From positions 1 through 64,000 of the forward strand of contig SCQT01000235.1 of NCBI GenBank assembly GCA_004322015.1: a DNA stretch of 64,000 nucleotides. The letters run 5' to 3'. Shown here in pieces: positions 1 through 64,000 of the stretch. The position numbers and the translations under genes are program-made. The notes beneath the pieces are model-generated. The model was not told where the DNA came from. It saw only the letters and a program-made list of their open reading frames with translations, and made no database searches. Each line of letters opens with the position of its first letter. Position 1 is the first letter of the stretch. This stretch comes from Chitinophagaceae bacterium (GTDB lineage Bacteria; Bacteroidota; Bacteroidia; Chitinophagales; Chitinophagaceae).

Positions 1-1
1 C

Positions 2-1732
2 CGTTTCACCTGTGCCGGGGTTGCCTTACAACTGACTTTTACGGATCCCTTACTGGCCAATGACCTGGATATATTCTCCAGGCCGGCAGATTACGTTACT
101 TTTAAAGTGCATTCCTTAGACGGGAAAGCACATCACGTACAGTTATATTTCAGCGCTGCGGGAAATATCGCCGTGAACACGCCTGACCAGGTGGTTCAAT
201 GGCAAAAGTCGAAAGCGGGAAACATGGATTTGATGCGTGTGGGAACGGTTTCACAAAATATTTTAGGGCGTAAAGGAGATAATGTGCGCATTGACTGGGG
301 CTATCTCTATCTGGCCGTTCCGCATGATCCTGTCACTTCTTCTGCGATCACTTCTTCAGAGAGATCAGTCAGGCATTTTGTACAGACGGGTAATCTGCAT
401 GTAAGTGATGATAAAAATATACCCCGCGCAGCAGGTGATGAACCTGTGACGCTGGCAGCAGCTTATAACCTGGGGACTGTATCTTCGGAGCCGGTAAGCC
501 GGCATCTTATGCTGGCTTACGACCAGATTGATTGCATAGAATATTTTCATCAAAAGCTAAAACCCTGGTGGAGCAGAAAAGGGATGAAGGTCACGCAAAT
601 GCTGACAGATGCTGAAAGGGATTATTCTTCTGTGCTGCAAAAATGTAATCAGTTTGATCATCAGTTGTATGAACAAACTTTAAAAGCAGGTGGGGAAGAA
701 TACGCCAGGATCTGTGAGCTGGCATACCGGCAGGCATTCGCCGCCTGTAAATTAGCGGCAGGCCCGGAAGGTAATCCATTGCTTTTTACAAAAGAATGTT
801 TCAGTAATGGCGACATCAGCACGGTGGATGTCATATTTCCCACTTGTCCGATAGCCTTAGTTTATAATCCTGTTTTGCTGAAGGCCTTATTGGATCCGAT
901 ATTTTATTATTGCGAAAGCGGCAGATGGACAAGGCCTTATTCTCCTCATGACCTGGGCACTTTTCCTGTGGCTAACGGCCGTAAGGATGAAGAAACCATG
1001 CCCATTGAAGAAACCGGTAATATGCTGATCATGATGGCAGCTATTGCCCGCGCGGATGGCAATGCCAATTATGCCAGGAAACACTGGAAGGTATTGAGCA
1101 CATGGGCTGATTATCTGTTGAAATACGGCATGGATCCGGGTGATCAACTGTGTACCGATGATTTTGCCGGACCTTCTGCGCACAATGCTAATTTATCTGT
1201 TAAAGCTATTCTGGGAATCGCCAGCTATGGCAGATTGGCTGAAATGTCAGGATATGAAAAATTGGCGAAAGAATATACAGATACAGCCCGGAAAATGGCA
1301 CAACAATGGATTGCAATGGATAAAGACGGCGATCATTTCAAACTGGAATTTGACAAGCCGGGTACGTGGAGCCAGAAGTACAACCTGGTTTGGGATAAAG
1401 TATTGCAGTTGAATATTTTCCCCTCATCTGTTGCCCAAAAGGCGGTGGCCAATTATCTGACCAAACAAAACAAGTATGGTTTACCGCTGGACAGCCGTAA
1501 AACCTATACTAAGGCTGATTGGATTATGTGGACGGCGACACTGGCTGATAATCAAAAGGACTTCAGGGCTTTAATAGCTCCTGAGTATAAATACATTTGT
1601 GAAACACCTTCCCGCGTTCCTGTCAGTGACTGGTACGAAACAACCAATGCCAAACAGGTAGGTTTTCAGTCCCGGTCGGTGGTGGGTGGATTTTTTATGA
1701 AAACGCTGTATGAAAAATGGAATGAACATTAG
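2..1732 (+). CDS. Glutaminase A-like secreted protein, 3' part
   Basis: The gene runs in from the left edge: the frame is open from base 2, so the first ATG inside the window (107) is internal. It resembles the large GtaA-type glutaminase family of Bacteroidota and fungi (DUF5127, DUF4965 and DUF1793 regions). Visible family-like stretches are DLDIFSRPADYV near the left edge, YLAVPHD, MLAYDQID, WWSRKGM, ECFSNGDISTVDVIFP, YSPHDLGTFP, EETGNM, CTDDFAGP and a terminal TKADWIMWTATL block. The C-terminal part should be an alpha/alpha toroid. The signal peptide expected for this family lies outside the window. The substrate cannot be read from sequence; many Bacteroidota homologues are only annotated as glutaminase-like and may act on other amide or glycan substrates. 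Confidence 0.85.
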   Translation, partial: RFTCAGVALQLTFTDPLLANDLDIFSRPADYVTFKVHSLDGKAHHVQLYFSAAGNIAVNTPDQVVQWQKSKAGNMDLMRVGTVSQNILGRKGDNVRIDWGYLYLAVPHDPVTSSAITSSERSVRHFVQTGNLHVSDDKNIPRAAGDEPVTLAAAYNLGTVSSEPVSRHLMLAYDQIDCIEYFHQKLKPWWSRKGMKVTQMLTDAERDYSSVLQKCNQFDHQLYEQTLKAGGEEYARICELAYRQAFAACKLAAGPEGNPLLFTKECFSNGDISTVDVIFPTCPIALVYNPVLLKALLDPIFYYCESGRWTRPYSPHDLGTFPVANGRKDEETMPIEETGNMLIMMAAIARADGNANYARKHWKVLSTWADYLLKYGMDPGDQLCTDDFAGPSAHNANLSVKAILGIASYGRLAEMSGYEKLAKEYTDTARKMAQQWIAMDKDGDHFKLEFDKPGTWSQKYNLVWDKVLQLNIFPSSVAQKAVANYLTKQNKYGLPLDSRKTYTKADWIMWTATLADNQKDFRALIAPEYKYICETPSRVPVSDWYETTNAKQVGFQSRSVVGGFFMKTLYEKWNEH

Positions 1733-1856
1733 AATGAGCGTAAGCGTCCAATGAGGAGAATGGATGACAGAATTTTCAACCCGTGAAAGGCTTCCCTTTT
1801 AATATGTAACTATTCAAAGAGATAAATAATTATCTGCTGATAGATAATGGTTCGTT

Positions 1857-2096
1857 TTAAAATAAGTGCCGGAGTGTAAAATCTCTAGCGGATCCGGATT
1901 TTAAATGTCTTTCAAATTGATAAGCTTTATATCTATCGGAAAATGCACAACACCATATTAATTTGAGAGGACGGTATGCTTTAGTAGAGGGAACATTCCC
2001 TTTTGAATGACGACGAAATCTTTCTTTTACATCAGTAGTGCAACCTATATAATGCTTTTTATTATTTAGCTCGAGAATATATACGTAATACCACAT
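1857..2096 (-). CDS. GIY-YIG nuclease domain protein (copy 1)
   Basis: This 79-residue protein is a stand-alone GIY-YIG domain of the UvrC/URI type. The N-terminal YVY and the later YIG triplet form the signature, followed by a conserved arginine in KERFRRH and a C-terminal ERHLKSGS stretch. I start it at the MWYYVYI methionine, because the 24 residues upstream in the same frame are unrelated to the family and the second copy at 2880-3125 starts at the same point. Such small proteins are widespread in Bacteroidota with unknown role. It stands alone, leftward, downstream of the glutaminase gene. Confidence 0.8.
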   Translation of the reverse strand: MWYYVYILELNNKKHYIGCTTDVKERFRRHSKGNVPSTKAYRPLKLIWCCAFSDRYKAYQFERHLKSGSARDFTLRHLF

Positions 2097-2251
2097 GGTA
2101 CTAAGATAGGAAAAGAACTGGGCTAAATAATATTTTGAGGCGCTGGGAAATGTCACATTAGCACTCATTTACAACCTTATTCAATGGAAGGTTTTTTAGT
2201 AAACAGTGCCTTTATCAGGGAATATTACCTTAACTATACCACACACTAACA

Positions 2252-2594
2252 CCTTAGTAGAAGTCCAATTCCCTGAATTTCACGAACCTTCCGAAGCTTC
2301 GGGATTACCTTATTTTTTCACGGGGTTATCCAATGGCGATGTCCTGAACCTGCCGGGGGACGCAAAGTCTTATGATAAAAGTTGATAAATGATTCATATT
2401 CTTTAGCAAAACTTACTTTCCGATTGTGTTCCGGCTGGTTTAGTTTATATTTACAAATGCGATTTATGTCTGATTTTGATATGGAGAATGCCGAAGCTGT
2501 TTGCTGCCATTCAAAGATGCCTATATGATCTATTTTCATTTGACTTCAATAAAGTAATAAGGTTCAAGGGTAAGAAGGTTCGCCTCTACTAAGG
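2252..2594. repeat. Palindromic 343-bp repeat element, MITE-like
   Basis: The stretch is bounded by inverted repeats CCTTAGTAGA (2252-2261) and TCTACTAAGG (2585-2594). A second nested inverted pair, ACCTTATT near 2307 and AATAAGGT near 2551, lies inside. The same two nested motifs occur in a compact 107-bp hairpin at 56134-56240, so the two belong to one dispersed family. A leftward frame at 2318-2539 (73 codons) lies inside. I recognise no family in it and do not call it a gene. Confidence 0.5.
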
Positions 2595-2879
2595 TTTTGC
2601 CATCGCCTACTTTTCCCCCTCAGCGATACAATATCTTTTTTTCATATAGAACAGATTAAGGCATTTACATCCAATAGCGCCCAAAATATTATTTAGCCAA
2701 GAACTGAAGATAAAAGGCCGCCTTTGTTTAGTAGAAGCCATAGCTTTAGCGAAGGCTGCAAAACTTCGGCGGGCGAAGGAATAGAGGGAAGCTCCTATCG
2801 TGAACATCTTATAAACTTCTTCAGGTTTTTAGACAATCTAAAGGCTTAGTATCTGTCGAAAAAGGATTTTAGATTTAAT
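2595..2879. other. Intergenic stretch with repeat debris
   Basis: I see no convincing gene here. It contains another TTTAGTAGAAG motif (about 2727) and one arm (ACTTCGGCGGGCGAA, about 2763) of the GC-rich REP-like hairpin seen complete at 3229-3260. Both suggest eroded repetitive DNA. Confidence 0.4.
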
Positions 2880-3125
2880 TCATTTCTTAATAAGATGTTT
2901 TGTTGCGAAGGCCCTTCCAGATCCAGATTTCAAGTATCGTTCAAAATTATATGCTTTGTATCTGTCAGGGAATGCACAACACCAGAGCAATTTAACAGGT
3001 AAATGAGTCCTTGTAGCAGGTACATATCCTTTAGTATGTCTTGCAAATCTTTCCTTTATATTGGAAGTACAGCCAATGTAATGCTTTTTATTACCCAGTT
3101 CAAAAATATATACATAATACCACAT
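2880..3125 (-). CDS. GIY-YIG nuclease domain protein (copy 2)
   Basis: This 81-residue protein is a close paralogue of the gene at 1857-2096. They share MWYYVYI, KKHYIGCT, the KERF arginine block, WCCAF.DRYKAY and ERYLKSGS; by eye about 70 percent of residues are identical. It is a stand-alone GIY-YIG domain of the UvrC type with no extra DNA-binding domain. The two copies lie in the same orientation about 780 bp apart, with the palindromic repeat element between them, so a local duplication is likely. No operon partner is visible. Confidence 0.8.
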   Translation of the reverse strand: MWYYVYIFELGNKKHYIGCTSNIKERFARHTKGYVPATRTHLPVKLLWCCAFPDRYKAYNFERYLKSGSGRAFATKHLIKK

Positions 3126-3162
3126 TCCTGCTAAAGTAAAACAAATAGGTAAGAAAGTGAAA

Positions 3163-3279
3163 GCGGACAGTGTCCGCCGTAGCCCGCTGACAAAAAACTA
3201 TGGATGAGTCAATGATTAAATTCAGAAGCCCGCCTTCGTTAAAACTTCGGCGGGCGAACCTGCCTGACGGCAGTCAGGG
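3163..3279. repeat. Cluster of GC-rich REP-like hairpins
   Basis: Three palindromes follow each other: GCGGACAGTGTCCGC at about 3163-3177, GCCCGCC paired with GGCGGGC around an AT-rich loop at about 3229-3255, and CCTGAC-GGCA-GTCAGG at about 3262-3277. Short GC-rich hairpins like these are common as dispersed intergenic repeats in Bacteroidota. They sit immediately left of the integration site. Confidence 0.5.
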
Positions 3280-3296
3280 GCGGAGAGGGCGGGATT
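3280..3296. other. attL, left attachment site
   Basis: The sequence GCGGAGAGGGCGGGATT is repeated exactly at 27947-27963, where it forms the last 16 nucleotides of tRNA-Ser plus one flanking base. Here it is not followed by the rest of a tRNA, as expected for the far end of an element integrated at a tRNA 3' end. Confidence 0.85.
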
Positions 3297-3327
3297 TTTA
3301 TAAATTATCCCTCAACATTAGTAAATC

Positions 3328-3383
3328 AATTAATTATATTGCCTCATTTCCGATTTTTTGGCGCATTTTTTTGGCGCATTATT
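3328..3383. other. Left integrase arm-type sites
   Basis: A 19-bp stretch AATTAATTATATTGCCTCA (3328-3346) recurs with one mismatch at 27928-27946, touching attR. It is followed by two direct copies of TTTTTTGGCGCAT (3354-3366 and 3367-3379). The inverse form, TAATGCGCCAAAAAACG, occurs at 27868-27884 near the other end. Repeats near both ends, with matching and inverted orientation, are typical of recombinase or excisionase arm sites. Their function is inferred. Confidence 0.55.
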
Positions 3384-3726
3384 CTTTATTTTCTATGGCA
3401 TCAGCTATTCTATTTAATGCAGTTGTAAGATTGGACGGCCGTGGATAGCCGAGTGCCTGGGCTATATCTTCCAGAGAATTCCGAATTTGTTGTAAATAAT
3501 CTTCATTGCTTCTTGCGCCCGTTTGCTTTTTAGAAATCTGTTCATTCATGAGATCATAAATAGGAACTTCTAAAATATACGAGATTTTCTCTAATGTATG
3601 TACAGTTAGAGTATCATTTTTCATTGAGGCGCGCAATCCTTGAGGTGTCATACCTACTTTTTGCGCCATCTTTTCAATGGAAAATCCTTTTTCCTTTATA
3701 TTATCTTTTAAATAATTGTAATTCAA
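3379..3726 (-). CDS. XRE-family repressor of the element
   Basis: The 115-residue protein begins with a Cro/C1-type helix-turn-helix: residues about 6-60 read KEKGFSIEKMAQKVGMTPQG followed by ILEVPIYDLMNE. The C-terminal half (NEDYLQQIRNSLEDIAQALG) is helical and probably mediates dimerisation. It is transcribed leftward, divergent from the early operon that starts at 3990, which is the usual arrangement of a lysogeny repressor. A promoter match lies on the minus strand at 3966-3997, giving a 5' leader of about 230 nt that contains the structured region described separately. Its target operators are not identifiable by eye. Confidence 0.75.
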   Translation of the reverse strand: MNYNYLKDNIKEKGFSIEKMAQKVGMTPQGLRASMKNDTLTVHTLEKISYILEVPIYDLMNEQISKKQTGARSNEDYLQQIRNSLEDIAQALGYPRPSNLTTALNRIADAIENKE

Positions 3727-3810
3727 CTCATTATATTTTTAATGTTAAAAAATATCAGAAAATATTTTTTCCTTTAGGAAAATGTATTTACCATTGCACT
3801 ATAAATCCAT

Positions 3811-3965
3811 CATCGTGCGAAAGGATTGCATATATCAGATTGGCTTCAACTACTTACGACTAAACGAATTACGCCCACTTGTGGCGTATAGCCTGGTTTC
3901 CTTTTTCGCACGAAGGTCAGGATTTTCAGGAGGGCACACCTTGCAGGGTATGCCCTTCTTTTATT
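3811..3965. promoter_or_regulatory. Structured region between repressor and early operon
   Basis: A 10-bp outer stem (TCGTGCGAAA at 3813-3822 with TTTCGCACGA at 3904-3913) encloses 81 nt. That loop holds a hairpin ACGCCCAC-TT-GTGGCGT (3871-3887) and a possible GGCT/AGCC helix (3842/3890). It is followed by a hairpin GGGCAcACC-GGTaTGCCC at 3932-3955. Depending on the strand transcribed, this is a structured 5' leader of the repressor mRNA or of the early operon. I recognise no known riboswitch class. Confidence 0.5.
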
Positions 3966-3997
3966 CAAAGTTAGATTCATAAACGTAAAATGACAAA
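3966..3997 (-). promoter_or_regulatory. Leftward promoter for the repressor
   Basis: On the minus strand the -7 box TAACTTTG (3973-3966) is preceded, 20 bp away, by TTTG (3997-3994). This matches the Bacteroidota consensus TTTG-N17-23-TAnnTTTG. Transcription would start near 3961 and run through the structured region to the repressor start at 3726. The -33 box overlaps the first codons of the rightward gene at 3990. Confidence 0.55.
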
Positions 3998-4298
3998 AAT
4001 TATTTCATCTGAGCCGGTAAACGCTTCATCTTTCCTCCCCCATTGCCTTAAATGTTATGGCACTAACAAGGATGGATTTCAATTGATTTATTCAGGAATT
4101 CACGAAAATACACATGATGCTATAAAAGAAGCTCATGAGGTATGGAAACGAATTTCTTCCAGATATACTTCACTTCAATACAAAGTGCTGATAAAAGATA
4201 CCTGCATTGCATCCGGCATGCTTAATTATACTCATTCAAAAATTTCAAATCATGAAAATCAATCTGACAAAAAGAAAATTCACTCTAAGCACAGATGA
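3990..4298 (+). CDS. Hypothetical early protein
   Basis: The first gene of the rightward early operon encodes 102 residues of unknown family. It has a CLKC pair (HCLKCYG), no other motif I recognise, and a lysine-rich end. The next gene (4252) begins inside its last 47 bases, a translational-coupling arrangement. The C-terminal 17 residues, within the overlap, look less protein-like. Its place right after the divergent promoter suggests an early regulatory or host-takeover role, which is only positional inference. Confidence 0.55.
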   Translation: MTKIISSEPVNASSFLPHCLKCYGTNKDGFQLIYSGIHENTHDAIKEAHEVWKRISSRYTSLQYKVLIKDTCIASGMLNYTHSKISNHENQSDKKKIHSKHR

Positions 4299-4482
4299 AA
4301 TGATTACAATCCTGACTGCTTTGAAGGAGATGGAATTTCAAATTGAAACAACGTTACCTGCAATTACTTTTATAAGTGATTCAGAGGAAGAAAATAATAT
4401 TCTTCTAACTAATATTAAGTTATTAGAAGATGGACGTCAGCTACAGGCTGATTTTTGTTACCTGATAAGCGGATTGAAATGA
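4252..4482 (+). CDS. Hypothetical early protein
   Basis: This 76-residue acidic protein starts at MKINLTKRKF. A methionine 15 codons upstream in the same frame is possible but would lengthen the overlap with the previous gene. The sequence is mostly alpha/beta with a KLLEDGRQLQADFCYL stretch, and I recognise no family. It overlaps the next gene by an ATGA junction (4479-4482), showing operon organisation. Confidence 0.6.
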   Translation: MKINLTKRKFTLSTDEMITILTALKEMEFQIETTLPAITFISDSEEENNILLTNIKLLEDGRQLQADFCYLISGLK

Positions 4483-4667
4483 AAGTATTTGAAGTATATA
4501 TCAGTAATAATATTGATAAGGAATTACCTAATCCGATCGAAGTCATTGCAGATAAATTAGAAGATGTACATGATATCTTCTATGCAAAATATCCTAATTG
4601 TACAATCTGCAAAATTTTGGAAATCCCTTTCCATAATGATTACAATGATGAAATTTTATTTGTTTAA
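4479..4667 (+). CDS. Hypothetical early protein
   Basis: This 62-residue acidic protein begins MKVFEVYIS. I chose the ATG at 4479, which overlaps the stop of the preceding gene as ATGA, over the ATG 24 bases upstream. No motif is recognised. The gap to the primase-helicase gene is only 3 bp, so it belongs to the replication operon. Confidence 0.6.
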   Translation: MKVFEVYISNNIDKELPNPIEVIADKLEDVHDIFYAKYPNCTICKILEIPFHNDYNDEILFV

Positions 4668-4670
4668 AGC

Positions 4671-7160
4671 ATGAATATTCAATTATACAACGGCGTCATA
4701 GATAATGTAGGCGGACGAACTACAATTATTAGTGTCATAAATTCTATTATAAATTCAGATTCGACTATTCTTTCTGATATTAAAAAGATTCGTTCTGATA
4801 TTGCCCAAACGGAAAAAGATGAAATAAAAAAACGTCTTCCGGCCGTTACCTGGTCAGGCACTTTCAATAAAAGAAAGGCAAATGAATTAATTGAATATTC
4901 GGGGCTTATTTGTATTGATATTGATAAATTAGAACCACTCGCACATGCACTTTTAAAGGATAAGCTAAAGACAGATCCGCACACTTATTTTCTTTTTACT
5001 TCTCCTTCAGGTACCGGATTAAAAATAATTATCCGGGTGAAGGGAGGTCCCGAAATGCACCTTCAAAACTTTCTGGATATTGAGAAATATTTTAAGACAA
5101 AATATGATATTAAGATAGATAAATCGGGTAAAGATATTTGCCGGCTTTGTTTTGTTAGTAGTGATCCTGAATGTTATTACAATGAAAAATCATTCATTTT
5201 TTCACATATCGAAAAAACAAAAGCTAAAAAAGCTTCAATTAAATCAGAATCTGAATCCCTGAATGATATTGCAGAGTTTACTAACCTCAAAATGAAATTT
5301 GAGGAAGGGAATCGAAACAATTGGATTCATCTTTTTGCTAATAATGCAAACCGGAAAGGCTTTTCAGAAACTGATACGCTTTCTTATATTCTTACACATT
5401 ATAATCCAGACAATATCAAAGAAAATGAAATAAAATCAACTATTCATTCAGCTTTTAAAAATATTAACGAACATGCGAAATTTAAGAAAAAAGATTCAGC
5501 AACTGATATTCATAACAAAAGTAATGTCGTATTACGCCAGCTACCTGATGCAATGCCTAATAATCTGGATCCGACGCAGGAAATAACTGAAGAGGAATTA
5601 AAAGAAAAATATCAATTTTTTGATATAAAGTGGAAAAGTGATGTTGATAAAGATGGAAATACTACCCGTAAAGTAGGAGGCATTCAAATAAACTATCTTA
5701 AATTTTTAGCTATTCTTACGGATCTTGGATTCCGCCGGATTGATATTGATAAGGGACATTATTTTATTCACATTGAAAATAATATCATAAAGGAAGTTGA
5801 TGAGATCTATATAAAAGGTTCTTTCAAATTACATCTTGAATCTATGCCGGAAGTGATGCATATTGGAAAGGCCTTACTTAGCAGGAATATGATCCTGAAT
5901 TACATGCTTGGCCGGCAGGCTAATTTCTTTGATCCTAAAAATATTCTTTGCCATTTGCCAGTAATCAATACTGAACAGATAAATGAAGATAGAGAAAAAG
6001 AAGCATTTTTTTATTACGCTAATAAATGCGTAAAAGTAACTGCTGAAAATATTGAACTTCTTGATTATTCAACACTTTCAGACAAATATGTATGGGCTGA
6101 TTCAATCTTAACACGCGAAATAAATCTGCTTGATTTTGATGCAGATCAGGAAAATAATATCTGGGCAAAGTTTTTATTTGAAGTATGTGATCAGGATAAT
6201 GAACGGCTCATAATTCTTATGCAAATAATCGGATACCTTATGCATAAGTATTATGAGGGGAAACTAAAAGCTATTGTATTTACAGATAGCAGGATATCCG
6301 ATGATCCTCAGGGACGCACGGGTAAGGGTTTGATTTTGAAAGGAATTAGACAGATAATGAACCGGGATAACCATACGGATAAGGGTGTGGTATGTACAAT
6401 AAATGGCAAGGAATTTAATCCTGATAATGAACGGCGGTTTGAAAAGTGCGATATCAATACAAAATTAATTCACATCAATGATGTGAAAGCTAATTATGAC
6501 GTGGAACGACATTATAATGAAATTGAAGATGGAATCACCGTTAATAAAAAATTTCAAAATCCTTTTACGATATGGGTTAAAATAGTCCTAAGCACAAATA
6601 GGACACTGAAAATAAATGGCGACAGCTCTTTAGATCGGTTTAGAATATTTGATTTAAGCGCTCATTATTCTAAAGACTGGACGCCGGAAAAAGAGTTTGG
6701 TAAATGGTTCTTCAGGGATTTTACAGAACATGAATGGAACTTATTTGATTCCTTCATGCTTTTTTGTATGAAAAATTATTTGAAGAATGGTGTAAAAGAA
6801 TATAAATCTATCAATTTGGAGAAGCGGATCCTCCATGAACAAATAGGGGAGGAACTTATAAATTTTCTCGAAGACTTTCCAAATGCTGAGATAGAAGAAT
6901 CATGGAATGATTTCGGAATTGTCCCCGGTCGTGACTATAATAAAAAAGCGCTCTATGATGCTTTTATCAGGATTACCGGATCTGATTCAAAACGATATTC
7001 CCAGCGCCGTTTTACTTCAAAATTGCGACATTATAAGCATTTGTCTGAGAAATGGAAATCGGATAGCCAGGACAAAGAAGGTAATTATTATCAGGAAAAG
7101 AGAAGTAACGGTAAAGATTTTATTTGGTTTGAATTAGAAAAGAATAAAAATGGACACTAA
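4671..7160 (+). CDS. Primase (BT4734/VirE-N-like) fused to SF3 helicase
   Basis: This 829-residue protein is the only clear replication protein of the element. Residues 60-170 match the BT4734/VirE-N-type domain seen in Bacteroidota mobile elements: a WSGTF start, ICIDIDKL with D83 and D85 as probable metal ligands, and SPSGTGLKI at 111-119. A linker with a possible PriCT-like helical part follows. The C-terminal half is a D5-like SF3 helicase: Walker A DPQGRTGKG at 545-553, Walker B HINDV at 601-605, sensor motif VLSTNRT at about 639-645 and an arginine finger in SLDRFRIF at about 653-660. It should prime and unwind the element's DNA. Its 3' end overlaps the next gene by 11 bp. The helicase call is firm; primase activity is inferred. 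Confidence 0.85.
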   Translation: MNIQLYNGVIDNVGGRTTIISVINSIINSDSTILSDIKKIRSDIAQTEKDEIKKRLPAVTWSGTFNKRKANELIEYSGLICIDIDKLEPLAHALLKDKLKTDPHTYFLFTSPSGTGLKIIIRVKGGPEMHLQNFLDIEKYFKTKYDIKIDKSGKDICRLCFVSSDPECYYNEKSFIFSHIEKTKAKKASIKSESESLNDIAEFTNLKMKFEEGNRNNWIHLFANNANRKGFSETDTLSYILTHYNPDNIKENEIKSTIHSAFKNINEHAKFKKKDSATDIHNKSNVVLRQLPDAMPNNLDPTQEITEEELKEKYQFFDIKWKSDVDKDGNTTRKVGGIQINYLKFLAILTDLGFRRIDIDKGHYFIHIENNIIKEVDEIYIKGSFKLHLESMPEVMHIGKALLSRNMILNYMLGRQANFFDPKNILCHLPVINTEQINEDREKEAFFYYANKCVKVTAENIELLDYSTLSDKYVWADSILTREINLLDFDADQENNIWAKFLFEVCDQDNERLIILMQIIGYLMHKYYEGKLKAIVFTDSRISDDPQGRTGKGLILKGIRQIMNRDNHTDKGVVCTINGKEFNPDNERRFEKCDINTKLIHINDVKANYDVERHYNEIEDGITVNKKFQNPFTIWVKIVLSTNRTLKINGDSSLDRFRIFDLSAHYSKDWTPEKEFGKWFFRDFTEHEWNLFDSFMLFCMKNYLKNGVKEYKSINLEKRILHEQIGEELINFLEDFPNAEIEESWNDFGIVPGRDYNKKALYDAFIRITGSDSKRYSQRRFTSKLRHYKHLSEKWKSDSQDKEGNYYQEKRSNGKDFIWFELEKNKNGH

Positions 7161-7974
7161 AATATCACCACTTTTAAAAACGCCTCTTTCTTATTATGGA
7201 GGTAAAGCAAGTATCATTCGCTATATGCTCGCATTGGTGCCAGATCATGAAGTTTACACGGAAGTTTTTTTAGGCGGCGGTACCTTATTTTGGAGCAAGA
7301 AACCGGTTAAAAATGAAACAATTAATGATACATTGGATATTGTAGTTAATTTTTACAAAGTAATAAAGAACAATTACCGTCCATTAAAAAAAAGAGTTGA
7401 CGCAACATTATTATGCCGGAGTGATAAAGATTTAGCTAAAAAGATCATTCGTCATAAACGTAAATATAACAAAGTTGATCTGGCTTGGGCTGCCTGGTTC
7501 ATTTTTAATTTTTCTTATGCTGGAAAATTGAATGGAGGGCTTAAATATAGTAACCATCCAGGAACTGTTGTTCCTGAAATTCTGAAACATAAAAAAGAAA
7601 GATTTACAGAACATCTTGTTGCCAGAATTGAACACGAGACTATTGAAAATAGGGATGCAATTGGGGTACTAAGAAGCCGCAACGTTTCAAACGCCTTTCA
7701 CGAAATAGATCCGCCTTATATAGGATGTGACCAGGGTCATTATCGTGGCTATACAGAAAATAATTTTATTGATCTATTGGAATTTCTTCAAAATGAATGC
7801 ACAGGAAAGTTCATGCTTCATAATTACAACAGCGAAATATTAGACGATTATGTGAAACGAAATGGATGGAATAAAAAAGAAATTGTACATAGACTTACAG
7901 CTCCAAGAAAATCAGGTTCCGTAAAATGTGAAGTGATTGTATATAATTATAAGTTACAACCAACTTTATTTTAA
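7150..7974 (+). CDS. DNA adenine N6-methyltransferase, D12 class
   Basis: This 274-residue protein has the Dam-type layout. The N-terminal LSYYGGKA stretch (residues 13-20) with EVFLGGGTLF forms the SAM-binding motif, and the catalytic DPPY is at residues 187-190. It transfers a methyl group to adenine N6 in a short recognition sequence that cannot be deduced here. No restriction enzyme gene is nearby, so it is an orphan methyltransferase, as common in phages for protection from host restriction or for control of replication. It overlaps the genes on both sides. Confidence 0.9.
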   Translation: MDTKISPLLKTPLSYYGGKASIIRYMLALVPDHEVYTEVFLGGGTLFWSKKPVKNETINDTLDIVVNFYKVIKNNYRPLKKRVDATLLCRSDKDLAKKIIRHKRKYNKVDLAWAAWFIFNFSYAGKLNGGLKYSNHPGTVVPEILKHKKERFTEHLVARIEHETIENRDAIGVLRSRNVSNAFHEIDPPYIGCDQGHYRGYTENNFIDLLEFLQNECTGKFMLHNYNSEILDDYVKRNGWNKKEIVHRLTAPRKSGSVKCEVIVYNYKLQPTLF

Positions 7975-8876
7975 TGAGACATCTTTCTTTATTCAATGGC
8001 ATAGGCGGTTTTATGTTAGCCGCTCATTTTGTGGGATGGGAAAACGTGGCTTATGTTGAAAGAGAATTATGGCTAAATGAATTAACTAAAAAAAATTTTC
8101 CAAATGCAAAAACATACAGATTTATTGAAGAATTCGATCCAATGCCATTTAAAGGAACAATTGACATTATTTCAGGAAGTGATCCCTGTCAACCTCATTC
8201 TTATGCGGGCTTGGGAAGAGGCACGAATGATAACCGTTACCTCTGGCCGGAAATGTTCAGATGCATACAATCAATTCACCCAGCTTGGATTATTAACGAA
8301 AATGTTGTTGGAACGGTTTCCAACGGCGTCCTTGACATCAAGATATCTGATTTGGAAAGTGAAGGTTACACCTGCCAAGCATATAATATTCCAGCTGAAG
8401 CCGTTGGTGCGTTACATAAACGGGAAAGAATATGGCTTATCGCTTATGACTCCAACTGCAAGATTGATAATAGAACCGCCGGAAAATATGATAAAAAGAA
8501 GACTAAGAAAATCTTATCAGAATGGAACAAAATTCAACACACTTGGATCCCAGTTAATTTATGGAATGGTGCTTCCAACAGTTACAAAAAACGATGGGAA
8601 GACAAGTACAATGCCAATATCCCAATTATATTGTCGGAAAAAATATCACGGTACTTTGGTTTCGGCGATTCTCCACATGGGGATATCCCCGCACACATTA
8701 TTGAATCCGGAATTGTTGGAATGCTTAATGGGTTACCCGAAGGAATGGACTATAATAACCGGTACAAACGTTGTCAGGCCATTGGAAACTCAATAGTGTG
8801 GCAAATAGCCTATGAAATTTTTAAATGTATAGATGTTATTAATAATAATATTAATATTTATGTTACGCATCATTAA
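7974..8876 (+). pseudogene. Cytosine-C5 methyltransferase, reading frame broken twice
   Basis: The main frame encodes 300 residues with good Dcm motifs: LSLFNGIGG (motif I), GSDPCQPHS with catalytic Cys72 (motif IV), NENV at 109-112 (motif VI), ALHKRERIWLIAY (motif VIII) and RYKRCQAIGNSIV near the end (motif X). The middle part normal for phage Dcm proteins (MTPTA, LPTVTKNDGK, LNPELLECLMGYPKEWT) is found in the +1 frame between about 8445 and 8755. The family sequence therefore runs frame 0, +1, then 0. Two compensating indels in the gene or the assembly are the simplest cause; two separate polypeptides are possible. It starts in a TAATG overlap with the adenine methyltransferase. Confidence 0.7.
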
Positions 8877-9375
8877 TCAATTAAAACAGAAAGTATTCGT
8901 ATTTGGTGGTTATTCAATTGATAAAACCACGTTCAAATTTATCCGGGAGAATTTGCCAGAAGGATCCAGGATACTGGAATTCGGATCAGGATATAGCACA
9001 AAGAAACTGCTGAAACATTATAAGGTTATTTCTATTGAAGATAATCCACGATGGGCTAAAGTATATAATTCCAAGAGACATAAAGTATTTCATGTGCCAA
9101 TAACGAATGGATGGTATAATGTAAATATGGTAGAAATCATTTTTAAGACAAGATATGCAGACTTGATATTGATTGATGGACCTATTGGAGAATTTAGAAA
9201 AAATTTACCGATACTGTTATTTAAGGATGTAAAATGCCCGGTTATATTCGATGATACGAACCGTATTGATGATTTCAAAAAGATGATTGAATTCTGTAAT
9301 AAATTAGGATTTACTCCCATGATCTTTCATAATAAGCAAAAAAGTTGGACCTGGTGTATAAAAGATAATAAATAA
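8860..9375 (+). CDS. Class I SAM-dependent methyltransferase
   Basis: This 171-residue protein has a Rossmann-type SAM motif, ILEFGSGYSTKKLL, followed by VISIEDN and ILIDGPIGEF. That gives the order expected for a class I methyltransferase acting on a small molecule, sugar or protein. I start it at MLRIINQLKQK (8860), because the nine residues upstream are only hydrophobic read-through of the previous gene. It lacks DNA methyltransferase signatures (no DPPY or PCQ). It overlaps the end of the cytosine methyltransferase by 17 bp and is third in a run of methyltransferases. The substrate is unknown; surface glycan or nucleotide modification is possible. Confidence 0.6.
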   Translation: MLRIINQLKQKVFVFGGYSIDKTTFKFIRENLPEGSRILEFGSGYSTKKLLKHYKVISIEDNPRWAKVYNSKRHKVFHVPITNGWYNVNMVEIIFKTRYADLILIDGPIGEFRKNLPILLFKDVKCPVIFDDTNRIDDFKKMIEFCNKLGFTPMIFHNKQKSWTWCIKDNK

Positions 9376-9394
9376 TCATTAAAAACAAACAATC

Positions 9395-9931
9395 ATGAAA
9401 AAGTCAATCGCAGAATTCCTGCAGTTCAATGGAAGAAACATTTACTTCCAATCTGAGAAGGGTATCACGTATGTTGCCATTAAGCCTATTTGTGAGGCAT
9501 TGGGTATTAATTATAATAGACAATTTCAGAATCTTAAGAATCATGTTATTCTTTCTCAACTGTTTGCTAAGCAGCAAATGGTTGCTGCTGATGGTAGAAT
9601 GAGAGAAATGATTTGCCTATCCGAATTTTATGTTTATGGATGGATCTTTTCAATTCAATCAGATAATCCGGAATTGGTTAAATATCAATGGGAATGCTAT
9701 AAAATTCTTTATAATCATTTCCATGGATCTATTACCGGCCGCGCATCCATCTTACAATCTAAGACAAAGAATGAATTGGAAATTGAACGTCTGGAAGCTA
9801 TTCTGAAGGAAACTGAAGAAGCTAAAAAGATTGATGAATTAAAGCAATCCGTGAAAGCAGCAAACAAATCCCTGGCAGTGATGGATAAGGAATTGGCTAC
9901 CGGACAGCTTTCTTTATTTCCGAACTTATAA
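9395..9931 (+). CDS. Phage antirepressor-like protein (P22_AR_N type)
   Basis: This 178-residue protein carries the N-terminal antirepressor domain: IYFQSEKGITYVAIKPICEALGI, YNRQFQNLKNH, then MICLSEFYVYGWIFSI. These match the P22 Ant/BRO-N-like fold. The C-terminal 60 residues are a coiled coil (LEIERLEAILKETEEAKKIDELKQ). Proteins of this type bind DNA or inactivate repressors and can trigger the lytic switch. Here it may oppose the repressor at 3379-3726. A 19-bp gap precedes it and a 13-bp gap separates it from the next gene. Confidence 0.7.
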   Translation: MKKSIAEFLQFNGRNIYFQSEKGITYVAIKPICEALGINYNRQFQNLKNHVILSQLFAKQQMVAADGRMREMICLSEFYVYGWIFSIQSDNPELVKYQWECYKILYNHFHGSITGRASILQSKTKNELEIERLEAILKETEEAKKIDELKQSVKAANKSLAVMDKELATGQLSLFPNL

Positions 9932-9944
9932 TAAAACTTAAAAT

Positions 9945-10205
9945 ATGTCAACATTAAAAGAGTTATCAAAAAAAGACCTTACAGGTAGTAGTGTATGTGA
10001 GAACATACAACTGGGATGTTTACAGAGAATTGCCGATGCCTGTGAAAAAATGGTAAGTAATTATCAAAAAATGGAAAATGACCTTGCAGATTATAAAAGA
10101 AAGCACGCTGATGCAACTGAGACTATCCGAAATTTGATTAAATCAATTTCAAGCCTGAGAGGTCAAAATACAAAGCTTAAAAAGAAATTGAATCAAAATA
10201 AATAA
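9945..10205 (+). CDS. Small coiled-coil phage protein
   Basis: The 86-residue product has a disordered N-terminus and a long helix (residues about 25-85) rich in Lys, Glu and Asn, ending in LRGQNTKLKKKLNQNK. It most resembles a coiled-coil oligomer. It starts with MSTL like the next gene, and both follow similar AAAACTTAAAAT or AAACAAACATT leader stretches with no Shine-Dalgarno sequence. No family is recognised. Confidence 0.55.
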   Translation: MSTLKELSKKDLTGSSVCENIQLGCLQRIADACEKMVSNYQKMENDLADYKRKHADATETIRNLIKSISSLRGQNTKLKKKLNQNK

Positions 10206-10215
10206 AACAAACATT

Positions 10216-10731
10216 ATGTCAACACTGAATCTTCTAAGCGGAAATGTCCATTTACGAAACAGAAAGCTTCCTATACTTTGGACAGGTATGTACGCGCAGC
10301 ATTTGGCTGAAGAATATGAAAAGGATCCTCACATTCATCCCTTGTTGCATATTGAAGCGCAACAAACATTATCAAAATCTGATATCTTAAAAAACAGACG
10401 TGGAAGATGGATGGGATTTCATCCGGCCATTGCAGGCGGTTATTATTTTTTTCCTCTGATTATTTACCCTAAATTTGTGGTAATTCAAACCTGTTTTTTT
10501 GAAAATCATTCAGATATGGAAACAGCCAAAAGACAAAAGGGAATAGGTAGCGAAAAAAAGAGAACTCCTAAAAAAGCTTCACGCATTACGAATGTTCATT
10601 TCTCAGAGCAATTTGTAAAAGCAGTAGAAAGAGAAGGCTATGATATTGATGATTTTAAAGATGTATTGCTACAGTTCGTTAATCGTTCCGAAGCAAGCCG
10701 GAAAAAGTATTCTAAATTGGCCAATTCATAA
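10216..10731 (+). CDS. Hypothetical early protein, two-part
   Basis: This 171-residue protein has an N-terminal part with aromatic patches (RGRWMGFHPAIAGGYYFFPLII) and a C-terminal part from about residue 101 that is basic and helical (TAKRQKGIG, then TNVHFSEQFVKAVEREGYDIDDF). An internal ATG at 10516 could start the second part as a separate 71-residue protein resembling small phage DNA-binding proteins. Which start is used cannot be decided by eye. No family is recognised. Confidence 0.5.
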   Translation: MSTLNLLSGNVHLRNRKLPILWTGMYAQHLAEEYEKDPHIHPLLHIEAQQTLSKSDILKNRRGRWMGFHPAIAGGYYFFPLIIYPKFVVIQTCFFENHSDMETAKRQKGIGSEKKRTPKKASRITNVHFSEQFVKAVEREGYDIDDFKDVLLQFVNRSEASRKKYSKLANS

Positions 10732-10753
10732 TGAGAATAAATATTTTGATTTT

Positions 10754-10996
10754 ATGGATGCGATAACAATTTTTCCCGAAAACCAGGAACAGGAAAAAAC
10801 CCTGGAAGCAGTCTTTCAAATGATGCAATTGCGGTTTGAAAAAAATATAACAATGGCTGATGCTAAAAAACGAATTGAAGAATTAACACAAATGCTTCAA
10901 GATGTTTCTGATTGTGCGGAAATCGAACGCAGGATGAATGAACCGGACATTCCTGCCGAGCAAGTATATGCTGAAATTGAAAAGAAGTGGAAATGA
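10754..10996 (+). CDS. Antitoxin partner of RelE-like toxin
   Basis: This 80-residue acidic helical protein precedes and overlaps the RelE-like toxin gene. I start it at MDAITIFPEN (10754) rather than further upstream, where the frame runs out of phase through the previous gene. The sequence (EQEKTLEAVFQMMQLRFEK and later EQVYAEIEKKWK) fits small Bacteroidota antitoxins paired with RelE/ParE toxins. It has no obvious DNA-binding motif. Function is inferred from the neighbour. Confidence 0.65.
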   Translation: MDAITIFPENQEQEKTLEAVFQMMQLRFEKNITMADAKKRIEELTQMLQDVSDCAEIERRMNEPDIPAEQVYAEIEKKWK

Positions 10997-11256
10997 TGGA
11001 ATATAAAATAACTTATAAACCATCGGCCCAGAAAGAATTATCTCTTTTACCTAAACATGAATATTTCGCTATAAAATCGGCTATAGAAGCGCTTAAAGAT
11101 AATCCCTATCCTTCCGGCTGTAAAAAAACACATGGAAAATTTGAGAGCTGTTATCGTATAAGGCAAGGCGATTATCGTGTTATCTATTTTGTTATTAAGA
11201 ACGAAATTTCCATACGTATTATCAAAATTGGCCATCGCAGAGATATCTACCGCTAA
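10993..11256 (+). CDS. RelE/ParE-family toxin
   Basis: The 87-residue protein has the RelE fold pattern: ITYKPSAQKELSLLPKHEY, a helical hairpin, GKFESCYRIRQGDYRVIYFV and a final IIKIGHRRDIYR, including the basic residues of the active face. The start at 10993 gives an ATGA overlap with the antitoxin stop; ATG 10996 and GTG 10987 are alternatives. RelE-type toxins cleave ribosome-bound mRNA. In this element it may stabilise the provirus or act against superinfection. It is the last gene before the first leader-RNA cassette. Confidence 0.8.
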   Translation: MMEYKITYKPSAQKELSLLPKHEYFAIKSAIEALKDNPYPSGCKKTHGKFESCYRIRQGDYRVIYFVIKNEISIRIIKIGHRRDIYR

Positions 11257-11282
11257 TCCCTCTTTCCCCCTCCAAAATAATA

Positions 11283-11315
11283 TTTGTTTTTCTGATTTTT
11301 TTATCCTTATCTTTG
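11283..11315 (+). promoter_or_regulatory. Promoter of leader-RNA cassette 1
   Basis: TTTG at 11283-11286 and TATCTTTG at 11308-11315, 21 bp apart, match the Bacteroidota sigma-ABfr consensus. Transcription should start near 11319-11320, exactly at the first nucleotide of segment a of the leader RNA. The same box, at the same 3-nt distance from segment a, or 4 nt in the second cassette, occurs at 26037-26044. Confidence 0.7.
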
Positions 11316-11318
11316 TCT

Positions 11319-11447
11319 TGTCAAAGTTCGAAATTAAAGATGCAAATGAGAATCACAAATCAGAATTGTAACAAAACTACCGGGTGGGCCTGTAAGACAG
11401 GCAATCTCTTCGATGCGTTTGCATTGACGGACTTTGACAGCGCCCGG
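11319..11447 (+). ncRNA. Three-way-junction leader RNA, copy 1
   Basis: The core is a three-way junction. P1 pairs 11380-11386 (CCGGGTG) with 11441-11447 (CGCCCGG). P2 is GCCTG-TAAGA-CAGGC at 11388-11402. P3 is TCGATGC-GTTT-GCATTGA at 11410-11427. The strand between P3 and P1, CGGACTTTGACA (11428-11439, segment b), is exactly complementary over 12 bp to TGTCAAAGTCCG (11480-11491), which covers the start codon of the next gene. It can also pair, with one G-U, to TGTCAAAGTTCG at the transcript 5' end (11319-11330, segment a). Either pairing would be a pseudoknot with P1. A second copy with compensatory changes lies at 26049-26176. I know no described RNA family that matches. Confidence 0.75.
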
Positions 11448-11478
11448 TATATTTTTTCACTTCTTAATTTTATTCAAA

Positions 11479-11742
11479 ATGTCAAAGTCCGAAACACAGG
11501 GATTGAATTCCCACCTAAAAGTACCTTCCGGCGCGGCCGGAATTTTCGCCACGGCCAAGCATCTACATGCGCTTAACTTCTCAATTGCCCAGTTGGTTTT
11601 ATTTTATCACAAAGATGATGTAGTATTCTGCCAAACATTCCGGGAACTGATAACAGGATCCGATTACCTGGCCGCAGAGCTGGAATACCGTATCAATCCC
11701 CAAATGGCTGTACAAGAGCTGGAAAAGGAGGTATTATCATGA
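11479..11742 (+). CDS. Cassette gene A, copy 1, unknown function
   Basis: This 87-residue protein starts at ATG 11479, just inside the segment complementary to the leader RNA. The upstream TTG at 11434 lies within the RNA structure and is unlikely. The sequence has a helical core LNFSIAQLVLFYHKDDVVFCQTFREL that aligns with LSVLYQNVIDWILEYHHENDSFCETLEKL of the gene at 26204-26503, with the same YH..D..FC.T spacing. It overlaps gene B by ATGA. No known family is recognised. The paired organisation with its own switch-like leader suggests a regulator or a small effector. Confidence 0.65.
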   Translation: MSKSETQGLNSHLKVPSGAAGIFATAKHLHALNFSIAQLVLFYHKDDVVFCQTFRELITGSDYLAAELEYRINPQMAVQELEKEVLS

Positions 11743-12002
11743 CACAATTCACCGCCCAAGATGCCTATAAACTGGCATTTAAGCAGCAAGCGGATCAGAT
11801 GAATTATGTATATGACATCATTCATGAAGCCGCCGAAAACAAGAAATTTGAAGTAGTTCTGCCCTATGTGCTTATAAAACATCTCCGCGACCGGTTAACA
11901 AATGAAGGCTACCAGGTCCAAATTAATGACCATTATGATGGTCAAACGGTTATAAGCTGGTGGTTGGGGGATATCAAGGATCAGGGCAAAGATTTAGAAT
12001 AA
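11739..12002 (+). CDS. Cassette gene B, copy 1, unknown function
   Basis: The 87-residue product is homologous to the gene at 26503-26721. Both have a helical N-terminus around an A-K-Q-MN.VY-like stretch, then a beta-hairpin end: NEGYQVQINDHYDGQTVISW here against AIGYIVQVSERYGGSTQITW there. A strong Shine-Dalgarno AAGGAGG (11725-11731) lies 7 bp before the ATG, which is unusual in this phylum. The start overlaps the stop of gene A. Function is unknown; the fold looks like a small alpha-beta protein. Confidence 0.7.
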   Translation: MTQFTAQDAYKLAFKQQADQMNYVYDIIHEAAENKKFEVVLPYVLIKHLRDRLTNEGYQVQINDHYDGQTVISWWLGDIKDQGKDLE

Positions 12003-12031
12003 GGATTGGTTTTTCATAGGATATGGTTAAG

Positions 12032-12060
12032 TCCCTGGTTTCTACCCGGGATTTTTATTT
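12032..12060. terminator. Terminator after cassette 1, probably bidirectional
   Basis: The hairpin TCCC-TGG...CC-GGGA (12032-12051) is followed by TTTTTATTT. It lies between the convergent ends of gene B (12002) and the leftward gene ending at 12060, and A-rich sequence on the other side lets it act on both strands. Confidence 0.55.
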
Positions 12061-12347
12061 TACAGTCCATGGTATTTTTTGATTCGTTCCAGGAAGGCTT
12101 CACGCCTCTTATTCCATTCACAGATCTTATTAGCTATCCTGGCATCCGCCTTATTTAGCTCCGCTATAGGATCTTTCAGCTTTATTTCCTCTGGTTCCGA
12201 ATACCTGAGCTTATTAAACAATTCAGTTTCTTCCACTTCCTGGTAGGCGTAAAGCTTTCCCTTTACCTCAATCCACTGATGTTCCAGGCGCGCTTCCTGG
12301 ATCATCTTTAGCAGATAGCCGCTGTTATCTTTGTCTGTACCCCACAT
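12060..12347 (-). CDS. Hypothetical protein, leftward
   Basis: This 95-residue charged helical protein (KLKDPIAELNKADARIANKI, then CEWNKRREAFLERIKKY) is encoded against the direction of the element's other genes. Composition and codon pattern look like a real gene, but I recognise no family. It is convergent with cassette 1. Upstream on its own strand there is a perfect hairpin (12367-12390) that would lie in its 5' leader. Confidence 0.5.
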   Translation of the reverse strand: MWGTDKDNSGYLLKMIQEARLEHQWIEVKGKLYAYQEVEETELFNKLRYSEPEEIKLKDPIAELNKADARIANKICEWNKRREAFLERIKKYHGL

Positions 12348-12366
12348 GATGTCTATTTTAAATAAA

Positions 12367-12390
12367 GAAAGGAGGTTTTACCCTCCTTTC
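12367..12390. promoter_or_regulatory. Perfect hairpin upstream of leftward gene
   Basis: GAAAGGAGG (12367-12375) pairs with CCTCCTTTC (12382-12390) around a 6-nt loop. On the minus strand it is 20 nt before the ATG at 12347 and followed by a T-rich run, so it could attenuate that gene. The arm also contains a Shine-Dalgarno-like AGGAGG. Confidence 0.45.
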
Positions 12391-12442
12391 CTAAAACCAT
12401 CCTAATTGCCCTGGTTTGAATGTACCTTTCGGTTTTTCGGGC

Positions 12443-12520
12443 TGGTGCGATTAATTGAAAGCAAATCACAATGTGATTACGTTTACTCGCATTATTTCAA
12501 TTCCGTAATGGTGCGATTAA
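12443..12520. repeat. Direct repeats around a palindrome
   Basis: TGGTGCGATTAA occurs at 12443-12454 and again at 12509-12520. Between them lies the 15-bp palindrome AATCACAATGTGATT (12464-12478). AATTGAAA and TTTCAATT form a further inverted pair. This looks like a protein-binding region upstream of the leftward gene, for example operator sites. The binding factor is unknown. Confidence 0.45.
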
Positions 12521-13282
12521 AGAGTAAAGATACTGATAAAAGTTAGATATCCAAATTCTTCATTTTAAGCCCCTAAATTTCACTCTTTCCTTCCAGTCAA
12601 CACTTATATCCATTCATCCGCTAATAACACCATTTCGTCCCTTCTATGCTTTTGCCGCGCCGGTACCCCGGCCGGCACAAATACTTCCTTATTCTTTTCT
12701 TTCTTTCCGGCCAGTCCCCGGATCCTTCCTTAATAATTCTATAAAAGTATATATAGCAAAATTTAATGCACTTGGGCACTATTTATATTATTATTATTTT
12801 TTTTATATATTCTATAATATAGAGTAGTAAAGGAAAAGAGAAGAAAATAAGAAAAAAAACAACTGAAAAAATGAAGTGCACAGGCAAGTGCATATACAGT
12901 ACATAAATACATAAAAAATAAATGGATCATGAATATATCAATAAGGTAAAATAGTATTACTTTGATTAAAAAATAGTAATTTGATTTTTTAAATTTTATA
13001 GCCTCAGTACATAAAATGAGCATCTATGTACTGAAAGTACATAACAAAAAACACTATGCACCGGTCAATGTACTGATATAATTAATTGTGTATTAATTTG
13101 TTATAATCAAAAAGTTCATTAGTGCACAATTTTTCCCTATTATATATACCCCCCCTTTATTATTTATACATTCTTTTACTATTTTAACATGTATTATATT
13201 ACCCTTTTCTTCTCTCAGGATTCAAATTCATGATCTTAAATTATCCGGTTTTAAGGTCCGGAGAAATCAGAAAACATTTCTT
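12521..13282. other. AT-rich gene-free region with iteron-like repeats
   Basis: No convincing gene is present; the longest frame (12763-13023, minus strand) is low-complexity. The motif AGTACATAA or its inverse occurs five times: 12898-12906, 13006-13014, 13025-13033 (inverse), 13036-13044 and 13067-13075 (inverse). GTGCA/TGCAC motifs are interspersed at about 12767, 12876, 12889, 13057 and 13132. A run of C (TATACCCCCCC) lies at about 13146-13157. Clustered iterons in an AT-rich gap next to the replication module fit a replication origin or a late-promoter control region. This is inference. Confidence 0.45.
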
Positions 13283-13305
13283 CAGGTAAATATTCAAATA
13301 GTTAT

Positions 13306-13377
13306 TATTTTTGTTCTGAAAATTCCTTCTTACTGTGCGCATTGGGAGGCCGGTTTTAATACCGGACGATATGCGTA
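13306..13377 (+). promoter_or_regulatory. Promoter and leader hairpin before the late module
   Basis: TATTTTTG (13306-13313) fits the -7 consensus, though no good -33 box is visible. About 20 nt downstream the leader can form a stem TGCGCAT/ATGCGTA (13336-13342 with 13371-13377) enclosing a hairpin CCGGT-TTTAAT-ACCGG (13350-13365). It would give the gene at 13510 a leader of roughly 190 nt. The frame that spans it (13335-13541) does not look like a protein. Confidence 0.4.
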
Positions 13378-13509
13378 TTCATTTCAAATCCATTCAGTTT
13401 TTATCACATTATCATTTTTTTCGTCTGCAATGCAGATGGAATATGATATTCAGCCTATTTAACAGGTTATTTCCCTTCCGTAACCCATTTCTTCATTCAA
13501 ATAAGAATT

Positions 13510-13707
13510 ATGGAAACAAGAATCTTCATTTACCCGTCTGACCTGACTATTCTTACAGGTAAAAGTTATCGCCGCTGTTGGCAGATGTATCATAATCTAC
13601 TTGATTGCCTGGGTAAAGACAAAAAGAAAAAATTAACTATTCGGGAATATTGTAAACTGGAAGATGTGTCTGAAGATGAAGTAAAAAAGATATTGAGAAT
13701 AAGTTAA
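13510..13707 (+). CDS. Small HTH-like protein
   Basis: This 65-residue basic protein reads as a compact helical domain: YPSDLTILTGKSYRRCWQMYH, then KKLTIREYCKLEDVSEDEV. It resembles small Bacteroidota phage and plasmid proteins with a GKS-R-R--Y helix followed by a basic linker and a short second helix, likely DNA-binding. It stands alone between the iteron-like region and the late operon, so a late transcription regulator is plausible but unproven. Confidence 0.55.
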   Translation: METRIFIYPSDLTILTGKSYRRCWQMYHNLLDCLGKDKKKKLTIREYCKLEDVSEDEVKKILRIS

Positions 13708-13720
13708 TTTTTGTCATTAC

Positions 13721-13790
13721 TTGTCAATAATTGACAATCTTTCAATTTCTACTGAAAGCCCCTTCTACTTTTATGCTCCATAAAAAGTAG
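13721..13790 (+). promoter_or_regulatory. Palindromes before the late operon
   Basis: TTGTCAA-TAA-TTGACAA (13721-13737) is a perfect 17-bp palindrome, and an extra TTGTC half-site lies just before it. A hairpin CTACTTTTATG-CTC-CATAAAAAGTAG (13765-13790) follows, 4 bp before the first late gene. They could be an operator and a leader structure of the late transcript, or the end of the preceding gene. No clear TAnnTTTG box is present. Confidence 0.4.
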
Positions 13791-13794
13791 TTCA

Positions 13795-13896
13795 ATGATC
13801 ATTTTTTTCCTGATTGCAATTTTGGCCATTGTCGGTTTTGTACTATGGAACGCCTGGCAATCTTCTAATGCAAAAAAGATTACCAGCTTTCTATGA
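13795..13896 (+). CDS. 33-residue single-pass membrane peptide
   Basis: The open frame MIIFFLIAILAIVGFVLW, then NAWQSSNAKKITSFL, is one transmembrane helix followed by a short polar tail with two lysines. It ends in an ATGA overlap with the next gene, the same junction type used by most genes of this module, which supports it as real despite its size. It begins the run of small membrane proteins of the late module and may be a virion membrane protein. Confidence 0.6.
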   Translation: MIIFFLIAILAIVGFVLWNAWQSSNAKKITSFL

Positions 13897-14351
13897 AAAG
13901 AATAATGCCTTTGTTGCTTATCGCAGGCGGGTATTTAGCCTGGCATCTTTATAAGATCAAACAGGCTATTGATCTGATGACAATAAGGATTTCAAATGTA
14001 TCGCTCAATCCTGGTGGAGGTCTTTTACAAACATTGCTCAACGTCACATTAACGGTATATAACCCGGAAAATGTGACTTTGAAATTTCAGCAATTCATTG
14101 GTAGTGTCAATTATAATGGGGAACCGATTGCAAACTTTAATGTGACCCAGGCAAGTGGACCTATTGTAATAGGTCCTAATAGTGTGGTGGAAGTACCGAT
14201 GAATGCCGAAATACTGAATATTAACGCGCTTTCAAATATGGGAGGCATTATTAGTTCAGGATTGAAGGATATGACATTAGTAGGTATTATTATCATAAGC
14301 AGTATTCATGTACCGGTAAATATCAATCTGGCGGATTATGCGAAAGGGTAA
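13893..14351 (+). CDS. Membrane-anchored LEA2-like protein
   Basis: The 152-residue protein has an N-terminal membrane segment (residues 4-20, IMPLLLIAGGYLAWHLY) and then a beta-sandwich-like region. Phrases such as VTLTVYNPENVTLKFQQF and VNYNGEPIANF are typical of the LEA14/WHy (LEA2) immunoglobulin-like fold. The end lacks further membrane helices. This is a type II-like topology suited to a protein rooted in a membrane with the domain on one side. It overlaps both neighbours. A role as an internal-membrane or membrane-to-capsid linker protein is inference. Confidence 0.6.
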   Translation: MKRIMPLLLIAGGYLAWHLYKIKQAIDLMTIRISNVSLNPGGGLLQTLLNVTLTVYNPENVTLKFQQFIGSVNYNGEPIANFNVTQASGPIVIGPNSVVEVPMNAEILNINALSNMGGIISSGLKDMTLVGIIIISSIHVPVNINLADYAKG

Positions 14352-14472
14352 AAAAAAGAAAAAGTTTAATGCGACAGAGTTTTTGGGTTTTGCCGCGATC
14401 GCAGCGGGTATTTATTATTTAACGAAAAAAACAAAGCAGGCTGGTACTGTAACTCAAACAACGAAAGCATGA
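14338..14472 (+). CDS. 44-residue basic single-pass membrane peptide
   Basis: The frame begins MRKGKKKKKFNATE, followed by a membrane helix FLGFAAIAAGIYYL and then a basic tail TKKTKQ. It overlaps the preceding gene by 14 bp and the following gene by ATGA (14469-14472). The strong positive charge before the helix predicts the N-terminus on the inner or DNA side. It is one of several such peptides in the module. Confidence 0.6.
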   Translation: MRKGKKKKKFNATEFLGFAAIAAGIYYLTKKTKQAGTVTQTTKA

Positions 14473-16160
14473 ATCTGAAAGCAATTGCTGATGAAACAAT
14501 ACCTGCAGCTCATAATAAGTTCATTCAAATAAAGAAACGATACAGCACGGGAGATATTGTGGATGAAGTGCTTCAATGTTTTCGGGAAAGTTCCTGGCAA
14601 TTGAAAGAATTCGCCCCCTATCTGAGAGGAGAGAATGTAAAAGAGACTTGCGGGAATGTTTGGAATTTCCTGAAAAAAAACGTGAAGTATAAAGTGGATC
14701 CAGAGGAAGTGCAATGGGTAAAAGAACCAGCTAAGACCTGGGAAGATAAACAGTGCGATTGTAAAAGCTATAGCATATTCATTGCTTCCTGTCTTAAAAA
14801 TTTAGGTATAAAAGGATGTTTTCGTTTCGTGAGTTTTAATGATGAACCTGAACCTACACACGTATATATTATTGTGCGTAACCAGGGACAGGATATTATA
14901 ATAGATGACGTAATGCCTCAGTTCAATAAAGAGGCTCAATATATAAGTAAAAAAGATTATCCCATGCAAGGATTATACAGAGTTAGTGGCTTGCCTTCCA
15001 ATGCTTCCATAAAGGGAGCATTACCCGTTGTATCCGGTATGGGAAAGATTTCAATTAATCCCGCACATAAGGGATTATTTACGCGTAAGGCTGAACGTGA
15101 GGGCATGACTGTAAAACAGTTTGGAAGGCATGTATTGGCCCATAAGAATGATTATCCATTGCAAACGATACGTGAAGCGGTATTTTATGAGAATGAGAGA
15201 AATTGGCATAATCATCATAGAATAGGTTCCCTTCCGGTAATAGGGTGTATGGAAGATGATCCCCACGTGGGAAGCATCTTTGATAATATTTTCCGTGGTA
15301 TTAAAAAAACTCTCAGCCAATCCCAGGCCGATCAGTATGTTATTCAATTAGCGCCTGCTTTGTTATACAGGTATATACCGGCTCCATTCCTAAAATTTAC
15401 GGGCAATGGTGTAGATTCTTTCTTTTCTTCCCTGCCTTCTATCGTACAGCAAAAAGTACATGCATGTGATAATCTGCTGAATTATATGCATGATAATTGG
15501 GCACAAGACTATTACCACACTGATCATCTTTTGCATCATACATTAACGGGATTGTTGGGGATGGAACCTCAGCATTATTTAGCTACGGTTATTAATTCCG
15601 TCATTGATTCTTTTCAGAATACCACTGCAACAGCAATAGGCTCATTGGATGTAAGCAATTTCTTACAACAATATGGAGGATCAGGATCAATGCCTTCCGG
15701 ATCTGGTAATATGAATTGGGGTGGGATATTATCTAATACCGGGGAAAGCGCTGCCAGTGGAACAGCAGCTGGAGGTCCGGCGGCAGGTGCAGCTACCGGG
15801 GCATTAACTTTCATAACCAGCCTGCTTTCCGGTTTATCCAGGGTGAATTTGCCGGATAGCTTCAATATTCAAAGCATTGCGCCCCAGCCTGGGGATTGGT
15901 CAGGTTATCAGACTAAGATGCAAACATTCGTTGTTACACCTACACATTCAGATCCATTAGGGTCAGGGTTAAATAATGGATTATATGATGCGAACGGCAA
16001 TGCTATACCGGGCGTTAACAGAAGTTTATTACCAGGTTCCACGCAGTTTTACGGCACACCTGCAATAAGATCTGGTATGTCTCCTTTAATAATGATTGGA
16101 CTTGCCGGCGCTGCCGCAATGATGTTTTTCGGACATAAAAAGAAAGGAGCCAGAAAATGA
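14469..16160 (+). CDS. Transglutaminase-like virion protein with C-terminal anchor
   Basis: This 563-residue protein is the second largest of the late module. Residues 60-150 resemble a transglutaminase/NlpC-like core with Cys98 in QCDCKSYS, His131 in THVYIIV and Asp146 or Asp147 in IIIDDVM, in the right order and spacing for a Cys-His-Asp triad. The middle is rich in His and aromatic residues (HNHHRIGSLPV; DYYHTDHLLHHTLTG). A Gly/Ser/Ala-rich linker follows at about 405-450. The C-terminus is a membrane segment (IMIGLAGAAAMMFFG) with the basic tail HKKKGARK. It may crosslink or cleave capsid or cell-wall components. Function is inferred from the triad. Confidence 0.6.
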   Translation: MNLKAIADETIPAAHNKFIQIKKRYSTGDIVDEVLQCFRESSWQLKEFAPYLRGENVKETCGNVWNFLKKNVKYKVDPEEVQWVKEPAKTWEDKQCDCKSYSIFIASCLKNLGIKGCFRFVSFNDEPEPTHVYIIVRNQGQDIIIDDVMPQFNKEAQYISKKDYPMQGLYRVSGLPSNASIKGALPVVSGMGKISINPAHKGLFTRKAEREGMTVKQFGRHVLAHKNDYPLQTIREAVFYENERNWHNHHRIGSLPVIGCMEDDPHVGSIFDNIFRGIKKTLSQSQADQYVIQLAPALLYRYIPAPFLKFTGNGVDSFFSSLPSIVQQKVHACDNLLNYMHDNWAQDYYHTDHLLHHTLTGLLGMEPQHYLATVINSVIDSFQNTTATAIGSLDVSNFLQQYGGSGSMPSGSGNMNWGGILSNTGESAASGTAAGGPAAGAATGALTFITSLLSGLSRVNLPDSFNIQSIAPQPGDWSGYQTKMQTFVVTPTHSDPLGSGLNNGLYDANGNAIPGVNRSLLPGSTQFYGTPAIRSGMSPLIMIGLAGAAAMMFFGHKKKGARK

Positions 16161-16468
16161 TCATGCCGGTAAGCAATATTAATAATGCAGATTATTTTAT
16201 AGGTCCATCCCTTAAGGATGTGAATCCCGTAAACCGGATCCCTGTCATGCAAACATTAGGTCCTGAGATCCAGAATAAATATGCTCCTAACCCAAATACG
16301 GCACTTTATTCACAAACACAAGCTGCACTGCTTCCAGTGGATATTCCTAAGCCGCCGGTTAGTTCATCGAATAGTCAATCAAATCCACCGACAAGCAATA
16401 ACAACAAAAAATTTCTTTTTATAGCAATAGCCGCAATTGTGGCAATTATTTTATTAACAAAAAAATAA
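16157..16468 (+). CDS. Tail-anchored membrane protein
   Basis: This 103-residue protein has a proline- and asparagine-rich, probably extended N-terminal part and a Ser/Asn/Pro-rich linker (PPVSSSNSQSNPPTSNN). It ends in a C-terminal membrane helix FLFIAIAAIVAIILL and TKK. It overlaps the previous gene by ATGA and is 6 bp from the next. The design (soluble domain, flexible linker, membrane anchor, basic end) repeats through this module. Confidence 0.6.
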   Translation: MIMPVSNINNADYFIGPSLKDVNPVNRIPVMQTLGPEIQNKYAPNPNTALYSQTQAALLPVDIPKPPVSSSNSQSNPPTSNNNKKFLFIAIAAIVAIILLTKK

Positions 16469-16474
16469 AACATC

Positions 16475-16822
16475 ATGGCTACACGTAAATCGCCACGCAA
16501 ACCGAAATTTTTAAAATATCCGAAAAAACCGCGCCAATCGGCAGCAACATCAGTTCTTGAAAGGTACATGGAACGTGTGAAAGAAATAGATCGTGAAAAC
16601 AAAGAGCGTCTTTCAAAGTATGAACGTGATCTGAAGGACTTTGAAAATGACAAAAGGCATCACGCGGAATTGATCAAACATATCGGAAGTATTGGTAAAT
16701 CTTCCGAACGTGTACATCACCGCCATCATGTCCGCAGGCATCCTTCAAAAAGGCGGGCTGTCGGTAAAGTAACTCGGAAACATTCAAGGAAAAGGGCTAC
16801 ACATCGCCGCCGTCGGAAATAA
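16475..16822 (+). CDS. Highly basic protein, possible DNA-condensing protein
   Basis: The 115-residue product begins basic (TRKSPRKPKFLKYPKKPRQ), has an acidic-basic coiled segment (VKEIDRENKERLSKYERDLKDF) and ends in a long Arg/Lys/His-rich tail (HHRHHVRRHPSKRR and RKRATHRRRRK). Such composition suggests binding to nucleic acid. A virion-packaged DNA-condensing protein is plausible given the neighbours. No sequence family is recognised. Confidence 0.6.
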   Translation: MATRKSPRKPKFLKYPKKPRQSAATSVLERYMERVKEIDRENKERLSKYERDLKDFENDKRHHAELIKHIGSIGKSSERVHHRHHVRRHPSKRRAVGKVTRKHSRKRATHRRRRK

Positions 16823-16880
16823 TCCGAGTTTTCAATCATCAATTTTCAATTATCAATTTTCAAATAATAAATAAACTATC
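16823..16880 (+). repeat. Short TCAATTTTCAA repeat in intergenic spacer
   Basis: The spacer contains TCAATCATCAATTTTCAATTATCAATTTTCAA (broken here only by length), a repeat of TCAATTTTCAA units. Similar tandem filler is seen in host intergenic regions of the window. Confidence 0.35.
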
Positions 16881-17315
16881 ATGGCACGCAAATCAGGTAA
16901 AAAAATGGATATTAAAGCAATCGCGATGGATGCCCTGGCGCTATCTGGCGGAGCCGCAGCGTCCGGCATTGTTGACAGTATGTTGCTTTCAAAACTTTCC
17001 TTCGCATCGGATCCAAAAATCAAAGGGCTTCTTAAAGTAGCTGCAGGATCTTTTCTTCCTCCGCTGATCGCGCGAGGAAAAGGCGGGGAATTCATTGAAC
17101 GTTTCGGAGATGGTATGGTCAGCATTGGCGGTTATCAGTTGATGCATGCCTTATTACCCAACCAGATCCCCGCGATCAGTGGCATCGGCAATAATTTGCT
17201 TGCCTATCCTCCGCAGGTTCAAATAGGCGAAACTGCACCGAAATTAGACACTGTGAGTGGATTACCCACACTGGAAGGCATCGGGGAGAATGCAGGTGAC
17301 AATTTTTTGGAATAA
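16881..17315 (+). CDS. Late-module protein with glycine/alanine-rich helices
   Basis: This 144-residue protein starts with a basic stretch (ARKSGKKMDIK), then a small-residue-rich helix (ALALSGGAAASGIVDSMLL) and a second one (LKVAAGSFLPPLIARGKGG). These could insert in or lie on a membrane. The C-terminal 40 residues are acidic (TLEGIGENAGDNFLE). It lies between the basic protein and the capsid candidate. No family is recognised; a structural role is likely from position. Confidence 0.55.
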   Translation: MARKSGKKMDIKAIAMDALALSGGAAASGIVDSMLLSKLSFASDPKIKGLLKVAAGSFLPPLIARGKGGEFIERFGDGMVSIGGYQLMHALLPNQIPAISGIGNNLLAYPPQVQIGETAPKLDTVSGLPTLEGIGENAGDNFLE

Positions 17316-17393
17316 AGCCTGACCGGTCATTATCGGGATGGCTGTAATTTTTTTTTGTAAACAATTTTTTATTTCAACATTAAATCAAATTTT
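17316..17393 (+). terminator. Weak terminator or attenuator before capsid candidate
   Basis: AGCC at 17314-17317 can pair with GGCT at 17339-17342 around the palindrome TGACCGGTCA, and a run of nine T follows within 17347-17357. It could partly stop or start-separate the transcript just upstream of the gene at 17394. Confidence 0.35.
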
Positions 17394-18104
17394 ATGCAGT
17401 ATGCAGGAAATTTAGTAGTGGCTCCGGATCGGGAGCGCGCTATCTATACGGGCCTCAGGAGAAAGGCTCCGAATAACATCATTACGCCGGGTTTCATCCG
17501 GCTGGAACAACAATTATCCAGCGGCCAGGGACAGTACCAATTTCAGATTGGTAAGAACGTAGGCAATCCTTCAGCTACAGAAGTCCGTCTGGACCTGAAT
17601 GATGCATTTGTGGCCACTAAATTGGGGATTTATTTGTTAAATGATGATCCATCCTTACCTGGTCATTCCCCCTTGCTCACATTTCCTTCACCGGTTGATT
17701 TTCCTGCCGAAGCGGGCAATGTGAATCCAAGTCATTTGGAGGCATTTTACAACGGTTTTCTCCGCGTGAAAGTAGCTGATGTGGTATATGCTGAGGCAAT
17801 GGCTACCCGTAAATTCCGAGTGGTACGGGATCAACAGAGCGCCCCTGCAGTTGCTGTAGGTACCAATTGGCCGGCCGCTCCGCAAAAACTCAGCGAAACA
17901 CTGGGCTTTGATGGTTTGGAAGATTTGACACCTCAGTTCATCTTCCAGGGACAGGCAAAGAACGAACTTTCATTGTATGTGCCTGCTAACAGTACGCAAC
18001 AGGTTCAGTATGTAACCGCCACTACCAGGATCAAGGTAGTATGGTATATGGAAGGTTTCCTGATCACTCAGGGATCTGCATTAGGAAGCGCATTGCAAGG
18101 ATAA
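17394..18104 (+). CDS. Candidate major capsid protein (beta-rich)
   Basis: This 236-residue protein has no membrane segment, alternates short hydrophobic beta strands with loops, and ends in KVVWYMEGFLITQGSALG. It has its own upstream hairpin and a strong terminator right after it, so it can be expressed apart from its neighbours, as expected for an abundant capsid protein. Segments such as TEVRLDLNDAFVATKLGIYLL and LSLYVPANSTQQVQYV look like strands of a jelly roll. The size would suit a single jelly roll rather than a double one. I recognise no family, so the capsid call rests on position, composition and lack of any other candidate. Confidence 0.4.
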   Translation: MQYAGNLVVAPDRERAIYTGLRRKAPNNIITPGFIRLEQQLSSGQGQYQFQIGKNVGNPSATEVRLDLNDAFVATKLGIYLLNDDPSLPGHSPLLTFPSPVDFPAEAGNVNPSHLEAFYNGFLRVKVADVVYAEAMATRKFRVVRDQQSAPAVAVGTNWPAAPQKLSETLGFDGLEDLTPQFIFQGQAKNELSLYVPANSTQQVQYVTATTRIKVVWYMEGFLITQGSALGSALQG

Positions 18105-18127
18105 CATGTTCACAGCGCAATAAATAG

Positions 18128-18159
18128 AAAAGCCCGTTCCGGCACCGGGCGGGCTTTTT
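18128..18159 (+). terminator. Strong intrinsic terminator after capsid candidate
   Basis: AAAGCCCG pairs with CGGGCTTT around an inner CCGG-CACCGG stem, followed by TTTTT (to 18159). It lies 24 bp after the stop of the capsid candidate and 25 bp before the next gene. Confidence 0.8.
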
Positions 18160-18183
18160 AATTAACAAACAAATTTTCATACG

Positions 18184-18585
18184 ATGTTTAAAATTAAAAA
18201 TAGCGAGGAAGTTGAAGTTGCCATTGTGAATACGGCGCAACAAACTTTTTATTTTGGCAATGAATTTCTTTTACGCAATGCGAGAAGAATTACCGGGATA
18301 GAAGTCTTTTCCGCGTCTCAGGTTGCCAATACTCCTTCTGGAGCTGCTGTTATTTCACAGGCTATTCTTCAAGGCGCGTTCATCACTTTGGTAGGAGAAG
18401 AAAATAACCGGGAGATCATTAGCAAAATGCCTCTTTCTTCTTTGCTTGCAGCAAATAACAACGGGCATGTGCGCGAGTTTGATATGCCAATGATTAATCC
18501 ATCCAAATGCTATATCACATTTGGAAGTACTACAGGATTAGTGGCTAACTCAGTTATCCCATTTGCATTTTATTATGAACTCTGA
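18184..18585 (+). CDS. Second beta-rich structural candidate
   Basis: The 133-residue protein has no membrane segment and a beta-rich pattern: VEVAIVNTAQQTFYFGNEF, ITGIEVFSASQV, AFITLVGEENNREIISKMP, ending in VIPFAFYYEL. It follows the capsid candidate directly after the terminator, 6 bp before the next gene. A second capsid subunit or a vertex protein is possible; two unequal single-jelly-roll proteins are known in some tailless phages, for example P23-77. No sequence family is recognised. Confidence 0.4.
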   Translation: MFKIKNSEEVEVAIVNTAQQTFYFGNEFLLRNARRITGIEVFSASQVANTPSGAAVISQAILQGAFITLVGEENNREIISKMPLSSLLAANNNGHVREFDMPMINPSKCYITFGSTTGLVANSVIPFAFYYEL

Positions 18586-18590
18586 TCAGG

Positions 18591-18806
18591 ATGGAGCATC
18601 TGCAAAAAGAATATGTGAACATAGACTGGTTCATAAAAATACTTTTGGGATTAGTCTCTTTTTTTTTGGCTGTCACATTTTTCACAGTTCAAAAAACGGC
18701 ATCTGATGTATCGGATTTAAAAGCTCAGATAGTTGTCATGCAGAATAATTACAACGGTCTTAATGAAAGAGTAAATCAAATTGAATTAAACGAAGGCAAA
18801 AAATGA
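18591..18806 (+). CDS. Small membrane protein with coiled coil
   Basis: This 71-residue protein has a membrane helix (IDWFIKILLGLVSFFLAVTFF, residues about 12-32, given here in part) followed by a coiled coil (DVSDLKAQIVVMQNNYN, then LNERVNQIEL). It ends in an ATGA overlap with the next gene. The layout suits a trimeric or dimeric membrane spacer. Confidence 0.6.
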   Translation: MEHLQKEYVNIDWFIKILLGLVSFFLAVTFFTVQKTASDVSDLKAQIVVMQNNYNGLNERVNQIELNEGKK

Positions 18807-19543
18807 TTCTGGGTAAACAAAATATTATAGCGTGGTTTGAAAGCCTTGATGTTCCTTACTGGGTTTTGTTTGCAAAGGGGAAGGTTGAATCAGGCAATCC
18901 TATTTCTAAATCGGATGACAGAGATAATGCCACAGTGAATAATGCAATAGATCATCTCAGAAAAATATTAGATCTGGAATCCCGTGGCCAGTTTACCTTA
19001 ATTGCCTCTCCTAAAAATAATGTTACATCCAGGGGAGGATTCAGGCAGGATTTTGAAATAAATGGCCCGGAAACTTCTACAGCTTCATCAGCGAATCCGG
19101 GGATATTTGGTATGCCTCAAAGCATTGGTGAACTGGATGAATTGACAAACCAACGCGCACAAAAAATGATTGAAAGCGTGAAGCTGGAAATGCAATTGCA
19201 AAAACTTAAGGATGAAAATGAAGTCCTGAAGAAAGAAAATAAAGAATTGGAGAAAGAAGCGGATAAAGGTGCCAATAAGTTTTGGGAAGCAATTAACGGT
19301 ATAGGCCTGGATAAGATAATCGGCGCTTTCATGACTAAAGGTCCGCAGGCTGCACCGGCCGTTACAGGTGTACCTCCGGTTGCCGAACCTCCCGAGAATG
19401 ATCACGGATATGCATTGAGGTTGAGTAAGGTAATATCCATCTTCCAGGAGAATGATCCTGACTGGCTGGATACCCTGGAAAAAATGGCAAATAAAATACA
19501 GAATGATCCATCGGTAATAAAAATGTTCAAAAAATTCCTATGA
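18803..19543 (+). CDS. Late protein with coiled coil, VPYW domain
   Basis: The 246-residue product starts with a small domain (residues 1-85) containing WFESLDVPYWVLF and IDHLRKILDLESRGQFTLIAS. It continues with a Pro/Gly/Ser linker and a strong coiled coil (about 130-165, KLKDENEVLKKENKELEKEA), and ends in a helical part with IFQENDPDWLDTLEKM. The next gene also has a VPYW near its start, so the two may share a domain. No family is recognised. It may be a scaffold or connecting protein. Confidence 0.55.
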   Translation: MILGKQNIIAWFESLDVPYWVLFAKGKVESGNPISKSDDRDNATVNNAIDHLRKILDLESRGQFTLIASPKNNVTSRGGFRQDFEINGPETSTASSANPGIFGMPQSIGELDELTNQRAQKMIESVKLEMQLQKLKDENEVLKKENKELEKEADKGANKFWEAINGIGLDKIIGAFMTKGPQAAPAVTGVPPVAEPPENDHGYALRLSKVISIFQENDPDWLDTLEKMANKIQNDPSVIKMFKKFL

Positions 19544-20097
19544 GTTGTCTTTGTAAATCAAATAATATATCTAATTCCTTTTCACCTGATTATTTTAAAA
19601 ATGTAGGTGGGAAGGAAATGGCTATTTATGCGATAATAAAGCCCTTAAAAGATTGTCAGGTCCCCTATTGGTGCAATACCCTTTCTGCTTATAATAATAG
19701 CCCGAAAACAGGACTTATTTCACTCTCTGATCCTGTTTTTTCAAAAGCATTATCTATTCAGGCAAAATGTTCGCTCAGACTAATAGTTGATGATATTCAG
19801 AATAACACATTAAAACCTCTGGAATATTATGGGACAGTACTATTGGCTGGTGGTAAAATAGTTAATTATGATCCGTCTGTAATGACCGGATCCGTTAATA
19901 TGATCCCGAAAAATGATTTTTTATCGAATGCCGGCGCAGGAAGTCCTTCTAAGGAGACAGGATCAGGAACGCAAAATACTGATTCAGTGCCGGCATCTGA
20001 TAATTTAGTAAATAAAGCAAAAGAAATAGCCGCTCAGCCGGTGAACGTTGGATTGCTACTTATGATTTTTGGAATCAGCGCACTTATAAGTAAATAA
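19540..20097 (+). CDS. Tail-anchored late protein, VPYW domain
   Basis: This 185-residue protein has a Cys-containing N-terminus, a domain starting AIIKPLKDCQVPYWCNTLS, a Gly/Ser linker (NAGAGSPSKETGSGTQ) and a final membrane segment (VGLLLMIFGISALISK). It overlaps the previous gene by ATGA. A methionine at MAIYAIIKP (19618) is an alternative start. The VPYW similarity to the preceding gene suggests paralogous domains, one soluble and one membrane-anchored. Confidence 0.55.
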   Translation: MSCLCKSNNISNSFSPDYFKNVGGKEMAIYAIIKPLKDCQVPYWCNTLSAYNNSPKTGLISLSDPVFSKALSIQAKCSLRLIVDDIQNNTLKPLEYYGTVLLAGGKIVNYDPSVMTGSVNMIPKNDFLSNAGAGSPSKETGSGTQNTDSVPASDNLVNKAKEIAAQPVNVGLLLMIFGISALISK

Positions 20098-20106
20098 AAC
20101 AAGATT

Positions 20107-20541
20107 ATGCCTCTGTATGATATGGCCGATATTATTGATAAAACATTAGTTGCACAGCAGCAGCTCAATGTATATGATTCCCCCGACGGTAATATAATAG
20201 GTACCGTGGAACCTGGAGAGCCGGCGGGTGTGGTATATAGTTGGGTCACTGGATCCGGAGGAATGATCTGGTTTATGTTTGAAAGCAACAATTCAAACAT
20301 GGTTAATTCGCTGGGAAGTTATTACATCCCGAACCTGCCTAATTCGTTCAGCATTGATGCATTGCAACAGCAGGGAGTGATATCTACGCATCAAAAAGTA
20401 ATTGATCAGCAAAAAGCTAATCAGAGCACATTTGATAAGATTGCCAATTTGGTAAAATGGGTAGGGATTGCATTCATAATCGGCACAGTAGGAAAATCGC
20501 TTGTTGACAAGGTTAATATTCACAAAAAAGCAAAACAATGA
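20107..20541 (+). CDS. SH3-like protein with C-terminal membrane segment
   Basis: The first 65 of 144 residues read like a bacterial SH3 barrel: LVAQQQLNVYDSPDGNIIGT, VEPGEPAGVVYSWV, then MIWFMFES. A helix and a membrane segment follow (IANLVKWVGIAFIIGTVG), with the basic end HKKAKQ. SH3-like domains in phage proteins often bind peptidoglycan or other virion proteins. It overlaps the next gene by ATGA. Confidence 0.55.
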   Translation: MPLYDMADIIDKTLVAQQQLNVYDSPDGNIIGTVEPGEPAGVVYSWVTGSGGMIWFMFESNNSNMVNSLGSYYIPNLPNSFSIDALQQQGVISTHQKVIDQQKANQSTFDKIANLVKWVGIAFIIGTVGKSLVDKVNIHKKAKQ

Positions 20542-20969
20542 TCTCAGGAAATATATTCGATGCTACAACTGGTCAGCCTTTGATTGGCGCTGTTATTGCC
20601 GAACTTGATGGATCCGGTACCGTGGTGAATGGAACAACTACAGATTCAAATGGAAATTTTAGCCTGTCAATGAATAATTCATCTGATCAATTGCGGGTCT
20701 CCTATATAGGTTTTCAAACTGTTTATGTAGATCCTGCGGATGCAGGATCAATTTCTTTATTTTCTTCTACAAATCAGTTACCTGGTGTCACTGTAACGGC
20801 ACCTCCTTATGTTCAAAAACCGGTTAATTATTCACAAACAAATAATGCATCCATGTCACAAATATGGACAGATTTAAAGCCGCTTTTATTGCCTGTTGCA
20901 ATAATATTTGTGGCGGGCTATCTTATCAATCAAAGTCACGAAAAATCACGTAAAAAATATCGCAGATAA
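20538..20969 (+). CDS. TonB-receptor-like N-domain on a membrane anchor
   Basis: Residues 1-75 of this 143-residue protein match the carboxypeptidase-D-regulatory-like domain found at the N-terminus of SusC/TonB-dependent receptors: SGNIFDATTGQPLIGAVI, TTDSNGNFSLSM, and RVSYIGFQTVYV. It is followed by LPGVTVTAPP, which resembles the EVVVTA segment next to receptor TonB boxes. The rest is an Asn/Ser-rich linker, a membrane helix (LLLPVAIIFVAGYLI) and a basic tail (HEKSRKKYRR). No receptor barrel follows, so this is a separate protein, probably virion-associated. Confidence 0.65.
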   Translation: MISGNIFDATTGQPLIGAVIAELDGSGTVVNGTTTDSNGNFSLSMNNSSDQLRVSYIGFQTVYVDPADAGSISLFSSTNQLPGVTVTAPPYVQKPVNYSQTNNASMSQIWTDLKPLLLPVAIIFVAGYLINQSHEKSRKKYRR

Positions 20970-21559
20970 TGGCAGATTTTGGCACAGCATATCAAGTATT
21001 AGAACAAAATGAAGGTGGTTATGAGAATAATCCATCTGACAGGGGTGGAGAAACCTACAGGGGTATTGCGCGTAATTACCATCCTGATTGGACGGGCTGG
21101 ACGTGGATTGATAATTATAAATATCAATATGGCCCGATACCCAGAGGGACTGTTTTCTCAAAGCTTGAGAGTGATGTGCAACAATTTGTATATGAAAACT
21201 TCTGGGTACCGATTCAGGGAGATTCTATTCAAAATCAGCAATTAGCTAATATGGTTTTGGATTTTTGTTACGAAAGTGGCCATGGACCTGAACAAATAAA
21301 TCTTGCTTTAGGATTACCCGGGACTAATTCAATAACAACTGATACGGTCAACGCGATGAATGCGGATCCTGTTAATGCGTTCAATGTGATCAAACAACAG
21401 CGACTAAATTATTATGAGAATTTGAATCAGGAAGGTTATATCAGTGATAATCTTATTCAAGGAGTGCTTGATCGCGTGAGAAAATTGGCTTCTCCCACGG
21501 CTATAGCAATTACCGGAGGCGCCACGGCGGTAATTGCCCTCCTTGTTTTTTTTTGCTAA
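20969..21559 (+). CDS. GH108 N-acetylmuramidase with membrane anchor
   Basis: This 196-residue protein has the GH108 lysozyme core. The catalytic glutamate is Glu15 in LEQNEGGYENNP and is followed by SDRGGETYRGIAR. It ends the domain with FCYESGHGPEQI and a C-terminal peptidoglycan-binding-like part (VIKQQRLNYYENL). The last 25 residues form a membrane segment (AIAITGGATAVIALLVFFC), unlike free phage endolysins. Position among virion proteins and the anchor suggest either a virion-borne entry muramidase or a tethered endolysin. It follows the previous gene with a TAATG overlap. Confidence 0.8.
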   Translation: MADFGTAYQVLEQNEGGYENNPSDRGGETYRGIARNYHPDWTGWTWIDNYKYQYGPIPRGTVFSKLESDVQQFVYENFWVPIQGDSIQNQQLANMVLDFCYESGHGPEQINLALGLPGTNSITTDTVNAMNADPVNAFNVIKQQRLNYYENLNQEGYISDNLIQGVLDRVRKLASPTAIAITGGATAVIALLVFFC

Positions 21560-21580
21560 TTCATAAACGGAGAAATTGAT

Positions 21581-21871
21581 ATGCATATCTTAAGAAACGT
21601 TTTTTTTCAGTATGGTACCAATACAATTTTGAATATTGGCAGGCCTAATGCGATCCTTATAAAGAATACGGGTCAGGTCATGCTTTATATCAATAATTTT
21701 CCTCTGGCTCCTAATGATGTATTTACAAGCAATCTTTTACAGGCGGACATGATGGATGATACAAAATATAACATCACATTTGATCCCAATGCTGTAGGCA
21801 CAAGGCTGGTTAATGTGGTTGCAACATTTGTCAGTGAAGAAAAGGAGGTACATAATGGCCCTGCATGTTAA
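21581..21871 (+). CDS. Beta-rich late protein
   Basis: The 96-residue product is predicted beta-rich (HILRNVFFQYGTNTILNI, PNAILIKNTGQVMLYI, TRLVNVVATFVS) with no membrane segment. It overlaps the next gene by 17 bp, and its end contains that gene's Shine-Dalgarno site. It looks like a small spike-base or minor capsid protein, without a recognised family. Confidence 0.5.
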   Translation: MHILRNVFFQYGTNTILNIGRPNAILIKNTGQVMLYINNFPLAPNDVFTSNLLQADMMDDTKYNITFDPNAVGTRLVNVVATFVSEEKEVHNGPAC

Positions 21872-22073
21872 AGTATATTTTAATGGATCCAATCAATTGG
21901 GAGTAGTGAATTTGTCCATTGTTGCGCCTCAAACGAATGCGCAATTGAATTCATTATATCCTAATTCAATTCCCACTTTTTCAGTTTATTGTCCCAATGT
22001 ATCCGGTGGCGGATTAACCTATGTATATATGGGATCCGGCCTTTGGTCAAGTGAACTTTTAACACATAATTAA
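21855..22073 (+). CDS. Small beta-rich late protein
   Basis: This 72-residue protein begins MALHVKVYFNGSNQLG. The start at 21855 is set by a strong Shine-Dalgarno AAGGAGG at 21841-21847, 7 bp upstream, instead of ATG-like starts further upstream. It has beta-strand character and ends one base before the spike gene. It may be part of the spike base. Confidence 0.55.
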   Translation: MALHVKVYFNGSNQLGVVNLSIVAPQTNAQLNSLYPNSIPTFSVYCPNVSGGGLTYVYMGSGLWSSELLTHN

Positions 22074-22074
22074 A

Positions 22075-25023
22075 ATGAAAAGATTAGTTTTATTAATATT
22101 CTCTCTTTTTGCTTTTTATTTTTCAAAAGCACAAATAATAAATAAAGTTGTCAATACATTTCGAAATGACAATTATGGAAATAACACATGGGTAGCTCAG
22201 GGGAATTTGGGTGTAGATACAGCACTTTTATTCAATGCCATTGACACTACTTTCCATCCATTATATCCAGGATTAGTTTATAAAACATCAGATAATACAT
22301 TGTATTTATGGAATATGAAGTTATGGTCATCAATCGGCAGTTCAAAGATTGATACAGTTAATACGATTCCGCAAATGGAATTGTACAGCAGATCTGCTAA
22401 TTTACTTTTCGTGACTGATAGCTTACGTGGCGGTTTATTTTATTATTACAATTTAGGTTCACCCGACGGAGGTGTATGCTTCCCTGCAACTGGGAAAATA
22501 ACTGGTTATTGGATAAGAGTTTTTAATCAGGCAAATGGAGTAAATGTGGCTTGGTTTGGAGCAAATCCTTATGATGCAATAGCGGATAATTCAAACATAA
22601 ATGCTGCTATAAATTCACCCTATAGCAATGGCATTGTCAACGTGAATAATTATACGACTGGGCAATTTTATTTGGATTCGGCTATTGTTTTAAAAACAAA
22701 CACATCTTTACTTACAAGTGGAGCTACACGGTTTTCACTTGTAAATAATGCAGACTGTTATATGCTTGTAAATAAGAATGTTTACGGAGCAGATAGTAAT
22801 ATTGTGGTAAAAGGAGGGGTGTGGTTTGGAAATGGATTAAACCAAAGCAGAAAGCAGAATACGGATAGTATCCAATACGAATATGCTGGTATGATTCTAC
22901 GTTTCGTAAATGCTTCTAATATTTACATAGATAATGTAGTTATGGATACGGCATTGTCTTATACTACCTGGTTCCCTAATTGTAATAATGTGCATATTTC
23001 AAATTCAGAGTGTTGGGGAACGGCAACAAGCCCTTGGGCACCGGGTCATACGTTAAATGAATGCTTTGTTGGATTTTCCGGAAATGGATTATATCTAAAA
23101 AATTTGAAAGGACATACGGCGGATGATTTTATAACAATACAATCGGGCCTGTGGGGAAGCATTGACAGCATGAAACTAATACCGCAAGTAAACGTAAGTA
23201 ATGTTTATGCAGACAATATAAATATAGTTGATCTTGCCGGTGCGCATGTATATGCATCATTTGCAGCATGGGCCGGAGAAAATGCAGGATTACCTAATTC
23301 AAATGTATCTAATGTTTATCTTTCTCATTTTTACGGCGCATGTCAATCTGCAATGTTTAAGTTTGGAAATTATCCATCCGGCATATCAAATTTTAACAAC
23401 ATAAATATTTCAGACTGTAATTTTACAGTGTATAATCCCGTTTCTTTTTATTCAAATCAGGGGGTTGTGGTTGGGGATATAAGCAACGATACATATCAGT
23501 GTAATATGAATGGTTTATATCTTAATAACATAGTTGAAAATAATAACGGGTTATCTGCAAGATTTCTTCAATTTTTTGATTATACTAACTTAACCGGAAA
23601 TGTCACATTAAACAATGTGTCAGTTTATCAAACCAGTACAACTAATAATCCGTTAGCATATTCTTTAATTTTTGATGCGTCCACCGGATCAACTTCAGCC
23701 TACAATCTTCTTTTAAATAATTGTAAGAATTTTGATAACGGTCTTTCTACTTCACAGTATCTTTATTATCGAAACAATGTATTGAATACTTATCCAGTCA
23801 ATATAACCTTTTCAAATTGTTTTGTAAATAATCCATCATCTTATCCATTTCGTTGCCAAAATGCAGCATCTAAAATATCAGTGAATGGAACTTCTTTAGA
23901 AGAGCCAATATCTTACGTGACAGCTCCATCTGAGGGGAATGTAGTGAATGATCCGGCCGCAGGTTATTCTACATATTTATCAGGAAAATGGGTTCAATAT
24001 TTAACAGGCAATCAAAACATAACTTTAAGCGGAGATATAACAGGAAGTGGAACAACTGCTATTACTACATCTTTAAAGAATACAGGAACAGCAGGAAATT
24101 ATACACGCATTACTTTTGATGCTCAGGGCAGGGAAACAGGCGGCACCGATACTGCTTATGCTCCTTTGGCCGGAGGATCGGGATATATCCAAAATCAATA
24201 TGCGGCGGCTCAACCGGCCAGCTGGTGGGTACAGGGTCAGTCGAGAACTGATGGAGGTACATTTAATTTAACCGGCCTTGGAAACGGTAAATTAATTTCT
24301 ACATCAACACTTAATCTCACAGATACCGGAAGTTATGTTAATCCGGCGAATGGTATTGGAATGTACGCATTTAATTCCGGGACGGAATTAGACAATCCAC
24401 ATTCGATTACTTTAAGCGGAGGGGTCAATCAAATAGCCGGCCTCCGGTCAGATATCTCTTTAAATAGTTCGGATTCGACTACTTGGTTAAATTTGGATGC
24501 CGGATCTGCAGTAACAGGATTATTAGGAGTGATCAGAGCATTCAATAATGGAAAATATGGAGTTGTGGGCGCTGTGGGAGCTTTAGCGCCATTCACATTT
24601 ACTCAGGCACCCTACACTGCATTTACAGGTCATATTGATACGGCCGCCCAGATATTGCTTTATAAACAAACAGATGTAGCAAATAGCATTGATTCCAAGA
24701 TAGGAACACCATTTGGGATCTTACAGCTCAGCCCCTATCCAAATAGCTTCAATGGCGGCCTGCAGATGCCCATTGTGAATGTTTCTGCAAATTATACAGC
24801 AACAACAGCAAATTATTCAATCCGGTGTACAGCAGCTTTGACCCTCACATTACCGGCTGCAACAAGTTGTCCTAATCAGATTTATCACATTGTAAGCACA
24901 TCGGGTACTGTGACAGTTACATCATTTAATAATTTATCTAATGTAGCGACGACTTCCATTGCGGCGGGCAGCGCTGTGGAATTGCAATCGGATGGTACTG
25001 CCTGGAATCAGATCGGAAACTAA
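22075..25023 (+). CDS. Receptor-binding spike with beta-helix domain
   Basis: This 982-residue protein starts with a signal-peptide-like stretch (MKRLVLLIFSLFAFYFSKAQ). Residues about 155-600 look like a pectate-lyase-type right-handed beta-helix: the opening WFGANPYDAIADNSNINAAI recalls the GA-DG-DDT-AI motif of tailspikes and is followed by many VSNVYA- and NIxISN-type turns. From about 645 come typical fibre repeats (LSGDITGSGTTAITTSL), and the C-terminus is a small fibre-tip domain (CTAALTLTLPAATS, SDGTAWNQIGN). It should bind or degrade a surface glycan. The signal sequence on a phage spike is unusual but occurs in Bacteroidota phages. Confidence 0.75.
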   Translation: MKRLVLLIFSLFAFYFSKAQIINKVVNTFRNDNYGNNTWVAQGNLGVDTALLFNAIDTTFHPLYPGLVYKTSDNTLYLWNMKLWSSIGSSKIDTVNTIPQMELYSRSANLLFVTDSLRGGLFYYYNLGSPDGGVCFPATGKITGYWIRVFNQANGVNVAWFGANPYDAIADNSNINAAINSPYSNGIVNVNNYTTGQFYLDSAIVLKTNTSLLTSGATRFSLVNNADCYMLVNKNVYGADSNIVVKGGVWFGNGLNQSRKQNTDSIQYEYAGMILRFVNASNIYIDNVVMDTALSYTTWFPNCNNVHISNSECWGTATSPWAPGHTLNECFVGFSGNGLYLKNLKGHTADDFITIQSGLWGSIDSMKLIPQVNVSNVYADNINIVDLAGAHVYASFAAWAGENAGLPNSNVSNVYLSHFYGACQSAMFKFGNYPSGISNFNNINISDCNFTVYNPVSFYSNQGVVVGDISNDTYQCNMNGLYLNNIVENNNGLSARFLQFFDYTNLTGNVTLNNVSVYQTSTTNNPLAYSLIFDASTGSTSAYNLLLNNCKNFDNGLSTSQYLYYRNNVLNTYPVNITFSNCFVNNPSSYPFRCQNAASKISVNGTSLEEPISYVTAPSEGNVVNDPAAGYSTYLSGKWVQYLTGNQNITLSGDITGSGTTAITTSLKNTGTAGNYTRITFDAQGRETGGTDTAYAPLAGGSGYIQNQYAAAQPASWWVQGQSRTDGGTFNLTGLGNGKLISTSTLNLTDTGSYVNPANGIGMYAFNSGTELDNPHSITLSGGVNQIAGLRSDISLNSSDSTTWLNLDAGSAVTGLLGVIRAFNNGKYGVVGAVGALAPFTFTQAPYTAFTGHIDTAAQILLYKQTDVANSIDSKIGTPFGILQLSPYPNSFNGGLQMPIVNVSANYTATTANYSIRCTAALTLTLPAATSCPNQIYHIVSTSGTVTVTSFNNLSNVATTSIAAGSAVELQSDGTAWNQIGN

Positions 25024-25031
25024 TAAAAAGC

Positions 25032-25051
25032 CCTGGTATAGAGATACCAAG
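25032..25051 (+). terminator. Hairpin after the spike gene
   Basis: TGGTAT-AGAG-ATACCA (25034-25049) is a perfect stem but has no T-run after it, so it may protect the mRNA end or attenuate rather than terminate. Confidence 0.35.
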
Positions 25052-25102
25052 ACTAACTATAAAAAACACGTATTAAACTATAAAATTAATAAAAATTTCA
25101 TC

Positions 25103-25429
25103 ATGAAAAATATAAAAACAACAATCATCGGGCTTGTAGTAGCCGTCTTACTTGCAGGCTGGGGTGTATTCCAGCCTGCTATTACGGGCGGTAAAGTAGA
25201 TCTGAAGATACTCATACCCGCCGGCATCATCGCTATTGTGGGAGTATTGGAAAAGGACCTGGGATCCTGGAAAACAACTACAGTGGGCATAATTTTATCG
25301 GCATTGGCCGCAGCCGCAAGCACGTATCAATCTTCACCAGGACAATGGGTGTTGATTATTGGTGCCATCCTGGGAGTAATAGGAGCATCCCTGGCGAAGG
25401 ATAAAACACCCGGCAATGCAGGATCCTAA
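25103..25429 (+). CDS. Holin-like membrane protein
   Basis: This 108-residue protein has three hydrophobic segments (TTIIGLVVAVLLAGWGVF, LIPAGIIAIVGVL, WVLIIGAILGVIGASL) with short polar links and a charged end, typical of Bacteroidota phage holins. The frame is open upstream but runs out of phase through the spike gene, so ATG 25103 is the start. It overlaps the spanin-like gene by 14 bp and would form the pore needed for lysis or release. Confidence 0.6.
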   Translation: MKNIKTTIIGLVVAVLLAGWGVFQPAITGGKVDLKILIPAGIIAIVGVLEKDLGSWKTTTVGIILSALAAAASTYQSSPGQWVLIIGAILGVIGASLAKDKTPGNAGS

Positions 25430-25955
25430 AATATATCACAGATCCGATCTGTTAATTGCCATTATTGCAGCTTTCGTGATTGTTATCGTGGCTTTTTTAT
25501 TTACCGGTTGCATGACCGGTAAACATGCTGTATATTGGATGGACAATCATGCTTTTAAAGCAGCCCAATATTGCAATAGCCGGTTCCCGATTGATACGGT
25601 ACTGAAGCCAGGGCAAACTATTACTTTACAGGATACGATTGTCCAAAGCGGGCCATCCATCCTCTGCCCTGCCCAATCAGGATATGATAGCCTGATTTAT
25701 GTAAAATGTCCTCCAAACCGGACGATAACTATTCAAAAGATCCGTGTGGATACCCTGCCTGTTACTAATACCAGGCAGATTTCTGCATTAGAAGGCCAAA
25801 TTTCGACTTTAGAGCTTAATACGGGCAATTTATCAAACCAGGTCACATCACTTAAAAAAGGCCGAAACGTGTGGCGTTCTACAGCTATTTTGGCATTGGC
25901 TATCATATTTACAGGTCTCACAGTATTTATTGGCGTAAAATTCAAATTTATTTAG
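25416..25955 (+). CDS. Spanin-like lipoprotein with two membrane ends
   Basis: The 179-residue product has an N-terminal hydrophobic segment ending in a lipobox-like FLFTGC. A periplasmic region with several cysteines follows, then a coiled coil (ISALEGQISTLELNTGNL, NQVTSLKKGR) and a C-terminal membrane helix (STAILALAIIFTGLTVFIG). Spanning both membranes with a coiled coil fits a unimolecular spanin that disrupts the outer membrane at lysis. It follows the holin-like gene. The spanin call is by topology only. Confidence 0.5.
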   Translation: MQDPKIYHRSDLLIAIIAAFVIVIVAFLFTGCMTGKHAVYWMDNHAFKAAQYCNSRFPIDTVLKPGQTITLQDTIVQSGPSILCPAQSGYDSLIYVKCPPNRTITIQKIRVDTLPVTNTRQISALEGQISTLELNTGNLSNQVTSLKKGRNVWRSTAILALAIIFTGLTVFIGVKFKFI

Positions 25956-25977
25956 GATTGGTTGTTCTTCTTTCATC

Positions 25978-26005
25978 AGCCCCAGTATTCCTACCGGGGC
26001 TTTTT
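25978..26005 (+). terminator. Intrinsic terminator at end of late operon
   Basis: AGCCCC (25978-25983) pairs with GGGGCT (25996-26001), extended by TTTT. It lies 22 bp after the spanin-like gene and 9 bp before the promoter of cassette 2. Confidence 0.8.
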
Positions 26006-26013
26006 AATTAAAT

Positions 26014-26044
26014 TTTGATATCTCATTTCAAGTACCTATCTTTG
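26014..26044 (+). promoter_or_regulatory. Promoter of leader-RNA cassette 2
   Basis: TTTG (26014-26017) and TATCTTTG (26037-26044) are separated by 19 bp. The -7 box is identical to that of cassette 1 (11308-11315). Transcription should begin near 26048-26049, at segment a of the leader RNA. Confidence 0.7.
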
Positions 26045-26048
26045 TTTC

Positions 26049-26183
26049 CGACAAAACGCGTTATATGTATCCGAGGACAATCCAAAAAACAGAGTTTAAA
26101 CTAACACCCGGACGTGCCGGTAAGACCGGTAATCTATTCTATGCCTCGGCATGGACGTGTTTTGTCAGCGTCCGGGTTTTTTT
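26049..26183 (+). ncRNA. Three-way-junction leader RNA, copy 2
   Basis: P1 pairs CCCGGACG (26107-26114) with CGTCCGGG (26169-26176). P2 is GCCGG-TAAGA-CCGGT (26116-26130). P3 is TCTATGC-CTCG-GCATGGA (26138-26144 with 26149-26155). Loop UAAGA and the following AAUCU are the same as in copy 1, and P2 and P3 keep pairing through base changes. Segment b, CGTGTTTTGTCA (26156-26167), pairs over 12 bp (one G-U) with TGACAAAGCACG at the start codon of the next gene (26205-26216), and with CGACAAAACGCG at the transcript 5' end (26049-26060). P1 is followed by seven T, so it may also act as a transcription attenuator. Confidence 0.75.
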
Positions 26184-26203
26184 CATTTCAAAAATTTTTA
26201 AAA

Positions 26204-26503
26204 ATGACAAAGCACGAATCAAAACGGAAACAGGTTGTTCCGCCCCCAGATGCAATCCGCGCATTGAAAGCGCTGGAAAGTCTTAGTGTCCTCTATCAAA
26301 ATGTGATAGACTGGATATTAGAATATCATCATGAAAATGACTCTTTTTGCGAAACGCTGGAAAAACTATATGAGGTATGCCAGTTGGAAAGAGAGCATGT
26401 ATCTGACACCATATTGCCTTATTCTCAAAAAGAGTGGGATAAATGGGATCCCGAAAGTAAAAATCCCCGTTCCGATTTCTTCACCTCCCAAACCAATTTA
26501 TAA
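26204..26503 (+). CDS. Cassette gene A, copy 2, unknown function
   Basis: This 99-residue protein starts MTKHESKRK at 26204, inside the region complementary to its leader RNA. It shares with the gene at 11479 the helical block ending EYHHENDSFCETLEKL (FYHKDDVVFCQTFREL there). The C-terminus (EWDKWDPESKNPRSDFF) is longer and different. Its stop overlaps the start of gene B (TAATG). No known family is recognised. Confidence 0.65.
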   Translation: MTKHESKRKQVVPPPDAIRALKALESLSVLYQNVIDWILEYHHENDSFCETLEKLYEVCQLEREHVSDTILPYSQKEWDKWDPESKNPRSDFFTSQTNL

Positions 26504-26721
26504 TGATAACGTCTAAAGATGCAATCAAGATAACGATGGAAGCACAGAAGCAAAGTATGAAAGTACTTTATAAATCTGTTTTATCAGCAGCAAAACAAGG
26601 GCAAAGAGAAGTACGTTTAAATACCATTCTTATGCCGGATTTCGTGAATGAATTGAAAGCTATAGGATATATCGTTCAGGTGAGTGAACGATATGGAGGC
26701 TCCACGCAAATAACCTGGTAG
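26503..26721 (+). CDS. Cassette gene B, copy 2, unknown function
   Basis: The 72-residue protein is homologous to the gene at 11739-12002. It has a shared start (TSKDAIKITMEAQKQSM against TAQDAYKLAFKQQADQM) and a shared end (GYIVQVSERYGGSTQITW against GYQVQINDHYDGQTVISW). It is shorter at the C-terminus and has no strong Shine-Dalgarno site. A terminator follows. Function is unknown. Confidence 0.7.
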   Translation: MITSKDAIKITMEAQKQSMKVLYKSVLSAAKQGQREVRLNTILMPDFVNELKAIGYIVQVSERYGGSTQITW

Positions 26722-26746
26722 GGATATTTTACGTTTCATTGACATG

Positions 26747-26775
26747 GCCCTGACATTCTTGTCGGGGCTTTTTTT
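26747..26775 (+). terminator. Terminator after cassette 2
   Basis: GCCCTGACA (26747-26755) pairs with TGTCGGGGC (26760-26768), with one G-U pair, followed by seven T. It separates cassette 2 from the convergent integrase gene. Confidence 0.8.
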
Positions 26776-27850
26776 ATAAAGTGGGAAATTTAATCTTCAG
26801 ATCATCATTATCCATTATACCAAGGTCCTTTAAATATTCATTTACCTGGTCTAAAGAATGATGTCTCAATTGCAATTGTAGGTCTTTTATATTTATCCCT
26901 CCTTTAATGGCGGCTACAGCTCCCGTATGCTTCCAGGAATAAAAAGAATAACGGCCGAAAATTTTGCAGGCTAATAATCCATTTTTATGAGCATCATTAA
27001 AATGTTTATCTGATACTGCAATCCTACCGTCTGGATCCTTTGAAAAAAGTAAACCAAAAGGATTGGATCTGGATTGTACATAAGGTTTTAATAGATTCAT
27101 ACACGAATTAGGGATCCTTACCTTTTGTGTTTTCTTATTCTTACTGATTTCAGCTCTCAGCTCTATCCATTGTTCCTCCAGGTTAATATCTGAAATTCTT
27201 AAAAGTCTCATTTCTCCGGGCCGGATAAAGCAATAATACAATAGTTGAATAGCCATCCACATTTCCACGTCATTGAAAAGAAAATATTTCTTCAAAATGT
27301 TTATCTGGCTTTTATTAAAGAACATTTTACTTGTATATCTCTTTCTTAAAGGAATAGTCCCGTCAAAAGGGTTTATACCCGTATTGGTGCGCTTGTAAAT
27401 AGTGAATAATGTTCGCTTATATGCTAATACAGTAGATTCATGCTTTTTCAAGCGAAGTAAAGTCCGAAGGAATTCATTCGCATCAGAAGTATTTATTTTC
27501 AATGGATCCCGTCCGGCAAGCCAATTAATGAAATGGGTAACCTTTGTCTTGTAAGTTGAAAATGATTTTTTTCGTAAAAGAGGCTTTAAGTCGAAAAGTG
27601 TAGTTAACAGTATATTCTTTTGTTTCTGATCTTTATACCAAGCACCGGCCGCAATAAGTTTTATGATTTCAATGGCTTTTTCTTCCCGTTTATCGAAATC
27701 TTTAATCCTATTCATCCATCCATAAACCCGTATTCGTTCGTGGACATCCATTGGATGAGGTTCATAATATTCAATATACCATCGCGGCTTACTCTTTACT
27801 ATTATATATTGCTGGTCATTTTGACAAATAATTTTTTTTTCCGTTTTCAT
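26774..27850 (-). CDS. Tyrosine recombinase (integrase)
   Basis: This 358-residue protein has an N-terminal SAM-like core-binding domain and a catalytic domain with the first arginine in YCFIRPGEMRLL, a lysine-rich beta hairpin (SKNKKTQKVRIP), SWKHTGAVAA, the LRHHSLDQ block and the nucleophile tyrosine in VNEYLKDLGI. In the usual H-x-x-R box the second arginine is replaced (KHTGA), a variant I associate with a Bacteroidota integrase group. It lies beside attR, reading inward, and should carry out integration into and excision from tRNA-Ser. Its start at 27850 lies 17 bp from an inverted GCGCCAAAAAA arm-type site. Confidence 0.9.
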   Translation of the reverse strand: MKTEKKIICQNDQQYIIVKSKPRWYIEYYEPHPMDVHERIRVYGWMNRIKDFDKREEKAIEIIKLIAAGAWYKDQKQKNILLTTLFDLKPLLRKKSFSTYKTKVTHFINWLAGRDPLKINTSDANEFLRTLLRLKKHESTVLAYKRTLFTIYKRTNTGINPFDGTIPLRKRYTSKMFFNKSQINILKKYFLFNDVEMWMAIQLLYYCFIRPGEMRLLRISDINLEEQWIELRAEISKNKKTQKVRIPNSCMNLLKPYVQSRSNPFGLLFSKDPDGRIAVSDKHFNDAHKNGLLACKIFGRYSFYSWKHTGAVAAIKGGINIKDLQLQLRHHSLDQVNEYLKDLGIMDNDDLKIKFPTL

Positions 27851-27867
27851 GACATTAATTTTTCTAT

Positions 27868-27946
27868 TAATGCGCCAAAAAACGGTAGTGAGAAAATGAA
27901 TTGATCTTTTACAAGCCTTTACCTATTAATTAATTATATTGGCTCA
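27868..27946. other. Right integrase arm-type sites
   Basis: TAATGCGCCAAAAAACG (27868-27884) is the inverse of the TTTTTTGGCGCATTA units at 3354-3383. AATTAATTATATTGGCTCA (27928-27946) repeats 3328-3346 in direct orientation with one mismatch and touches attR. Confidence 0.55.
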
Positions 27947-27963
27947 GCGGAGAGGGCGGGATT
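27947..27963. other. attR, right attachment site within tRNA-Ser
   Basis: This 17-bp sequence equals attL at 3280-3296. It covers the acceptor stem and part of the T arm of tRNA-Ser, so the intact tRNA is kept on this side of the element. Confidence 0.85.
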
Positions 27964-28034
27964 CGAACCCGCGATACAGTTTCCCATATACACACTTTCC
28001 AGGCGTGCTCCTTCGACCGCTCGGACACCTCTCC
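27948..28034 (-). tRNA. tRNA-Ser (anticodon GGA)
   Basis: The minus strand gives an 87-nt type II tRNA: acceptor GGAGAGG paired with CCTCTCC, a D arm with GAGCGGTCGAAGG, anticodon loop CTGGAAA with anticodon GGA, a long variable arm and T loop TTCGAAT. CCA is not encoded. Its 3' end is the integration site of the element. Confidence 0.95.
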
Positions 28035-28124
28035 TTTTTTGTCAGGGCAGCAAAGGTACATATTCCGGTTTAAAAACAGTATGCATCCGCCATAAATTCC
28101 GTAACAAAAGAGCAGAAAACATCT

Positions 28125-28132
28125 TACTTTTG
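28125..28132 (+). promoter_or_regulatory. -7 box for tRNA-Thr
   Basis: TACTTTTG fits TAnnTTTG and lies 11 bp before the tRNA-Thr 5' end. The -33 box is not clear. Confidence 0.45.
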
Positions 28133-28143
28133 CGGTTCCATCC

Positions 28144-28216
28144 GCCACCCTAGCTCAGCAGGTAGAGCAGCTGTTTCGTAAATAGCAGGTCGTCGGTTCG
28201 AGTCCGATGGGTGGCT
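28144..28216 (+). tRNA. tRNA-Thr (anticodon CGT)
   Basis: This is a 73-nt cloverleaf: acceptor GCCACCC paired with GGGTGGC, anticodon loop TTCGTAA giving CGT, T loop TTCGAGT and discriminator T. CCA is not encoded. Confidence 0.95.
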
Positions 28217-28364
28217 CTGAAGCTTACAGTTTAGTGTTTGGAGTTTGGTGTTTCGGGTTTATTGAATACTAAAATGAACATTGAAAATTGATTGTTGAAA
28301 TTAATTAAAGACTCTTAAATAGTAGGCACCTCAAATCAGAAATCAACAAATCAGAGATAAAAAA

Positions 28365-29435
28365 ATGTATCAACATAATTTTAACGCAGGACCTTCTCAT
28401 TTGCCTGAAAGTGTTTTAAAACAATCTATCGGGGCAATAAAAAATTTCGATGATACCGGGTTGTCCATTCTTGAAATTTCGCACCGGAGTGAAAACTTTA
28501 CGACGGTTATTGAAGAAGCGCGTTCCATAGCAAAAGAATTGATGAACCTGGAAGATGATTTCGAAGTGTTGTTTTTACATGGCGGCGGGAGAACACAGTT
28601 TATGGAAGTGGCGATGAACCTTTTGGACAATGATAAAAAAGCGGCTTACATTGATACCGGCACCTGGTCGTCTAAAGCGATTGAAGAAGCGCAATTATTC
28701 GGTAAGGTGGAGGTAATTGCTTCTTCGAAAGACAAGAATTACAGCTACATCCCCCAATCTTATTCCATCCCCGAAGACGCCTCTTATCTGCACATCACTA
28801 CTAATAACACCATTTATGGAACGGAATATCAGAATATCCCTGCATGTACGATTCCTTTAGTGGCGGATATGAGCAGCGATATCTTAAGCCGTGATATAAA
28901 TTTTAACCGGTTCAGCCTGATATACGCCGGTGCCCAGAAGAATATCGGAGCTGCCGGAGTAACGTTGGTGGCAGTGAGAAAAAGTATTTTGGGGAAAATA
29001 AAACGCCCGATCCCGGCTATTATGGATTATTGTGTACATATTAAAAACGGATCCATGTATAATACGCCGCCTGTATTTGCCATCTATACCTGCCTGCTGA
29101 CCTTACGCTGGCTCAAAGAGCAGGGTGGCGCGGCCGGAATAGAAAAGATGAACATCAGAAAAGCGGAAGCGCTTTACCACGAAATTGATACTAATCCCTT
29201 GTTTAAAGGAACGGTGGCAAAAGAAGATCGCAGCCGGATGAATGTTTGCTTTGTCATGGAGGATAAAGATCTGGAAAAAGAATTTGCCGACTATTGCAAA
29301 AAAGAGGGAATGTATGGCATAAAAGGGCATCGTTCGGTAGGCGGGTTCCGTGTATCGCTGTATAATGCCGTTTCTTTGGAAAGTACTAAAGCCTTAGTAC
29401 AGGCAATGGAACATTTTGCGAAGGTAAAAGCGTAA
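28365..29435 (+). CDS. serC: Phosphoserine aminotransferase
   Basis: The 356-residue protein is a class V aminotransferase of the SerC type: FNAGPSHLPESVL at the start, HGGGRTQFMEVAMNLL, ADMSSDILSR, and the PLP lysine in LIYAGAQKNIGAAG. It makes 3-phosphoserine from 3-phosphohydroxypyruvate with glutamate, in serine synthesis, and may also act in pyridoxal phosphate synthesis. It ends GHRSVGGFRVSLYNAV as in other SerC proteins. The spacer upstream holds the repeated TTTAGTGTTTGGAGTTTGG-type filler found elsewhere in the window. Confidence 0.95.
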   Translation: MYQHNFNAGPSHLPESVLKQSIGAIKNFDDTGLSILEISHRSENFTTVIEEARSIAKELMNLEDDFEVLFLHGGGRTQFMEVAMNLLDNDKKAAYIDTGTWSSKAIEEAQLFGKVEVIASSKDKNYSYIPQSYSIPEDASYLHITTNNTIYGTEYQNIPACTIPLVADMSSDILSRDINFNRFSLIYAGAQKNIGAAGVTLVAVRKSILGKIKRPIPAIMDYCVHIKNGSMYNTPPVFAIYTCLLTLRWLKEQGGAAGIEKMNIRKAEALYHEIDTNPLFKGTVAKEDRSRMNVCFVMEDKDLEKEFADYCKKEGMYGIKGHRSVGGFRVSLYNAVSLESTKALVQAMEHFAKVKA

Positions 29436-29672
29436 GATGCAATGAAAATTGAAGTTGTACCATTCAGCGAAAAATGGAAATGAATACAATGAAGTAAAAA
29501 ACAGCTTTATAAAATTTCATGAAGGTCAAGCCATTCAGTGGTATCAAAAGAACTACCAATTAACCTGACGCCATTTACATCTCGGGAAATAGCTTAACTT
29601 TTCTGATAGCCTCTATAAATCGTCGTCTGCAATAGTTCTATAACCTTTATAATATTTCTTCAATATAAGGAT

Positions 29673-29690
29673 TGTACGTATATTTGTACA
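29673..29690 (+). promoter_or_regulatory. Promoter with palindromic operator of the YefM/YoeB pair
   Basis: The -7 box TATATTTG (29679-29686) is flanked by the inverted repeat TGTAC (29673-29677) and GTACA (29686-29690). This is the layout expected for autorepression by a YefM-YoeB complex binding across its own promoter. Confidence 0.5.
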
Positions 29691-29706
29691 TAATAAAATA
29701 AGAATT

Positions 29707-29961
29707 ATGTTAACAGCGAATGTTTCTGACTTTAGAAAAGATATAAAATCCTACTTGGATAAAGTGGCGAAAAATTTTGAAACACTTATCATTAATCGCG
29801 GGAAAGATTCAGGGATTGTCGTGATGTCTTTGGAAGAGTACAATTCCTTAATGGCTACAAACCACGAATTATCTTCCCATGCTAATGAATTGAGGTTGGA
29901 TGCAGCCATAGAAAAGTTAAAAAACGGAAAATCTTTTGAAAAAGAACTAATAAAAGAATAG
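29707..29961 (+). CDS. Phd/YefM-family antitoxin
   Basis: The 84-residue protein has the YefM pattern: MLTANVSDFRKDIKSYLDKV, then LIINRGKDSGIVVMSLEEYNSL, with an acidic C-terminal helix that would wrap the toxin. It binds the operator upstream through its N-terminal dimer. The toxin gene starts 1 bp after its stop. Confidence 0.85.
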   Translation: MLTANVSDFRKDIKSYLDKVAKNFETLIINRGKDSGIVVMSLEEYNSLMATNHELSSHANELRLDAAIEKLKNGKSFEKELIKE

Positions 29962-29962
29962 C

Positions 29963-30220
29963 GTGAGATATATTTTCACCGACGAATCCTGGGAAGATTA
30001 TTTGTACTGGCAAAAAACCGACAAAAAGAAGCTCAGGAGAATTAATGACTTACTAAAAGATATTTCCCGCAGCCCTTTTGAAGGAATTGGCAAGCCGGAA
30101 CGGTTAAAACATAAATATGCAGGATTCTGGTCTCGCCGGATTGACGATGAGCATAGATTGATCTATAAATATGAAGAAGGCGAAATTCAAATTGCTAAAT
30201 GTAGGTTTCATTATGATTAA
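29963..30220 (+). CDS. YoeB-family mRNA interferase toxin
   Basis: This 85-residue protein starts at a GTG and has the full YoeB pattern: FTDESWEDYLYWQKTDKK, RINDLLKDISRSPFEGIGKP, and a C-terminal RRIDDEHRLIYKY and CRFHYD with the catalytic Glu, Arg, His and Tyr side chains. YoeB cleaves mRNA in the ribosomal A site. It forms an operon with the YefM-like antitoxin. Confidence 0.9.
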   Translation: MRYIFTDESWEDYLYWQKTDKKKLRRINDLLKDISRSPFEGIGKPERLKHKYAGFWSRRIDDEHRLIYKYEEGEIQIAKCRFHYD

Positions 30221-30326
30221 TGAAATCAACGATCTTTCATTAATATGCATATATTAATATCCTTCAAAGCTCACAAAACTTTTTCCTTAGTGACTCGGTG
30301 GGAAATAAACCTTATCAAAATAACTT

Positions 30327-31244
30327 TTATCGCAACAACTCACAAGGTTTCAATCCTGTATGCTTTTTAAAAGCGGTGCTGAAATGAGAGATGCAGGAAT
30401 AACCCATCTTAACAGCCACTTCAGATACCGTATAACCGTTTTCATATAACAATACCTTGGCTCTTTCCATCCTTTCCTTTTGGAAATAGTCATACACCGT
30501 AGCGCCGAACATGGCCTTAAAGCCTTTTTTCAGATAACATTCATTCATGGCTACCTTACGGGCAAGTTCTTTAATGGTGATCGGAGAATCCAGGTGCTCT
30601 AAAAGTATGTCTTTTGCCTGCACGATTTTCTGCCGGTCTTCCAAATGTGTAAGGAAGCGGCATCCGAAACGTTCCTCCGGGTCGTTTTTTATAAACTGGT
30701 CAGAGCTGTAGATCAGCAGTTCCATTGCTTTGCTTTGCAGGAAAATGTTTTTCAGTAAGCCCTCATAGGGATTATGGATCATTTGTTCAAGCGTCAGCTT
30801 GGATTTAGTGCTGGGAGAAATGGTTTTGGAAAAAGCTTGTCCGTTCTTACCGTTAAAAATAGTCGTCAGCTCTTCCTGATCGTATGCATGAAGCATTCCG
30901 GGCTGGAAGCTGATGCTGATGACATCTGCCACGGGGGTCTTATGAACGCACGCTCCTTTTTCGGCCATGATACAGTCTGCATTTTTACAGGCAGGATTAT
31001 TACAATATTCGTTCCCTGTCAGGCAATACCTGAGTTCTATGGAAGCGGGAGCGTTTTTGGATTCCGGCTGGAAATAAACTATCCCGATATCCTCCACCGG
31101 AAGTGTCACAGGGCAGGAATAGCGTTGCAGATGAAAATTAAAAAAGCCGGGCGTTCCTGTTTTCAATTCAGAAATAAGCGACATTTCATCAGAAAAACCT
31201 TCCTCCTGAATAGCCAGGGATAATATATCGTTTTCTTGATTCAT
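30327..31244 (-). CDS. AraC-family transcription regulator with Cys cluster
   Basis: The C-terminal 100 of 305 residues are an AraC-type double helix-turn-helix: ITIKELARKVAMNECYLKKG, then VSEVAVKMGYSCISHFSTAF and GLKPCELLR. The N-terminal domain resembles the PchR-like group in Bacteroidota. It holds four cysteines (EYCNNPACKNADC and GACVH) that could bind a metal or sense redox state. It stands alone, divergent from gyrB. Targets are not visible. Confidence 0.8.
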   Translation of the reverse strand: MNQENDILSLAIQEEGFSDEMSLISELKTGTPGFFNFHLQRYSCPVTLPVEDIGIVYFQPESKNAPASIELRYCLTGNEYCNNPACKNADCIMAEKGACVHKTPVADVISISFQPGMLHAYDQEELTTIFNGKNGQAFSKTISPSTKSKLTLEQMIHNPYEGLLKNIFLQSKAMELLIYSSDQFIKNDPEERFGCRFLTHLEDRQKIVQAKDILLEHLDSPITIKELARKVAMNECYLKKGFKAMFGATVYDYFQKERMERAKVLLYENGYTVSEVAVKMGYSCISHFSTAFKKHTGLKPCELLR

Positions 31245-31354
31245 GTGAAAACCTTTTTATAAATCCATGCAAAGATACTGCATTTGTAACTCAATTTTTA
31301 TGCAAATTGTTCAGGGAAAGGTGTATATCCTGCAAAAATTACTTGCTTTATTCG

Positions 31355-33420
<2,066 letters not shown>

Positions 33421-33426
33421 AATATT

Positions 33427-33498
33427 GGCCCGGTAGTTCAATGGATAGAATAGGAGTTTCCTAAACTCTAGATACAAGTTCGATTCTTGTCCGGGCTA
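33427..33498 (+). tRNA. tRNA-Arg (anticodon CCT)
   Basis: This is a 72-nt cloverleaf with acceptor GGCCCGG paired with CCGGGCT (first pair G-U), anticodon stem GGAGT/ACTCT with loop TTCCTAA giving CCT, and T loop TTCGATT. It lies 6 bp after gyrB. Confidence 0.93.
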
Positions 33499-33818
33499 CG
33501 TAGATGTACTGATAATCAATGACTCAGGTATATTGTTGTACATTGGATTGTATCTTTTTCAAAACTATCTATCTGGGCTATAAATCGCCTTTTTCTTTCT
33601 TATCCGGCAGACGCCGCTCTGTCAGCAGGAAGAATCTGTTAAAGATTTCTACGGGGCGTTGAAACTGGGGCATTGACGGGCTTACCTGTCAAAAAGGAAT
33701 GTCTAATGATAACTGACGCGTATTTTGCCCATACCAGTGCATTCCTGCACCTGCTTGAAAAAAAGCCTGAACGAACAGTTCCGGCTCTTAACTGAAAGGG
33801 GAAAATTATTCTGCTAAG
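33499..33818. other. 320-bp intergenic region without gene
   Basis: I see no gene, clear promoter or strong hairpin here. It lies between tRNA-Arg and the convergent HigBA operon. Confidence 0.5.
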
Positions 33819-34184
33819 TTATACGTTTTCCAAAATAAAATTACCATCCACGCCTAAAGTCTTATGTATAGCTTTGAGAAACTTTACGTCAGGCTCACGT
33901 TTACCGTTCAGTATCTGGGATAGTTTGGGATTGCCAATGCCCAATTTCTTAGATAATGTTACTCTGTTTAATTTCTTCTCAAACATTTTTAATTCTATCA
34001 TTTCTGTAATTGTTTTGGGAGTGGGGAAAGGGTAGTGTATTTTCTCATATTCCTGAATAGCTTTTGCTGTCAGGGTAATATCCTTAGCATCTTTATTCGT
34101 CAGGTTTTCTTCCCCTTTACTCATAAGCCTGTTCACATCATTTAAGGCTTTGATATAGGCTTTTTCTGTGGTTATCTTTTTCAT
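33819..34184 (-). CDS. HigA-type antitoxin, XRE family
   Basis: The 121-residue protein has a C-terminal helix-turn-helix (LNRVTLSKKLGIGNPKLSQILNG) and a helical N-terminal part with ITEMIELKMFEKK, typical of HigA antitoxins. It lies 3 bp downstream of the HigB toxin gene, in the toxin-first order usual for higBA. It should repress the operon and neutralise the toxin. Confidence 0.85.
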   Translation of the reverse strand: MKKITTEKAYIKALNDVNRLMSKGEENLTNKDAKDITLTAKAIQEYEKIHYPFPTPKTITEMIELKMFEKKLNRVTLSKKLGIGNPKLSQILNGKREPDVKFLKAIHKTLGVDGNFILENV

Positions 34185-34187
34185 ATA

Positions 34188-34481
34188 TCAGAGTTTTGTG
34201 ATATCTAATAAATCATATTCATTATGCGTTCCGATAAACCGTATAAATATTGTTCGTGTTCTAAATATTATCCTTGCTATTAACCGGCAATCATTCCCTT
34301 TGATATTGAAAACAAACAAGCCATTACCAACGGCATCCACGGAATTAAACTGTTTCTTCATATCATTAAATCCTTTCCAATCAGATTTTTCAGTAATCCT
34401 GTACCAGCGTTCCAAAGGTGTTACTAATTCAGGGTGCTTTACTGAAAATTCCCGTATAGCTTTGTGAGAAATAATGACCAT
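34188..34481 (-). CDS. HigB-type mRNA interferase toxin
   Basis: This 97-residue protein matches the HigB family: REFSVKHPELVTPLERWY, DWKGFNDMKKQFNSVDAVG, NGLFVFNIKGNDCRLIARI, then IFIRFIGTHNEYD. I start it at ATG 34481, since the TTG two codons before would lie in the promoter. The -7 box TATCTTTG on the minus strand ends only 3 nt before this ATG, so the mRNA may be leaderless. Confidence 0.87.
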   Translation of the reverse strand: MVIISHKAIREFSVKHPELVTPLERWYRITEKSDWKGFNDMKKQFNSVDAVGNGLFVFNIKGNDCRLIARIIFRTRTIFIRFIGTHNEYDLLDITKL

Positions 34482-34484
34482 TTG

Positions 34485-34492
34485 CAAAGATA
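34485..34492 (-). promoter_or_regulatory. -7 box of higBA, leaderless start
   Basis: On the minus strand TATCTTTG (34492-34485) precedes ATG 34481 by 3 nt. With the usual distance, transcription would begin at or next to the A of the start codon. The -33 element is weak. Confidence 0.5.
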
Positions 34493-34865
34493 TTGAATTT
34501 TCAGGAAATGAAAATATTTTTCTAAAGTTGAAAATCCTTGGATATTTTAACAGGGAAATGCATAAAAGATTATCATTTTAATCTTAATAAAATGATAATC
34601 AACATCCTGTAAACCCAAACCTCTTAAATATAAGCGACCGGCCAAAGGGTAATAAAACGGAGATACTTCCTGTCAAAGCCCTGCATACTCCCTATCTTCT
34701 CCCTGTCAAAGCCCTATATTAGCCCTATTAAAAGCGCACTCTATGTATAGGCATGCCCTGGAAAATACGTAGGCTGCCCCGATATAAAGTATAAGACCCT
34801 CGTTAAAAAACATAACAACACTTTGAAAAATATAAGTACCTTAACGCCTCCTAATTTTACCGGAT
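34493..34865. other. 373-bp intergenic region
   Basis: No gene is visible. CCTGTCAAAGCCCT occurs twice (about 34668 and 34706) as a 38-bp-spaced direct repeat. The stretch should hold the promoter of the gene at 34866, which I cannot fix. Confidence 0.4.
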
Positions 34866-37334
34866 ATGGCATTAACTAAAGCTTGTTTTTTATCATGTAT
34901 CATCGTTTCTGTATCATTGACGTCAGTTTTTTCACAGAAAAAAAATATTCCTTCCTCACTCGAAAAACATCTGAACAAAGAGCGGTTACTCCTTCCTAAT
35001 AGCTGGTCGCTCACACCGGTCGGAAAATCTTTGCCTTTAGGCGATCTGCCCCTGAACATGGTGGTTTCTCCCTCCGGACAATACCTGGCAATTACCAATA
35101 ATGGTTACAGTCGCCAGTCTATTCAACTGTTTGATATAAAAAAAGAAAAACAATTGTCAGAAATAACCATTCCAAAAGCATGGGTAGGATTGGCATTCAG
35201 CCAGGACAATCATCATCTCTATGCTTCAGGAGGTAATGATAACATGATCCGCGAATATATCATCAGGAACAATCATCTCTTCCAGGTTGATTCTATCGTG
35301 GTTGGCAAGCCCTGGCCGGAAGATAAGATCTGTATTACCGGTATTGCTTTAGACGACAAGCGTCACCGTTTATATGCAGTTACCAAAGAAAATGATGCTT
35401 TATACATTTGCAATACTCTTACACATCAGGTTATAAAACATATTCCGCTTGGATCCGAGGCTTACACCTGCCTGCTTTCTCCCGACAGGAAAACCTTGTA
35501 TATCTCTCTATGGGGGGGTGGGAAAGTCCTTTTTGTAAATACTTTTACCGATCGGATAGTAGATTCCGTCGCCACCGGAAGCCATCCTAATGATATGTGT
35601 GTGACCCGCAACGGACGTTATCTTTTTGTGGCCGACGCTAACAGCAATTCAGTGTCGGTCATAGATACACGGGCTGTGAAGTCAATGGAGACTTTGCCTG
35701 CTTCTTTGTATCCTAATGCACCCGCCGGTTCCACTACGAATGGAGTGGCTCTTTCTCCTGACGAAAAAACTTTGTACGTAGCCAATGCAGATAACAATTG
35801 TCTCGCTGTCTTTGATGTGTCTCATCCGGGGCATACACATGCTAGAGGGTTTATTCCTACGGGCTGGTATCCTGCTTGCGTGCGTGTGGCCGGTGGTAAA
35901 TTATGGGTGGCTAACGGAAAAGGATTCCGTTCGATGCCGAATCCTGAAGGTCCTAATCCCACGGATACACGCCAGAAATTAAGCGCGGAAGGTTTTGAAG
36001 GAGGGAAAAGACCGGTACAATATATAGGAGGCTTATTCCTGGGGCAGCTTTCCATTATTCCGGTTCCCGATCCGGCAACTCTGGGTATTTATTCCCGGGC
36101 TGTATATAAGAACACACCTTATAATAAGGAGAAAGACGAAACGGCTTCCGGCGAGCCGGGCAATCCTGTTCCGCAAAAACCGGGCGGGGTAACCCCTATT
36201 AAATATGTATTTTATATCATTAAGGAAAACAGGACCTATGATCAGGTGTTGGGAGACGTGAAAGAAGGCAACGGTGATCCGGCCCTGTGCCTTTTTGGCG
36301 ATAGTATAACTCCTAATGCACACCGATTGGTGCATGATTTCGTATTGCTGGATAATTTTTATGTGGATGCTGAAGTGAGCGCGGACGGTCACAACTGGAG
36401 TACGGCTGCTTATGCCACGGATTATGTGGAAAAAACATGGCCTACCTTATACAGCGGGAGGGGAGGAACCTATGATTATGAAGGGACCCGCCCCGTGGCT
36501 TACCCGGCCAAAGGATTTATTTGGAATTACTGTCAGCGCGCCGGAATAAGCTACAGGAGCTATGGCGAATTTGTGCATGATGGCAAAGGATATATTCTTC
36601 CTGCTATCCGCGGCCATTATTGCCCTTATTTTCCTGATTTTGATCTGAGCATTCAGGACGTTTACAGGGAGAAAGTATGGGAAAGGGATTTTGATTCTTT
36701 GGTAGCCGCTCATGCTTTACCACATCTGAGTACGATACGCTTTCCCGATGACCATACAAGTGGAATGCGATTGGGAGCCTATACTCCTTATGCCGCTGCA
36801 GCAGATAATGATCTGGCGGTGGGGCGGTTTGTCGAACATTTATCGCATAGCCCGGTATGGGATTCCAGTGTGGTTTTTATTCTCGAAGATGATGCGCAGG
36901 ATGGTCCCGACCATGTGGATGCTCATCGTTCCGTTTGTTATGTCATCGGTCCTTATGTGAAAAGGCATTTTGCAGATCACACGATGTATTCTACCTCAGG
37001 GGTATTGAGGACGATTGAATTAATTCTGGGTCTCCCTCCCATGAGCCAGTATGATGCAGCGGCTACTCCTTTATGGCGCTCGTTTACCTCCGCTTCTGAT
37101 TTTACCCCTTATACTGCTTTACCCGAAAAAGTGGATATCAATGAGAGAAATACAAAAGATGATGAACTGGCAAAAATATCTGCAGCTTTTAATCTTACCA
37201 AAGAGGATGAAGTGCCGGATGCTGTATTTAATGAAGTGATCTGGAAGGGAATTAAAGGTAGCCATTCCGTCATGCCCCCTCCTCGCCACAGTGCTTTTGT
37301 GAAATGGCAGGAAAAGAAAGACGATGACGATTAA
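34866..37334 (+). CDS. Secreted YncE-like beta-propeller fused to phosphoesterase
   Basis: This 822-residue protein begins with a signal peptide (CIIVSVSLTSVFSQ). Residues about 50-370 form a seven-bladed propeller of the YncE/YVTN type: repeats such as PNDMCVTRNGRYLFVADANS and VALSPDEKTLYVANADNN. Residues about 440-790 form an alkaline-phosphatase-superfamily phosphoesterase: VFYIIKENRTYDQVLGD, DAEVSADGHNWSTAAYATD, FPDDHTSGMRLG and FILEDDAQDGPDHVDAHR. It likely acts in the periplasm on a phosphoester, perhaps a phospholipid. The substrate is unknown. Confidence 0.85.
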   Translation: MALTKACFLSCIIVSVSLTSVFSQKKNIPSSLEKHLNKERLLLPNSWSLTPVGKSLPLGDLPLNMVVSPSGQYLAITNNGYSRQSIQLFDIKKEKQLSEITIPKAWVGLAFSQDNHHLYASGGNDNMIREYIIRNNHLFQVDSIVVGKPWPEDKICITGIALDDKRHRLYAVTKENDALYICNTLTHQVIKHIPLGSEAYTCLLSPDRKTLYISLWGGGKVLFVNTFTDRIVDSVATGSHPNDMCVTRNGRYLFVADANSNSVSVIDTRAVKSMETLPASLYPNAPAGSTTNGVALSPDEKTLYVANADNNCLAVFDVSHPGHTHARGFIPTGWYPACVRVAGGKLWVANGKGFRSMPNPEGPNPTDTRQKLSAEGFEGGKRPVQYIGGLFLGQLSIIPVPDPATLGIYSRAVYKNTPYNKEKDETASGEPGNPVPQKPGGVTPIKYVFYIIKENRTYDQVLGDVKEGNGDPALCLFGDSITPNAHRLVHDFVLLDNFYVDAEVSADGHNWSTAAYATDYVEKTWPTLYSGRGGTYDYEGTRPVAYPAKGFIWNYCQRAGISYRSYGEFVHDGKGYILPAIRGHYCPYFPDFDLSIQDVYREKVWERDFDSLVAAHALPHLSTIRFPDDHTSGMRLGAYTPYAAAADNDLAVGRFVEHLSHSPVWDSSVVFILEDDAQDGPDHVDAHRSVCYVIGPYVKRHFADHTMYSTSGVLRTIELILGLPPMSQYDAAATPLWRSFTSASDFTPYTALPEKVDINERNTKDDELAKISAAFNLTKEDEVPDAVFNEVIWKGIKGSHSVMPPPRHSAFVKWQEKKDDDD

Positions 37335-37349
37335 AATGAACCTGGTCTC

Positions 37350-38279
37350 TTGAAAGCAGTTATTTATAAATCCACAGGCAGTTGGTATGTTGCCAGGACT
37401 TCCGGTAACCGGATATGGCAATGCCGTCTGGCCGGCAGGTTTAAGATTGATGAAGATATTACGACGACTAATCCGGTGGCAGTGGGAGATCAGGTGGAAT
37501 TGGAAATAGAGGATGAAAGACAGCAAACTGCCGTTATTACTGAAATTTATCCGCGGGATAACTATATTATTCGTTCATCTCCCCATACGCGTTTTAAGAA
37601 TCATATAGTGGCTGCCAATCTGGATCAGGCAGTGCTGATCGCTACCCTGAAAGAGCCCAAAACCTCCCAGGGTTTTATAGACCGGTATCTGGTATCGGCA
37701 GCAGCCTATCATGTGCCTGCTGTGATCATCTTCAATAAACAGGATTTATATCATGCAAAGGAAATGAAACATTTTCAGGAATGGGAAGCGATGTATAGAA
37801 AGATCGGCTATCCTGTGTTATTGATCTCTGCTTTGAAAGAAGAAGGTCTTGATAAAATAAAGCGCGAGCTGCAAGATAAGGTCAGCCTCTTTGCAGGACA
37901 TTCGGGTGTGGGGAAAAGCACTTTGATCAATGATCTGATCCCCGATCTGAATCTGAAAACGGATTATGTCAGCGATTGGTCCGGAAAAGGGACGCATACT
38001 ACCACTTTTGCGGAAATGTTTGATCTGCCGTTTGGGGGGAGGATCATTGATACGCCCGGCATTCGCGAACTGGGAATTGTAGATATGGATAAGACGGAAC
38101 TTTCCCAATATTTCCTGGATATGCTGCCTTTTATTCCAGATTGTCGTTTTAATAATTGTCTGCATGTAAATGAACCCGGTTGTGCGGTAAAGAAAGCGGT
38201 AGAGAACGAAGACATTAGTGTAGCTCGTTATGAGAGCTATCTGGCGATGCTGGCGACGTTACAGGAGCAATCGTGGTAG
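37350..38279 (+). CDS. rsgA: Ribosome small subunit-dependent GTPase A
   Basis: The 309-residue protein has an OB fold, then a circularly permuted GTPase: NKQD (G4) before the Walker A GHSGVGKSTLIN, then THTTTFAEM (G2) and DTPGIRELG (G3). A zinc domain follows with Cys and His in DCRFNNCLHVNEPGC. RsgA matures the 30S subunit with GTP hydrolysis. The start is a TTG at 37350, 15 bp after the previous gene. Its last 65 bp overlap, tail to tail, the lipoprotein gene on the other strand. Confidence 0.93.
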   Translation: MKAVIYKSTGSWYVARTSGNRIWQCRLAGRFKIDEDITTTNPVAVGDQVELEIEDERQQTAVITEIYPRDNYIIRSSPHTRFKNHIVAANLDQAVLIATLKEPKTSQGFIDRYLVSAAAYHVPAVIIFNKQDLYHAKEMKHFQEWEAMYRKIGYPVLLISALKEEGLDKIKRELQDKVSLFAGHSGVGKSTLINDLIPDLNLKTDYVSDWSGKGTHTTTFAEMFDLPFGGRIIDTPGIRELGIVDMDKTELSQYFLDMLPFIPDCRFNNCLHVNEPGCAVKKAVENEDISVARYESYLAMLATLQEQSW

Positions 38280-38565
38280 TGGTGTCTTTTCGAGTGGAAT
38301 CAGCCGCTGCTTTTTGGCCAGGGTTCACTTTTTTGGTGTTAGCGGCTTGTTTGGAAGAGGATTCTTTTTGTTCCATCCCTCTTGCCTGCAGGTATTTGCG
38401 CATCCTCTTACCGAAAATGTATTGCTTCGGTTTTTCAGGTTTTAATCCTTCATCAAAACGATATTCCGCTCCTAAATGCGGCGGCTGGTAGATCTTAGGC
38501 GCACACGCAGGCAGTAGCAGGATTACTGAAAAAACAGGAATAAATATTTTGACGATCCGATTCAT
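38215..38565 (-). CDS. Small lipoprotein
   Basis: The frame, read from MNRIVKIFIPVFSVILLLPAC, has a signal peptide with lipobox LLPAC, then a basic, low-complexity Ser/Thr/Lys-rich tail to 116 residues. I chose this methionine over the one 54 bases upstream because the signal peptide begins here. No family is recognised. Its 3' end overlaps that of rsgA. Confidence 0.6.
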   Translation of the reverse strand: MNRIVKIFIPVFSVILLLPACAPKIYQPPHLGAEYRFDEGLKPEKPKQYIFGKRMRKYLQARGMEQKESSSKQAANTKKVNPGQKAAADSTRKDTTTTIAPVTSPASPDSSHNELH

Positions 38566-38572
38566 CCTTTCA

Positions 38573-39112
38573 CTAACGTGCCAATTCATCCTTTGTTGTA
38601 TTCCTGAACCAGTCTGCATATTTCACGTAATTGTCTGCAATGCGATTGATTTCACCATGAATCAATTCCCCGCTGACATCCTTTATTTTCCTGGCAGGTA
38701 CACCTGCATAAATAGTACCGGGTTCCACTTTTGTATTTTCCAACACCACGGCTCCCGCTGCGATGATCGAGTTTTGTCCAATCTCCGCATGATCCATCAC
38801 AATGGCGCCCATTCCTATTAACACATGATCATCAATGGTGCATCCATGAACAATAGCATTGTGGCCGATGGAGACATTATTTCCGATGACAGTTTTTGTT
38901 TTTTGGAACGTGCAATGGATGACTGCTCCATCCTGCACATTCACTTTGTTCCCCATACGGATGCTGTTTACGTCTCCCCGAATGACACAATTAAACCAAA
39001 AACTGCAATCATCACCTGCTGTCACATCACCTACGATGGTGGCGTTTGGGGCAACAAAACAATGATTGCCCAGCTTTGGATAAATGTTTTCCACGGGAAG
39101 GATCACCGGCAT
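38573..39112 (-). CDS. Gamma carbonic anhydrase-like hexapeptide protein
   Basis: This 179-residue protein is a left-handed beta-helix of the gamma-carbonic anhydrase family: VAPNATIVGDVTAGDDCSFW, NVQDGAVIHCTF, IGNNVSIGHNAIVHGC, ending in GVPARKIKD. The three zinc histidines are present (in VIHC, IGHN and VHGC). Whether it is an active anhydrase is uncertain; many such proteins (PaaY/YrdA) have other roles. It lies 7 bp upstream of the lipoprotein gene and divergent from the large gene at 39160. Confidence 0.85.
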   Translation of the reverse strand: MPVILPVENIYPKLGNHCFVAPNATIVGDVTAGDDCSFWFNCVIRGDVNSIRMGNKVNVQDGAVIHCTFQKTKTVIGNNVSIGHNAIVHGCTIDDHVLIGMGAIVMDHAEIGQNSIIAAGAVVLENTKVEPGTIYAGVPARKIKDVSGELIHGEINRIADNYVKYADWFRNTTKDELAR

Positions 39113-39159
39113 AATGATTGGCTTTTTTGTTTGATGCTAAATTAATACTTTTATCCTGT

Positions 39160-42018
39160 ATGAATATCTTTTTTCACCACATCTGTGCTCTGTTTTCAAC
39201 AGACACGCCTCAAAGAATACGGAACTTCTTTCTCAAGAGTTCTCCGGGACTGATACAACTATTTCTTTCATTTATACTTTGTCTGATTATCTCCTTTCGA
39301 TCCACCGGACAGGCCAATGATCTGGTACCAATGTTTAACCGGATCAGGGATACCGCCGATAGATATCCTGTGGAGAAAGTGTTCATGCAAACCGATAAGC
39401 CTTTTTATCATGTAGGGGATACGATGTGGTTCAAAGGATATGTGTTTGATGCATCCTCTTTGACAGGAACGGATACCAGTGGTTTACTGTATGTGGAAAT
39501 AGCCGATGTGAATAACCAGGTGGTCAAGACCATCATGACCCCCTTGCTGGATGGATTGGGATGGGGTTATTTGGATCTGAATGAAAAGGATTTTCCGGCT
39601 GGTTCTTATACATTACGCGCTTACACCAACTGGATGCGGAACTTCGACGAGCATCGTATTTTCAAAAAACAATTTTATATAAACGATATTTCCCGTAAGA
39701 ACTGGATGATCAATTCACAGTTTAATACATTTCAGGAAGACAATGATAAAGTGGTTCATTGTTATCTCAGGTTTCAGCAAATGAATGGAGAGCCCGCTAC
39801 TGACAGAGAGGTTTTGGTGGAACTGACTGACGGAGCTTCAAAAGTCTGGTATAAAAATAAGTTTGAGACAGATGTAAATGGTACGCTTGTGTTTAATTTC
39901 AGGATCCCCGATGAGGCGGATGTAAACAAGTTGACATTACGCGTGCAGGATTTAAGGATCAATGAAACGGTTCCTGAAATGCAGGTCCCCGTGTTTTTAA
40001 ACGAACCTGCACAGGCGGACATTCAATTTATGCCCGAAGGCGGTGGTCTGGTAGCGGGCATTCAAAGCAGGGTGGGGCTCAAGGCTATCAGCGAAGACGG
40101 AAAAGGATGCAATATATCGGGAATCATTTATAACAGGGAAGGTAAAGAAATAAGTGATTTTAAATCTTCTCATCTGGGAATGGGGTCTTTTAATTTTACA
40201 CCTGAAGCAGGGGAAAGTTATGTAGCTGAGGTAAATGTGGGAAATAATCATATCAGGAAAATTCCCCTGCCGGCAGCAAAGAGTTCAGGTATCGTACTGC
40301 AGATAAAAAATCCTTTAGATGACAATGATTCGGTAAGAATAAATATTTTTTCTACGGCGGATAGGAGAAGCGCGGATGAACCGTATTACCTGATCGCGGA
40401 ATCGAGAGGTATGGGATGTTACGGCGCTTTGGTTTTATTAAATAAAGCCGTAAAGACATTATATATCAATAAAAGTTATTTTCCCGGAGGAGTAGCCAGG
40501 ATTATATTGCTCAACGCAAATCATGAGCCATTATGTCAAAGATTGATCTTCATTGATCATCATGATGAATTGCATGCACATATTTCCTGTAAAAATGAAT
40601 ATACACCGGAGGATAGTGTAGCCCTTCATATTGATGTAACAGATAATTCTGGAAATCCTGTCCGGAGTGATCTTTCCATGGCGGTCACAGATGATGGACA
40701 GGTGGAGTTGGATTCCGCCGGAAGAATTTCTATCGTGTCAGATATTTTGCTGACCTCAGATGTAAGAGGTTATGTGGAAGATCCGGGATATTATTTCTCA
40801 TCTTTCATGACAGAAAAAAAATGGAATGATCTGGATAACTTATTGCTGACCCAGGGGTGGGTAAGTTATTCCCCAAAAGATCTGCAAGCTTCAGGAAATG
40901 TACGCTACCCTGCCCGGAAAAGCTATACTATTTCGGGAAAGGTGACCAATATTTTTAATAAACCCGTGCCCGGATCACAAGTATTATTGCTGTCTGATAA
41001 ACCGTTTACCCTGATAAATACTATTACCGGTCCATCGGGAGAATTTTCCTTTAACGGGATATATCCGGTAGATAATACCTCTTATTTTATTCAGGCAAGA
41101 AATAAGCATAATAAGAGTTTTGGTGTGGGGATTGACCTGAACGAATATCATCATCCTGTATTAAAGCCATTGCAGGAAAGGAATATTCCATGGTATGTCA
41201 ATGTGGATACCAATAGCTTAAAGACTATTCAGATACAACTGGCAAACAGGGAAGAGATTGACAGGTTACAGGGCAGGCACATGCTGAAAGAGGTGGTGGT
41301 AGTCGGACAAAAAGTGATACAGGGATCCAAAAACCTGAATGGACCGGGTGGCGCCAATCAGGTTATAGACGAATCAGCTTTAAAAAAAGCGCGGGATTCC
41401 ACCTTAAGGCAAATACTGGATAAATATGTAAAGGGGTTCCACTTAGGCGGGAAGACGCTGAACAAGTATGTACTCTTTGATCAGACATTACATTTGGTCA
41501 TTGACGGTGTGAATGTGGACTTTTTTAAGCCTGAATTTGAAAATCGCAAATTATTCTACGATCAATATCTGGATTATCTGACTGCAAAAGATATCAAGGG
41601 CGTTGAAGTGATGAAAACGCCCAGATATACTTCGACATATACTCAAAGATATCTCAAAGATCCCCTGGCTGATATTAATTCGAATGCCTTCATTGAAATA
41701 ACAACCTATTCGGGTAACGGAGCTTTCTTAAAGAGAACGCCGGGAGTTTATTTATTCAGACCATTAATTACATTTAATGCACCAGCCCGGTTTTATTCAC
41801 CGGCCTACCGTACTAAGGATGAAAATAAATTAATAGATATGCGCTCTACCATTTATTGGGATCCGAATGTGATTACTGATACCGCCGGTAAAGCGGTTGT
41901 TTCATTTTATACCTCCTCAAAACCCGGCACCTATACCGTAGTGATGGAAGGAAGTGATATGGACGGGCATATTGTAAGCACGATTAAAAAGATTGAAGTG
42001 GTTAAAGCAGGTAATTAA
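39160..42018 (+). CDS. Large surface protein with MG2 and TonB-plug-like parts
   Basis: The 952-residue protein starts with a signal sequence ending in STGQA. Residues near 50-150 read like an MG2 or alpha-2-macroglobulin domain (VFMQTDKPFYHVGDTMWFKGYV), a common form in Bacteroidota. In the middle is a carboxypeptidase-regulatory-like domain (YTISGKVTNIFNKPVPGSQV), then LKEVVVVGQK and a TonB plug-like segment. The C-terminus has a beta-rich domain (AGKAVVSFYTSSKPGTYTVV). I start it at MNIFFHH (39160) rather than the ATG 42 bases upstream. The role is unknown, probably at the cell envelope. Confidence 0.7.
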   Translation: MNIFFHHICALFSTDTPQRIRNFFLKSSPGLIQLFLSFILCLIISFRSTGQANDLVPMFNRIRDTADRYPVEKVFMQTDKPFYHVGDTMWFKGYVFDASSLTGTDTSGLLYVEIADVNNQVVKTIMTPLLDGLGWGYLDLNEKDFPAGSYTLRAYTNWMRNFDEHRIFKKQFYINDISRKNWMINSQFNTFQEDNDKVVHCYLRFQQMNGEPATDREVLVELTDGASKVWYKNKFETDVNGTLVFNFRIPDEADVNKLTLRVQDLRINETVPEMQVPVFLNEPAQADIQFMPEGGGLVAGIQSRVGLKAISEDGKGCNISGIIYNREGKEISDFKSSHLGMGSFNFTPEAGESYVAEVNVGNNHIRKIPLPAAKSSGIVLQIKNPLDDNDSVRINIFSTADRRSADEPYYLIAESRGMGCYGALVLLNKAVKTLYINKSYFPGGVARIILLNANHEPLCQRLIFIDHHDELHAHISCKNEYTPEDSVALHIDVTDNSGNPVRSDLSMAVTDDGQVELDSAGRISIVSDILLTSDVRGYVEDPGYYFSSFMTEKKWNDLDNLLLTQGWVSYSPKDLQASGNVRYPARKSYTISGKVTNIFNKPVPGSQVLLLSDKPFTLINTITGPSGEFSFNGIYPVDNTSYFIQARNKHNKSFGVGIDLNEYHHPVLKPLQERNIPWYVNVDTNSLKTIQIQLANREEIDRLQGRHMLKEVVVVGQKVIQGSKNLNGPGGANQVIDESALKKARDSTLRQILDKYVKGFHLGGKTLNKYVLFDQTLHLVIDGVNVDFFKPEFENRKLFYDQYLDYLTAKDIKGVEVMKTPRYTSTYTQRYLKDPLADINSNAFIEITTYSGNGAFLKRTPGVYLFRPLITFNAPARFYSPAYRTKDENKLIDMRSTIYWDPNVITDTAGKAVVSFYTSSKPGTYTVVMEGSDMDGHIVSTIKKIEVVKAGN

Positions 42019-42094
42019 CTCTCTCTGACAGAATCTTTGAGGCGTTTCACTCCATCACAGACTATCATAGGATTTCCGGGTCAATGAAAAATCA

Positions 42095-42102
42095 TATCTT
42101 TG
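42095..42102 (+). promoter_or_regulatory. -7 box before class III aminotransferase
   Basis: TATCTTTG lies 122 bp before the gene at 42225 and fits the consensus. No clear -33 element is seen. Confidence 0.35.
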
Positions 42103-42224
42103 GTAAAATTATTTCATTACAGGATATCTTACTTTATTGATGAGGAGTTGGTAATTATTCTTCGCATGAGGTACACCGGCAGATTATCTGGAATTTATTG
42201 ACAAGAAGCATGCTTTAAGATTGA

Positions 42225-43406
42225 ATGACCAATCGCCAGTTATTTTTACAATATGTGGCTCAGACATCTGATGCCCCTTTAGCTTTAGAGATCGTAAAAG
42301 CGGAAGGGATGTACTTGTATGATTCTTCCGGAAAGAAATATTTAGATCTGATAGCGGGGATAAGCGTTTGCAATATGGGGCACGGCCATCCTGCCGTGAT
42401 CAAAGCCATACGGGAACAGGCAGAAAAATATATGCACCTGATGGTATATGGCGAGTTTGTAGAAACGCCGCAGGTGCATTATGCGAAGGCATTGACAGAA
42501 AATCTGCCCGCCTCTCTGAACAGCGTCTATTTCACCAATTCCGGCGCCGAGGCGGTGGAAGGCGCTATGAAATTGGCAAAAAGATTCACGGGCCGGAATG
42601 AACTGGCAGCATTTCAAAATGATTATCATGGCTCCACGCAGGGTGCACTCAGCATGATCGGAGATGAATATTATCGTAATGCCTATCGTCCGTTATTACC
42701 CGGTATATATCACCTGAGGTATAACCACATGGATGATTTGGATTTTATTTCTGATAAAACCGCTTGTGTGATGGCGGAAACCATTCAGGGTGAAGCGGGA
42801 GTGGTGGCGCCTTCAAAAGAATGGATGCAGCAGCTTGGAAAACGTTGCCGGGAAACGGGTGCGTTGCTTGCTTTGGATGAGGTGCAGGCCGGGATTGGCA
42901 GAACAGGGACTTTATGGGCCTATGAACAATACGACGTTATTCCGGATATTTTAATTCTCGGAAAAGCATTAGGGGGGGGTATGCCGTTAGGTGCTTTTAT
43001 TGCAGATAAAAATATAATGAATGTATTTACCCATGATCCGGTTTTGGGACATATTACCACTTTCGGCGGACATCCGGTTTGTTGTGCGGCCGGTGATGCT
43101 GCTTTTCATTCTTTATTAAACTCAACCCTCATTGCGGATGTAAGATCAAAAGAAGCATTATTCCGGAAATTATTGGTTCATAAAAAAGTCAAGGCATTGA
43201 GGTCGTCCGGATTAATGTTGGCTGTAGAATTTGATTCTTTTGAGACCAACAAAAAAATTATTGACCGGTGTATTGAAAAAGGGGTGCTGACAGACTGGTT
43301 TTTATTCTCACCCCAAAGTATGCGTCTGGCTCCTCCATTGATCATCTCCGAGAAACAGATAAAAATGGCATGCGATACCATTCTGGAGACCATTGATGAG
43401 GTATAA
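42225..43406 (+). CDS. Class III PLP aminotransferase (acetylornithine/ornithine type)
   Basis: The 393-residue protein is a class III transaminase with GISVCNMGHGHPAVIKAI, VYFTNSGAEAVEGAMKLAKR, ALLALDEVQAGIGRTG and the PLP lysine in LILGKALGGGMPLGAF. It is close to ArgD/RocD-like enzymes using ornithine or acetylornithine, but the substrate is not fixed by sequence. No arginine synthesis gene is next to it. Confidence 0.88.
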   Translation: MTNRQLFLQYVAQTSDAPLALEIVKAEGMYLYDSSGKKYLDLIAGISVCNMGHGHPAVIKAIREQAEKYMHLMVYGEFVETPQVHYAKALTENLPASLNSVYFTNSGAEAVEGAMKLAKRFTGRNELAAFQNDYHGSTQGALSMIGDEYYRNAYRPLLPGIYHLRYNHMDDLDFISDKTACVMAETIQGEAGVVAPSKEWMQQLGKRCRETGALLALDEVQAGIGRTGTLWAYEQYDVIPDILILGKALGGGMPLGAFIADKNIMNVFTHDPVLGHITTFGGHPVCCAAGDAAFHSLLNSTLIADVRSKEALFRKLLVHKKVKALRSSGLMLAVEFDSFETNKKIIDRCIEKGVLTDWFLFSPQSMRLAPPLIISEKQIKMACDTILETIDEV

Positions 43407-43499
43407 TTTGTCATTATGTCAGTTTTTCAGGAAATGGTACATCCTTTGGGCAAAACTGTCGGAAAATCTTAAATTTTAAATCCCAAATCTTATAAAATT

Positions 43500-45362
43500 A
43501 TGCAGAAAGGTGACATCCGTGTTCAGACAGAGAACATTTTTCCCATTATTAAAAAATTCCTGTATTCCGACCACGATATCTTTTTGAGAGAATTGATCTC
43601 TAACGCAGTAGATGCGACACAAAAATTGAAAACGCTTTCCAATGCAGGGGAAGTAAAGGGAGAATTAGGTGAATTGCGCATAGATGTGAAACTGGATGAG
43701 AAAAAGAAAACGATTACCATCTCAGACAGGGGTATCGGTATGACCGGTGAGGAAGTGGATCAGTATATTAACCAGGTGGCTTTTTCCAGCGCCGAATCCT
43801 TTCTGGAAAAATATAAAGGACAGAATCCTGCCAATATTATCGGGCATTTCGGATTGGGCTTTTATTCGGCGTTCATGGTGAGCGACAAAGTGGAAATTTT
43901 TACCAAATCATGGAAAGAGGGGCCGGCGGTTCGCTGGGAGTGTGACGGAAGTCCTGAATATACGCTGGAGGAGACAGATAAGGCCACGCGCGGCACCGAC
44001 ATTGTTTTGCATATTAATGAAGACAGTAAAGAGTTTTTATCATCAGACAGGATTCAGAATATCCTGCATAAGTTTTGCCGGTTTCTTCCCGTTCCCATTT
44101 ATTTTAAGGATAAAGATTCCAAAGAAGAGGACAAGCCGGTTAACAATACGCAACCATTATGGACAAAAAAGCCTGCAGACCTGACCACGCAGGATTATCA
44201 GAATTTTTATAAAGAATTATATCCTTTCAGCGAAGCGCCTTTGTTTTGGATCCATCTGAACGTGGACTATCCTTTTCACTTAACAGGCGTTTTATATTTC
44301 CCTAAAATCAGGCAGAGCTACGAGATCCAGAAAGATAAGATCAGCTTGTACAGCAACCAGGTTTTTGTAACGGATGAAGTGAAGGATATCGTGCCTGAAT
44401 TTCTGATGTTGTTGCATGGGGTAATAGATTCTCCCGATATACCGTTGAACGTGAGCCGCAGTTATTTGCAGGGAGACCCGAATGTAAAGAAGATCAATAA
44501 TTATATTTCCAGAAAAGTCGCTGATAAGTTAGAAGAGATCTTTAAAAATGACAGAAAAGAGTTTGAAGAAAAATGGGAATCCATCGGATTGTTTGTAAAA
44601 TACGGTATGCTGACAGATGATAAATTTTATGAAAAAGCCCTGAAGTTCCATATCATGCAAGCGGCGGATGACAGCCGTTATTATACTTTTGAAGAATACC
44701 GGGGTGAAGCATCCGCATTGCAAACAGATAAAGATAATAAGTTAGTGATCCTATATACCACTGATCCGGTGCAGCAAAACAGTTATATCAGGGCAGCGAC
44801 AGCCAAAGGATACAAGGTGGTGAAGCTGGATACATTAATTGACGCCTCTTTCATCAATCAAATGGAGATGAAAGATGAGAACCAGCGGTTTACCCGTGTG
44901 GATGCCGATATTACGGACAACCTGGTCAATAAAGAGGATAAACCCGAGAGTGTATTGACTAAAGATCAGGAGAATAAACTCAAAGAAATAGTTGGCAAGC
45001 AGATCCCTGATCCGAATGTTAAAGTGGAATTAAAAGGGTTAAGTGAGGACTCCGATCCTGTCATTGCCACCAAAAGTGAAATGAGCAGAAGAATGAAAGA
45101 TATGGCCTCCGTCGGTGGACCGGGAATGAGCTGGATGGCAGGTATGCCCGATGAAGTAACATTGACAGTCAATACCAATCACCCCATCTACCGGCAATTA
45201 TTGGATGAAAATGACAGTGATAAGCAGGGAAAAGTTATTCATAACCTGGCAGACCTGGCATTGCTTTCCCAGGGAATGTTGAAAGGGGAAGCCCTGACTG
45301 AGTTTATGAAAAGAAGCGTGGAACTGATGGAAGGGAAGGCAAAAAGCAAGATCATTATTTGA
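43500..45362 (+). CDS. htpG: Molecular chaperone HtpG (Hsp90)
   Basis: This 620-residue protein has the Hsp90 signature near the N-terminus (FLRELISNAVDATQKLKTL) and the GHKL ATP lid (DRGIGMTGEEVDQYINQVA, then IGHFGLGFYSAFMV). The middle domain carries the catalytic arginine block NVSRSYLQGD. The C-terminal dimer domain is complete. It folds or activates client proteins with ATP. The length is close to the bacterial norm of about 620-630. Confidence 0.95.
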   Translation: MQKGDIRVQTENIFPIIKKFLYSDHDIFLRELISNAVDATQKLKTLSNAGEVKGELGELRIDVKLDEKKKTITISDRGIGMTGEEVDQYINQVAFSSAESFLEKYKGQNPANIIGHFGLGFYSAFMVSDKVEIFTKSWKEGPAVRWECDGSPEYTLEETDKATRGTDIVLHINEDSKEFLSSDRIQNILHKFCRFLPVPIYFKDKDSKEEDKPVNNTQPLWTKKPADLTTQDYQNFYKELYPFSEAPLFWIHLNVDYPFHLTGVLYFPKIRQSYEIQKDKISLYSNQVFVTDEVKDIVPEFLMLLHGVIDSPDIPLNVSRSYLQGDPNVKKINNYISRKVADKLEEIFKNDRKEFEEKWESIGLFVKYGMLTDDKFYEKALKFHIMQAADDSRYYTFEEYRGEASALQTDKDNKLVILYTTDPVQQNSYIRAATAKGYKVVKLDTLIDASFINQMEMKDENQRFTRVDADITDNLVNKEDKPESVLTKDQENKLKEIVGKQIPDPNVKVELKGLSEDSDPVIATKSEMSRRMKDMASVGGPGMSWMAGMPDEVTLTVNTNHPIYRQLLDENDSDKQGKVIHNLADLALLSQGMLKGEALTEFMKRSVELMEGKAKSKIII

Positions 45363-45421
45363 TCTGTGATGTATGATCTGTGATGTGCGATCTTTCTTCT
45401 GCAATATTTTGTTTTTTAAGA

Positions 45422-47143
45422 CTAATCGCTTTTCGCTGTTTCTCTGATGTCCAATACTCTTAATTGAAGATGACTTTTCCCATTCCAGTCGTTTTCATCA
45501 ATATGAAAACATATATCAAATGGTTTCCCTGAGGATACCACATTGAATTTATGTGCCAGATTGAATCCGATCCCGTTAAATATTTCACTGTCATTCTGCT
45601 TTATCTCAAACCGGATATGGTCCTGTTTTACAATCCGGGAATAACCATTATCACAAACACCCGATGTCATAAATACCGGGCGCATATTACCGGGTCCGTA
45701 AGGTTCGAACTGTTCCAGCATTTTATATAAGCTGTTATTAATCTCCCGAAGTTGAATGACAGCATCTATTTTTATCTCGGGGACCAGTAATGCAGGGTCA
45801 ATGGAAGAAGAAACAACGGCTTCAAACCTGTCTTTAAATGCTTCTACCTTGTCAGGCGTTAAGGTCATACCCGCTGCATAAAAATGCCCGCCGTAATTTT
45901 CCAGCAGGTCATGACATTGATGCAATGCTTCGTATATATTAAAACCTTTGACAGACCGTGCAGAGCCTGCTATCATTTCATTAGATTGCGTCAATATGAT
46001 GGTAGGGCGATAATACGTTTCCATGATACGGGATGCCACGATGCCGATAACTCCTTTATGCCAATGAGAGCGATAGAGTACGGTAGAATTTCTCGCACTA
46101 AGTCCTTCGTTTTCTATAATGGTCAGTGCTTCTTCCGTCATGTGCTTATCCAGGTCTTTGCGATCCGTATTATCCCGGTGAAGTTCTTCAGCCAGGTGTA
46201 ATGCCTTTTCAAAATCTTTTTCAATAAACAATCGGATAGCTTTATGCGCATCATCCATTCTGCCTGCAGCATTGACTCTTGGAGCAATTATAAAGACCAA
46301 ATCATATACCCGAAACTGATATTTATCATCACGCTTTACCTTACTGAGTACTGTCAATGCTTTTAATCCGGGGATCGGATCCGTATTGATTTTCTTTAAG
46401 CCAAAAGATACCAGTACCCTGTTCTCCCCTGTGATGGGAACTATATCAGCAGCTATGCTGGTTGCCACTAAGTCCAGGTATTGCAAAAAACTTTTGTCAG
46501 GCAATGCCCATGTGTTTGCAAGAGCGGTGATGAGCTTAAAGCCGATGCCGCACCCGCTCAATTCTTTATAAGGATATTTACAGTTATTCTGTTTGGGATT
46601 CAGTATGGCATAAGCATCCGGCAATTCCTCATCCGGCAAATGATGATCACAAACAATAGTGTCAATGTGCAAGGACTTTGCATAGGCAATTTTCTCCATT
46701 GCTTTGATGCCACAGTCCAATGCAATGAGCAGGGTGTAATTATTTTCTTTAGCGTAATCAATGCCAGCAAAAGAAATCCCGTATCCTTCTCTGTAACGGT
46801 GAGGCACATAATAACCCGTGTGTTCGTGATACCCGTGCAGAAAGGAATACACTGTTGAAACCGCCGTGGTACCATCCACGTCATAATCGCCATAAATAAG
46901 TATTTTTTCCTTTTCACGGATTGCCTGATCAATACGCTGCACGGCTTTTACCATGTCTTTCATCAGGAAGGGGTCATGCAGGTCTTCTAATTCCGGACGG
47001 AAGAATTTTTTTGCTTCCGCATAAGAATAAATGTGTCGCTGTACCAATAACTGTCCGTAAATATGTTTAACGTGCAGGGACTCAGCAAGCGCATCCGCCT
47101 GAGCAGCATCAAAAGGTTGTATGTTCCATTGTTTATCCGGCAT
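45422..47143 (-). CDS. recJ: Single-stranded-DNA exonuclease RecJ
   Basis: The 573-residue protein belongs to the DHH/DHHA1 family: IYGDYDVDGTTAVS (motif I), ALDCGI, VCDHHLPDEELP with the DHH triplet, then NPKQ and a SGCGIGFKL block. The DHHA1 part has AARVNAAGRM and YGGHFYAAGMTL. RecJ degrades 5'-ended single strands in recombination and repair. It is followed, on the same strand, by nothing and preceded by the polyprenyl synthase gene 24 bp upstream. Confidence 0.93.
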   Translation of the reverse strand: MPDKQWNIQPFDAAQADALAESLHVKHIYGQLLVQRHIYSYAEAKKFFRPELEDLHDPFLMKDMVKAVQRIDQAIREKEKILIYGDYDVDGTTAVSTVYSFLHGYHEHTGYYVPHRYREGYGISFAGIDYAKENNYTLLIALDCGIKAMEKIAYAKSLHIDTIVCDHHLPDEELPDAYAILNPKQNNCKYPYKELSGCGIGFKLITALANTWALPDKSFLQYLDLVATSIAADIVPITGENRVLVSFGLKKINTDPIPGLKALTVLSKVKRDDKYQFRVYDLVFIIAPRVNAAGRMDDAHKAIRLFIEKDFEKALHLAEELHRDNTDRKDLDKHMTEEALTIIENEGLSARNSTVLYRSHWHKGVIGIVASRIMETYYRPTIILTQSNEMIAGSARSVKGFNIYEALHQCHDLLENYGGHFYAAGMTLTPDKVEAFKDRFEAVVSSSIDPALLVPEIKIDAVIQLREINNSLYKMLEQFEPYGPGNMRPVFMTSGVCDNGYSRIVKQDHIRFEIKQNDSEIFNGIGFNLAHKFNVVSSGKPFDICFHIDENDWNGKSHLQLRVLDIRETAKSD

Positions 47144-47167
47144 GCGAAGGATAATTTCATAAATATA

Positions 47168-48130
47168 CTAATATTTTCTTTCTGTGGTATATTTTACTAA
47201 TTTTTCAAGGCCGTCTCTGATATCTCCTTCAGGGAAGGTATATAATATTTCAAAAGCCTGCTGCTGGTATTCCAGCATTTTCTGTTCGGCGTATTGAATA
47301 CCGCCATGCTTTACCACTTCGTCAATCACCTCTTTCACTTTCTTTTTATCCGTCCCCTGGTTTTTAACTATATATATAAGATGACGTTTTATTTGCGGAG
47401 AAGCATGAGCCAGGGTGTATATCAGGGGAAGGGTCATCTTTTTTTCGCGGATGTCAATGCCCGTAGGTTTACCTATTTTGGCATTGCTGTAATCAAAAAG
47501 ATCATCTTTTATTTGAAAGGCGATCCCTGTTTTTTCACCAAAAAGCCTCATCTTTTCTGCTAAGCCTTTGTTAACGGAAGATGAATAAGCGCCCGCTGCG
47601 CAGGCAGATGCCAATAAAGAGGCTGTTTTCCGGCGGATAATCTCAAAGTACAGATCTTCTTTAATATCTAAACGCCGTGTCTTCTCTATTTGCATTAATT
47701 CGCCTTCACTCATTTCCCTGACGGCTGTAGAGAGGATACGTAATATGTCAAAATCGGAGTTATCAAGAGAAAGCAGTAATCCTTTTGACAATAAATAGTC
47801 GCCAACCAATACCGCTATCTTGTTTTTCCAAAGTGCATTGATAGAGAAAAAGCCTCTCCTTTCCATGGCATCATCCACTACATCATCGTGAACTAAAGTA
47901 GCCGTGTGAAGCAACTCTACCAATGCGGCAGCACGATAGGTTGATTCATTCACACTGCCGGCAAGTTTAGCGGACAGGAATACGAACATAGGTCTGATCT
48001 GTTTGCCTTTTCGCTTCACGATATAGTGCATGATCCTGTCTAACAGCGGAGTGGTACTTTTGACGGATTCGGCAAACTTGGCTTCAAAAGCATCTAATTC
48101 GTGTCTGATAAGCGCTTTTATATCCTCCAT
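47168..48130 (-). CDS. Trans-polyprenyl diphosphate synthase
   Basis: This 320-residue enzyme has the first aspartate-rich motif DDVVDD (LVHDDVVDDAMERRG) and the second DDLFDYS, with GKQIRPMFVFLSAKL near the N-terminus. It belongs to the long-chain IspA/IspB type that makes the side chain of menaquinone. The chain length cannot be fixed from sequence, though IspB-like octaprenyl synthase is the usual assignment. It is in operon order with recJ (24-bp gap). Confidence 0.92.
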   Translation of the reverse strand: MEDIKALIRHELDAFEAKFAESVKSTTPLLDRIMHYIVKRKGKQIRPMFVFLSAKLAGSVNESTYRAAALVELLHTATLVHDDVVDDAMERRGFFSINALWKNKIAVLVGDYLLSKGLLLSLDNSDFDILRILSTAVREMSEGELMQIEKTRRLDIKEDLYFEIIRRKTASLLASACAAGAYSSSVNKGLAEKMRLFGEKTGIAFQIKDDLFDYSNAKIGKPTGIDIREKKMTLPLIYTLAHASPQIKRHLIYIVKNQGTDKKKVKEVIDEVVKHGGIQYAEQKMLEYQQQAFEILYTFPEGDIRDGLEKLVKYTTERKY

Positions 48131-48318
48131 GCTAAAGAGATTGACAGGTATTTGTTCATGCTGCTAAGGTAATTTTTTTATGCATAAATCCTGAAATTAG
48201 GGAATTTTATGGCCCTAAATTAAAAATTGGAATTATTTTTGTGACACATTGATATCGCTGTTAATTAACTTATAACAGGTAACCCTAAATGAAATTTTTT
48301 CTCTATAGTAAATAAAAA

Positions 48319-48350
48319 TTTGTAATTTCATAATCGAGTGCCTATCTTTG
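48319..48350 (+). promoter_or_regulatory. Promoter of OmpA-family gene
   Basis: TTTG (48319-48322) and TATCTTTG (48343-48350) lie 20 bp apart, a full match to the consensus. The distance to ATG 48410 is 59 bp. Confidence 0.7.
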
Positions 48351-48409
48351 CACATTCATAAGTATTGATTATGAGTTTTTTAAACCGTTATCCTAAATAT
48401 AACAATGTT

Positions 48410-50080
48410 ATGGCAAGCAAAAAGTACCTATTTCTGGCAGCCTTGGCAGGCATGCTGGTAATGTCCACAACGTCGTTTGGACAAAGTAAGACAGGGGGTT
48501 ACAACCTGCAATCTAATTCCAACGCTAATGTTGGAGGTCACGACTATCTTGATACTGCTTATGTTTCCCAGAAAAACATGGCTCAGCAAGAGAGTTTTTT
48601 AAGTAATCAAAGTATATACCCTTCGAAGCCCCGCGATATGTGGGAATTGGGTATTAATGGTGGTTATTACACTATTTGGGGATCAGTGCCTGCTCAACCG
48701 GGCTATGGCGTTGGAGTTTCCCTCAGGAAGTCTTTGGGTTATGTCTTCTCTTTAAGAGGCGGACTTAACTACGGACTGGCCAAAGGAATTGATTACAGGC
48801 TTTCTACCTGGCCTGGAGCAAACTCTTCCCCGGCTTATAACGGCTATCCCTCTATGGCGGGGCAGTCTTTTGTAAGGAATTACAAATCCCAGAATTATTC
48901 AGCCTCTGTTGACTTAGTAGCCAGCCTGAATAATATCATGTTCCACAAAGCTGAAAATAAAGTGGATTGGTATGTATTCGGCGGATATACTTTACTGGCC
49001 TATAAAACCGAAACAGATATTTTCTCTAATGTAAGTTCTCAAACGCCCTATAATTTCTCCGGCGTTGATTTTAGTGGAAAAAGAAGCGATATCATTAAAG
49101 CGGTTAAGGGTGTTCTGCAAGGTAATTATGTAGCGGCTCCTAACCAAAGAAGAACTCCCAATAACAATAATCCGAGCAAAAATCTGTGGTTAAGGCATAC
49201 CCCTGATTTTGGTATGGGCGTGGCTTTCAAAGTGTCTCCCCGTTTCAACATCGGTGTAGAACAAAAGTTTGATCTGCCTTTTGATCCCTGGATTACGGGT
49301 TATGGTGTGAATGGAGATCAAATCGTAAAGAATCCGGTGATTTCTTATACCAGTGTGCATCTGAATTTCAACCTGGGTAATGCCGCTAAACGCACTCAAC
49401 CGTTATGGTGGATGAACCCGTTGAGCTATGCATACAGCGAGCTGAATGCTCCCCGTCACATGAAACTGCCTACTCCGGTGTTGCCTGATGCAGATGGTGA
49501 TGGCGTAACCGATCAGTTTGACAAATGTCCCAACACGCCTGCAGGAGTACCTGTAGATGTTCATGGATGCCCGTTAGATACAGATGGTGACGGTGTACCT
49601 GATTATAAAGACAAGCAGTTGATCACCCCGACTTATTGCCAGCCTGTAGATGCAGATGGTGTAGGTAAATGTCCGTGTCCTGATTCATCCTGCTTCTCCG
49701 GTTATATTAAGGCAAACGCATGTAACCTGGGTACTTTACCAAGCATAAATTTTGCCGGCCGGACAGTTCGTCTGTCAAAAGATGATGAAGCGCTGCTTTC
49801 TGATGTGGCTAACCGCATGCGTCAGAGCCCAGACTGCCGTGTGGTAGTAACAGGTCATGCAGAAGCTTCCAAAGCGAGCGAACAACTTTCATGGGATCGC
49901 GTAAATGCAGTAATAAAATATCTGACTGATAAACAGGGAGTTTCTTCCGACAGGTTTATATTCCAGTATAGTGGCGTACCTGGTGATACTCACAGCGTGG
50001 ATTTGAGAGCTGCAACTCCGGAAGATCAGGGTCCGAATATGGTTCCTCCTCCGCACCCGAATTTGCGCCGTTCCAGATAA
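48410..50080 (+). CDS. OmpA-family outer membrane protein with TSP3 repeats
   Basis: The 556-residue protein begins with a signal peptide (MASKKYLFLAALAGM, ending in TSFGQ). A membrane beta-barrel-like part spans residues about 70-360. Thrombospondin type 3 calcium repeats follow (DADGDGVTDQFDKCPNTPAG and DTDGDGVPDYKDKQ), and an OmpA C-terminal peptidoglycan-binding domain (LSKDDEALLSDVANRM, VVVTGHAEASKASEQLSWDR). An upstream ATG at 48365 is possible but adds 15 non-signal residues. It links the outer membrane to the wall. A strong terminator follows. Confidence 0.88.
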   Translation: MASKKYLFLAALAGMLVMSTTSFGQSKTGGYNLQSNSNANVGGHDYLDTAYVSQKNMAQQESFLSNQSIYPSKPRDMWELGINGGYYTIWGSVPAQPGYGVGVSLRKSLGYVFSLRGGLNYGLAKGIDYRLSTWPGANSSPAYNGYPSMAGQSFVRNYKSQNYSASVDLVASLNNIMFHKAENKVDWYVFGGYTLLAYKTETDIFSNVSSQTPYNFSGVDFSGKRSDIIKAVKGVLQGNYVAAPNQRRTPNNNNPSKNLWLRHTPDFGMGVAFKVSPRFNIGVEQKFDLPFDPWITGYGVNGDQIVKNPVISYTSVHLNFNLGNAAKRTQPLWWMNPLSYAYSELNAPRHMKLPTPVLPDADGDGVTDQFDKCPNTPAGVPVDVHGCPLDTDGDGVPDYKDKQLITPTYCQPVDADGVGKCPCPDSSCFSGYIKANACNLGTLPSINFAGRTVRLSKDDEALLSDVANRMRQSPDCRVVVTGHAEASKASEQLSWDRVNAVIKYLTDKQGVSSDRFIFQYSGVPGDTHSVDLRAATPEDQGPNMVPPPHPNLRRSR

Positions 50081-50118
50081 TCAAGATATCTTAATTTAAA
50101 GATAGGAATAATTCTAAA

Positions 50119-50149
50119 AAGCTTCCGCCTGAGTGCGGAGGCTTTTTTT
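50119..50149 (+). terminator. Terminator of OmpA-family gene
   Basis: GCTTCCGC (50121-50128) pairs with GCGGAGGC (50135-50142), one G-U, followed by seven T. Confidence 0.85.
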
Positions 50150-50235
50150 GTGAAAAATATTTTGTTTGATCATATTATTTTAAAAAAGAGTTATCTTTAT
50201 CTCTCTTTTCGATTATCATTAATTTTTCAAAATTC

Positions 50236-50685
50236 ATGTTTTCAAAAACTTGCGAATATGGCTTGCGGGCATGCGTCTTTATAGCTATCAAAAGCGAAAA
50301 AGGACGTAAGCTTGGCATCCAGGAAATAGCCAAAGAGATTGAATCGCCGATGTATTTTACCGGGAAGATTTTACAAAATCTGGTAAAAGCTAAAATAATA
50401 AGCTCTGCCAAGGGCCCCAATGGCGGATTCTTCATCCCTCCTGATGCAAGGGATATTACATTAATAAAGATATTGGAAGTGCTTGGATGCGATAGCTTTT
50501 TTCATCAATGTGCTTTGGGTTTAAAAGATTGCTCAGACAATCATCCCTGTCCAATGCATCATGAATTCAAGCCTTTTCGGGAAGGCCTGCTTGAATTGCT
50601 CACGAATACTACGATCCAGCAATTGGCGTCGGATATCCGGCTCGGTAAAGGATACATTACGAATCTTAATATTCAAAAAAAATAG
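50236..50685 (+). CDS. Rrf2-family transcription regulator
   Basis: This 149-residue protein has the Rrf2 winged helix: MFSKTCEYGLRACVFIA, KLGIQEIAKEIESPMYFTGKIL, AKGPNGGFFI, and a cysteine region CALGLKDCSDNHPCPMHHEF with three cysteines. These could hold an iron-sulfur cluster as in IscR or NsrR, or sense nitric oxide. It lies 4 bp before the cytochrome gene, suggesting co-transcription and redox control of respiration. Confidence 0.88.
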   Translation: MFSKTCEYGLRACVFIAIKSEKGRKLGIQEIAKEIESPMYFTGKILQNLVKAKIISSAKGPNGGFFIPPDARDITLIKILEVLGCDSFFHQCALGLKDCSDNHPCPMHHEFKPFREGLLELLTNTTIQQLASDIRLGKGYITNLNIQKK

Positions 50686-50689
50686 AACT

Positions 50690-51202
50690 ATGAAATCAGT
50701 TTTGGTGATTGTCGTATTATTGGTTGGCATTACTTTGTTTTCATGCCATAGCAACAGCTCTTCGGAAAGTAATAATAATGCCGCTTCAGGAAGCAGTGCA
50801 TCCGGACCTTCAGCCGCTTCGGCCGGAGCCTCTGCCGCAATAGATGTAAATGCCCCCAGCAACAGCGAGGGAGTAGGTAGATTCAGCCATGTGCAGGTCG
50901 GAAATACCATTGATCCGAAAATGGCGGAAGAAGGGCAAGAAGTCTTTCAAACGAAATGTACGGTGTGTCATCAGGCGACTGATCAAAAGTTGATAGGCCC
51001 GGGATTAAAAGGAATTACAAAGATCCGGACCCCGGCATGGATCATGAATATGATCACTAATCCCGACACGATGACGCATCATGATCCGGTGGCTGAAGCG
51101 CTTTTTAATCAATTTAATCAGACTCAGATGACCAATCAGGGACTGAGTGATCAGGAAGCGCGCGAAGTGCTGGAATTTCTCAGGCAGAATGATGCCAAAT
51201 AA
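50690..51202 (+). CDS. Lipoprotein c-type cytochrome
   Basis: The 170-residue protein begins with a lipoprotein signal (SVLVIVVLLVGITLFSC), a Ser/Ala-rich linker and a class I cytochrome c domain with heme motif CTVCH and an axial Met in DTMTHH or TQMTNQ. The start at 50690 is set by the signal peptide; upstream sequence is the end of the Rrf2 gene read in another frame. It likely carries electrons in the periplasm. A 17-bp gap separates it from rarA. Confidence 0.85.
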   Translation: MKSVLVIVVLLVGITLFSCHSNSSSESNNNAASGSSASGPSAASAGASAAIDVNAPSNSEGVGRFSHVQVGNTIDPKMAEEGQEVFQTKCTVCHQATDQKLIGPGLKGITKIRTPAWIMNMITNPDTMTHHDPVAEALFNQFNQTQMTNQGLSDQEAREVLEFLRQNDAK

Positions 51203-51219
51203 AAAGATTTTATTACCCT

Positions 51220-52512
51220 ATGAACTTCGGTATTCCTTTAGCTGAACGAATGAGGCCCTCTGTGCTGAATGAGCTTTTAGGGCAAGGGCATCTTACAGGT
51301 GAAGGAGCAGTCTTACGTAAAGCAATAATACAGGGGCATATCCCTTCCATGATTTTATGGGGACCTCCCGGCTCAGGGAAGACCACTTTAGCCCATGTAA
51401 TTGCAGAATCAACAGGGGTGCCTTTTTATACCCTTAGCGCTGTTTCAGCCGGGGTAAAAGAAGTCAGGGAAGTGATCGGCCTTGCTGAGAAAAAAGCGGG
51501 GACTATTCTCTTTATTGATGAGATCCATCGTTTTAATAAAGGGCAGCAGGATGCGCTGTTGGGAGCTGTGGAGAAAGGAGTGATTACCCTGATCGGCGCT
51601 ACCACCGAAAACCCCTCTTTTGAAGTAAATTCCGCTTTGCTGTCACGTTGCCAGGTATATGTATTAAACCCTTTAGAAACGAATGATCTGTTGCATTTGC
51701 TGGATATGGCAATTCGCAAGGATGAATGGCTCGGGACAAAAAAGGTAGTGCTGAAAGAAACAGAAGCGTTACTTCGTTTATCCGGAGGAGATGCACGCAA
51801 ACTTCTAAACCTGTTGGAGATTGTGGTGGATGCATTGGATAGTCCTTCGGATAATAAAAAGAAAAAGCCTGCTGAGATCATTATTACGGATGAAAGTGTC
51901 ATGCGTATAGCTCAGCAACGAATTGCCTTATATGACAAATCGGGTGAACAACATTATGATATCATTTCTGCTTTTATAAAATCCATCCGCGGCAGCGATC
52001 CCAATGCTGCGGTATATTGGCTGGCAAGGATGGTGGAGGGAGGAGAAGATGTAAAATTCATTGCCCGGCGTATGGTGATCCTTGCCTCTGAAGATATCGG
52101 AAATGCCAATCCTACGGCTTTAGTCTTAGCCACTAATACGTTCCAGGCCGTTAATTTGATAGGATATCCAGAGGCACGTATTATACTGGCGCAATGTGCC
52201 ACTTATTTAGCTTCGTCCCCTAAAAGTAATGCCAGTTATATGTCTATCGCTGGCGCATTGAGCATTGTAAAAAGAACGGGTGATTTACCGGTGCCCCTGC
52301 ATTTGCGGAATGCACCCACTAAATTGATGAAGGATCTGGATTATGGTGCAGCCTATCAATATGCGCACGATTTTGAGAAGAACTTTGTGGAACAGGAATA
52401 TCTGCCTGATACCTTATCAGGGACAAAATTCTACGACCCGGGGGAGAACCTAAGGGAAGAAGAAATAAGAAAATTCCTCAGGAACAGATGGAAAGACAAA
52501 TATGGATATTGA
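51220..52512 (+). CDS. rarA: Replication-associated recombination protein A (AAA+ ATPase)
   Basis: The 430-residue protein shows the RarA/MgsA order: PLAERMRPSVLNELLGQGHL, Walker A GPPGSGKTTLAH, Walker B LFIDEIHRFNKGQQDA, sensor GATTENPSFEVNSALLSRC, and the C-terminal clamp-loader-like tetramer domain (SDPNAAVYWLARMVEGGED). It acts at stalled replication forks. It may be co-transcribed with the cytochrome gene. Confidence 0.93.
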   Translation: MNFGIPLAERMRPSVLNELLGQGHLTGEGAVLRKAIIQGHIPSMILWGPPGSGKTTLAHVIAESTGVPFYTLSAVSAGVKEVREVIGLAEKKAGTILFIDEIHRFNKGQQDALLGAVEKGVITLIGATTENPSFEVNSALLSRCQVYVLNPLETNDLLHLLDMAIRKDEWLGTKKVVLKETEALLRLSGGDARKLLNLLEIVVDALDSPSDNKKKKPAEIIITDESVMRIAQQRIALYDKSGEQHYDIISAFIKSIRGSDPNAAVYWLARMVEGGEDVKFIARRMVILASEDIGNANPTALVLATNTFQAVNLIGYPEARIILAQCATYLASSPKSNASYMSIAGALSIVKRTGDLPVPLHLRNAPTKLMKDLDYGAAYQYAHDFEKNFVEQEYLPDTLSGTKFYDPGENLREEEIRKFLRNRWKDKYGY

Positions 52513-52530
52513 AGTTTTTCTTTTTATAAA

Positions 52531-54078
52531 TTATTCCATTTCCATCACTTTACCCTTCTTTAAATGCAAAGTATGATTCACTATCGAAGGGATTTCATCC
52601 GGATAATGCGTAACGTAGATCAGTGATCTGTCAGGGTCACTACAAATACGCCCGATTATATTTTTAAAATGAGACTTTTGGTCTTCATCCAATCCCTGGC
52701 ATGGTTCATCTAAAATCAGAAGCGGAGGATTTTTTACCAAAGCTCTCAATAATAAAATAAGCCGTTGCTTTCCTGCAGGCAGTTGTTTGAATTTTTGATC
52801 CTTCAGTTCATCAGTATCTAACAGTTGCATCCAGGTAATAGCATGAATAACTTGTTCTTTAGTTATCTTTTTATGATTCACATTCATGGTGTCCGTATAA
52901 CCGGAAAGAACCACATCTAAGCAACTGCTGTTACTTTTAAAATAAACATGTAATTCGGGGGAAACAAAACCGATTTGATGCTTGATGTCCCATATACTTT
53001 CTCCGCTCCCGCGTTTCTTATCAAATAAATAAATCGTGTTCGCATAAGCCTGCGGATTGTCCCCGCTGATAAGACTGAGCAACGTTGATTTCCCGGCGCC
53101 ATTAGGGCCCAGCAAGGCCCACTTTTCACCTTTCCTGATCGTCCAGTTTATGTCTGACAGGATGGCTGTATTTCCATATTTTACATGGATGTCTTTCATT
53201 TGCAGGACGCACTCAAAATCATTCTTATTATTATCGTTGTTTTTAGTTAATTGCAGGATTTTATTTTGATCAGGCTGCCATATTGTATCAGTTTCTGCAG
53301 TCTCTTTGAAAACAAAGGCATCCCTTGTCCATTCGCCGGTGATTCTCCCTTGTCTGAGTTCAATTACATGAGTGATGCATGGAGGAATTTCGTCCGGGGC
53401 AGTTACCAGCATAATCTGTGTTCCTTTGCGGCTGATCTGCGACATTAAACGGTAGAAGAAAGGCCGGGCCGTCACATCCAATCCCATTAAAGGATTATCG
53501 AGCAAAAGCAATAAAGGTTGTTTTAATAAGGCTTTTGCAATCAGCAATCTTCTGGTTTCGCCGTGTGAAAGCTGAATGATTGTTTTATTTAAAAGATCAT
53601 CTAAATTCAGATGTGAAATGATCCATTCTAATGAAAAGCGGACGCCTGATGAGTAAATCCTTTTGTCAACCAAAGAAAATGTTTCCCGGATATATTCACT
53701 GACCGTAACAGCCTCTTCCCCATCTGACGAATTAAAACGTTGCTGATAATAAAAATCAGCCATGTTTTGTTTGTTTTTGAAATGTGCCTCTTGTGGGACG
53801 AAAGCAATTAAATGCCTGGAAGTAAACAGGGGATCTTCAATATGATATTTCTTTGTAAAAGATTCAAAGAATGGATAGGAAATGCTTCCCTTGACAATAT
53901 TATATTTTCCAAGAATGGTTTGTAAAAATGAAGTTTTTCCCGAACCGCTTTTACCGGTGATGGCAAAGTTCTCCCCTTCATGTATGATAAAAGAAAGGTC
54001 AGGCAGCAAAATACTATCAAGATATCTGACGGTGATGTGATTGATCTGTAAAAAAATACCGGTTTTTAAAAGGGGCAT
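52531..54078 (-). CDS. Double-ATPase ABC protein, ModF-like
   Basis: This 515-residue protein has two ABC ATPase domains: Walker A ITGKSGSGKTSFLQ and signature LSHGETRRLLIAK in the first, and LLGPNGAGKSTLLS and LPAGKQRLILLL in the second. Each has its Walker B (LLLLDNPLMGLD and LLILDEPCQGLDED). No membrane domain is fused and none is next to it. The order resembles the ModF/PhrA group, whose role is unclear. It converges with rarA. Confidence 0.8.
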   Translation of the reverse strand: MPLLKTGIFLQINHITVRYLDSILLPDLSFIIHEGENFAITGKSGSGKTSFLQTILGKYNIVKGSISYPFFESFTKKYHIEDPLFTSRHLIAFVPQEAHFKNKQNMADFYYQQRFNSSDGEEAVTVSEYIRETFSLVDKRIYSSGVRFSLEWIISHLNLDDLLNKTIIQLSHGETRRLLIAKALLKQPLLLLLDNPLMGLDVTARPFFYRLMSQISRKGTQIMLVTAPDEIPPCITHVIELRQGRITGEWTRDAFVFKETAETDTIWQPDQNKILQLTKNNDNNKNDFECVLQMKDIHVKYGNTAILSDINWTIRKGEKWALLGPNGAGKSTLLSLISGDNPQAYANTIYLFDKKRGSGESIWDIKHQIGFVSPELHVYFKSNSSCLDVVLSGYTDTMNVNHKKITKEQVIHAITWMQLLDTDELKDQKFKQLPAGKQRLILLLRALVKNPPLLILDEPCQGLDEDQKSHFKNIIGRICSDPDRSLIYVTHYPDEIPSIVNHTLHLKKGKVMEME

Positions 54079-54190
54079 ATTTGTCCTGTTTGAAGATTTT
54101 GTAAAGTTACAGCTTCCGGAAAAAAATCTTTCGCCGATTGAATAAATGATTTTAATTTTAAATCCGTTATTGCATTATAACCTTTTACGT

Positions 54191-55543
54191 ATGTCTAAGA
54201 TTTTTTGCCTGATCCTTTCGATATTTCTGTGGATCCCGGGTGCTTTTTCACAAACCATTATTCACCCTGATAGTTCAGTCAGATATTTGACAGAAGGAGT
54301 ATCGCGCGACAGTCTCCGATCATACGTTCGTACGCTGGTGAATTTTGGTACGCGTCATACGCTAAGTTCACAAAGTGATCCGCATCATGGTATCGGTGCA
54401 GCCAGAGAATGGGTATTAAGTAAATTCCGGCAGGATGCATCGTATAGCAGGGGAAGAATGACTGTGAGGATAGACACGTGGATGCAGCCGGCTGACCATA
54501 GAAGAATTGACAGGCCGCTACCGATGGGTAATGTGATAGCAACGATCAAAGGAACGGATCCCGATGACAGCAGGATTTTTATGGTGAGCGCTCATTTAGA
54601 CAGCCGGTGTACCCATATTATGGATAGTACGGATGCTGCGCCGGGCGCCAATGATGACGGCAGCGGAGTAGCTGCGATATTGGAAATGGCCAGATTATTA
54701 AGCCGCTATCCTGTGAAAGCAACGATTATTTTAGTAGCGGTTACAGGAGAGGAGCAGGGATTGTTCGGATCGGCTCATTTAGCGGAAGAAGCTAAAGCCG
54801 GGAATTGGAATATGGCTGCCATGATCAATAATGACATGATAGGTAACAGTGTTTCGGGCGGCACGGATAAACATGATAATACCAAAGTGAGGATTTTTAG
54901 TGAAGGCATTCCTTCGGTGGAAACTCCACAGGGTGAAAGGTTGCGCAAAGATTTATCGGGTGAAAATGACAGCAAGTCGAGAGAATTGGCACGTTATATC
55001 AAGACGATAGGCGATACGTATGTAGATAATCTGGATGTAGTATTGATATATCGCCGGGATCGTTTTCTGAGAGGAGGAGATCATATACCTTTTCAGGGAA
55101 AGGGCTTCACAGCCGTTCGTTTAACTGATTTTTATGAAGATTTTGATCATCAGCATCAGGACGTAAGAATTGAAAATGGGATTCAATATGGTGATCTTCC
55201 GCAGTTTGTAGATGATGAATATCTGAGGAAGAATACCTGCTTAAATCTGGCTACGGTAGCCTGCTTAACCAATGCCCCTTCTGTCCCCCAAAATGTAAAA
55301 TTAGATATCAGTCGCCTGACCAATTACACGCGTTTATTCTGGCAGCCGCCTGCATACGGGAAAGCAGCGGGTTACTATGTGTTAATAAGAGAAACGGACG
55401 CACCCATGTGGCAAAAAAAATTTTATACCGACAGCACAGAAATAATATTACCCTATTCAAAGGATAATTTTTTCTTCGCAGTGCAATCAGTAGGCGCGAA
55501 TGATTTAATGAGCATGCCGGTCTTTCCCGGAATAGGGAGGTAA
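54191..55543 (+). CDS. Secreted M28-family metallopeptidase
   Basis: The 450-residue protein starts with a signal peptide (MSKIFCLILSIFLWIPG, ending in AFSQ). The M28 zinc aminopeptidase core has SAHLDSR (first zinc ligand), GANDDGSGVAAILEMARLL, AVTGEEQGLFGS with the Glu-Glu pair, MINNDMIGN, and a final His in DHQHQDV. The C-terminal 100 residues look like a fibronectin-type domain (PQNVKLDISRLTNYTRLFWQ). An upstream ATG at 54146 is possible but adds 15 residues to the signal. Confidence 0.88.
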   Translation: MSKIFCLILSIFLWIPGAFSQTIIHPDSSVRYLTEGVSRDSLRSYVRTLVNFGTRHTLSSQSDPHHGIGAAREWVLSKFRQDASYSRGRMTVRIDTWMQPADHRRIDRPLPMGNVIATIKGTDPDDSRIFMVSAHLDSRCTHIMDSTDAAPGANDDGSGVAAILEMARLLSRYPVKATIILVAVTGEEQGLFGSAHLAEEAKAGNWNMAAMINNDMIGNSVSGGTDKHDNTKVRIFSEGIPSVETPQGERLRKDLSGENDSKSRELARYIKTIGDTYVDNLDVVLIYRRDRFLRGGDHIPFQGKGFTAVRLTDFYEDFDHQHQDVRIENGIQYGDLPQFVDDEYLRKNTCLNLATVACLTNAPSVPQNVKLDISRLTNYTRLFWQPPAYGKAAGYYVLIRETDAPMWQKKFYTDSTEIILPYSKDNFFFAVQSVGANDLMSMPVFPGIGR

Positions 55544-55629
55544 TGCTTTGAGTTTCGGGTTCGGGGTTTCGGGTTTGGATAGTCTTTAATTTTGAGAATT
55601 GGGTATTATTTGATATTTGACATTTAAAA
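55544..55629. repeat. TTTCGGGTTT-type intergenic filler
   Basis: The spacer reads GAGTTTCGGGTTCGGGGTTTCGGGTTTGG in pieces, the same G/T-rich pattern as 28232-28257 and, inverted, 58931-58980. These look like dispersed low-complexity repeats of host spacers. Confidence 0.4.
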
Positions 55630-56115
55630 TTGATGGATATTACAAGTGAAATAAACTGGGTTTTAAAACCCTTTGAACGGTTAACGCCAAAGGAGCTGTA
55701 TCAGGTATTGCTTTTGCGAAGCAAGGTGTTTGTGGTAGAGCAACAATGCATTTACCTCGACATGGATAATAAAGATCAAAAAGCATTTCATATTATGGGC
55801 TGGTATAATAATTTATTGGTGGCTTATTCAAGATTATTTGCACCGGGCGATTATTACCGGGAAGCATCCCTGGGCAGAATTATTTCAGCGCCGGAAGTAA
55901 GAGGGCAGGGCATTGGAAAATTATTAATGAGTAAGAGCTTAGTATTGGCGCATAGAATGTATGGAGATGTACCGATCCGGATTGCGGCACAATCTTACCT
56001 GAAAGAGTTTTATTATTTTTTTGGATTTAGAACAGATGGGGATCAATTCATGCTGGATGGGATTCCGCATGTGGAGATGGTACTAACTACATCCTATTCT
56101 GCGACAGTGAAATAA
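55630..56115 (+). CDS. GNAT-family acetyltransferase, ElaA-like
   Basis: This 161-residue protein is a GNAT N-acetyltransferase of the ElaA type: LTPKELYQVLLLRSKVFVVEQQC, LGRIISAPEVRGQGIGKLLM with the Q-x-x-G-x-G/A acetyl-CoA loop, and IAAQSYLKEFYYFFGF. The substrate is unknown. It stands alone. Confidence 0.88.
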   Translation: MMDITSEINWVLKPFERLTPKELYQVLLLRSKVFVVEQQCIYLDMDNKDQKAFHIMGWYNNLLVAYSRLFAPGDYYREASLGRIISAPEVRGQGIGKLLMSKSLVLAHRMYGDVPIRIAAQSYLKEFYYFFGFRTDGDQFMLDGIPHVEMVLTTSYSATVK

Positions 56116-56133
56116 TGAATGGTCTTCAACAAA

Positions 56134-56240
56134 AAACTTTAGTAGAAAAGTATTTACCGAATATCACGGCCTTATTACCTTCTCGGGAAATAAGGGAATA
56201 AGGTTGAATAATCAATATATTTTCCTTTTCTACTAAGGTT
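56134..56240. repeat. 107-bp MITE-like hairpin element
   Basis: Terminal inverted repeats AAACTTTAGTAGAAAAG (56134-56150) and CTTTTCTACTAAGGTTT (56224-56240) match over 16 of 17 bp. A nested CCTTATT/AATAAGG pair lies inside. The same nested pairs bound the 343-bp element at 2252-2594. It contains no gene. Confidence 0.6.
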
Positions 56241-56434
56241 TATCAGAGTATATATTCCGGTTTCGTCACATTTTTCCGGTGTTTTATCACATCCCTTTAA
56301 ACGCTGATCCTTTCTGTACTAATATTGTGGGAAATATTATATGTTCAGGTCACTGTGGGCTTAGGCAAAATAGCACTTTCTAAGTATCTTTGCTCATTCA
56401 ATCTTTTTTAGAATTTATCTCTATTTAGCTTTAT
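56241..56434 (+). promoter_or_regulatory. Spacer with -7 box of the MMPL gene
   Basis: TATCTTTG at 56385-56392 lies 43 bp before the start of the transporter gene. Nothing else is recognisable in this spacer. Confidence 0.4.
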
Positions 56435-58843
56435 ATGTGGCAACGCCTGGCAGGCTTTGTGCTTAAATATAGGATCCCGTTATTGGCTGGTTTACTGGCT
56501 GTATCGGCATTTCTGGCTTATAAAGCTTCGCAGGTGCAGCTTTCTTATGATTTTGTGAAAGCCATCCCCGTCAATAATCCTAAGTTTAAAGAATATGAGG
56601 CTTTCCAAAAGGAATTTGGTGAAGACGGGAATTTATTAGTGATAGGGGTAAAAACAGATCATTTCTTCCGGGAGGATTTCTTCGGGAATTATTATCAGTT
56701 AACGCAGGATATTCAGCATATCCCTTCTGTAGAGAATGTGTTGAGCATTCCGACAGCCATTAATTTGATTAAAAATGATTCCACAAAACGCCTGGAAGCT
56801 AAGTTATTATTCCCCGTTTTACCACAAGGCCGGCCGGCGCTGGATAGTCTGAAAAATACTTTTCTGTCTCTGCCTTTTTATCGCGGGTTGTTGTTTGACC
56901 CTTCCACGCATGCTTATCTGATGGCGATCAGGATCAATAAGGAAGTGTTGAATTCTTCAGCAAGGAAAAAAGTGATTGGAGAAATTCAACATACTGCGGA
57001 ACAATTCGGGAAACAAAATCATATTCAGGTCCATCTGAGCGGGCTTCCCCTTATTCGCACAGTGGTGACGGAAAAAATTTCTCATGAATTGCGTATCTTT
57101 TTAATATGTTCTTTTATATTGACAGCGCTTATTCTGTTTGGCTTCTTCCGTTCTTTCAGCGCAGTTATTATTTCCATGCTGGTTGTGCTGATGGGCGTCA
57201 TTTGGTCTTTGGCTACCGTAGTTATTTTGGGATATAAATTAACTATTCTGACAGGACTTATTCCGCCTTTAATAGTAGTGATCGGTATTCCCAATTGTGT
57301 TTATTTCCTGAACAAGTATCATAGTGAATATGCCGAGCACGGGAATAAAATAAAATCCCTGATACGCATGGTGCAAACTATGGGTATTGTTACTTTATTT
57401 ACCAATTTAGCTGCTGCTATTGGTTTTGGCGTTTTCTTTTTTACCAGCAGCGCCATTTTAAAAGAATTTGGCATAGTGGCAGGATTGAACATCCTGTTCC
57501 TGTTTTTCATCTCCATTATTTTTCTTCCTTCCGTTCTCAGTTTTCTTCCTCCGCCTAAGGGAAGGCATACAAGTTATTTGGACAGCAGGCTTATACGAAG
57601 GGTATTACTGTTCCTGGAAAGATTGGTATTTGATTTTCGTCCGTGGGTGTATGTCGGAACGGGCGTAGTGCTTGTGCTTGCCATTATTGGCTTGTGGAGG
57701 CTGACTGCAGTCGGGTATATTGTAGATGATATCCCTCAGTCTGACAAGGTGTATAAAGACCTTAAATTTTTCGAAGCTAATTTTCATGGAGTGATGCCTC
57801 TGGAAATATTGATAGATACGAAGCACAAGATGGGGATTTCACGTTTAAGCGCGCTGGAAAAAATAGATCAGTTTACCAAAGTTATTTCCACTCATCCCGA
57901 ATTATCTCATCCTTTATCTATTGTGGACGGGATTAAATTTGCGCGCCAGGCTTTTTATCTGGGTGACAGCAGTGATTATGCCCTTCCCAATCAGTTCGAC
58001 ATTGCCTTCCTGGCGCCTTATCTGCAAATGAAAGGAAAGGATGGGTCTTCTAATTTTTCAAAACTGATATCCTCCTTTATGGACAGCGGCAGGGAAGTGG
58101 CGCGTATCAGCGTAAATATGGCAGATATCGGAACGGCACGGCTTCCGGGATTGATTGATTCATTGAGGATAAGCGCTGATAAAATATTTGATACGGCACA
58201 GTATAAAATATCGTTTACCGGCACGAGTATTATTTTTTTAGAAGGGAGCCGGTTTATTATTAACGGATTAATAGACAGCATCATTCTGGCATTTATACTG
58301 ATCGTTTTTTGTATGTTATATTTATTCCGTTCGTGGAAAATGTTGTTCATTTCATTAGTGCCTAATGTAATCCCTTTGGTGGTTACTGCCGGTGTGATGG
58401 GATGGGCGGGGGTGCCTTTAAAGCCTTCCACTGTTTTAGTGTTTAGCATTGCGCTCGGGATTTCGATTGATGTGACTATCCGTTTCTTAGTGAATTTTAA
58501 ACAGGAGATGCACCATTTTAATCATGATATTTCTGCAGTAGTGAGAAGCACGATCCATAATACCGGTTTAAGTATTATCCTGACCGGATTGATTTTATTT
58601 GCAGGGTTTCTTATTTTCTGCTTTTCTGGTTTTGGAGGTACCCGTGCATTGGGCTGGCTGACCTCTCTCACCTTAATATTAGCCATGATCACTAACCTGA
58701 CTATTTTACCGGCATTGCTGTTATGGATGGAAAAATCCTTATTGAAAAAAGCGGAGAAAGGAGGTGAGATGTGGACTGCATTGGAAGAGGAAGATGTGGA
58801 TTTGAAAGACCTGGGATTGGAGAAAATGAAAAATCAATCTTAG
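56435..58843 (+). CDS. RND/MMPL-family transporter
   Basis: The 802-residue protein has the RND layout with twelve membrane segments in two halves. There is one N-terminal helix (FVLKYRIPLLAGLLAVSAFL), a large periplasmic domain, and a five-helix bundle starting near ELRIFLICSFILTALILFG. The same order repeats in the second half, ending in LGWLTSLTLILAMITNLTIL. It is similar to the MMPL/HpnN-type exporters for lipids or hopanoids. No membrane fusion or outer-membrane partner is next to it. Substrate unknown. Confidence 0.85.
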   Translation: MWQRLAGFVLKYRIPLLAGLLAVSAFLAYKASQVQLSYDFVKAIPVNNPKFKEYEAFQKEFGEDGNLLVIGVKTDHFFREDFFGNYYQLTQDIQHIPSVENVLSIPTAINLIKNDSTKRLEAKLLFPVLPQGRPALDSLKNTFLSLPFYRGLLFDPSTHAYLMAIRINKEVLNSSARKKVIGEIQHTAEQFGKQNHIQVHLSGLPLIRTVVTEKISHELRIFLICSFILTALILFGFFRSFSAVIISMLVVLMGVIWSLATVVILGYKLTILTGLIPPLIVVIGIPNCVYFLNKYHSEYAEHGNKIKSLIRMVQTMGIVTLFTNLAAAIGFGVFFFTSSAILKEFGIVAGLNILFLFFISIIFLPSVLSFLPPPKGRHTSYLDSRLIRRVLLFLERLVFDFRPWVYVGTGVVLVLAIIGLWRLTAVGYIVDDIPQSDKVYKDLKFFEANFHGVMPLEILIDTKHKMGISRLSALEKIDQFTKVISTHPELSHPLSIVDGIKFARQAFYLGDSSDYALPNQFDIAFLAPYLQMKGKDGSSNFSKLISSFMDSGREVARISVNMADIGTARLPGLIDSLRISADKIFDTAQYKISFTGTSIIFLEGSRFIINGLIDSIILAFILIVFCMLYLFRSWKMLFISLVPNVIPLVVTAGVMGWAGVPLKPSTVLVFSIALGISIDVTIRFLVNFKQEMHHFNHDISAVVRSTIHNTGLSIILTGLILFAGFLIFCFSGFGGTRALGWLTSLTLILAMITNLTILPALLLWMEKSLLKKAEKGGEMWTALEEEDVDLKDLGLEKMKNQS

Positions 58844-59002
58844 ATCCAAGATCTCTGATCTGTGATCTCTGATTTTTGATGTCTGATGTGTGATGTGTGA
58901 TCTCCTGATGTGGAATAATTTAAAAGTCTAAAACCCCAAGCCCCAATGCCCGAAACCCGAAACCCCAAACCCGAAACTTTAAACCTTAAACAATATTCAA
59001 AG
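58844..59002. repeat. Intergenic low-complexity repeats
   Basis: The spacer first has GATCTGTGATCTCTGAT- and GATGTGTGATGTGTGATCT-type repeats (about 58855-58905), also seen at 45361-45395. It then has ACCCGAAACCCCAAACCCG-type repeats (58931-58980), the inverse of the filler at 28232 and 55551. The run is read by chance into the same frame as the next gene. Confidence 0.5.
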
Positions 59003-59575
59003 ATGTATCAATTAAAAGTAATTTTAGCCACCACCAGAGAAGGCAGAAAGGGTCCCGCGGTGGCGGCATGGTTTATGGAATGGCTTACACTACAACATGA
59101 TTTTGAAGCTGAATTGATTGATCTTAAAGCGGTAAATCTTCCGTTTTTGGATGAGCCGGAACACCCGAAATTAAGGCGATACCATCGTGATCATACAAAA
59201 AGATGGAGTAAGATGATTGATCCTGCGGATGCGTTTGTATTTGTAACCTGTGAATACAATTACGGATTTCCTGCTCCTTTAAAAAATGCCTTAGACTTTA
59301 TTTACCATGAGTGGAATTATAAACCGGCGGCTTTTGTGAGCTATGGCGGGATCGGCGCCGGAGTGAGGGCCGTACAGATGTTGAAAGAAGTAGTGACTAC
59401 TCAAAAGATGGTCCCACTGTTTGAAGCAGTGCATATCCCTTTTTTTACTAATCATATTAATGAAGAAGGAGAGTTTATCCCCACTGAAAGCATGATCCGG
59501 TCTGCTGAAATCATGATGAAAGAATTGTTGAAATGGACGAAAGGATTAAAGGCCATGAGAGAAGCTGAAAAATAG
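59003..59575 (+). CDS. NADPH-dependent FMN reductase
   Basis: This 190-residue protein is a flavodoxin-fold reductase: LKVILATTREGRKGPAVAAW (phosphate loop), then DAFVFVTCEYNYGFPAPLKNALDFI, the family's most typical block, and VSYGGIGAGVRAVQML. It reduces FMN or quinone-like substrates. I start it at MYQLKVI (59003), since upstream codons are translated intergenic repeats. Confidence 0.88.
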   Translation: MYQLKVILATTREGRKGPAVAAWFMEWLTLQHDFEAELIDLKAVNLPFLDEPEHPKLRRYHRDHTKRWSKMIDPADAFVFVTCEYNYGFPAPLKNALDFIYHEWNYKPAAFVSYGGIGAGVRAVQMLKEVVTTQKMVPLFEAVHIPFFTNHINEEGEFIPTESMIRSAEIMMKELLKWTKGLKAMREAEK

Positions 59576-59633
59576 ATATTCCAATCTTTCCCTAATTTTA
59601 CCGTATAAATATCATTTTTCTAAAGAGGCGAAA

Positions 59634-62600
59634 GTGTCTTTTTTAAAGGCATATAAAAGATTTAGGATGGTCATCTTCCTGGCAATGGCTTGTGAAGTGT
59701 GGATCCCCCATTGGGCCGAGGCACAATCATCCCTCTCGTTTCCTGTCCGGCTGGATTCCTATACCATTAACGACGGTCTGTCCGAATCGGCAGTCAGCGC
59801 CGTCACGGAAGATAAATACGGGGAAATGTGTATTGGAACAGAAAAAGGACTGGATGTCTTTGACGGATATGATTTCCAACATTTTTCAAATGCGGCCTTT
59901 CAGAAAATAAATGCAGCGAAGCTGAGTAACCTTTCCGAAGTCATGCAGATATCCAAAGCCGGGAGTGGCATGTTGTTTATTCGGACCAGCGCTAACAGTT
60001 TTTTATTCAATCCGTCTGACCGCTCTTTTGTTGTGTTGGATTCATTGTATGATTCATTCCCAGCCACCAACATCGGCAATATTTTTTGTTCACTCAGGAC
60101 AAGTGAAGGTAATGATTGGATGGGTATTAATAACGGCATTTTGATTGCGGATACTTCGAAAGAAACGTTTCCCGGCATGCCTCATTTTCAACGGATTTTA
60201 CTCAATGATTCGGCAGGAATTATAGCGCTTAAAGAAGATGATCGGCATAGGGTTTGGGGTGTTACCACTCAAAATAATATTTTAGTCTTTGACGCGATCA
60301 AATACAGGCTTTTATTTAAACTGAAACCGGGGGTTTTTGGCTTAAAAAACAATGATAAAGGCCCTATGATCGTATGTGCCGGTAAAAATGATCTATGGGT
60401 GGGGACCTCCAACGGTGTCTGGCATTTTGACGGAATGAAAGATCATCTTCCGGTTTTTCATCAAATTAACCTGAATTACGAAGGGACTAATTATTCAAAT
60501 ATATGGGTTAATTGTCTCTTGCAGGATGATCAGGGATATCTGTGGATCGGCACCCAAACCAACGGTATTTTTCTGTTTAAGGAATTCCCCGGCGGACAAA
60601 TGGTGGGCAATATAATCAAGACACCCTTTTATCCGCATTCCTTAAACAGCAATGTGATCCTTTGTCTTACGGAAGATAGTCGTCACAGAATATGGATAGG
60701 TACAGAAAACGGATTAAACAAGTATGATCCTTATGCGCAAAAATTTACTTTGTATGATCGGGATTTGACTGATCCGGTAAAAGAATTATCAACAGTTTTT
60801 TCTATCGTCGGGACAGATTCTCTTCATATCATGGCCGTTTCCAACGGACAACCTGTATTGATCAACACTCTATCACGGGAACTCAATATCACATCTATCT
60901 TCCCGGCGGGAAACAATATTATACCTGGTTTTATACCTTATGTACTGATTCATCGGGAGAAATTTTAGCAGGGACTTATAATGGATTAGTTTATATTAAG
61001 AAAAAAGGGTCCCTTTACTATGTAGATACAGCCCATGTACCCGAACTGAATAAATTAAAAATGATCGGAACTATACTTCCGGCTTCAGATTCTATGGTAT
61101 TGTTTGGATCTTATGATAATAAGGGCGGCGTTTATAAGTGGAATCCGCAGGACCGTTCCCTGGTTCACTATATTCATGAAGATAGAAATACCCTTTCCTT
61201 ATGTGATAATAATATATCCGATATTATCAAAGATAATCATGGGAATATCTGGATTGGTACAGCTAATGGGATCAGTAAATATGAAAGCAGTAAAGGTCAA
61301 TTTGTAAATTATTTGCATTTCGGCCGGAATTCTTCTGAGCCTGCCACCTGGGTTTCCTGCCTGTATGACGATGGCAGTTATTTATGGATCGCCACTTTAA
61401 ATGGCGGACTGATAAAATTTGATCTTCAGACACATGCTTTCAGACGGTACACCATGGATGACGGGTTGCCTGATAACATGCTTTATGCCTGTATGATGGA
61501 TGATGCCGGGCATTTGTGGATATCTTCCAATAACGGGATCAGTGAATTCTATATTGGTGAAAATAAATTCAGGAACTTCAGTAAAGAGGATGGATTACAA
61601 TCCAATGAGTTTGATGAAATGTCAGCTTATAAAGGTAAAAACGGCGATCTGTTTTTTGGCGGCATATATGGGATCAATAAGATTGATCCCATACGTATTA
61701 AGCCAGATACCATGCCTGTTCCTGTATATGTTTCTGATATGGAGGTGCTTTCTGCAGGAATCGGGAAGAATACTTTCCCCGGCGACCAGCGTTCCTTTAC
61801 TTTTCCATACCATAAGAACATGCTTCTTTTCCAGTTTTCCTCGCTCAATTTCGTTTCTCCTCGGTTTGATCAATACCGTTACCGGCTGGCAGGTTTAAAT
61901 AATAATTGGACGAATGCAGGAAGCAGGCGTTCTGTTATTTATAGTGATATTCCTCCGGGGAACTATACCTTCCAGGTGAATGCCGTCAATGAAGACGGGG
62001 TTTGGAATAAAAAACCTTACTCAGTGACTATTGTCATTAATCCTCCGTTCTGGAAAACACTCTGGTTTAAGCTCCTCGTTATCCTTATTGGAATACTGAT
62101 CTTATATACCATTTATAAGCTCAGACTGAATGTGATCAAAAAGAAGCATTATGAAAAGATGGAAAGAGCGGCATTGAATCAGAAAATAGTGAAATTGGAA
62201 AAGATGGCTTTACAGGCGCAGATGAATCCGCATTTTATTTTTAATTCGCTGAATTCTATCAAGGCCTATATACTTTCCAATGAATCTGATGAAGCGGTAG
62301 AGTATTTGAATGATTTTGCAGCGCTTATCAGGAAAATATTGCAAAACTCGAGGAAAGAAAAAATACCCCTCAGTGAGGAATTGGAAGCTATTGATCATTA
62401 CGTAAAATTAGAAGAGAGAAGATTGAAGAAAAAGATAGTTTTGCAGATCAATACCGACCACCATAATTTTTCGGGCGATGTGATGATCCCGCCATTGATT
62501 ATTCAGCCATTTATAGAGAACGCGATCTGGCATGGTATCCGGCTGAAAGAAGGCAATGGGGAAATTTCTATCACCCTTCGGCAAAAGGGAAACTCATTGT

Positions 62601-62800
62601 TAGTCAGTATCGAAGATAACGGAGTTGGCAGGGAAAGAGCAAAAGCGTTACGAAATAGTAGTTTTAAGGTGGAATCAATGGGCGTTTCTATTACGGAGGA
62701 AAGGCTCAGTTATTTTAATAAAAGTAAAATAGATAATGTGGAATATGAAGATCTGCCGGGTGACGGGGGCACGAAAGTTAAACTGTGGATACGGGAATAG
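59634..62800 (+). pseudogene. Propeller-type sensor histidine kinase, split by a frameshift
   Basis: Two frames together make one two-component regulator-propeller/LytS-type kinase of about 1055 residues. The first (59634-60968) has a signal peptide ending in AEAQ and reg_prop repeats such as DGLSESAVSAVTEDKYGEMC and GYLWIGTQTNGIF. The second (61061-62800) has more propeller repeats, a Y_Y_Y domain, a membrane helix (LWFKLLVILIGILILYTIY), the His kinase MNPHFIFNSLNSIKAYI and an ATPase with NGVGRERA. Translating upstream of 61061 in its own frame gives PGGKQYYTWFYTLCTDSSGE back to about 60902, so the break is a single indel near 60900. GTG 59634 or ATG 59667 may be the start. It may be a true pseudogene or an assembly error. 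Confidence 0.75.
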
Positions 62801-62843
62801 TATGAAAAGGAGAAAATATTTCTGATTTTTAATTCCTAATTGT

Positions 62844-62983
62844 AATGTTCCTATACATCGTGGACAAAAGTAGGGGTCTTTAAAGAAAGCTATTCTAAAG
62901 ACCAAAAGTTCTTTGACATCGTGAACTATTGCCCCTTAAGGGGCGACTAAAGATGGCAAAATTCCTATACATCGTGGACTATT
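62844..62983. repeat. End of insertion sequence with repeated motif
   Basis: TTCCTATACATCGTGGAC occurs at 62847-62864 and 62961-62978, and a degenerate copy, CTTTGACATCGTGAACTATT, lies near 62909. A palindrome GCCCCTTAAGGGGC lies between (about 62932-62945). These probably form the transposase-binding end of the insertion sequence whose gene starts at the right edge. Confidence 0.5.
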
Positions 62984-63998
62984 ATATTTTATAATATGTT
63001 CTCCATTGTATCTGATTATCCCTAAGCACGACCAGTAATTGGCTTTCCACATCAATAACGGCTGTTACATAGCTATATTCCAGATGTTTTGGCATGAGGA
63101 ATTTTTCGCTAAACACGTCCAATATCAAATTGCTGCGGATAAACCTTACGAGGATAATTCTGCCACTCTTTAAGGGTATGGGCTTTTGAGGAATCATATA
63201 ATCCGTTGGTAGCTTCTCCCTTTCAAATTCAAGAGCTGTTTGCTCAACAGGCGTCCTGCTTTTATTAGCATTATACCGATGACATTGGTTATGGAAGTTT
63301 TCAAATTCAATGGCAGAGGCTTGTAAATTTGAAAAACTATCAAAGGCTTGACTCTTAATAAAACGTTTATTGAAAGAGTCATTGAATTTCTCAATAATCC
63401 CGTTACGCCAGGGTTCCTGTATTGGAATGAACACAATGGTTATTTTTAAGCTCAATGCCATTCTGATTAATTTACCAAAGCTGTGTGGATGTCGGTTGCT
63501 ACCCCGGAAACTCAATCCATTATCCATTTGCAGAAAATCAGGCATTCCCCTTTGTTGCCAAAAGCGGACAACTGATTGCAAAACATTTTGTGTTTCCATG
63601 CTTCTCATAGGGTTAATATGGACAAAATGAGTGGTACTGTCAATGATATTAAGGCTGTAATACCGGCCATCATTTTTTATATACCTGGGACCAACGAAAT
63701 CCATCTGATCTAATGTTGTTCCAATGAAAGGATATTCATTGATTCGCTTCTGATCCTTGGGCTTCTTAGTGTTAAGATGGGCATTCTTGAGTATTTTGTT
63801 GATCTTCCATACCGGTAACACAGGTTGTTGTTGCGCCCTCATCTTATACTGAATACTGATGGCACCCCGTTGGCTATAAGGTTGGGATTCTAATGCTAAT
63901 CTGGCTGAGATAACAGCTCGCTTTTCCTCTTCAGCAGTGGAATTACGGCCGGTTTTAGGTCTCTTACTTTCCTCCAGATACCATTGCCCGTTTGAGTT
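62982..63998 (-). CDS. Integrase-core (DDE) transposase, 5' part outside window
   Basis: The leftward frame is open to the right edge. An HTH-like region is visible there (GRNSTAEEEKRAVISARLA), so the methionine at 63842 is internal. The catalytic core reads TLDQMDFVGP with the first Asp, LQMDNGLSF with the second, and RNGIIEKFNDSF with the Glu. It is an rve-type DDE transposase, perhaps of the IS481/IS3 superfamily. The C-terminal part resembles a beta-barrel. Its N-terminus and the other end of the insertion sequence lie outside the window. Confidence 0.82.
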   Translation of the reverse strand, partial: NSNGQWYLEESKRPKTGRNSTAEEEKRAVISARLALESQPYSQRGAISIQYKMRAQQQPVLPVWKINKILKNAHLNTKKPKDQKRINEYPFIGTTLDQMDFVGPRYIKNDGRYYSLNIIDSTTHFVHINPMRSMETQNVLQSVVRFWQQRGMPDFLQMDNGLSFRGSNRHPHSFGKLIRMALSLKITIVFIPIQEPWRNGIIEKFNDSFNKRFIKSQAFDSFSNLQASAIEFENFHNQCHRYNANKSRTPVEQTALEFEREKLPTDYMIPQKPIPLKSGRIILVRFIRSNLILDVFSEKFLMPKHLEYSYVTAVIDVESQLLVVLRDNQIQWRTYYKI

Positions 63999-64000
63999 AG

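Follow-up and report, generated by a model that had tools for sequence, protein, structure and literature searches.

A candidate tailless membrane phage provirus of Bacteroidota, with predicted jelly-roll capsid proteins and no recognisable packaging genes

What kind of virus, if any, can be built by a provirus that carries lysis genes of its own and in which no terminase, portal or tail gene is recognised? The question arises from the window, i.e., the 64,000-nucleotide stretch of Chitinophagaceae DNA analysed here, for which an earlier note had proposed a tailless, probably membrane-containing phage. This proposal is supported by the absence of terminase and portal genes in profile searches, by jelly-roll capsid candidates and by an enrichment in membrane segments. 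The block of genes at issue is quite probably the virion and lysis block of a tailless icosahedral membrane phage provirus, with folds that are predicted and a particle and membrane that are inferred. It is likely to represent a new phage lineage, tailless and with an internal membrane inside a jelly-roll capsid.

Limits and gene content of the provirus

The provirus covers positions 3280-27963, inside a tRNA-Ser gene of a Bacteroidota genome. It is bounded by a 17-bp exact repeat, GCGGAGAGGGCGGGATT, which starts at 3280 and 27947 and bears out the element size of 24.7 kb given earlier. The left copy (3280..3296) is attL-like, while the right copy, attR (27947..27963), is the 3' end of tRNA-Ser(GGA), as indicated by the repeat and the tRNA call. 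Next to it lies a tyrosine integrase gene (26774..27850, reverse strand; PF00589, E 1.6e-12). The replication module contains a primase/helicase with a BT4734-like N-terminus (4671..7160, forward strand; PF08800, E 1e-29), which has relatives in tailed phages of Bacteroidota. Overall, the provirus is intact-looking.

The late block (13893-25955, forward strand) encodes 18 proteins. It opens with a LEA_2-domain protein with a hydrophobic N-terminus (13893..14351; PF03168), kept in relatives, followed by a transglutaminase-like putative virion protein of 563 aa (14469..16160; DUF553/Transglut_core), which ends in a membrane segment and a basic tail. Then come a small protein with a C-terminal membrane segment, judged by hydropathy (16157..16468), a highly basic protein that is a candidate for DNA condensation by its composition (16475..16822; 35% K+R), and a glycine-rich, probably membrane-associated protein of the conserved family MEM (16881..17315), immediately 5' of the candidate capsid gene. 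Relatives carry basic proteins at about the same position as the 16475..16822 protein. The two capsid candidates, of 236 aa (17394..18104) and 133 aa (18184..18585), are followed by a 71-aa protein with an N-terminal membrane segment by hydropathy (18591..18806), and by a coiled-coil protein (18803..19543) of the CC family of the conserved block, kept in relatives. C-terminal membrane segments were also counted in the proteins encoded at 19540..20097 and, with a basic tail, at 20107..20541, and the same arrangement of segment and tail is found in a CarboxypepD_reg-domain protein (20538..20969; PF13715, E 2.6e-13). The muramidase claimed earlier is confirmed as a GH108 enzyme, with a C-terminal membrane segment (20969..21559; PF05838, E 1.2e-17). 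A 96-aa protein of the conserved P96 family (21581..21871) is kept in most relatives; the 86-aa protein that follows (21813..22073), called as an open reading frame only, overlaps the preceding frame and its start is uncertain. The 982-aa protein at 22075..25023 has a signal-peptide-like N-terminal segment and no family match in Pfam or PHROGs, and it is labelled a putative spike because of its size, its position and this absence of matches only. The block closes with a holin-like protein with three hydrophobic segments (25103..25429; family search and hydropathy), and a two-segment membrane protein, possibly a spanin-like lysis protein by hydropathy (25416..25955).

Membrane segments are present in 12 of the 18 late proteins, nine of which have a single segment near one end. 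The count of about a dozen single-segment proteins with a basic end, advanced previously, was therefore slightly too high, but the enrichment itself is far beyond chance: C-terminal segments occur in 9/18 late proteins, versus 3/137 in three tailed phages of Bacteroidota taken for comparison (Fisher p = 8e-8). These membrane-anchored proteins suggest an internal membrane in the particle. Transglutaminase, LEA_2, CarboxypepD_reg and signal-peptide-bearing proteins are cell-surface themes too, as would be expected of a non-viral mobile element whose block builds a cell-surface or vesicle structure. Given the muramidase, the holin-like protein, the spike, the integration in a tRNA gene and the relatives in virus contigs, this explanation is very improbable.

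Capsid candidates and their structural neighbours

Terminase, portal, tail and HK97 genes were not found among the 18 late proteins with Pfam and PHROGs, in line with what had been claimed for terminase, portal and tail genes, nor among the 25 most frequent families of the 136 proteins of three related proviruses. Weak PHROGs or Pfam rows only ('tail fiber', 'major tail protein'; E 0.0025-0.24) were returned, for coiled-coil or low-scoring stretches.

The 236-aa protein is a candidate single jelly-roll major capsid protein (MCP). Its AF2 model (pLDDT 66, pTM 0.69) is a predicted single barrel of 8 strands, and its best structural neighbour is the single jelly-roll capsid protein of SPV1 (Sulfolobus polyhedral virus 1), with Z 7.7 over 154 residues and an rmsd of 4.2, at a middling model confidence and in a range (Z < 8) that may reflect a common fold arrangement. 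PRD1-lineage capsids are also among the nearest structures. The 133-aa protein is a candidate penton or small capsid protein, modelled as jelly-roll-like (pLDDT 88.6, pTM 0.82), for which the top Foldseek row is PRD1 P5 and HHIV-2 chain 6h82_b scores Z 5.8. Structure prediction and fold search, thus, point to jelly rolls for both candidates, and not to HK97 or tail-protein folds, which supports the capsid-like beta-rich proteins announced by the earlier note. Its statement that no protein resembles a known capsid holds at the sequence level, where no known capsid is matched. PDB profile searches with both capsid families yielded nothing, or weak unrelated rows, and a search of 50,697 deposited phages gave no match to the capsid family.

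Beta-sandwich fibre and decoration proteins of phages, in which such folds are known, also appear among the fold-search rows of the 133-aa model. Together with the primase similar to those of tailed Bacteroidota phages, they would fit a phage satellite, or a tailed-phage relative, using a helper capsid, with the jelly rolls as fibre or decoration proteins. Nevertheless, the provirus has lysis and spike genes of its own, genes for a small terminase, for redirecting packaging or for setting capsid size were not found in it, and its late block also occurs in circular virus contigs, where no tailed-phage structural gene was seen; there is little chance that this account is right.

FLiP and PhiCjT23 (Finnlakeviridae and relatives) are lipid-containing phages of Bacteroidota, with a double jelly-roll capsid and an ssDNA genome of 7.6-9.2 kb, and dif-site integration has been reported for PhiCjT23-like prophages (PMC9719478). 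A strongly diverged member of this type would share its host phylum with the provirus, and its lipid content with the particle proposed here; FLiP has no packaging ATPase and encodes a small basic membrane protein directly 5' of its capsid gene, and one relative of the provirus (E105) carries a Rep_trans replication initiator. However, a single barrel of ~225-236 aa is predicted for the capsid candidate, versus 311 aa for the FLiP capsid, and the candidate matches neither this capsid nor any other FLiP protein in profile comparison. Moreover, a tRNA-integrated element of 24.7 kb with a tyrosine integrase and a primase-helicase differs from FLiP-type genomes of 6-9 kb, which makes a FLiP-type phage improbable.

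The Helvetiavirae (P23-77, HHIV-2, HCIV-1), in which two vertical single jelly-roll MCPs form a shell over an internal membrane, resemble the provirus by their adjoining jelly-roll proteins, their many small membrane proteins and a penton-like jelly roll. The 236-aa and 133-aa proteins could then be two MCPs (cf. P23-77 VP17/VP16, HHIV-2 VP4/VP7), in a phage whose ATPase is too diverged or lost. The two jelly-roll genes adjoin, as the VP16 and VP17 genes do in P23-77, HHIV-2 chains are structural neighbours of both models, and two MCP types have been reported for SSIP-1 (Salisaeta icosahedral phage 1) (PMC6356626). Nevertheless, the FtsK-HerA-type packaging ATPase of Helvetiavirae has no counterpart in the provirus late blocks, where neither such an ATPase nor a Walker A protein was found (in the relatives, among the 25 most frequent families), and profile and sequence comparisons gave no link to P23-77 proteins. 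A helvetiavirus-like phage is, therefore, possible but doubtful.

Relatives, SSIP-1 and the search for a packaging ATPase

Three related proviruses, from the same family but from other genera, lie in tRNA-Glu, tRNA-Arg and tRNA-Arg, with att repeats of 15-17 bp and the same late gene order as in the window; two further relatives belong to other families of the class. One relative (E108, on NZ_VLLE01000005.1) is carried by a cultured strain with a name, Lacibacter cauensis CGMCC 1.7271; its transglutaminase gene is broken into two frames, and this prophage may therefore be defective. The transglutaminase family occurs in 24/299 genomes sampled from the order. Low-scoring matches in two genomes (G254, G296) were dropped as host metabolic genes. 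The IMG/VR relatives were recovered solely with the transglutaminase alignment, which identified 115 contigs encoding this protein, whereas single-sequence searches (236-aa protein, 563-aa protein, primase) and a four-sequence capsid alignment returned nothing. Among the 80 contigs examined, 20 are terminally redundant (11.4-13.8 kb), and all 20 encode the LEA, transglutaminase, capsid, second jelly-roll and CC proteins in the same order. The suggestion of a new lineage in Bacteroidota is supported, and extends beyond the window provirus to many circular virus contigs of ~12 kb. No publication on this virus group was found among the open-access papers searched. The small circular viruses that share the block form a widespread and apparently undescribed group, in which no DNA-packaging motor is recognised.

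In profile comparison with SSIP-1, FLiP and P23-77, the only clear match linked the 563-aa protein to gp34 of SSIP-1, which carries the annotation of a virion structural protein (profile match 97%; tblastn 5e-6 in the phage collection). This link is one enzyme-like domain, with a score near that of the general Pfam family. In the transglutaminase-like protein, C98, its catalytic cysteine, is invariant, as are H131 and D146. A match of the CC family to SSIP-1 gp33 (46%) was rejected for possible coiled-coil bias and vanished with a larger alignment. Matches of crAss-like phages to the 563-aa protein were also set aside, as a short motif shared at residues 200-240, outside the enzyme domain. SSIP-1 is a known tailless phage with an internal membrane, the type of particle proposed for the provirus. 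Both have a transglutaminase-like virion protein with a C-terminal membrane segment, several late-block C-terminal membrane anchors (8/26 proteins in SSIP-1) and an integrase gene. SSIP-1 differs by its size (44 kb), by its capsid proteins (gp45-gp48 have no sequence or profile match to the capsid families, in a sequence-level comparison) and by its virion ATPase gp40, as no Walker A protein of such kind is present in the window.

The earlier claim that a packaging ATPase is lacking agrees with searches of the late block using Pfam, PHROGs and Walker A motifs, which recognised none. A RecA-like AAA_25 ATPase, matching SSIP-1 gp40 only weakly, is encoded in 76/80 viral contigs and in 0/4 complete proviruses, and it was, therefore, rejected as a packaging motor. 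As the four proviruses have dissimilar replication modules (primase-helicase, Rep_trans, ParB), replication is the likelier role, which the AAA_25 ATPase probably serves. Packaging would proceed without a motor. For a bacterial virus, it would be unusual to package ~25 kb of dsDNA in this way.

SPV1 (Portogloboviridae), which has no packaging ATPase (PMC8812541), is an archaeal virus whose likeness to the provirus rests on structure, and the provirus adds a second jelly-roll protein. The Odin group of double jelly-roll viruses (Yutin 2018) likewise lacks a packaging ATPase and has a conserved small gene 5' of its capsid gene (PMC5894146), and differs by its double jelly roll and gene set.

Proposed particle and significance

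In the preferred reading, that of a tailless membrane phage, the shell would be formed by the 236-aa protein, with the 133-aa protein as a vertex plug or a second small shell protein. The terminal-segment proteins would be embedded in an internal lipid vesicle or attached to it, as would the LEA_2 and transglutaminase-like proteins, and the spike binding the host would be the 982-aa protein. The basic proteins encoded just 5' of the capsid gene probably keep the DNA attached to the membrane; with the DNA so tethered, shell, membrane and genome could co-assemble without a phage packaging motor. Integration would rely on the tyrosine integrase at tRNA genes, and exit on the muramidase and holin. 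A bolder and more tentative proposal, to which a minor share of the probability is given, is a Bacteroidota lineage ranging from 12-kb circles to 28-kb proviruses, membrane-lined, with one single-jelly-roll MCP and dsDNA uptake without a packaging ATPase, as the bacterial counterpart of SPV1.

Sampling of tailless membrane phages is thin, and SSIP-1 has so far been an isolated orphan. The group described here adds relatives of its gp34 in members of the order and in >100 IMG/VR contigs, together with a capsid new to the deposited phages. It has been proposed that the two-jelly-roll viruses descend from an SPV1-like state. Should packaging prove motor-free and the capsid a single jelly roll, the intermediate proposed between one jelly roll and the two jelly rolls of Helvetiavirae would become testable in a bacterium.

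Gene content of the provirus and its late block

The window is taken from a single 64.2 kb contig, in a genome whose family also includes Lacibacter cauensis. Two copies of a 17-bp repeat, starting at positions 3280 and 27947, delimit the 24.7-kb provirus; the second is the 3' end of a tRNA-Ser that a tyrosine integrase adjoins. Its left half carries a primase-helicase, two DNA methyltransferases, and an antirepressor, and its right half is the late block (13893-25955), with all genes on the same strand. Just beyond the left end lie two similar minus-strand genes (1857-2168 and 2880-3125, about 1 kb apart, 75-78% DNA identity), resembling GIY-YIG endonucleases, while a small overlapping pair in the early region (10640-11256) resembles an antitoxin and a RelE-type toxin, both names being drawn from sequence only.

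Among the 18 late proteins, Pfam and PHROGs gave no convincing match to terminase, portal, tail, or HK97 families, bearing out the earlier note's claim that terminase, portal, and tail genes are lacking. The positive matches were LEA_2, a transglutaminase-like domain, CarboxypepD_reg, and a GH108 muramidase. No annotated protein of the window contains a standard Walker A motif; on inspection, the 829-aa primase-helicase has the variant form GRTGKG. The putative large spike (22075-25023) has a signal peptide of the usual Bacteroidota kind at its N-terminus (MKRLVLLIFSLFAFYFSKAQ... in the window), as do the spikes of two of three proviral relatives, E105 (L016:16134-17867) and E108 (L018:15716-18601). 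Such a start is odd in a virion protein unless export or membrane anchoring precedes assembly.

Jelly-roll candidates, membrane anchors, and the SSIP-1 link

The 236-aa capsid candidate (17394-18104), in which the earlier note had suggested searching for a jelly roll, was modeled by AlphaFold from an alignment of only four sequences (pLDDT 66, pTM 0.69), with eight main strands. The top Foldseek rows were iridovirus, Sulfolobus polyhedral virus 1 (SPV1), circovirus, and coccolithovirus capsids; after realignment, SPV1 was best (Z 7.7, 154 residues, rmsd 4.2), with PBCV-1, EhV-201, and iridovirus level with it and PR772, PRD1, and HHIV-2 lower. Against predicted viral structures, the best rows were mostly small single-jelly-roll capsids. 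The model thus shows a jelly roll, but the match does not yet give a particular capsid type, because non-capsid beta-sandwich enzymes, such as PHM, also attain Z 6. In some relatives (L017:9785-10639, L018:9791-10639, L141:7125-8033), the candidate has an N-terminal extension of about 60 aa carrying a hydrophobic segment, as though the shell protein itself were membrane-anchored.

The second jelly-roll candidate (133 aa, 18184-18585; pLDDT 88.6) has mixed neighbours. The PRD1 vertex protein P5 is its top Foldseek row, without significance, and HHIV-2 chain 6h82_b reaches Z 5.8, equal to TasA and AlgX. This chain (135 residues, numbered 49-173) fits VP9, the HHIV-2 penton of PMC6414509, given disorder in the first 40 residues.

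Hydropathy places a membrane segment in 12 of the 18 late proteins, C-terminal in nine and frequently followed by a basic tail, versus just 3 C-terminal segments among 137 proteins of three tailed Bacteroidota phages (p = 8e-8). The late proteins of Salisaeta icosahedral phage 1 (SSIP-1) follow the same trend as the window (8/26). According to PMC6356626 and PMC6260650, SSIP-1 lacks a tail, has an internal membrane and a circular dsDNA genome, and forms a T=49 shell, its capsid proteins possibly being single jelly rolls. The 563-aa transglutaminase-like protein (TG, 14469-16160), whose Cys-His-Asp triad is invariant across six relatives, matches SSIP-1 gp34 (tblastn 5e-6; 97% probability in the profile comparison), which its annotation assigns to the virion. 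Since this score is not above that against the general Pfam family, the tie to SSIP-1 is modest, with context adding strength. In some relatives, TG occupies two adjacent frames (L018:7079-9052, with an in-frame TAA; L141:3375-5161, as separate genes), so its halves may act as separate chains. A short motif at TG residues 200-237, FTRKAEREGMTVKQFGRHVL..., recurs in crAss-like phage proteins that are devoid of the enzyme domain, and seems to be a module common to Bacteroidota phages.

Proviral relatives and small circular viruses

The 236-aa protein led to syntenic elements in three further genera of the family, and an alignment to another two within the class; a sample of 395 phylum-wide genomes yielded none except the window's own. 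Three relatives are complete as proviruses, roughly 23.2, 28.4, and 27.2 kb long and integrated in tRNA-Glu, tRNA-Arg, and tRNA-Arg, respectively, each with a 15-17-bp repeat. All three keep the order LEA_2 protein, TG, basic protein, glycine-rich protein (MEM), capsid, second jelly roll, coiled-coil protein, muramidase, and spike, whereas the replication genes vary, from a primase-helicase in the window to Rep_trans and SSB domains and ParB proteins in the relatives. We therefore infer that the virion block is a conserved core, with exchanged replication modules.

The TG alignment also matched 115 IMG/VR contigs. Twenty of the 80 examined, of 11.4-13.8 kb, are terminally redundant (repeats of 41-127 bp, mostly 121-127), and are read as circular molecules cut at the assembler word length. 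All 20 encode the LEA_2 protein, TG, capsid, second jelly roll, and coiled-coil protein in the same order, plus an AAA_25 ATPase. These small viruses fall into a single supported clade; the window clusters with E105. Of 299 genomes sampled across the order, 24 carry the TG family, and 10 of 16 genomic TG regions examined also held recognised capsid and/or second-jelly-roll genes, counts that vary with profile thresholds and with contigs truncated at their flanks. At the thresholds used, the capsid and TG proteins of the small viruses had no match in 50,697 phage records, and a search of open-access papers found no description of the lineage.

Proposed assembly and packaging

The particle, its lipid membrane, and its packaging are putative, being read here from genes and models. 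The shell, vertex, and anchored proteins probably come together on a lipid vesicle, in the manner that PMC6414509 describes for vertical single-barrel viruses. A packaging ATPase is missing from SPV1, FLiP, and the Odin group (PMC8812541, PMC5894146), and in the latter a small gene preceding the capsid gene was proposed to function in packaging (PMC5894146). A basic protein (35% K+R) precedes the capsid gene in the window; nearly all the circular viruses encode one of 23-30% K+R in this place, and the MEM N-terminus is often Arg-rich. Judging by composition and gene position, such basic proteins would tether the DNA to the membrane and hold it there during co-assembly.

Follow-up and report, generated by a model that had tools for sequence, protein, structure and literature searches.

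Two short operons of a Bacteroidota prophage open with copies of one folded RNA leader. Both leaders are real, paired copies of the same structure, and in each a 12-nt strand (b) is complementary to the start-codon region of the gene directly downstream (c) and to the predicted 5′ end of its own transcript (a). The b strands differ between the copies and their partners differ with them, so that each b matches its own operon. Their layout closely resembles that of c4, the textbook antisense RNA of phages, which keeps phage P1 quiescent, and we consider it fairly probable that both leaders serve the prophage as antisense RNA modules of a c4-like kind.

The window analyzed here is a stretch of 64,000 nt from a 4.5-Mb genome assembled in 300 contigs. 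It contains a prophage of about 24.7 kb (positions 3280-27963) integrated in a tRNA-Ser gene (27947-28034) and bounded by a 17-bp repeat at 3280 and 27947, the second of which lies inside the tRNA gene. The integrase (26774-27850) adjoins this tRNA-Ser end. The leader operons occupy 11.3-12.05 kb and 26.0-26.77 kb of the window, and their features are collected in Table 1.

Table 1. Features of the two leader operons, in window positions
Feature	Position	Strand	Remarks
Copy 1 -7 box	11308..11315	+	TATCTTTG; TTG at 11284-11286, spacer 21
a1	11319..11330	+	Predicted transcript 5′ end; pairs with b1 12/12
Copy 1 core	11378..11449	+	Fold z -4.3
Copy 1 stem P1	11378-11386/11441-11449	+	
Copy 1 stem P2	11388-11392/11398-11402	+	UAAGA loop
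Copy 1 stem P3	11412-11416/11421-11425	+	
b1	11428..11439	+	CGGACTTTGACA; 12-nt antisense strand
Copy 1 gene 1	11479..11742	+	87 aa, P0001
c1	11480..11491	+	Start-codon region; 12 Watson-Crick pairs with b1
Copy 1 gene 2	11739..12002	+	87 aa, P0003; start overlaps gene 1 stop
Copy 1 terminator-like site	12034..12050	+	3′ of gene 2; from scan
Terminator-like hairpin	25978..26005	+	AGCCCC/GGGGCT and T run, closing the operon upstream of copy 2; read directly, loop too long for scan
Copy 2 putative promoter	26015..26044	+	TTG-N19-TATCTTTG; Bacteroidota sigma-A type, assigned by place
a2	26049..26060	+	Predicted transcript 5′ end; pairs with b2 11/12
Copy 2 core	26106..26177	+	Fold z -3.8
Copy 2 stem P1	26106-26114/26169-26177	+	
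Copy 2 stem P2	26116-26120/26126-26130	+	
UAAGA loop of copy 2 P2	26121-26125	+	
Copy 2 junction strand	26131..26139	+	AAUCU-A-UUC; conserved P2-P3 linker
Copy 2 stem P3	26140-26144/26149-26153	+	
b2	26156..26167	+	CGTGTTTTGTCA; 12-nt antisense strand between P3 and closing stem
Copy 2 T run	26177..26183	+	Directly 3′ of stem P1; possible RNA 3′ end
Copy 2 gene 1	26204..26503	+	99 aa, P0002; no family
c2	26205..26216	+	Start-codon region; pairs with b2 12/12 (11 Watson-Crick, one G-U)
Copy 2 gene 2	26503..26721	+	72 aa, P0004; weak phrog_5321 match
Copy 2 terminator-like site	26746..26769	+	3′ of gene 2; from scan

A Three-Way Junction in Two Copies

The core of each leader is a three-way junction of 72 nt, and the two cores align without gaps with 51 of 72 letters identical. 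A closing stem of nine pairs (P1) encloses two hairpins of five pairs each (P2 and P3, giving 19 pairs in total), the P3 loop being only 4 nt long. For both copies, none of 300 shuffles was as stable as the core fold. The original prediction had placed in the second leader the same junction, with the same UAAGA loop and AAUCU strand, and this is borne out both in position and in detail, as the two elements are identical in both copies. When the leaders are aligned by structure, five of the 19 pairs have changed on both sides, two on one side and 12 not at all, and none is broken. All 19 pairs survive in about 1 of 100,000 trials in which the 12 changes are placed at random on the 38 paired sites, and a control in which the partners were slid along the sequence yielded 0 or 1 two-sided changes. 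A control that shuffles the columns as pairs was reached by 17 of 500 trials, near the limit of what two rows allow.

The genes that follow have diverged much further. They are near saturation, with codon-aligned identity at 41% for gene 1 and 48% for gene 2 and third positions at 30% and 36%, which implies either an old duplication or separate arrival of the operons. That the RNA core was kept meanwhile, with 16 of 18 of its unpaired letters outside b and the P3 loop unchanged, points to selection on the RNA. The compensatory changes suggest that this selection has acted since the copies parted, though the leader alone may have spread later.

One Antisense Strand With Two Partners

Between the copies, the b:c helix has undergone three two-sided changes. 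The original prediction held that c2 had changed to match all four altered letters of b; it has done so at three, and at the fourth it has kept its G, which leaves a G-U pair. The predicted 5′ end of the transcript follows b over 11 of 12 positions, as had been proposed. It had also been foreseen that pairing across the copies would be interrupted, and the calculated energies agree with this: the cognate duplexes reach -15.5 (a1:b1), -18.4 (b1:c1), -15.3 (a2:b2) and -15.8 kcal/mol (b2:c2), against -1.6, -6.2, -3.6 and -3.2 kcal/mol for the crossed ones.

Such complementarity is rare by chance. Among 5000 dinucleotide shuffles of each leader, full 12/12 pairing of b with c arose 9 times for copy 1 and 2 times for copy 2, and pairing of b over at least 11 positions within the first 40 nt arose 17 and 77 times, respectively. 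With four changes placed at random in b and three in c, 12/12 pairing was kept in 495 of 1,000,000 trials. The double pairing was also ranked over 40,193 ATGs drawn from the window and 135 partly overlapping loci (loci L001-L120 and loci of the same genome being excluded), and the two copies took ranks 1 and 2 when the weaker helix was scored and ranks 2 and 3 when both helices were summed. The covariation had been read as strong evidence that pairing matters. The unbroken junction, the three two-sided b:c changes and the orthogonal energies uphold that reading, with the qualification that two known copies amount to one comparison; on these grounds the importance of b pairing with a and c is well supported.

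Predicted Promoters and Transcript Ends

The -7 box of sigma-A promoters is placed at -12 to -5 from the transcription start in the account of PMC9723704. From the position of the box, transcripts are predicted to start at 11320 and 26049, which would make a the very 5′ end of each. One site of the copy 2 promoter type is expected by chance per window. In both operons (11308-11325 and 26037-26055), TTTG in the -7 box is mirrored by CAAA in a, giving an inverted repeat that spans the predicted start.

The seven T reported after stem P1 of copy 2 are present, but the first of them is itself part of the last P1 pair. Copy 1 has no clean U run after P1 and carries UAUUUUUU instead, so the second, transcriptional outcome that the run had been taken to indicate stays at the level of a hint. 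Stem P1 went unscored as a terminator because the scan takes loops of 3-8 only.

Products of the Downstream Genes

The two gene 1 products are distant relatives (26% identity over 42 residues), and those of gene 2 are more clearly related (32% over 71, E 1e-13 as a single comparison). None of the four proteins matched an antirepressor or Icd-like family in Pfam or NCBIfam, and neither did the three scanned against PHROGs (P0001 lay outside that scan); PADLOC gave no match to any of the four. The family weakly matched by P0004, phrog_5321, matches one of 295 genomes of the class. No convincing relatives of the downstream proteins were found; one candidate, L136, falls within a long glutamine-rich gene and was rejected.

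A model of the gene 1 product consists of helices only. The gene 2 product was modeled by AlphaFold from two sequences (pLDDT 70.7) as helix-strand-helix-strand-strand, and among PDB structures the model most often resembles the N-terminal domain of ribosomal protein uS8, with a Z of about 6 across 60-68 residues. The uS8-type likenesses include the S8/spc mRNA complex 1s03, and R3H domains also resemble the model; Foldseek found no PDB match below E 0.1. With Z below 8, the uS8 likeness may reflect only a common arrangement, and feedback by the gene 2 product is a lead only. Both gene 2 products (11739-12002 and 26503-26721) are also similar in fold to a broad class of small, unnamed proteins of phages in BFVD.

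Comparison With c4

In phage P1 (NC_005856) the order of elements is promoter, a first target copy (a1/b1), the 77-nt c4 three-way junction, a second target (a2/b2) just 5′ of icd, then ant1. In the Rfam C4 alignment the phage P1 sequence has two hairpins within a long closing stem, and a strand left free before that stem closes. Within c4, the segment CTGTCAA (positions 51-57) pairs 7/7 with phage a1 and a2, and the loop of the second hairpin, which contains TCACTAAC, pairs 7/8 with phage b1 and 8/8 with phage b2.

The leaders share this order with c4 (RF01695) and c4-a1b1 (RF03163): a promoter, a copy of the target, a junction of 72-77 nt, the target itself, a small gene and a second gene. 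They share the three-way junction, with its closing stem and two hairpins, and the siting of the antisense strand, which comes after the second hairpin and ahead of the closing stem, with b at core positions 51-62. In both systems one target copy lies upstream (a in the leaders) and one at the downstream translation start (c). Phages P1 and P7 are described as differing in immunity through c4 (PMC12197685), and the two leaders likewise differ in b. Several features set them apart. The leaders have a shorter closing stem and no second antisense loop, and rely on one continuous 12-nt antisense strand where c4 has segments of 7 and 8 nt; their target spans the AUG, whereas the c4 target sites lie upstream of it. 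Their downstream genes differ, matching no Icd-like or antirepressor family; the antirepressor of this prophage (9395-9931) lies away from both leader operons. Finally, c4 is recorded from Proteobacteria and phages in Table 1 of PMC2864571, and the leaders stand in Bacteroidota.

The phage P1 c4 scores 68.8 bits against the Rfam C4 model. Neither C4 nor c4-a1b1 matched the leaders with their flanks at E up to 10, nor did C4 match anywhere in the genome; at gathering score, Rfam 15 recognized three tRNAs only in the window, and at relaxed thresholds nothing credible. Judged by likeness of layout, the leader probably works like c4, though it falls outside the Rfam C4 models, and the relation may be one of distant kinship or of convergence.

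Alternative Explanations

In the hok mRNA of plasmid R1 the 5′ end helps to switch translation of the same message, as is proposed for the leaders, but there with processing and a separate antisense RNA. The leaders might be purely cis-acting switches, riboswitch-like or protein-sensing, in which a ligand or phage protein recognizes the junction and so determines whether b pairs with a (open) or with c (closed), and nothing acts in trans. The unpaired letters of the core outside b and the P3 loop are its best-kept part (16 of 18 kept between copies), as a binding site of this kind would have it. The a:b and b:c energies given above are near equal, and nested folding alone favors b:c in copy 1 and a:b in copy 2, which indicates a close balance. 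Mutually exclusive leader folds, with upstream elements deciding whether translation can start, are described for the timP mRNA of enterobacteria (PMC11228461), and such folds are predicted here too. The same account has timP pairing two stem-loops, held by an antitoxin RNA, with a sequestered Shine-Dalgarno sequence, and its description includes no target copy at the 5′ end (PMC11228461). A gene 2 product resembling uS8, an RNA binder, would suit a protein-sensing switch, although that likeness is weak for the reasons of model confidence and score noted above. No ligand has emerged, and no known aptamer in Rfam matched. A c4-like module is a better fit than a timP-like switch, since it accounts for three features: the presence of a, the siting of b and the T run of copy 2. 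We regard the purely cis-acting switch as unlikely.

The strands a, b and c could instead be three operator sites of a DNA-binding repressor, differing from copy to copy, with any RNA pairing incidental. Each operon does hold the same 12-letter word three times, with a at the promoter. Yet the junction covaries as RNA and the word is non-palindromic, and at the four places where a or c deviates from the exact complement of b, three of the mismatches are G-U in the transcribed sense (about 0.025 by chance), as expected for RNA, which makes operator sites quite improbable. Even less credit is due to the idea that the leader encodes a short peptide. A frame is open across the core in both copies, with KTGNLF common to them, but the differences are spread over codon positions as 6, 6 and 9, which is no coding signal. 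The peptide has no Pfam or NCBIfam match and its best PHROG match is weak (E 0.0094), while the tblastn matches in phages are at chance level (best E 0.8, in a Pseudomonas jumbo phage).

Proposed Mechanism and Implications

From the fold, complementarity, compensatory changes, orthogonality and layout observed in the two leaders, we infer how a c4-like module could operate. Transcription would begin at a, and the junction would then display b between its second hairpin and the closing stem. By pairing with c, b would cover the start codon and first codons of gene 1 and block the ribosome start; gene 2 would be silenced together with gene 1, as its start overlaps the end of gene 1. With stem P1 formed, the b:c helix would complete an H-type pseudoknot. 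Its stems would be one nt apart and the AUG would follow the end of P1 by 27-30 nt, a geometry that is sterically plausible. In the Flavobacterium data of PMC6847099, lower translation accompanies structure close to the start codon, and this trend makes the masking step reasonable. The second target copy, a, in the place of the a1/b1 site of phage P1, would compete for b within the same transcript. Were the RNA to end or be cut just past stem P1, the shortened RNA could also act in trans and silence the same gene elsewhere, as on an incoming phage. Since the b strands differ, each module would silence its own operon only.

Messages of Bacteroidota lack Shine-Dalgarno sequences, according to PMC6847099, and masking of the start codon by an antisense strand would be an obvious route of control in such hosts. 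Tentatively, and with slightly less than balanced confidence, we propose that the leaders represent a c4-type antisense immunity module outside the phages of Proteobacteria, rebuilt to cover the AUG in a host without Shine-Dalgarno sequences. The two privately addressed copies on one junction would then form an orthogonal pair of start-codon switches, with the transcript 5′ end serving as a start-codon decoy. If true, c4-like anatomy in a Bacteroidota prophage without a C4 sequence match would mean that this mode of prophage silencing had two origins or is much older than has been supposed. As a ready-made test, the two copies allow matched b/c pairs to be set against crossed ones within a single reporter.

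Search for Further Copies and Surrounding Genes

Searches of Rfam, of viral and genome contigs, of phages and plasmids, and of the genomes of the family (394), order (238) and phylum (188) gave no third leader copy; the genome sets overlap, and stricter filters applied above 40 genomes. The R1 model recovered no copy beyond the two known ones. It matched one genome in the family set, one in the phylum set and, at E up to 0.1, two in the order set. The latter were the genome studied here and L268 (E 0.01), which was rejected because it lies between two convergent genes and most of P2 is missing. In the genome itself a third match appears only at E 1.08. On fetched loci the model had no match in two sets of 12 and 3 sources (E up to 10) or in 129 other loci (E up to 1); in 40 stretches of related prophages its one match was at chance level (E 5.4). 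Among the listed viral-contig matches of the pattern GTAAGACNGGNAATCT, no further copy emerged. The TAAGA...CAGC pattern with five N occurs in at least 3 viral and in 33 genome stretches, none of them with stem P1 and b:c pairing, and R1 matched one of these 36 loci (L262, E 0.17, judged on its printed stretch). With the leader DNA, blastn returned short chance matches in phages and none in plasmids; DUF2693 RNA and phrog_32318 were likewise dismissed as weak chance matches. Related prophages have a few genes in common with this one but no leader of the a-b-c logic.

The prophage also encodes a primase-like protein, a methyltransferase, an antirepressor, a RelE-like toxin and an endolysin. Relatives of a 563-aa prophage protein (14469-16160) occur in 20 of 294 family genomes, the present one counted, three of which share further phage genes. 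A 95-aa frame on the minus strand (12060-12347), facing the end of the copy 1 operon, has no clear family match. Immediately upstream of copy 1 lies the RelE/ParE-like toxin (10987-11256; phrog_1213, E 2e-20), and the preceding frame, 10755-10996, may be its antitoxin partner.
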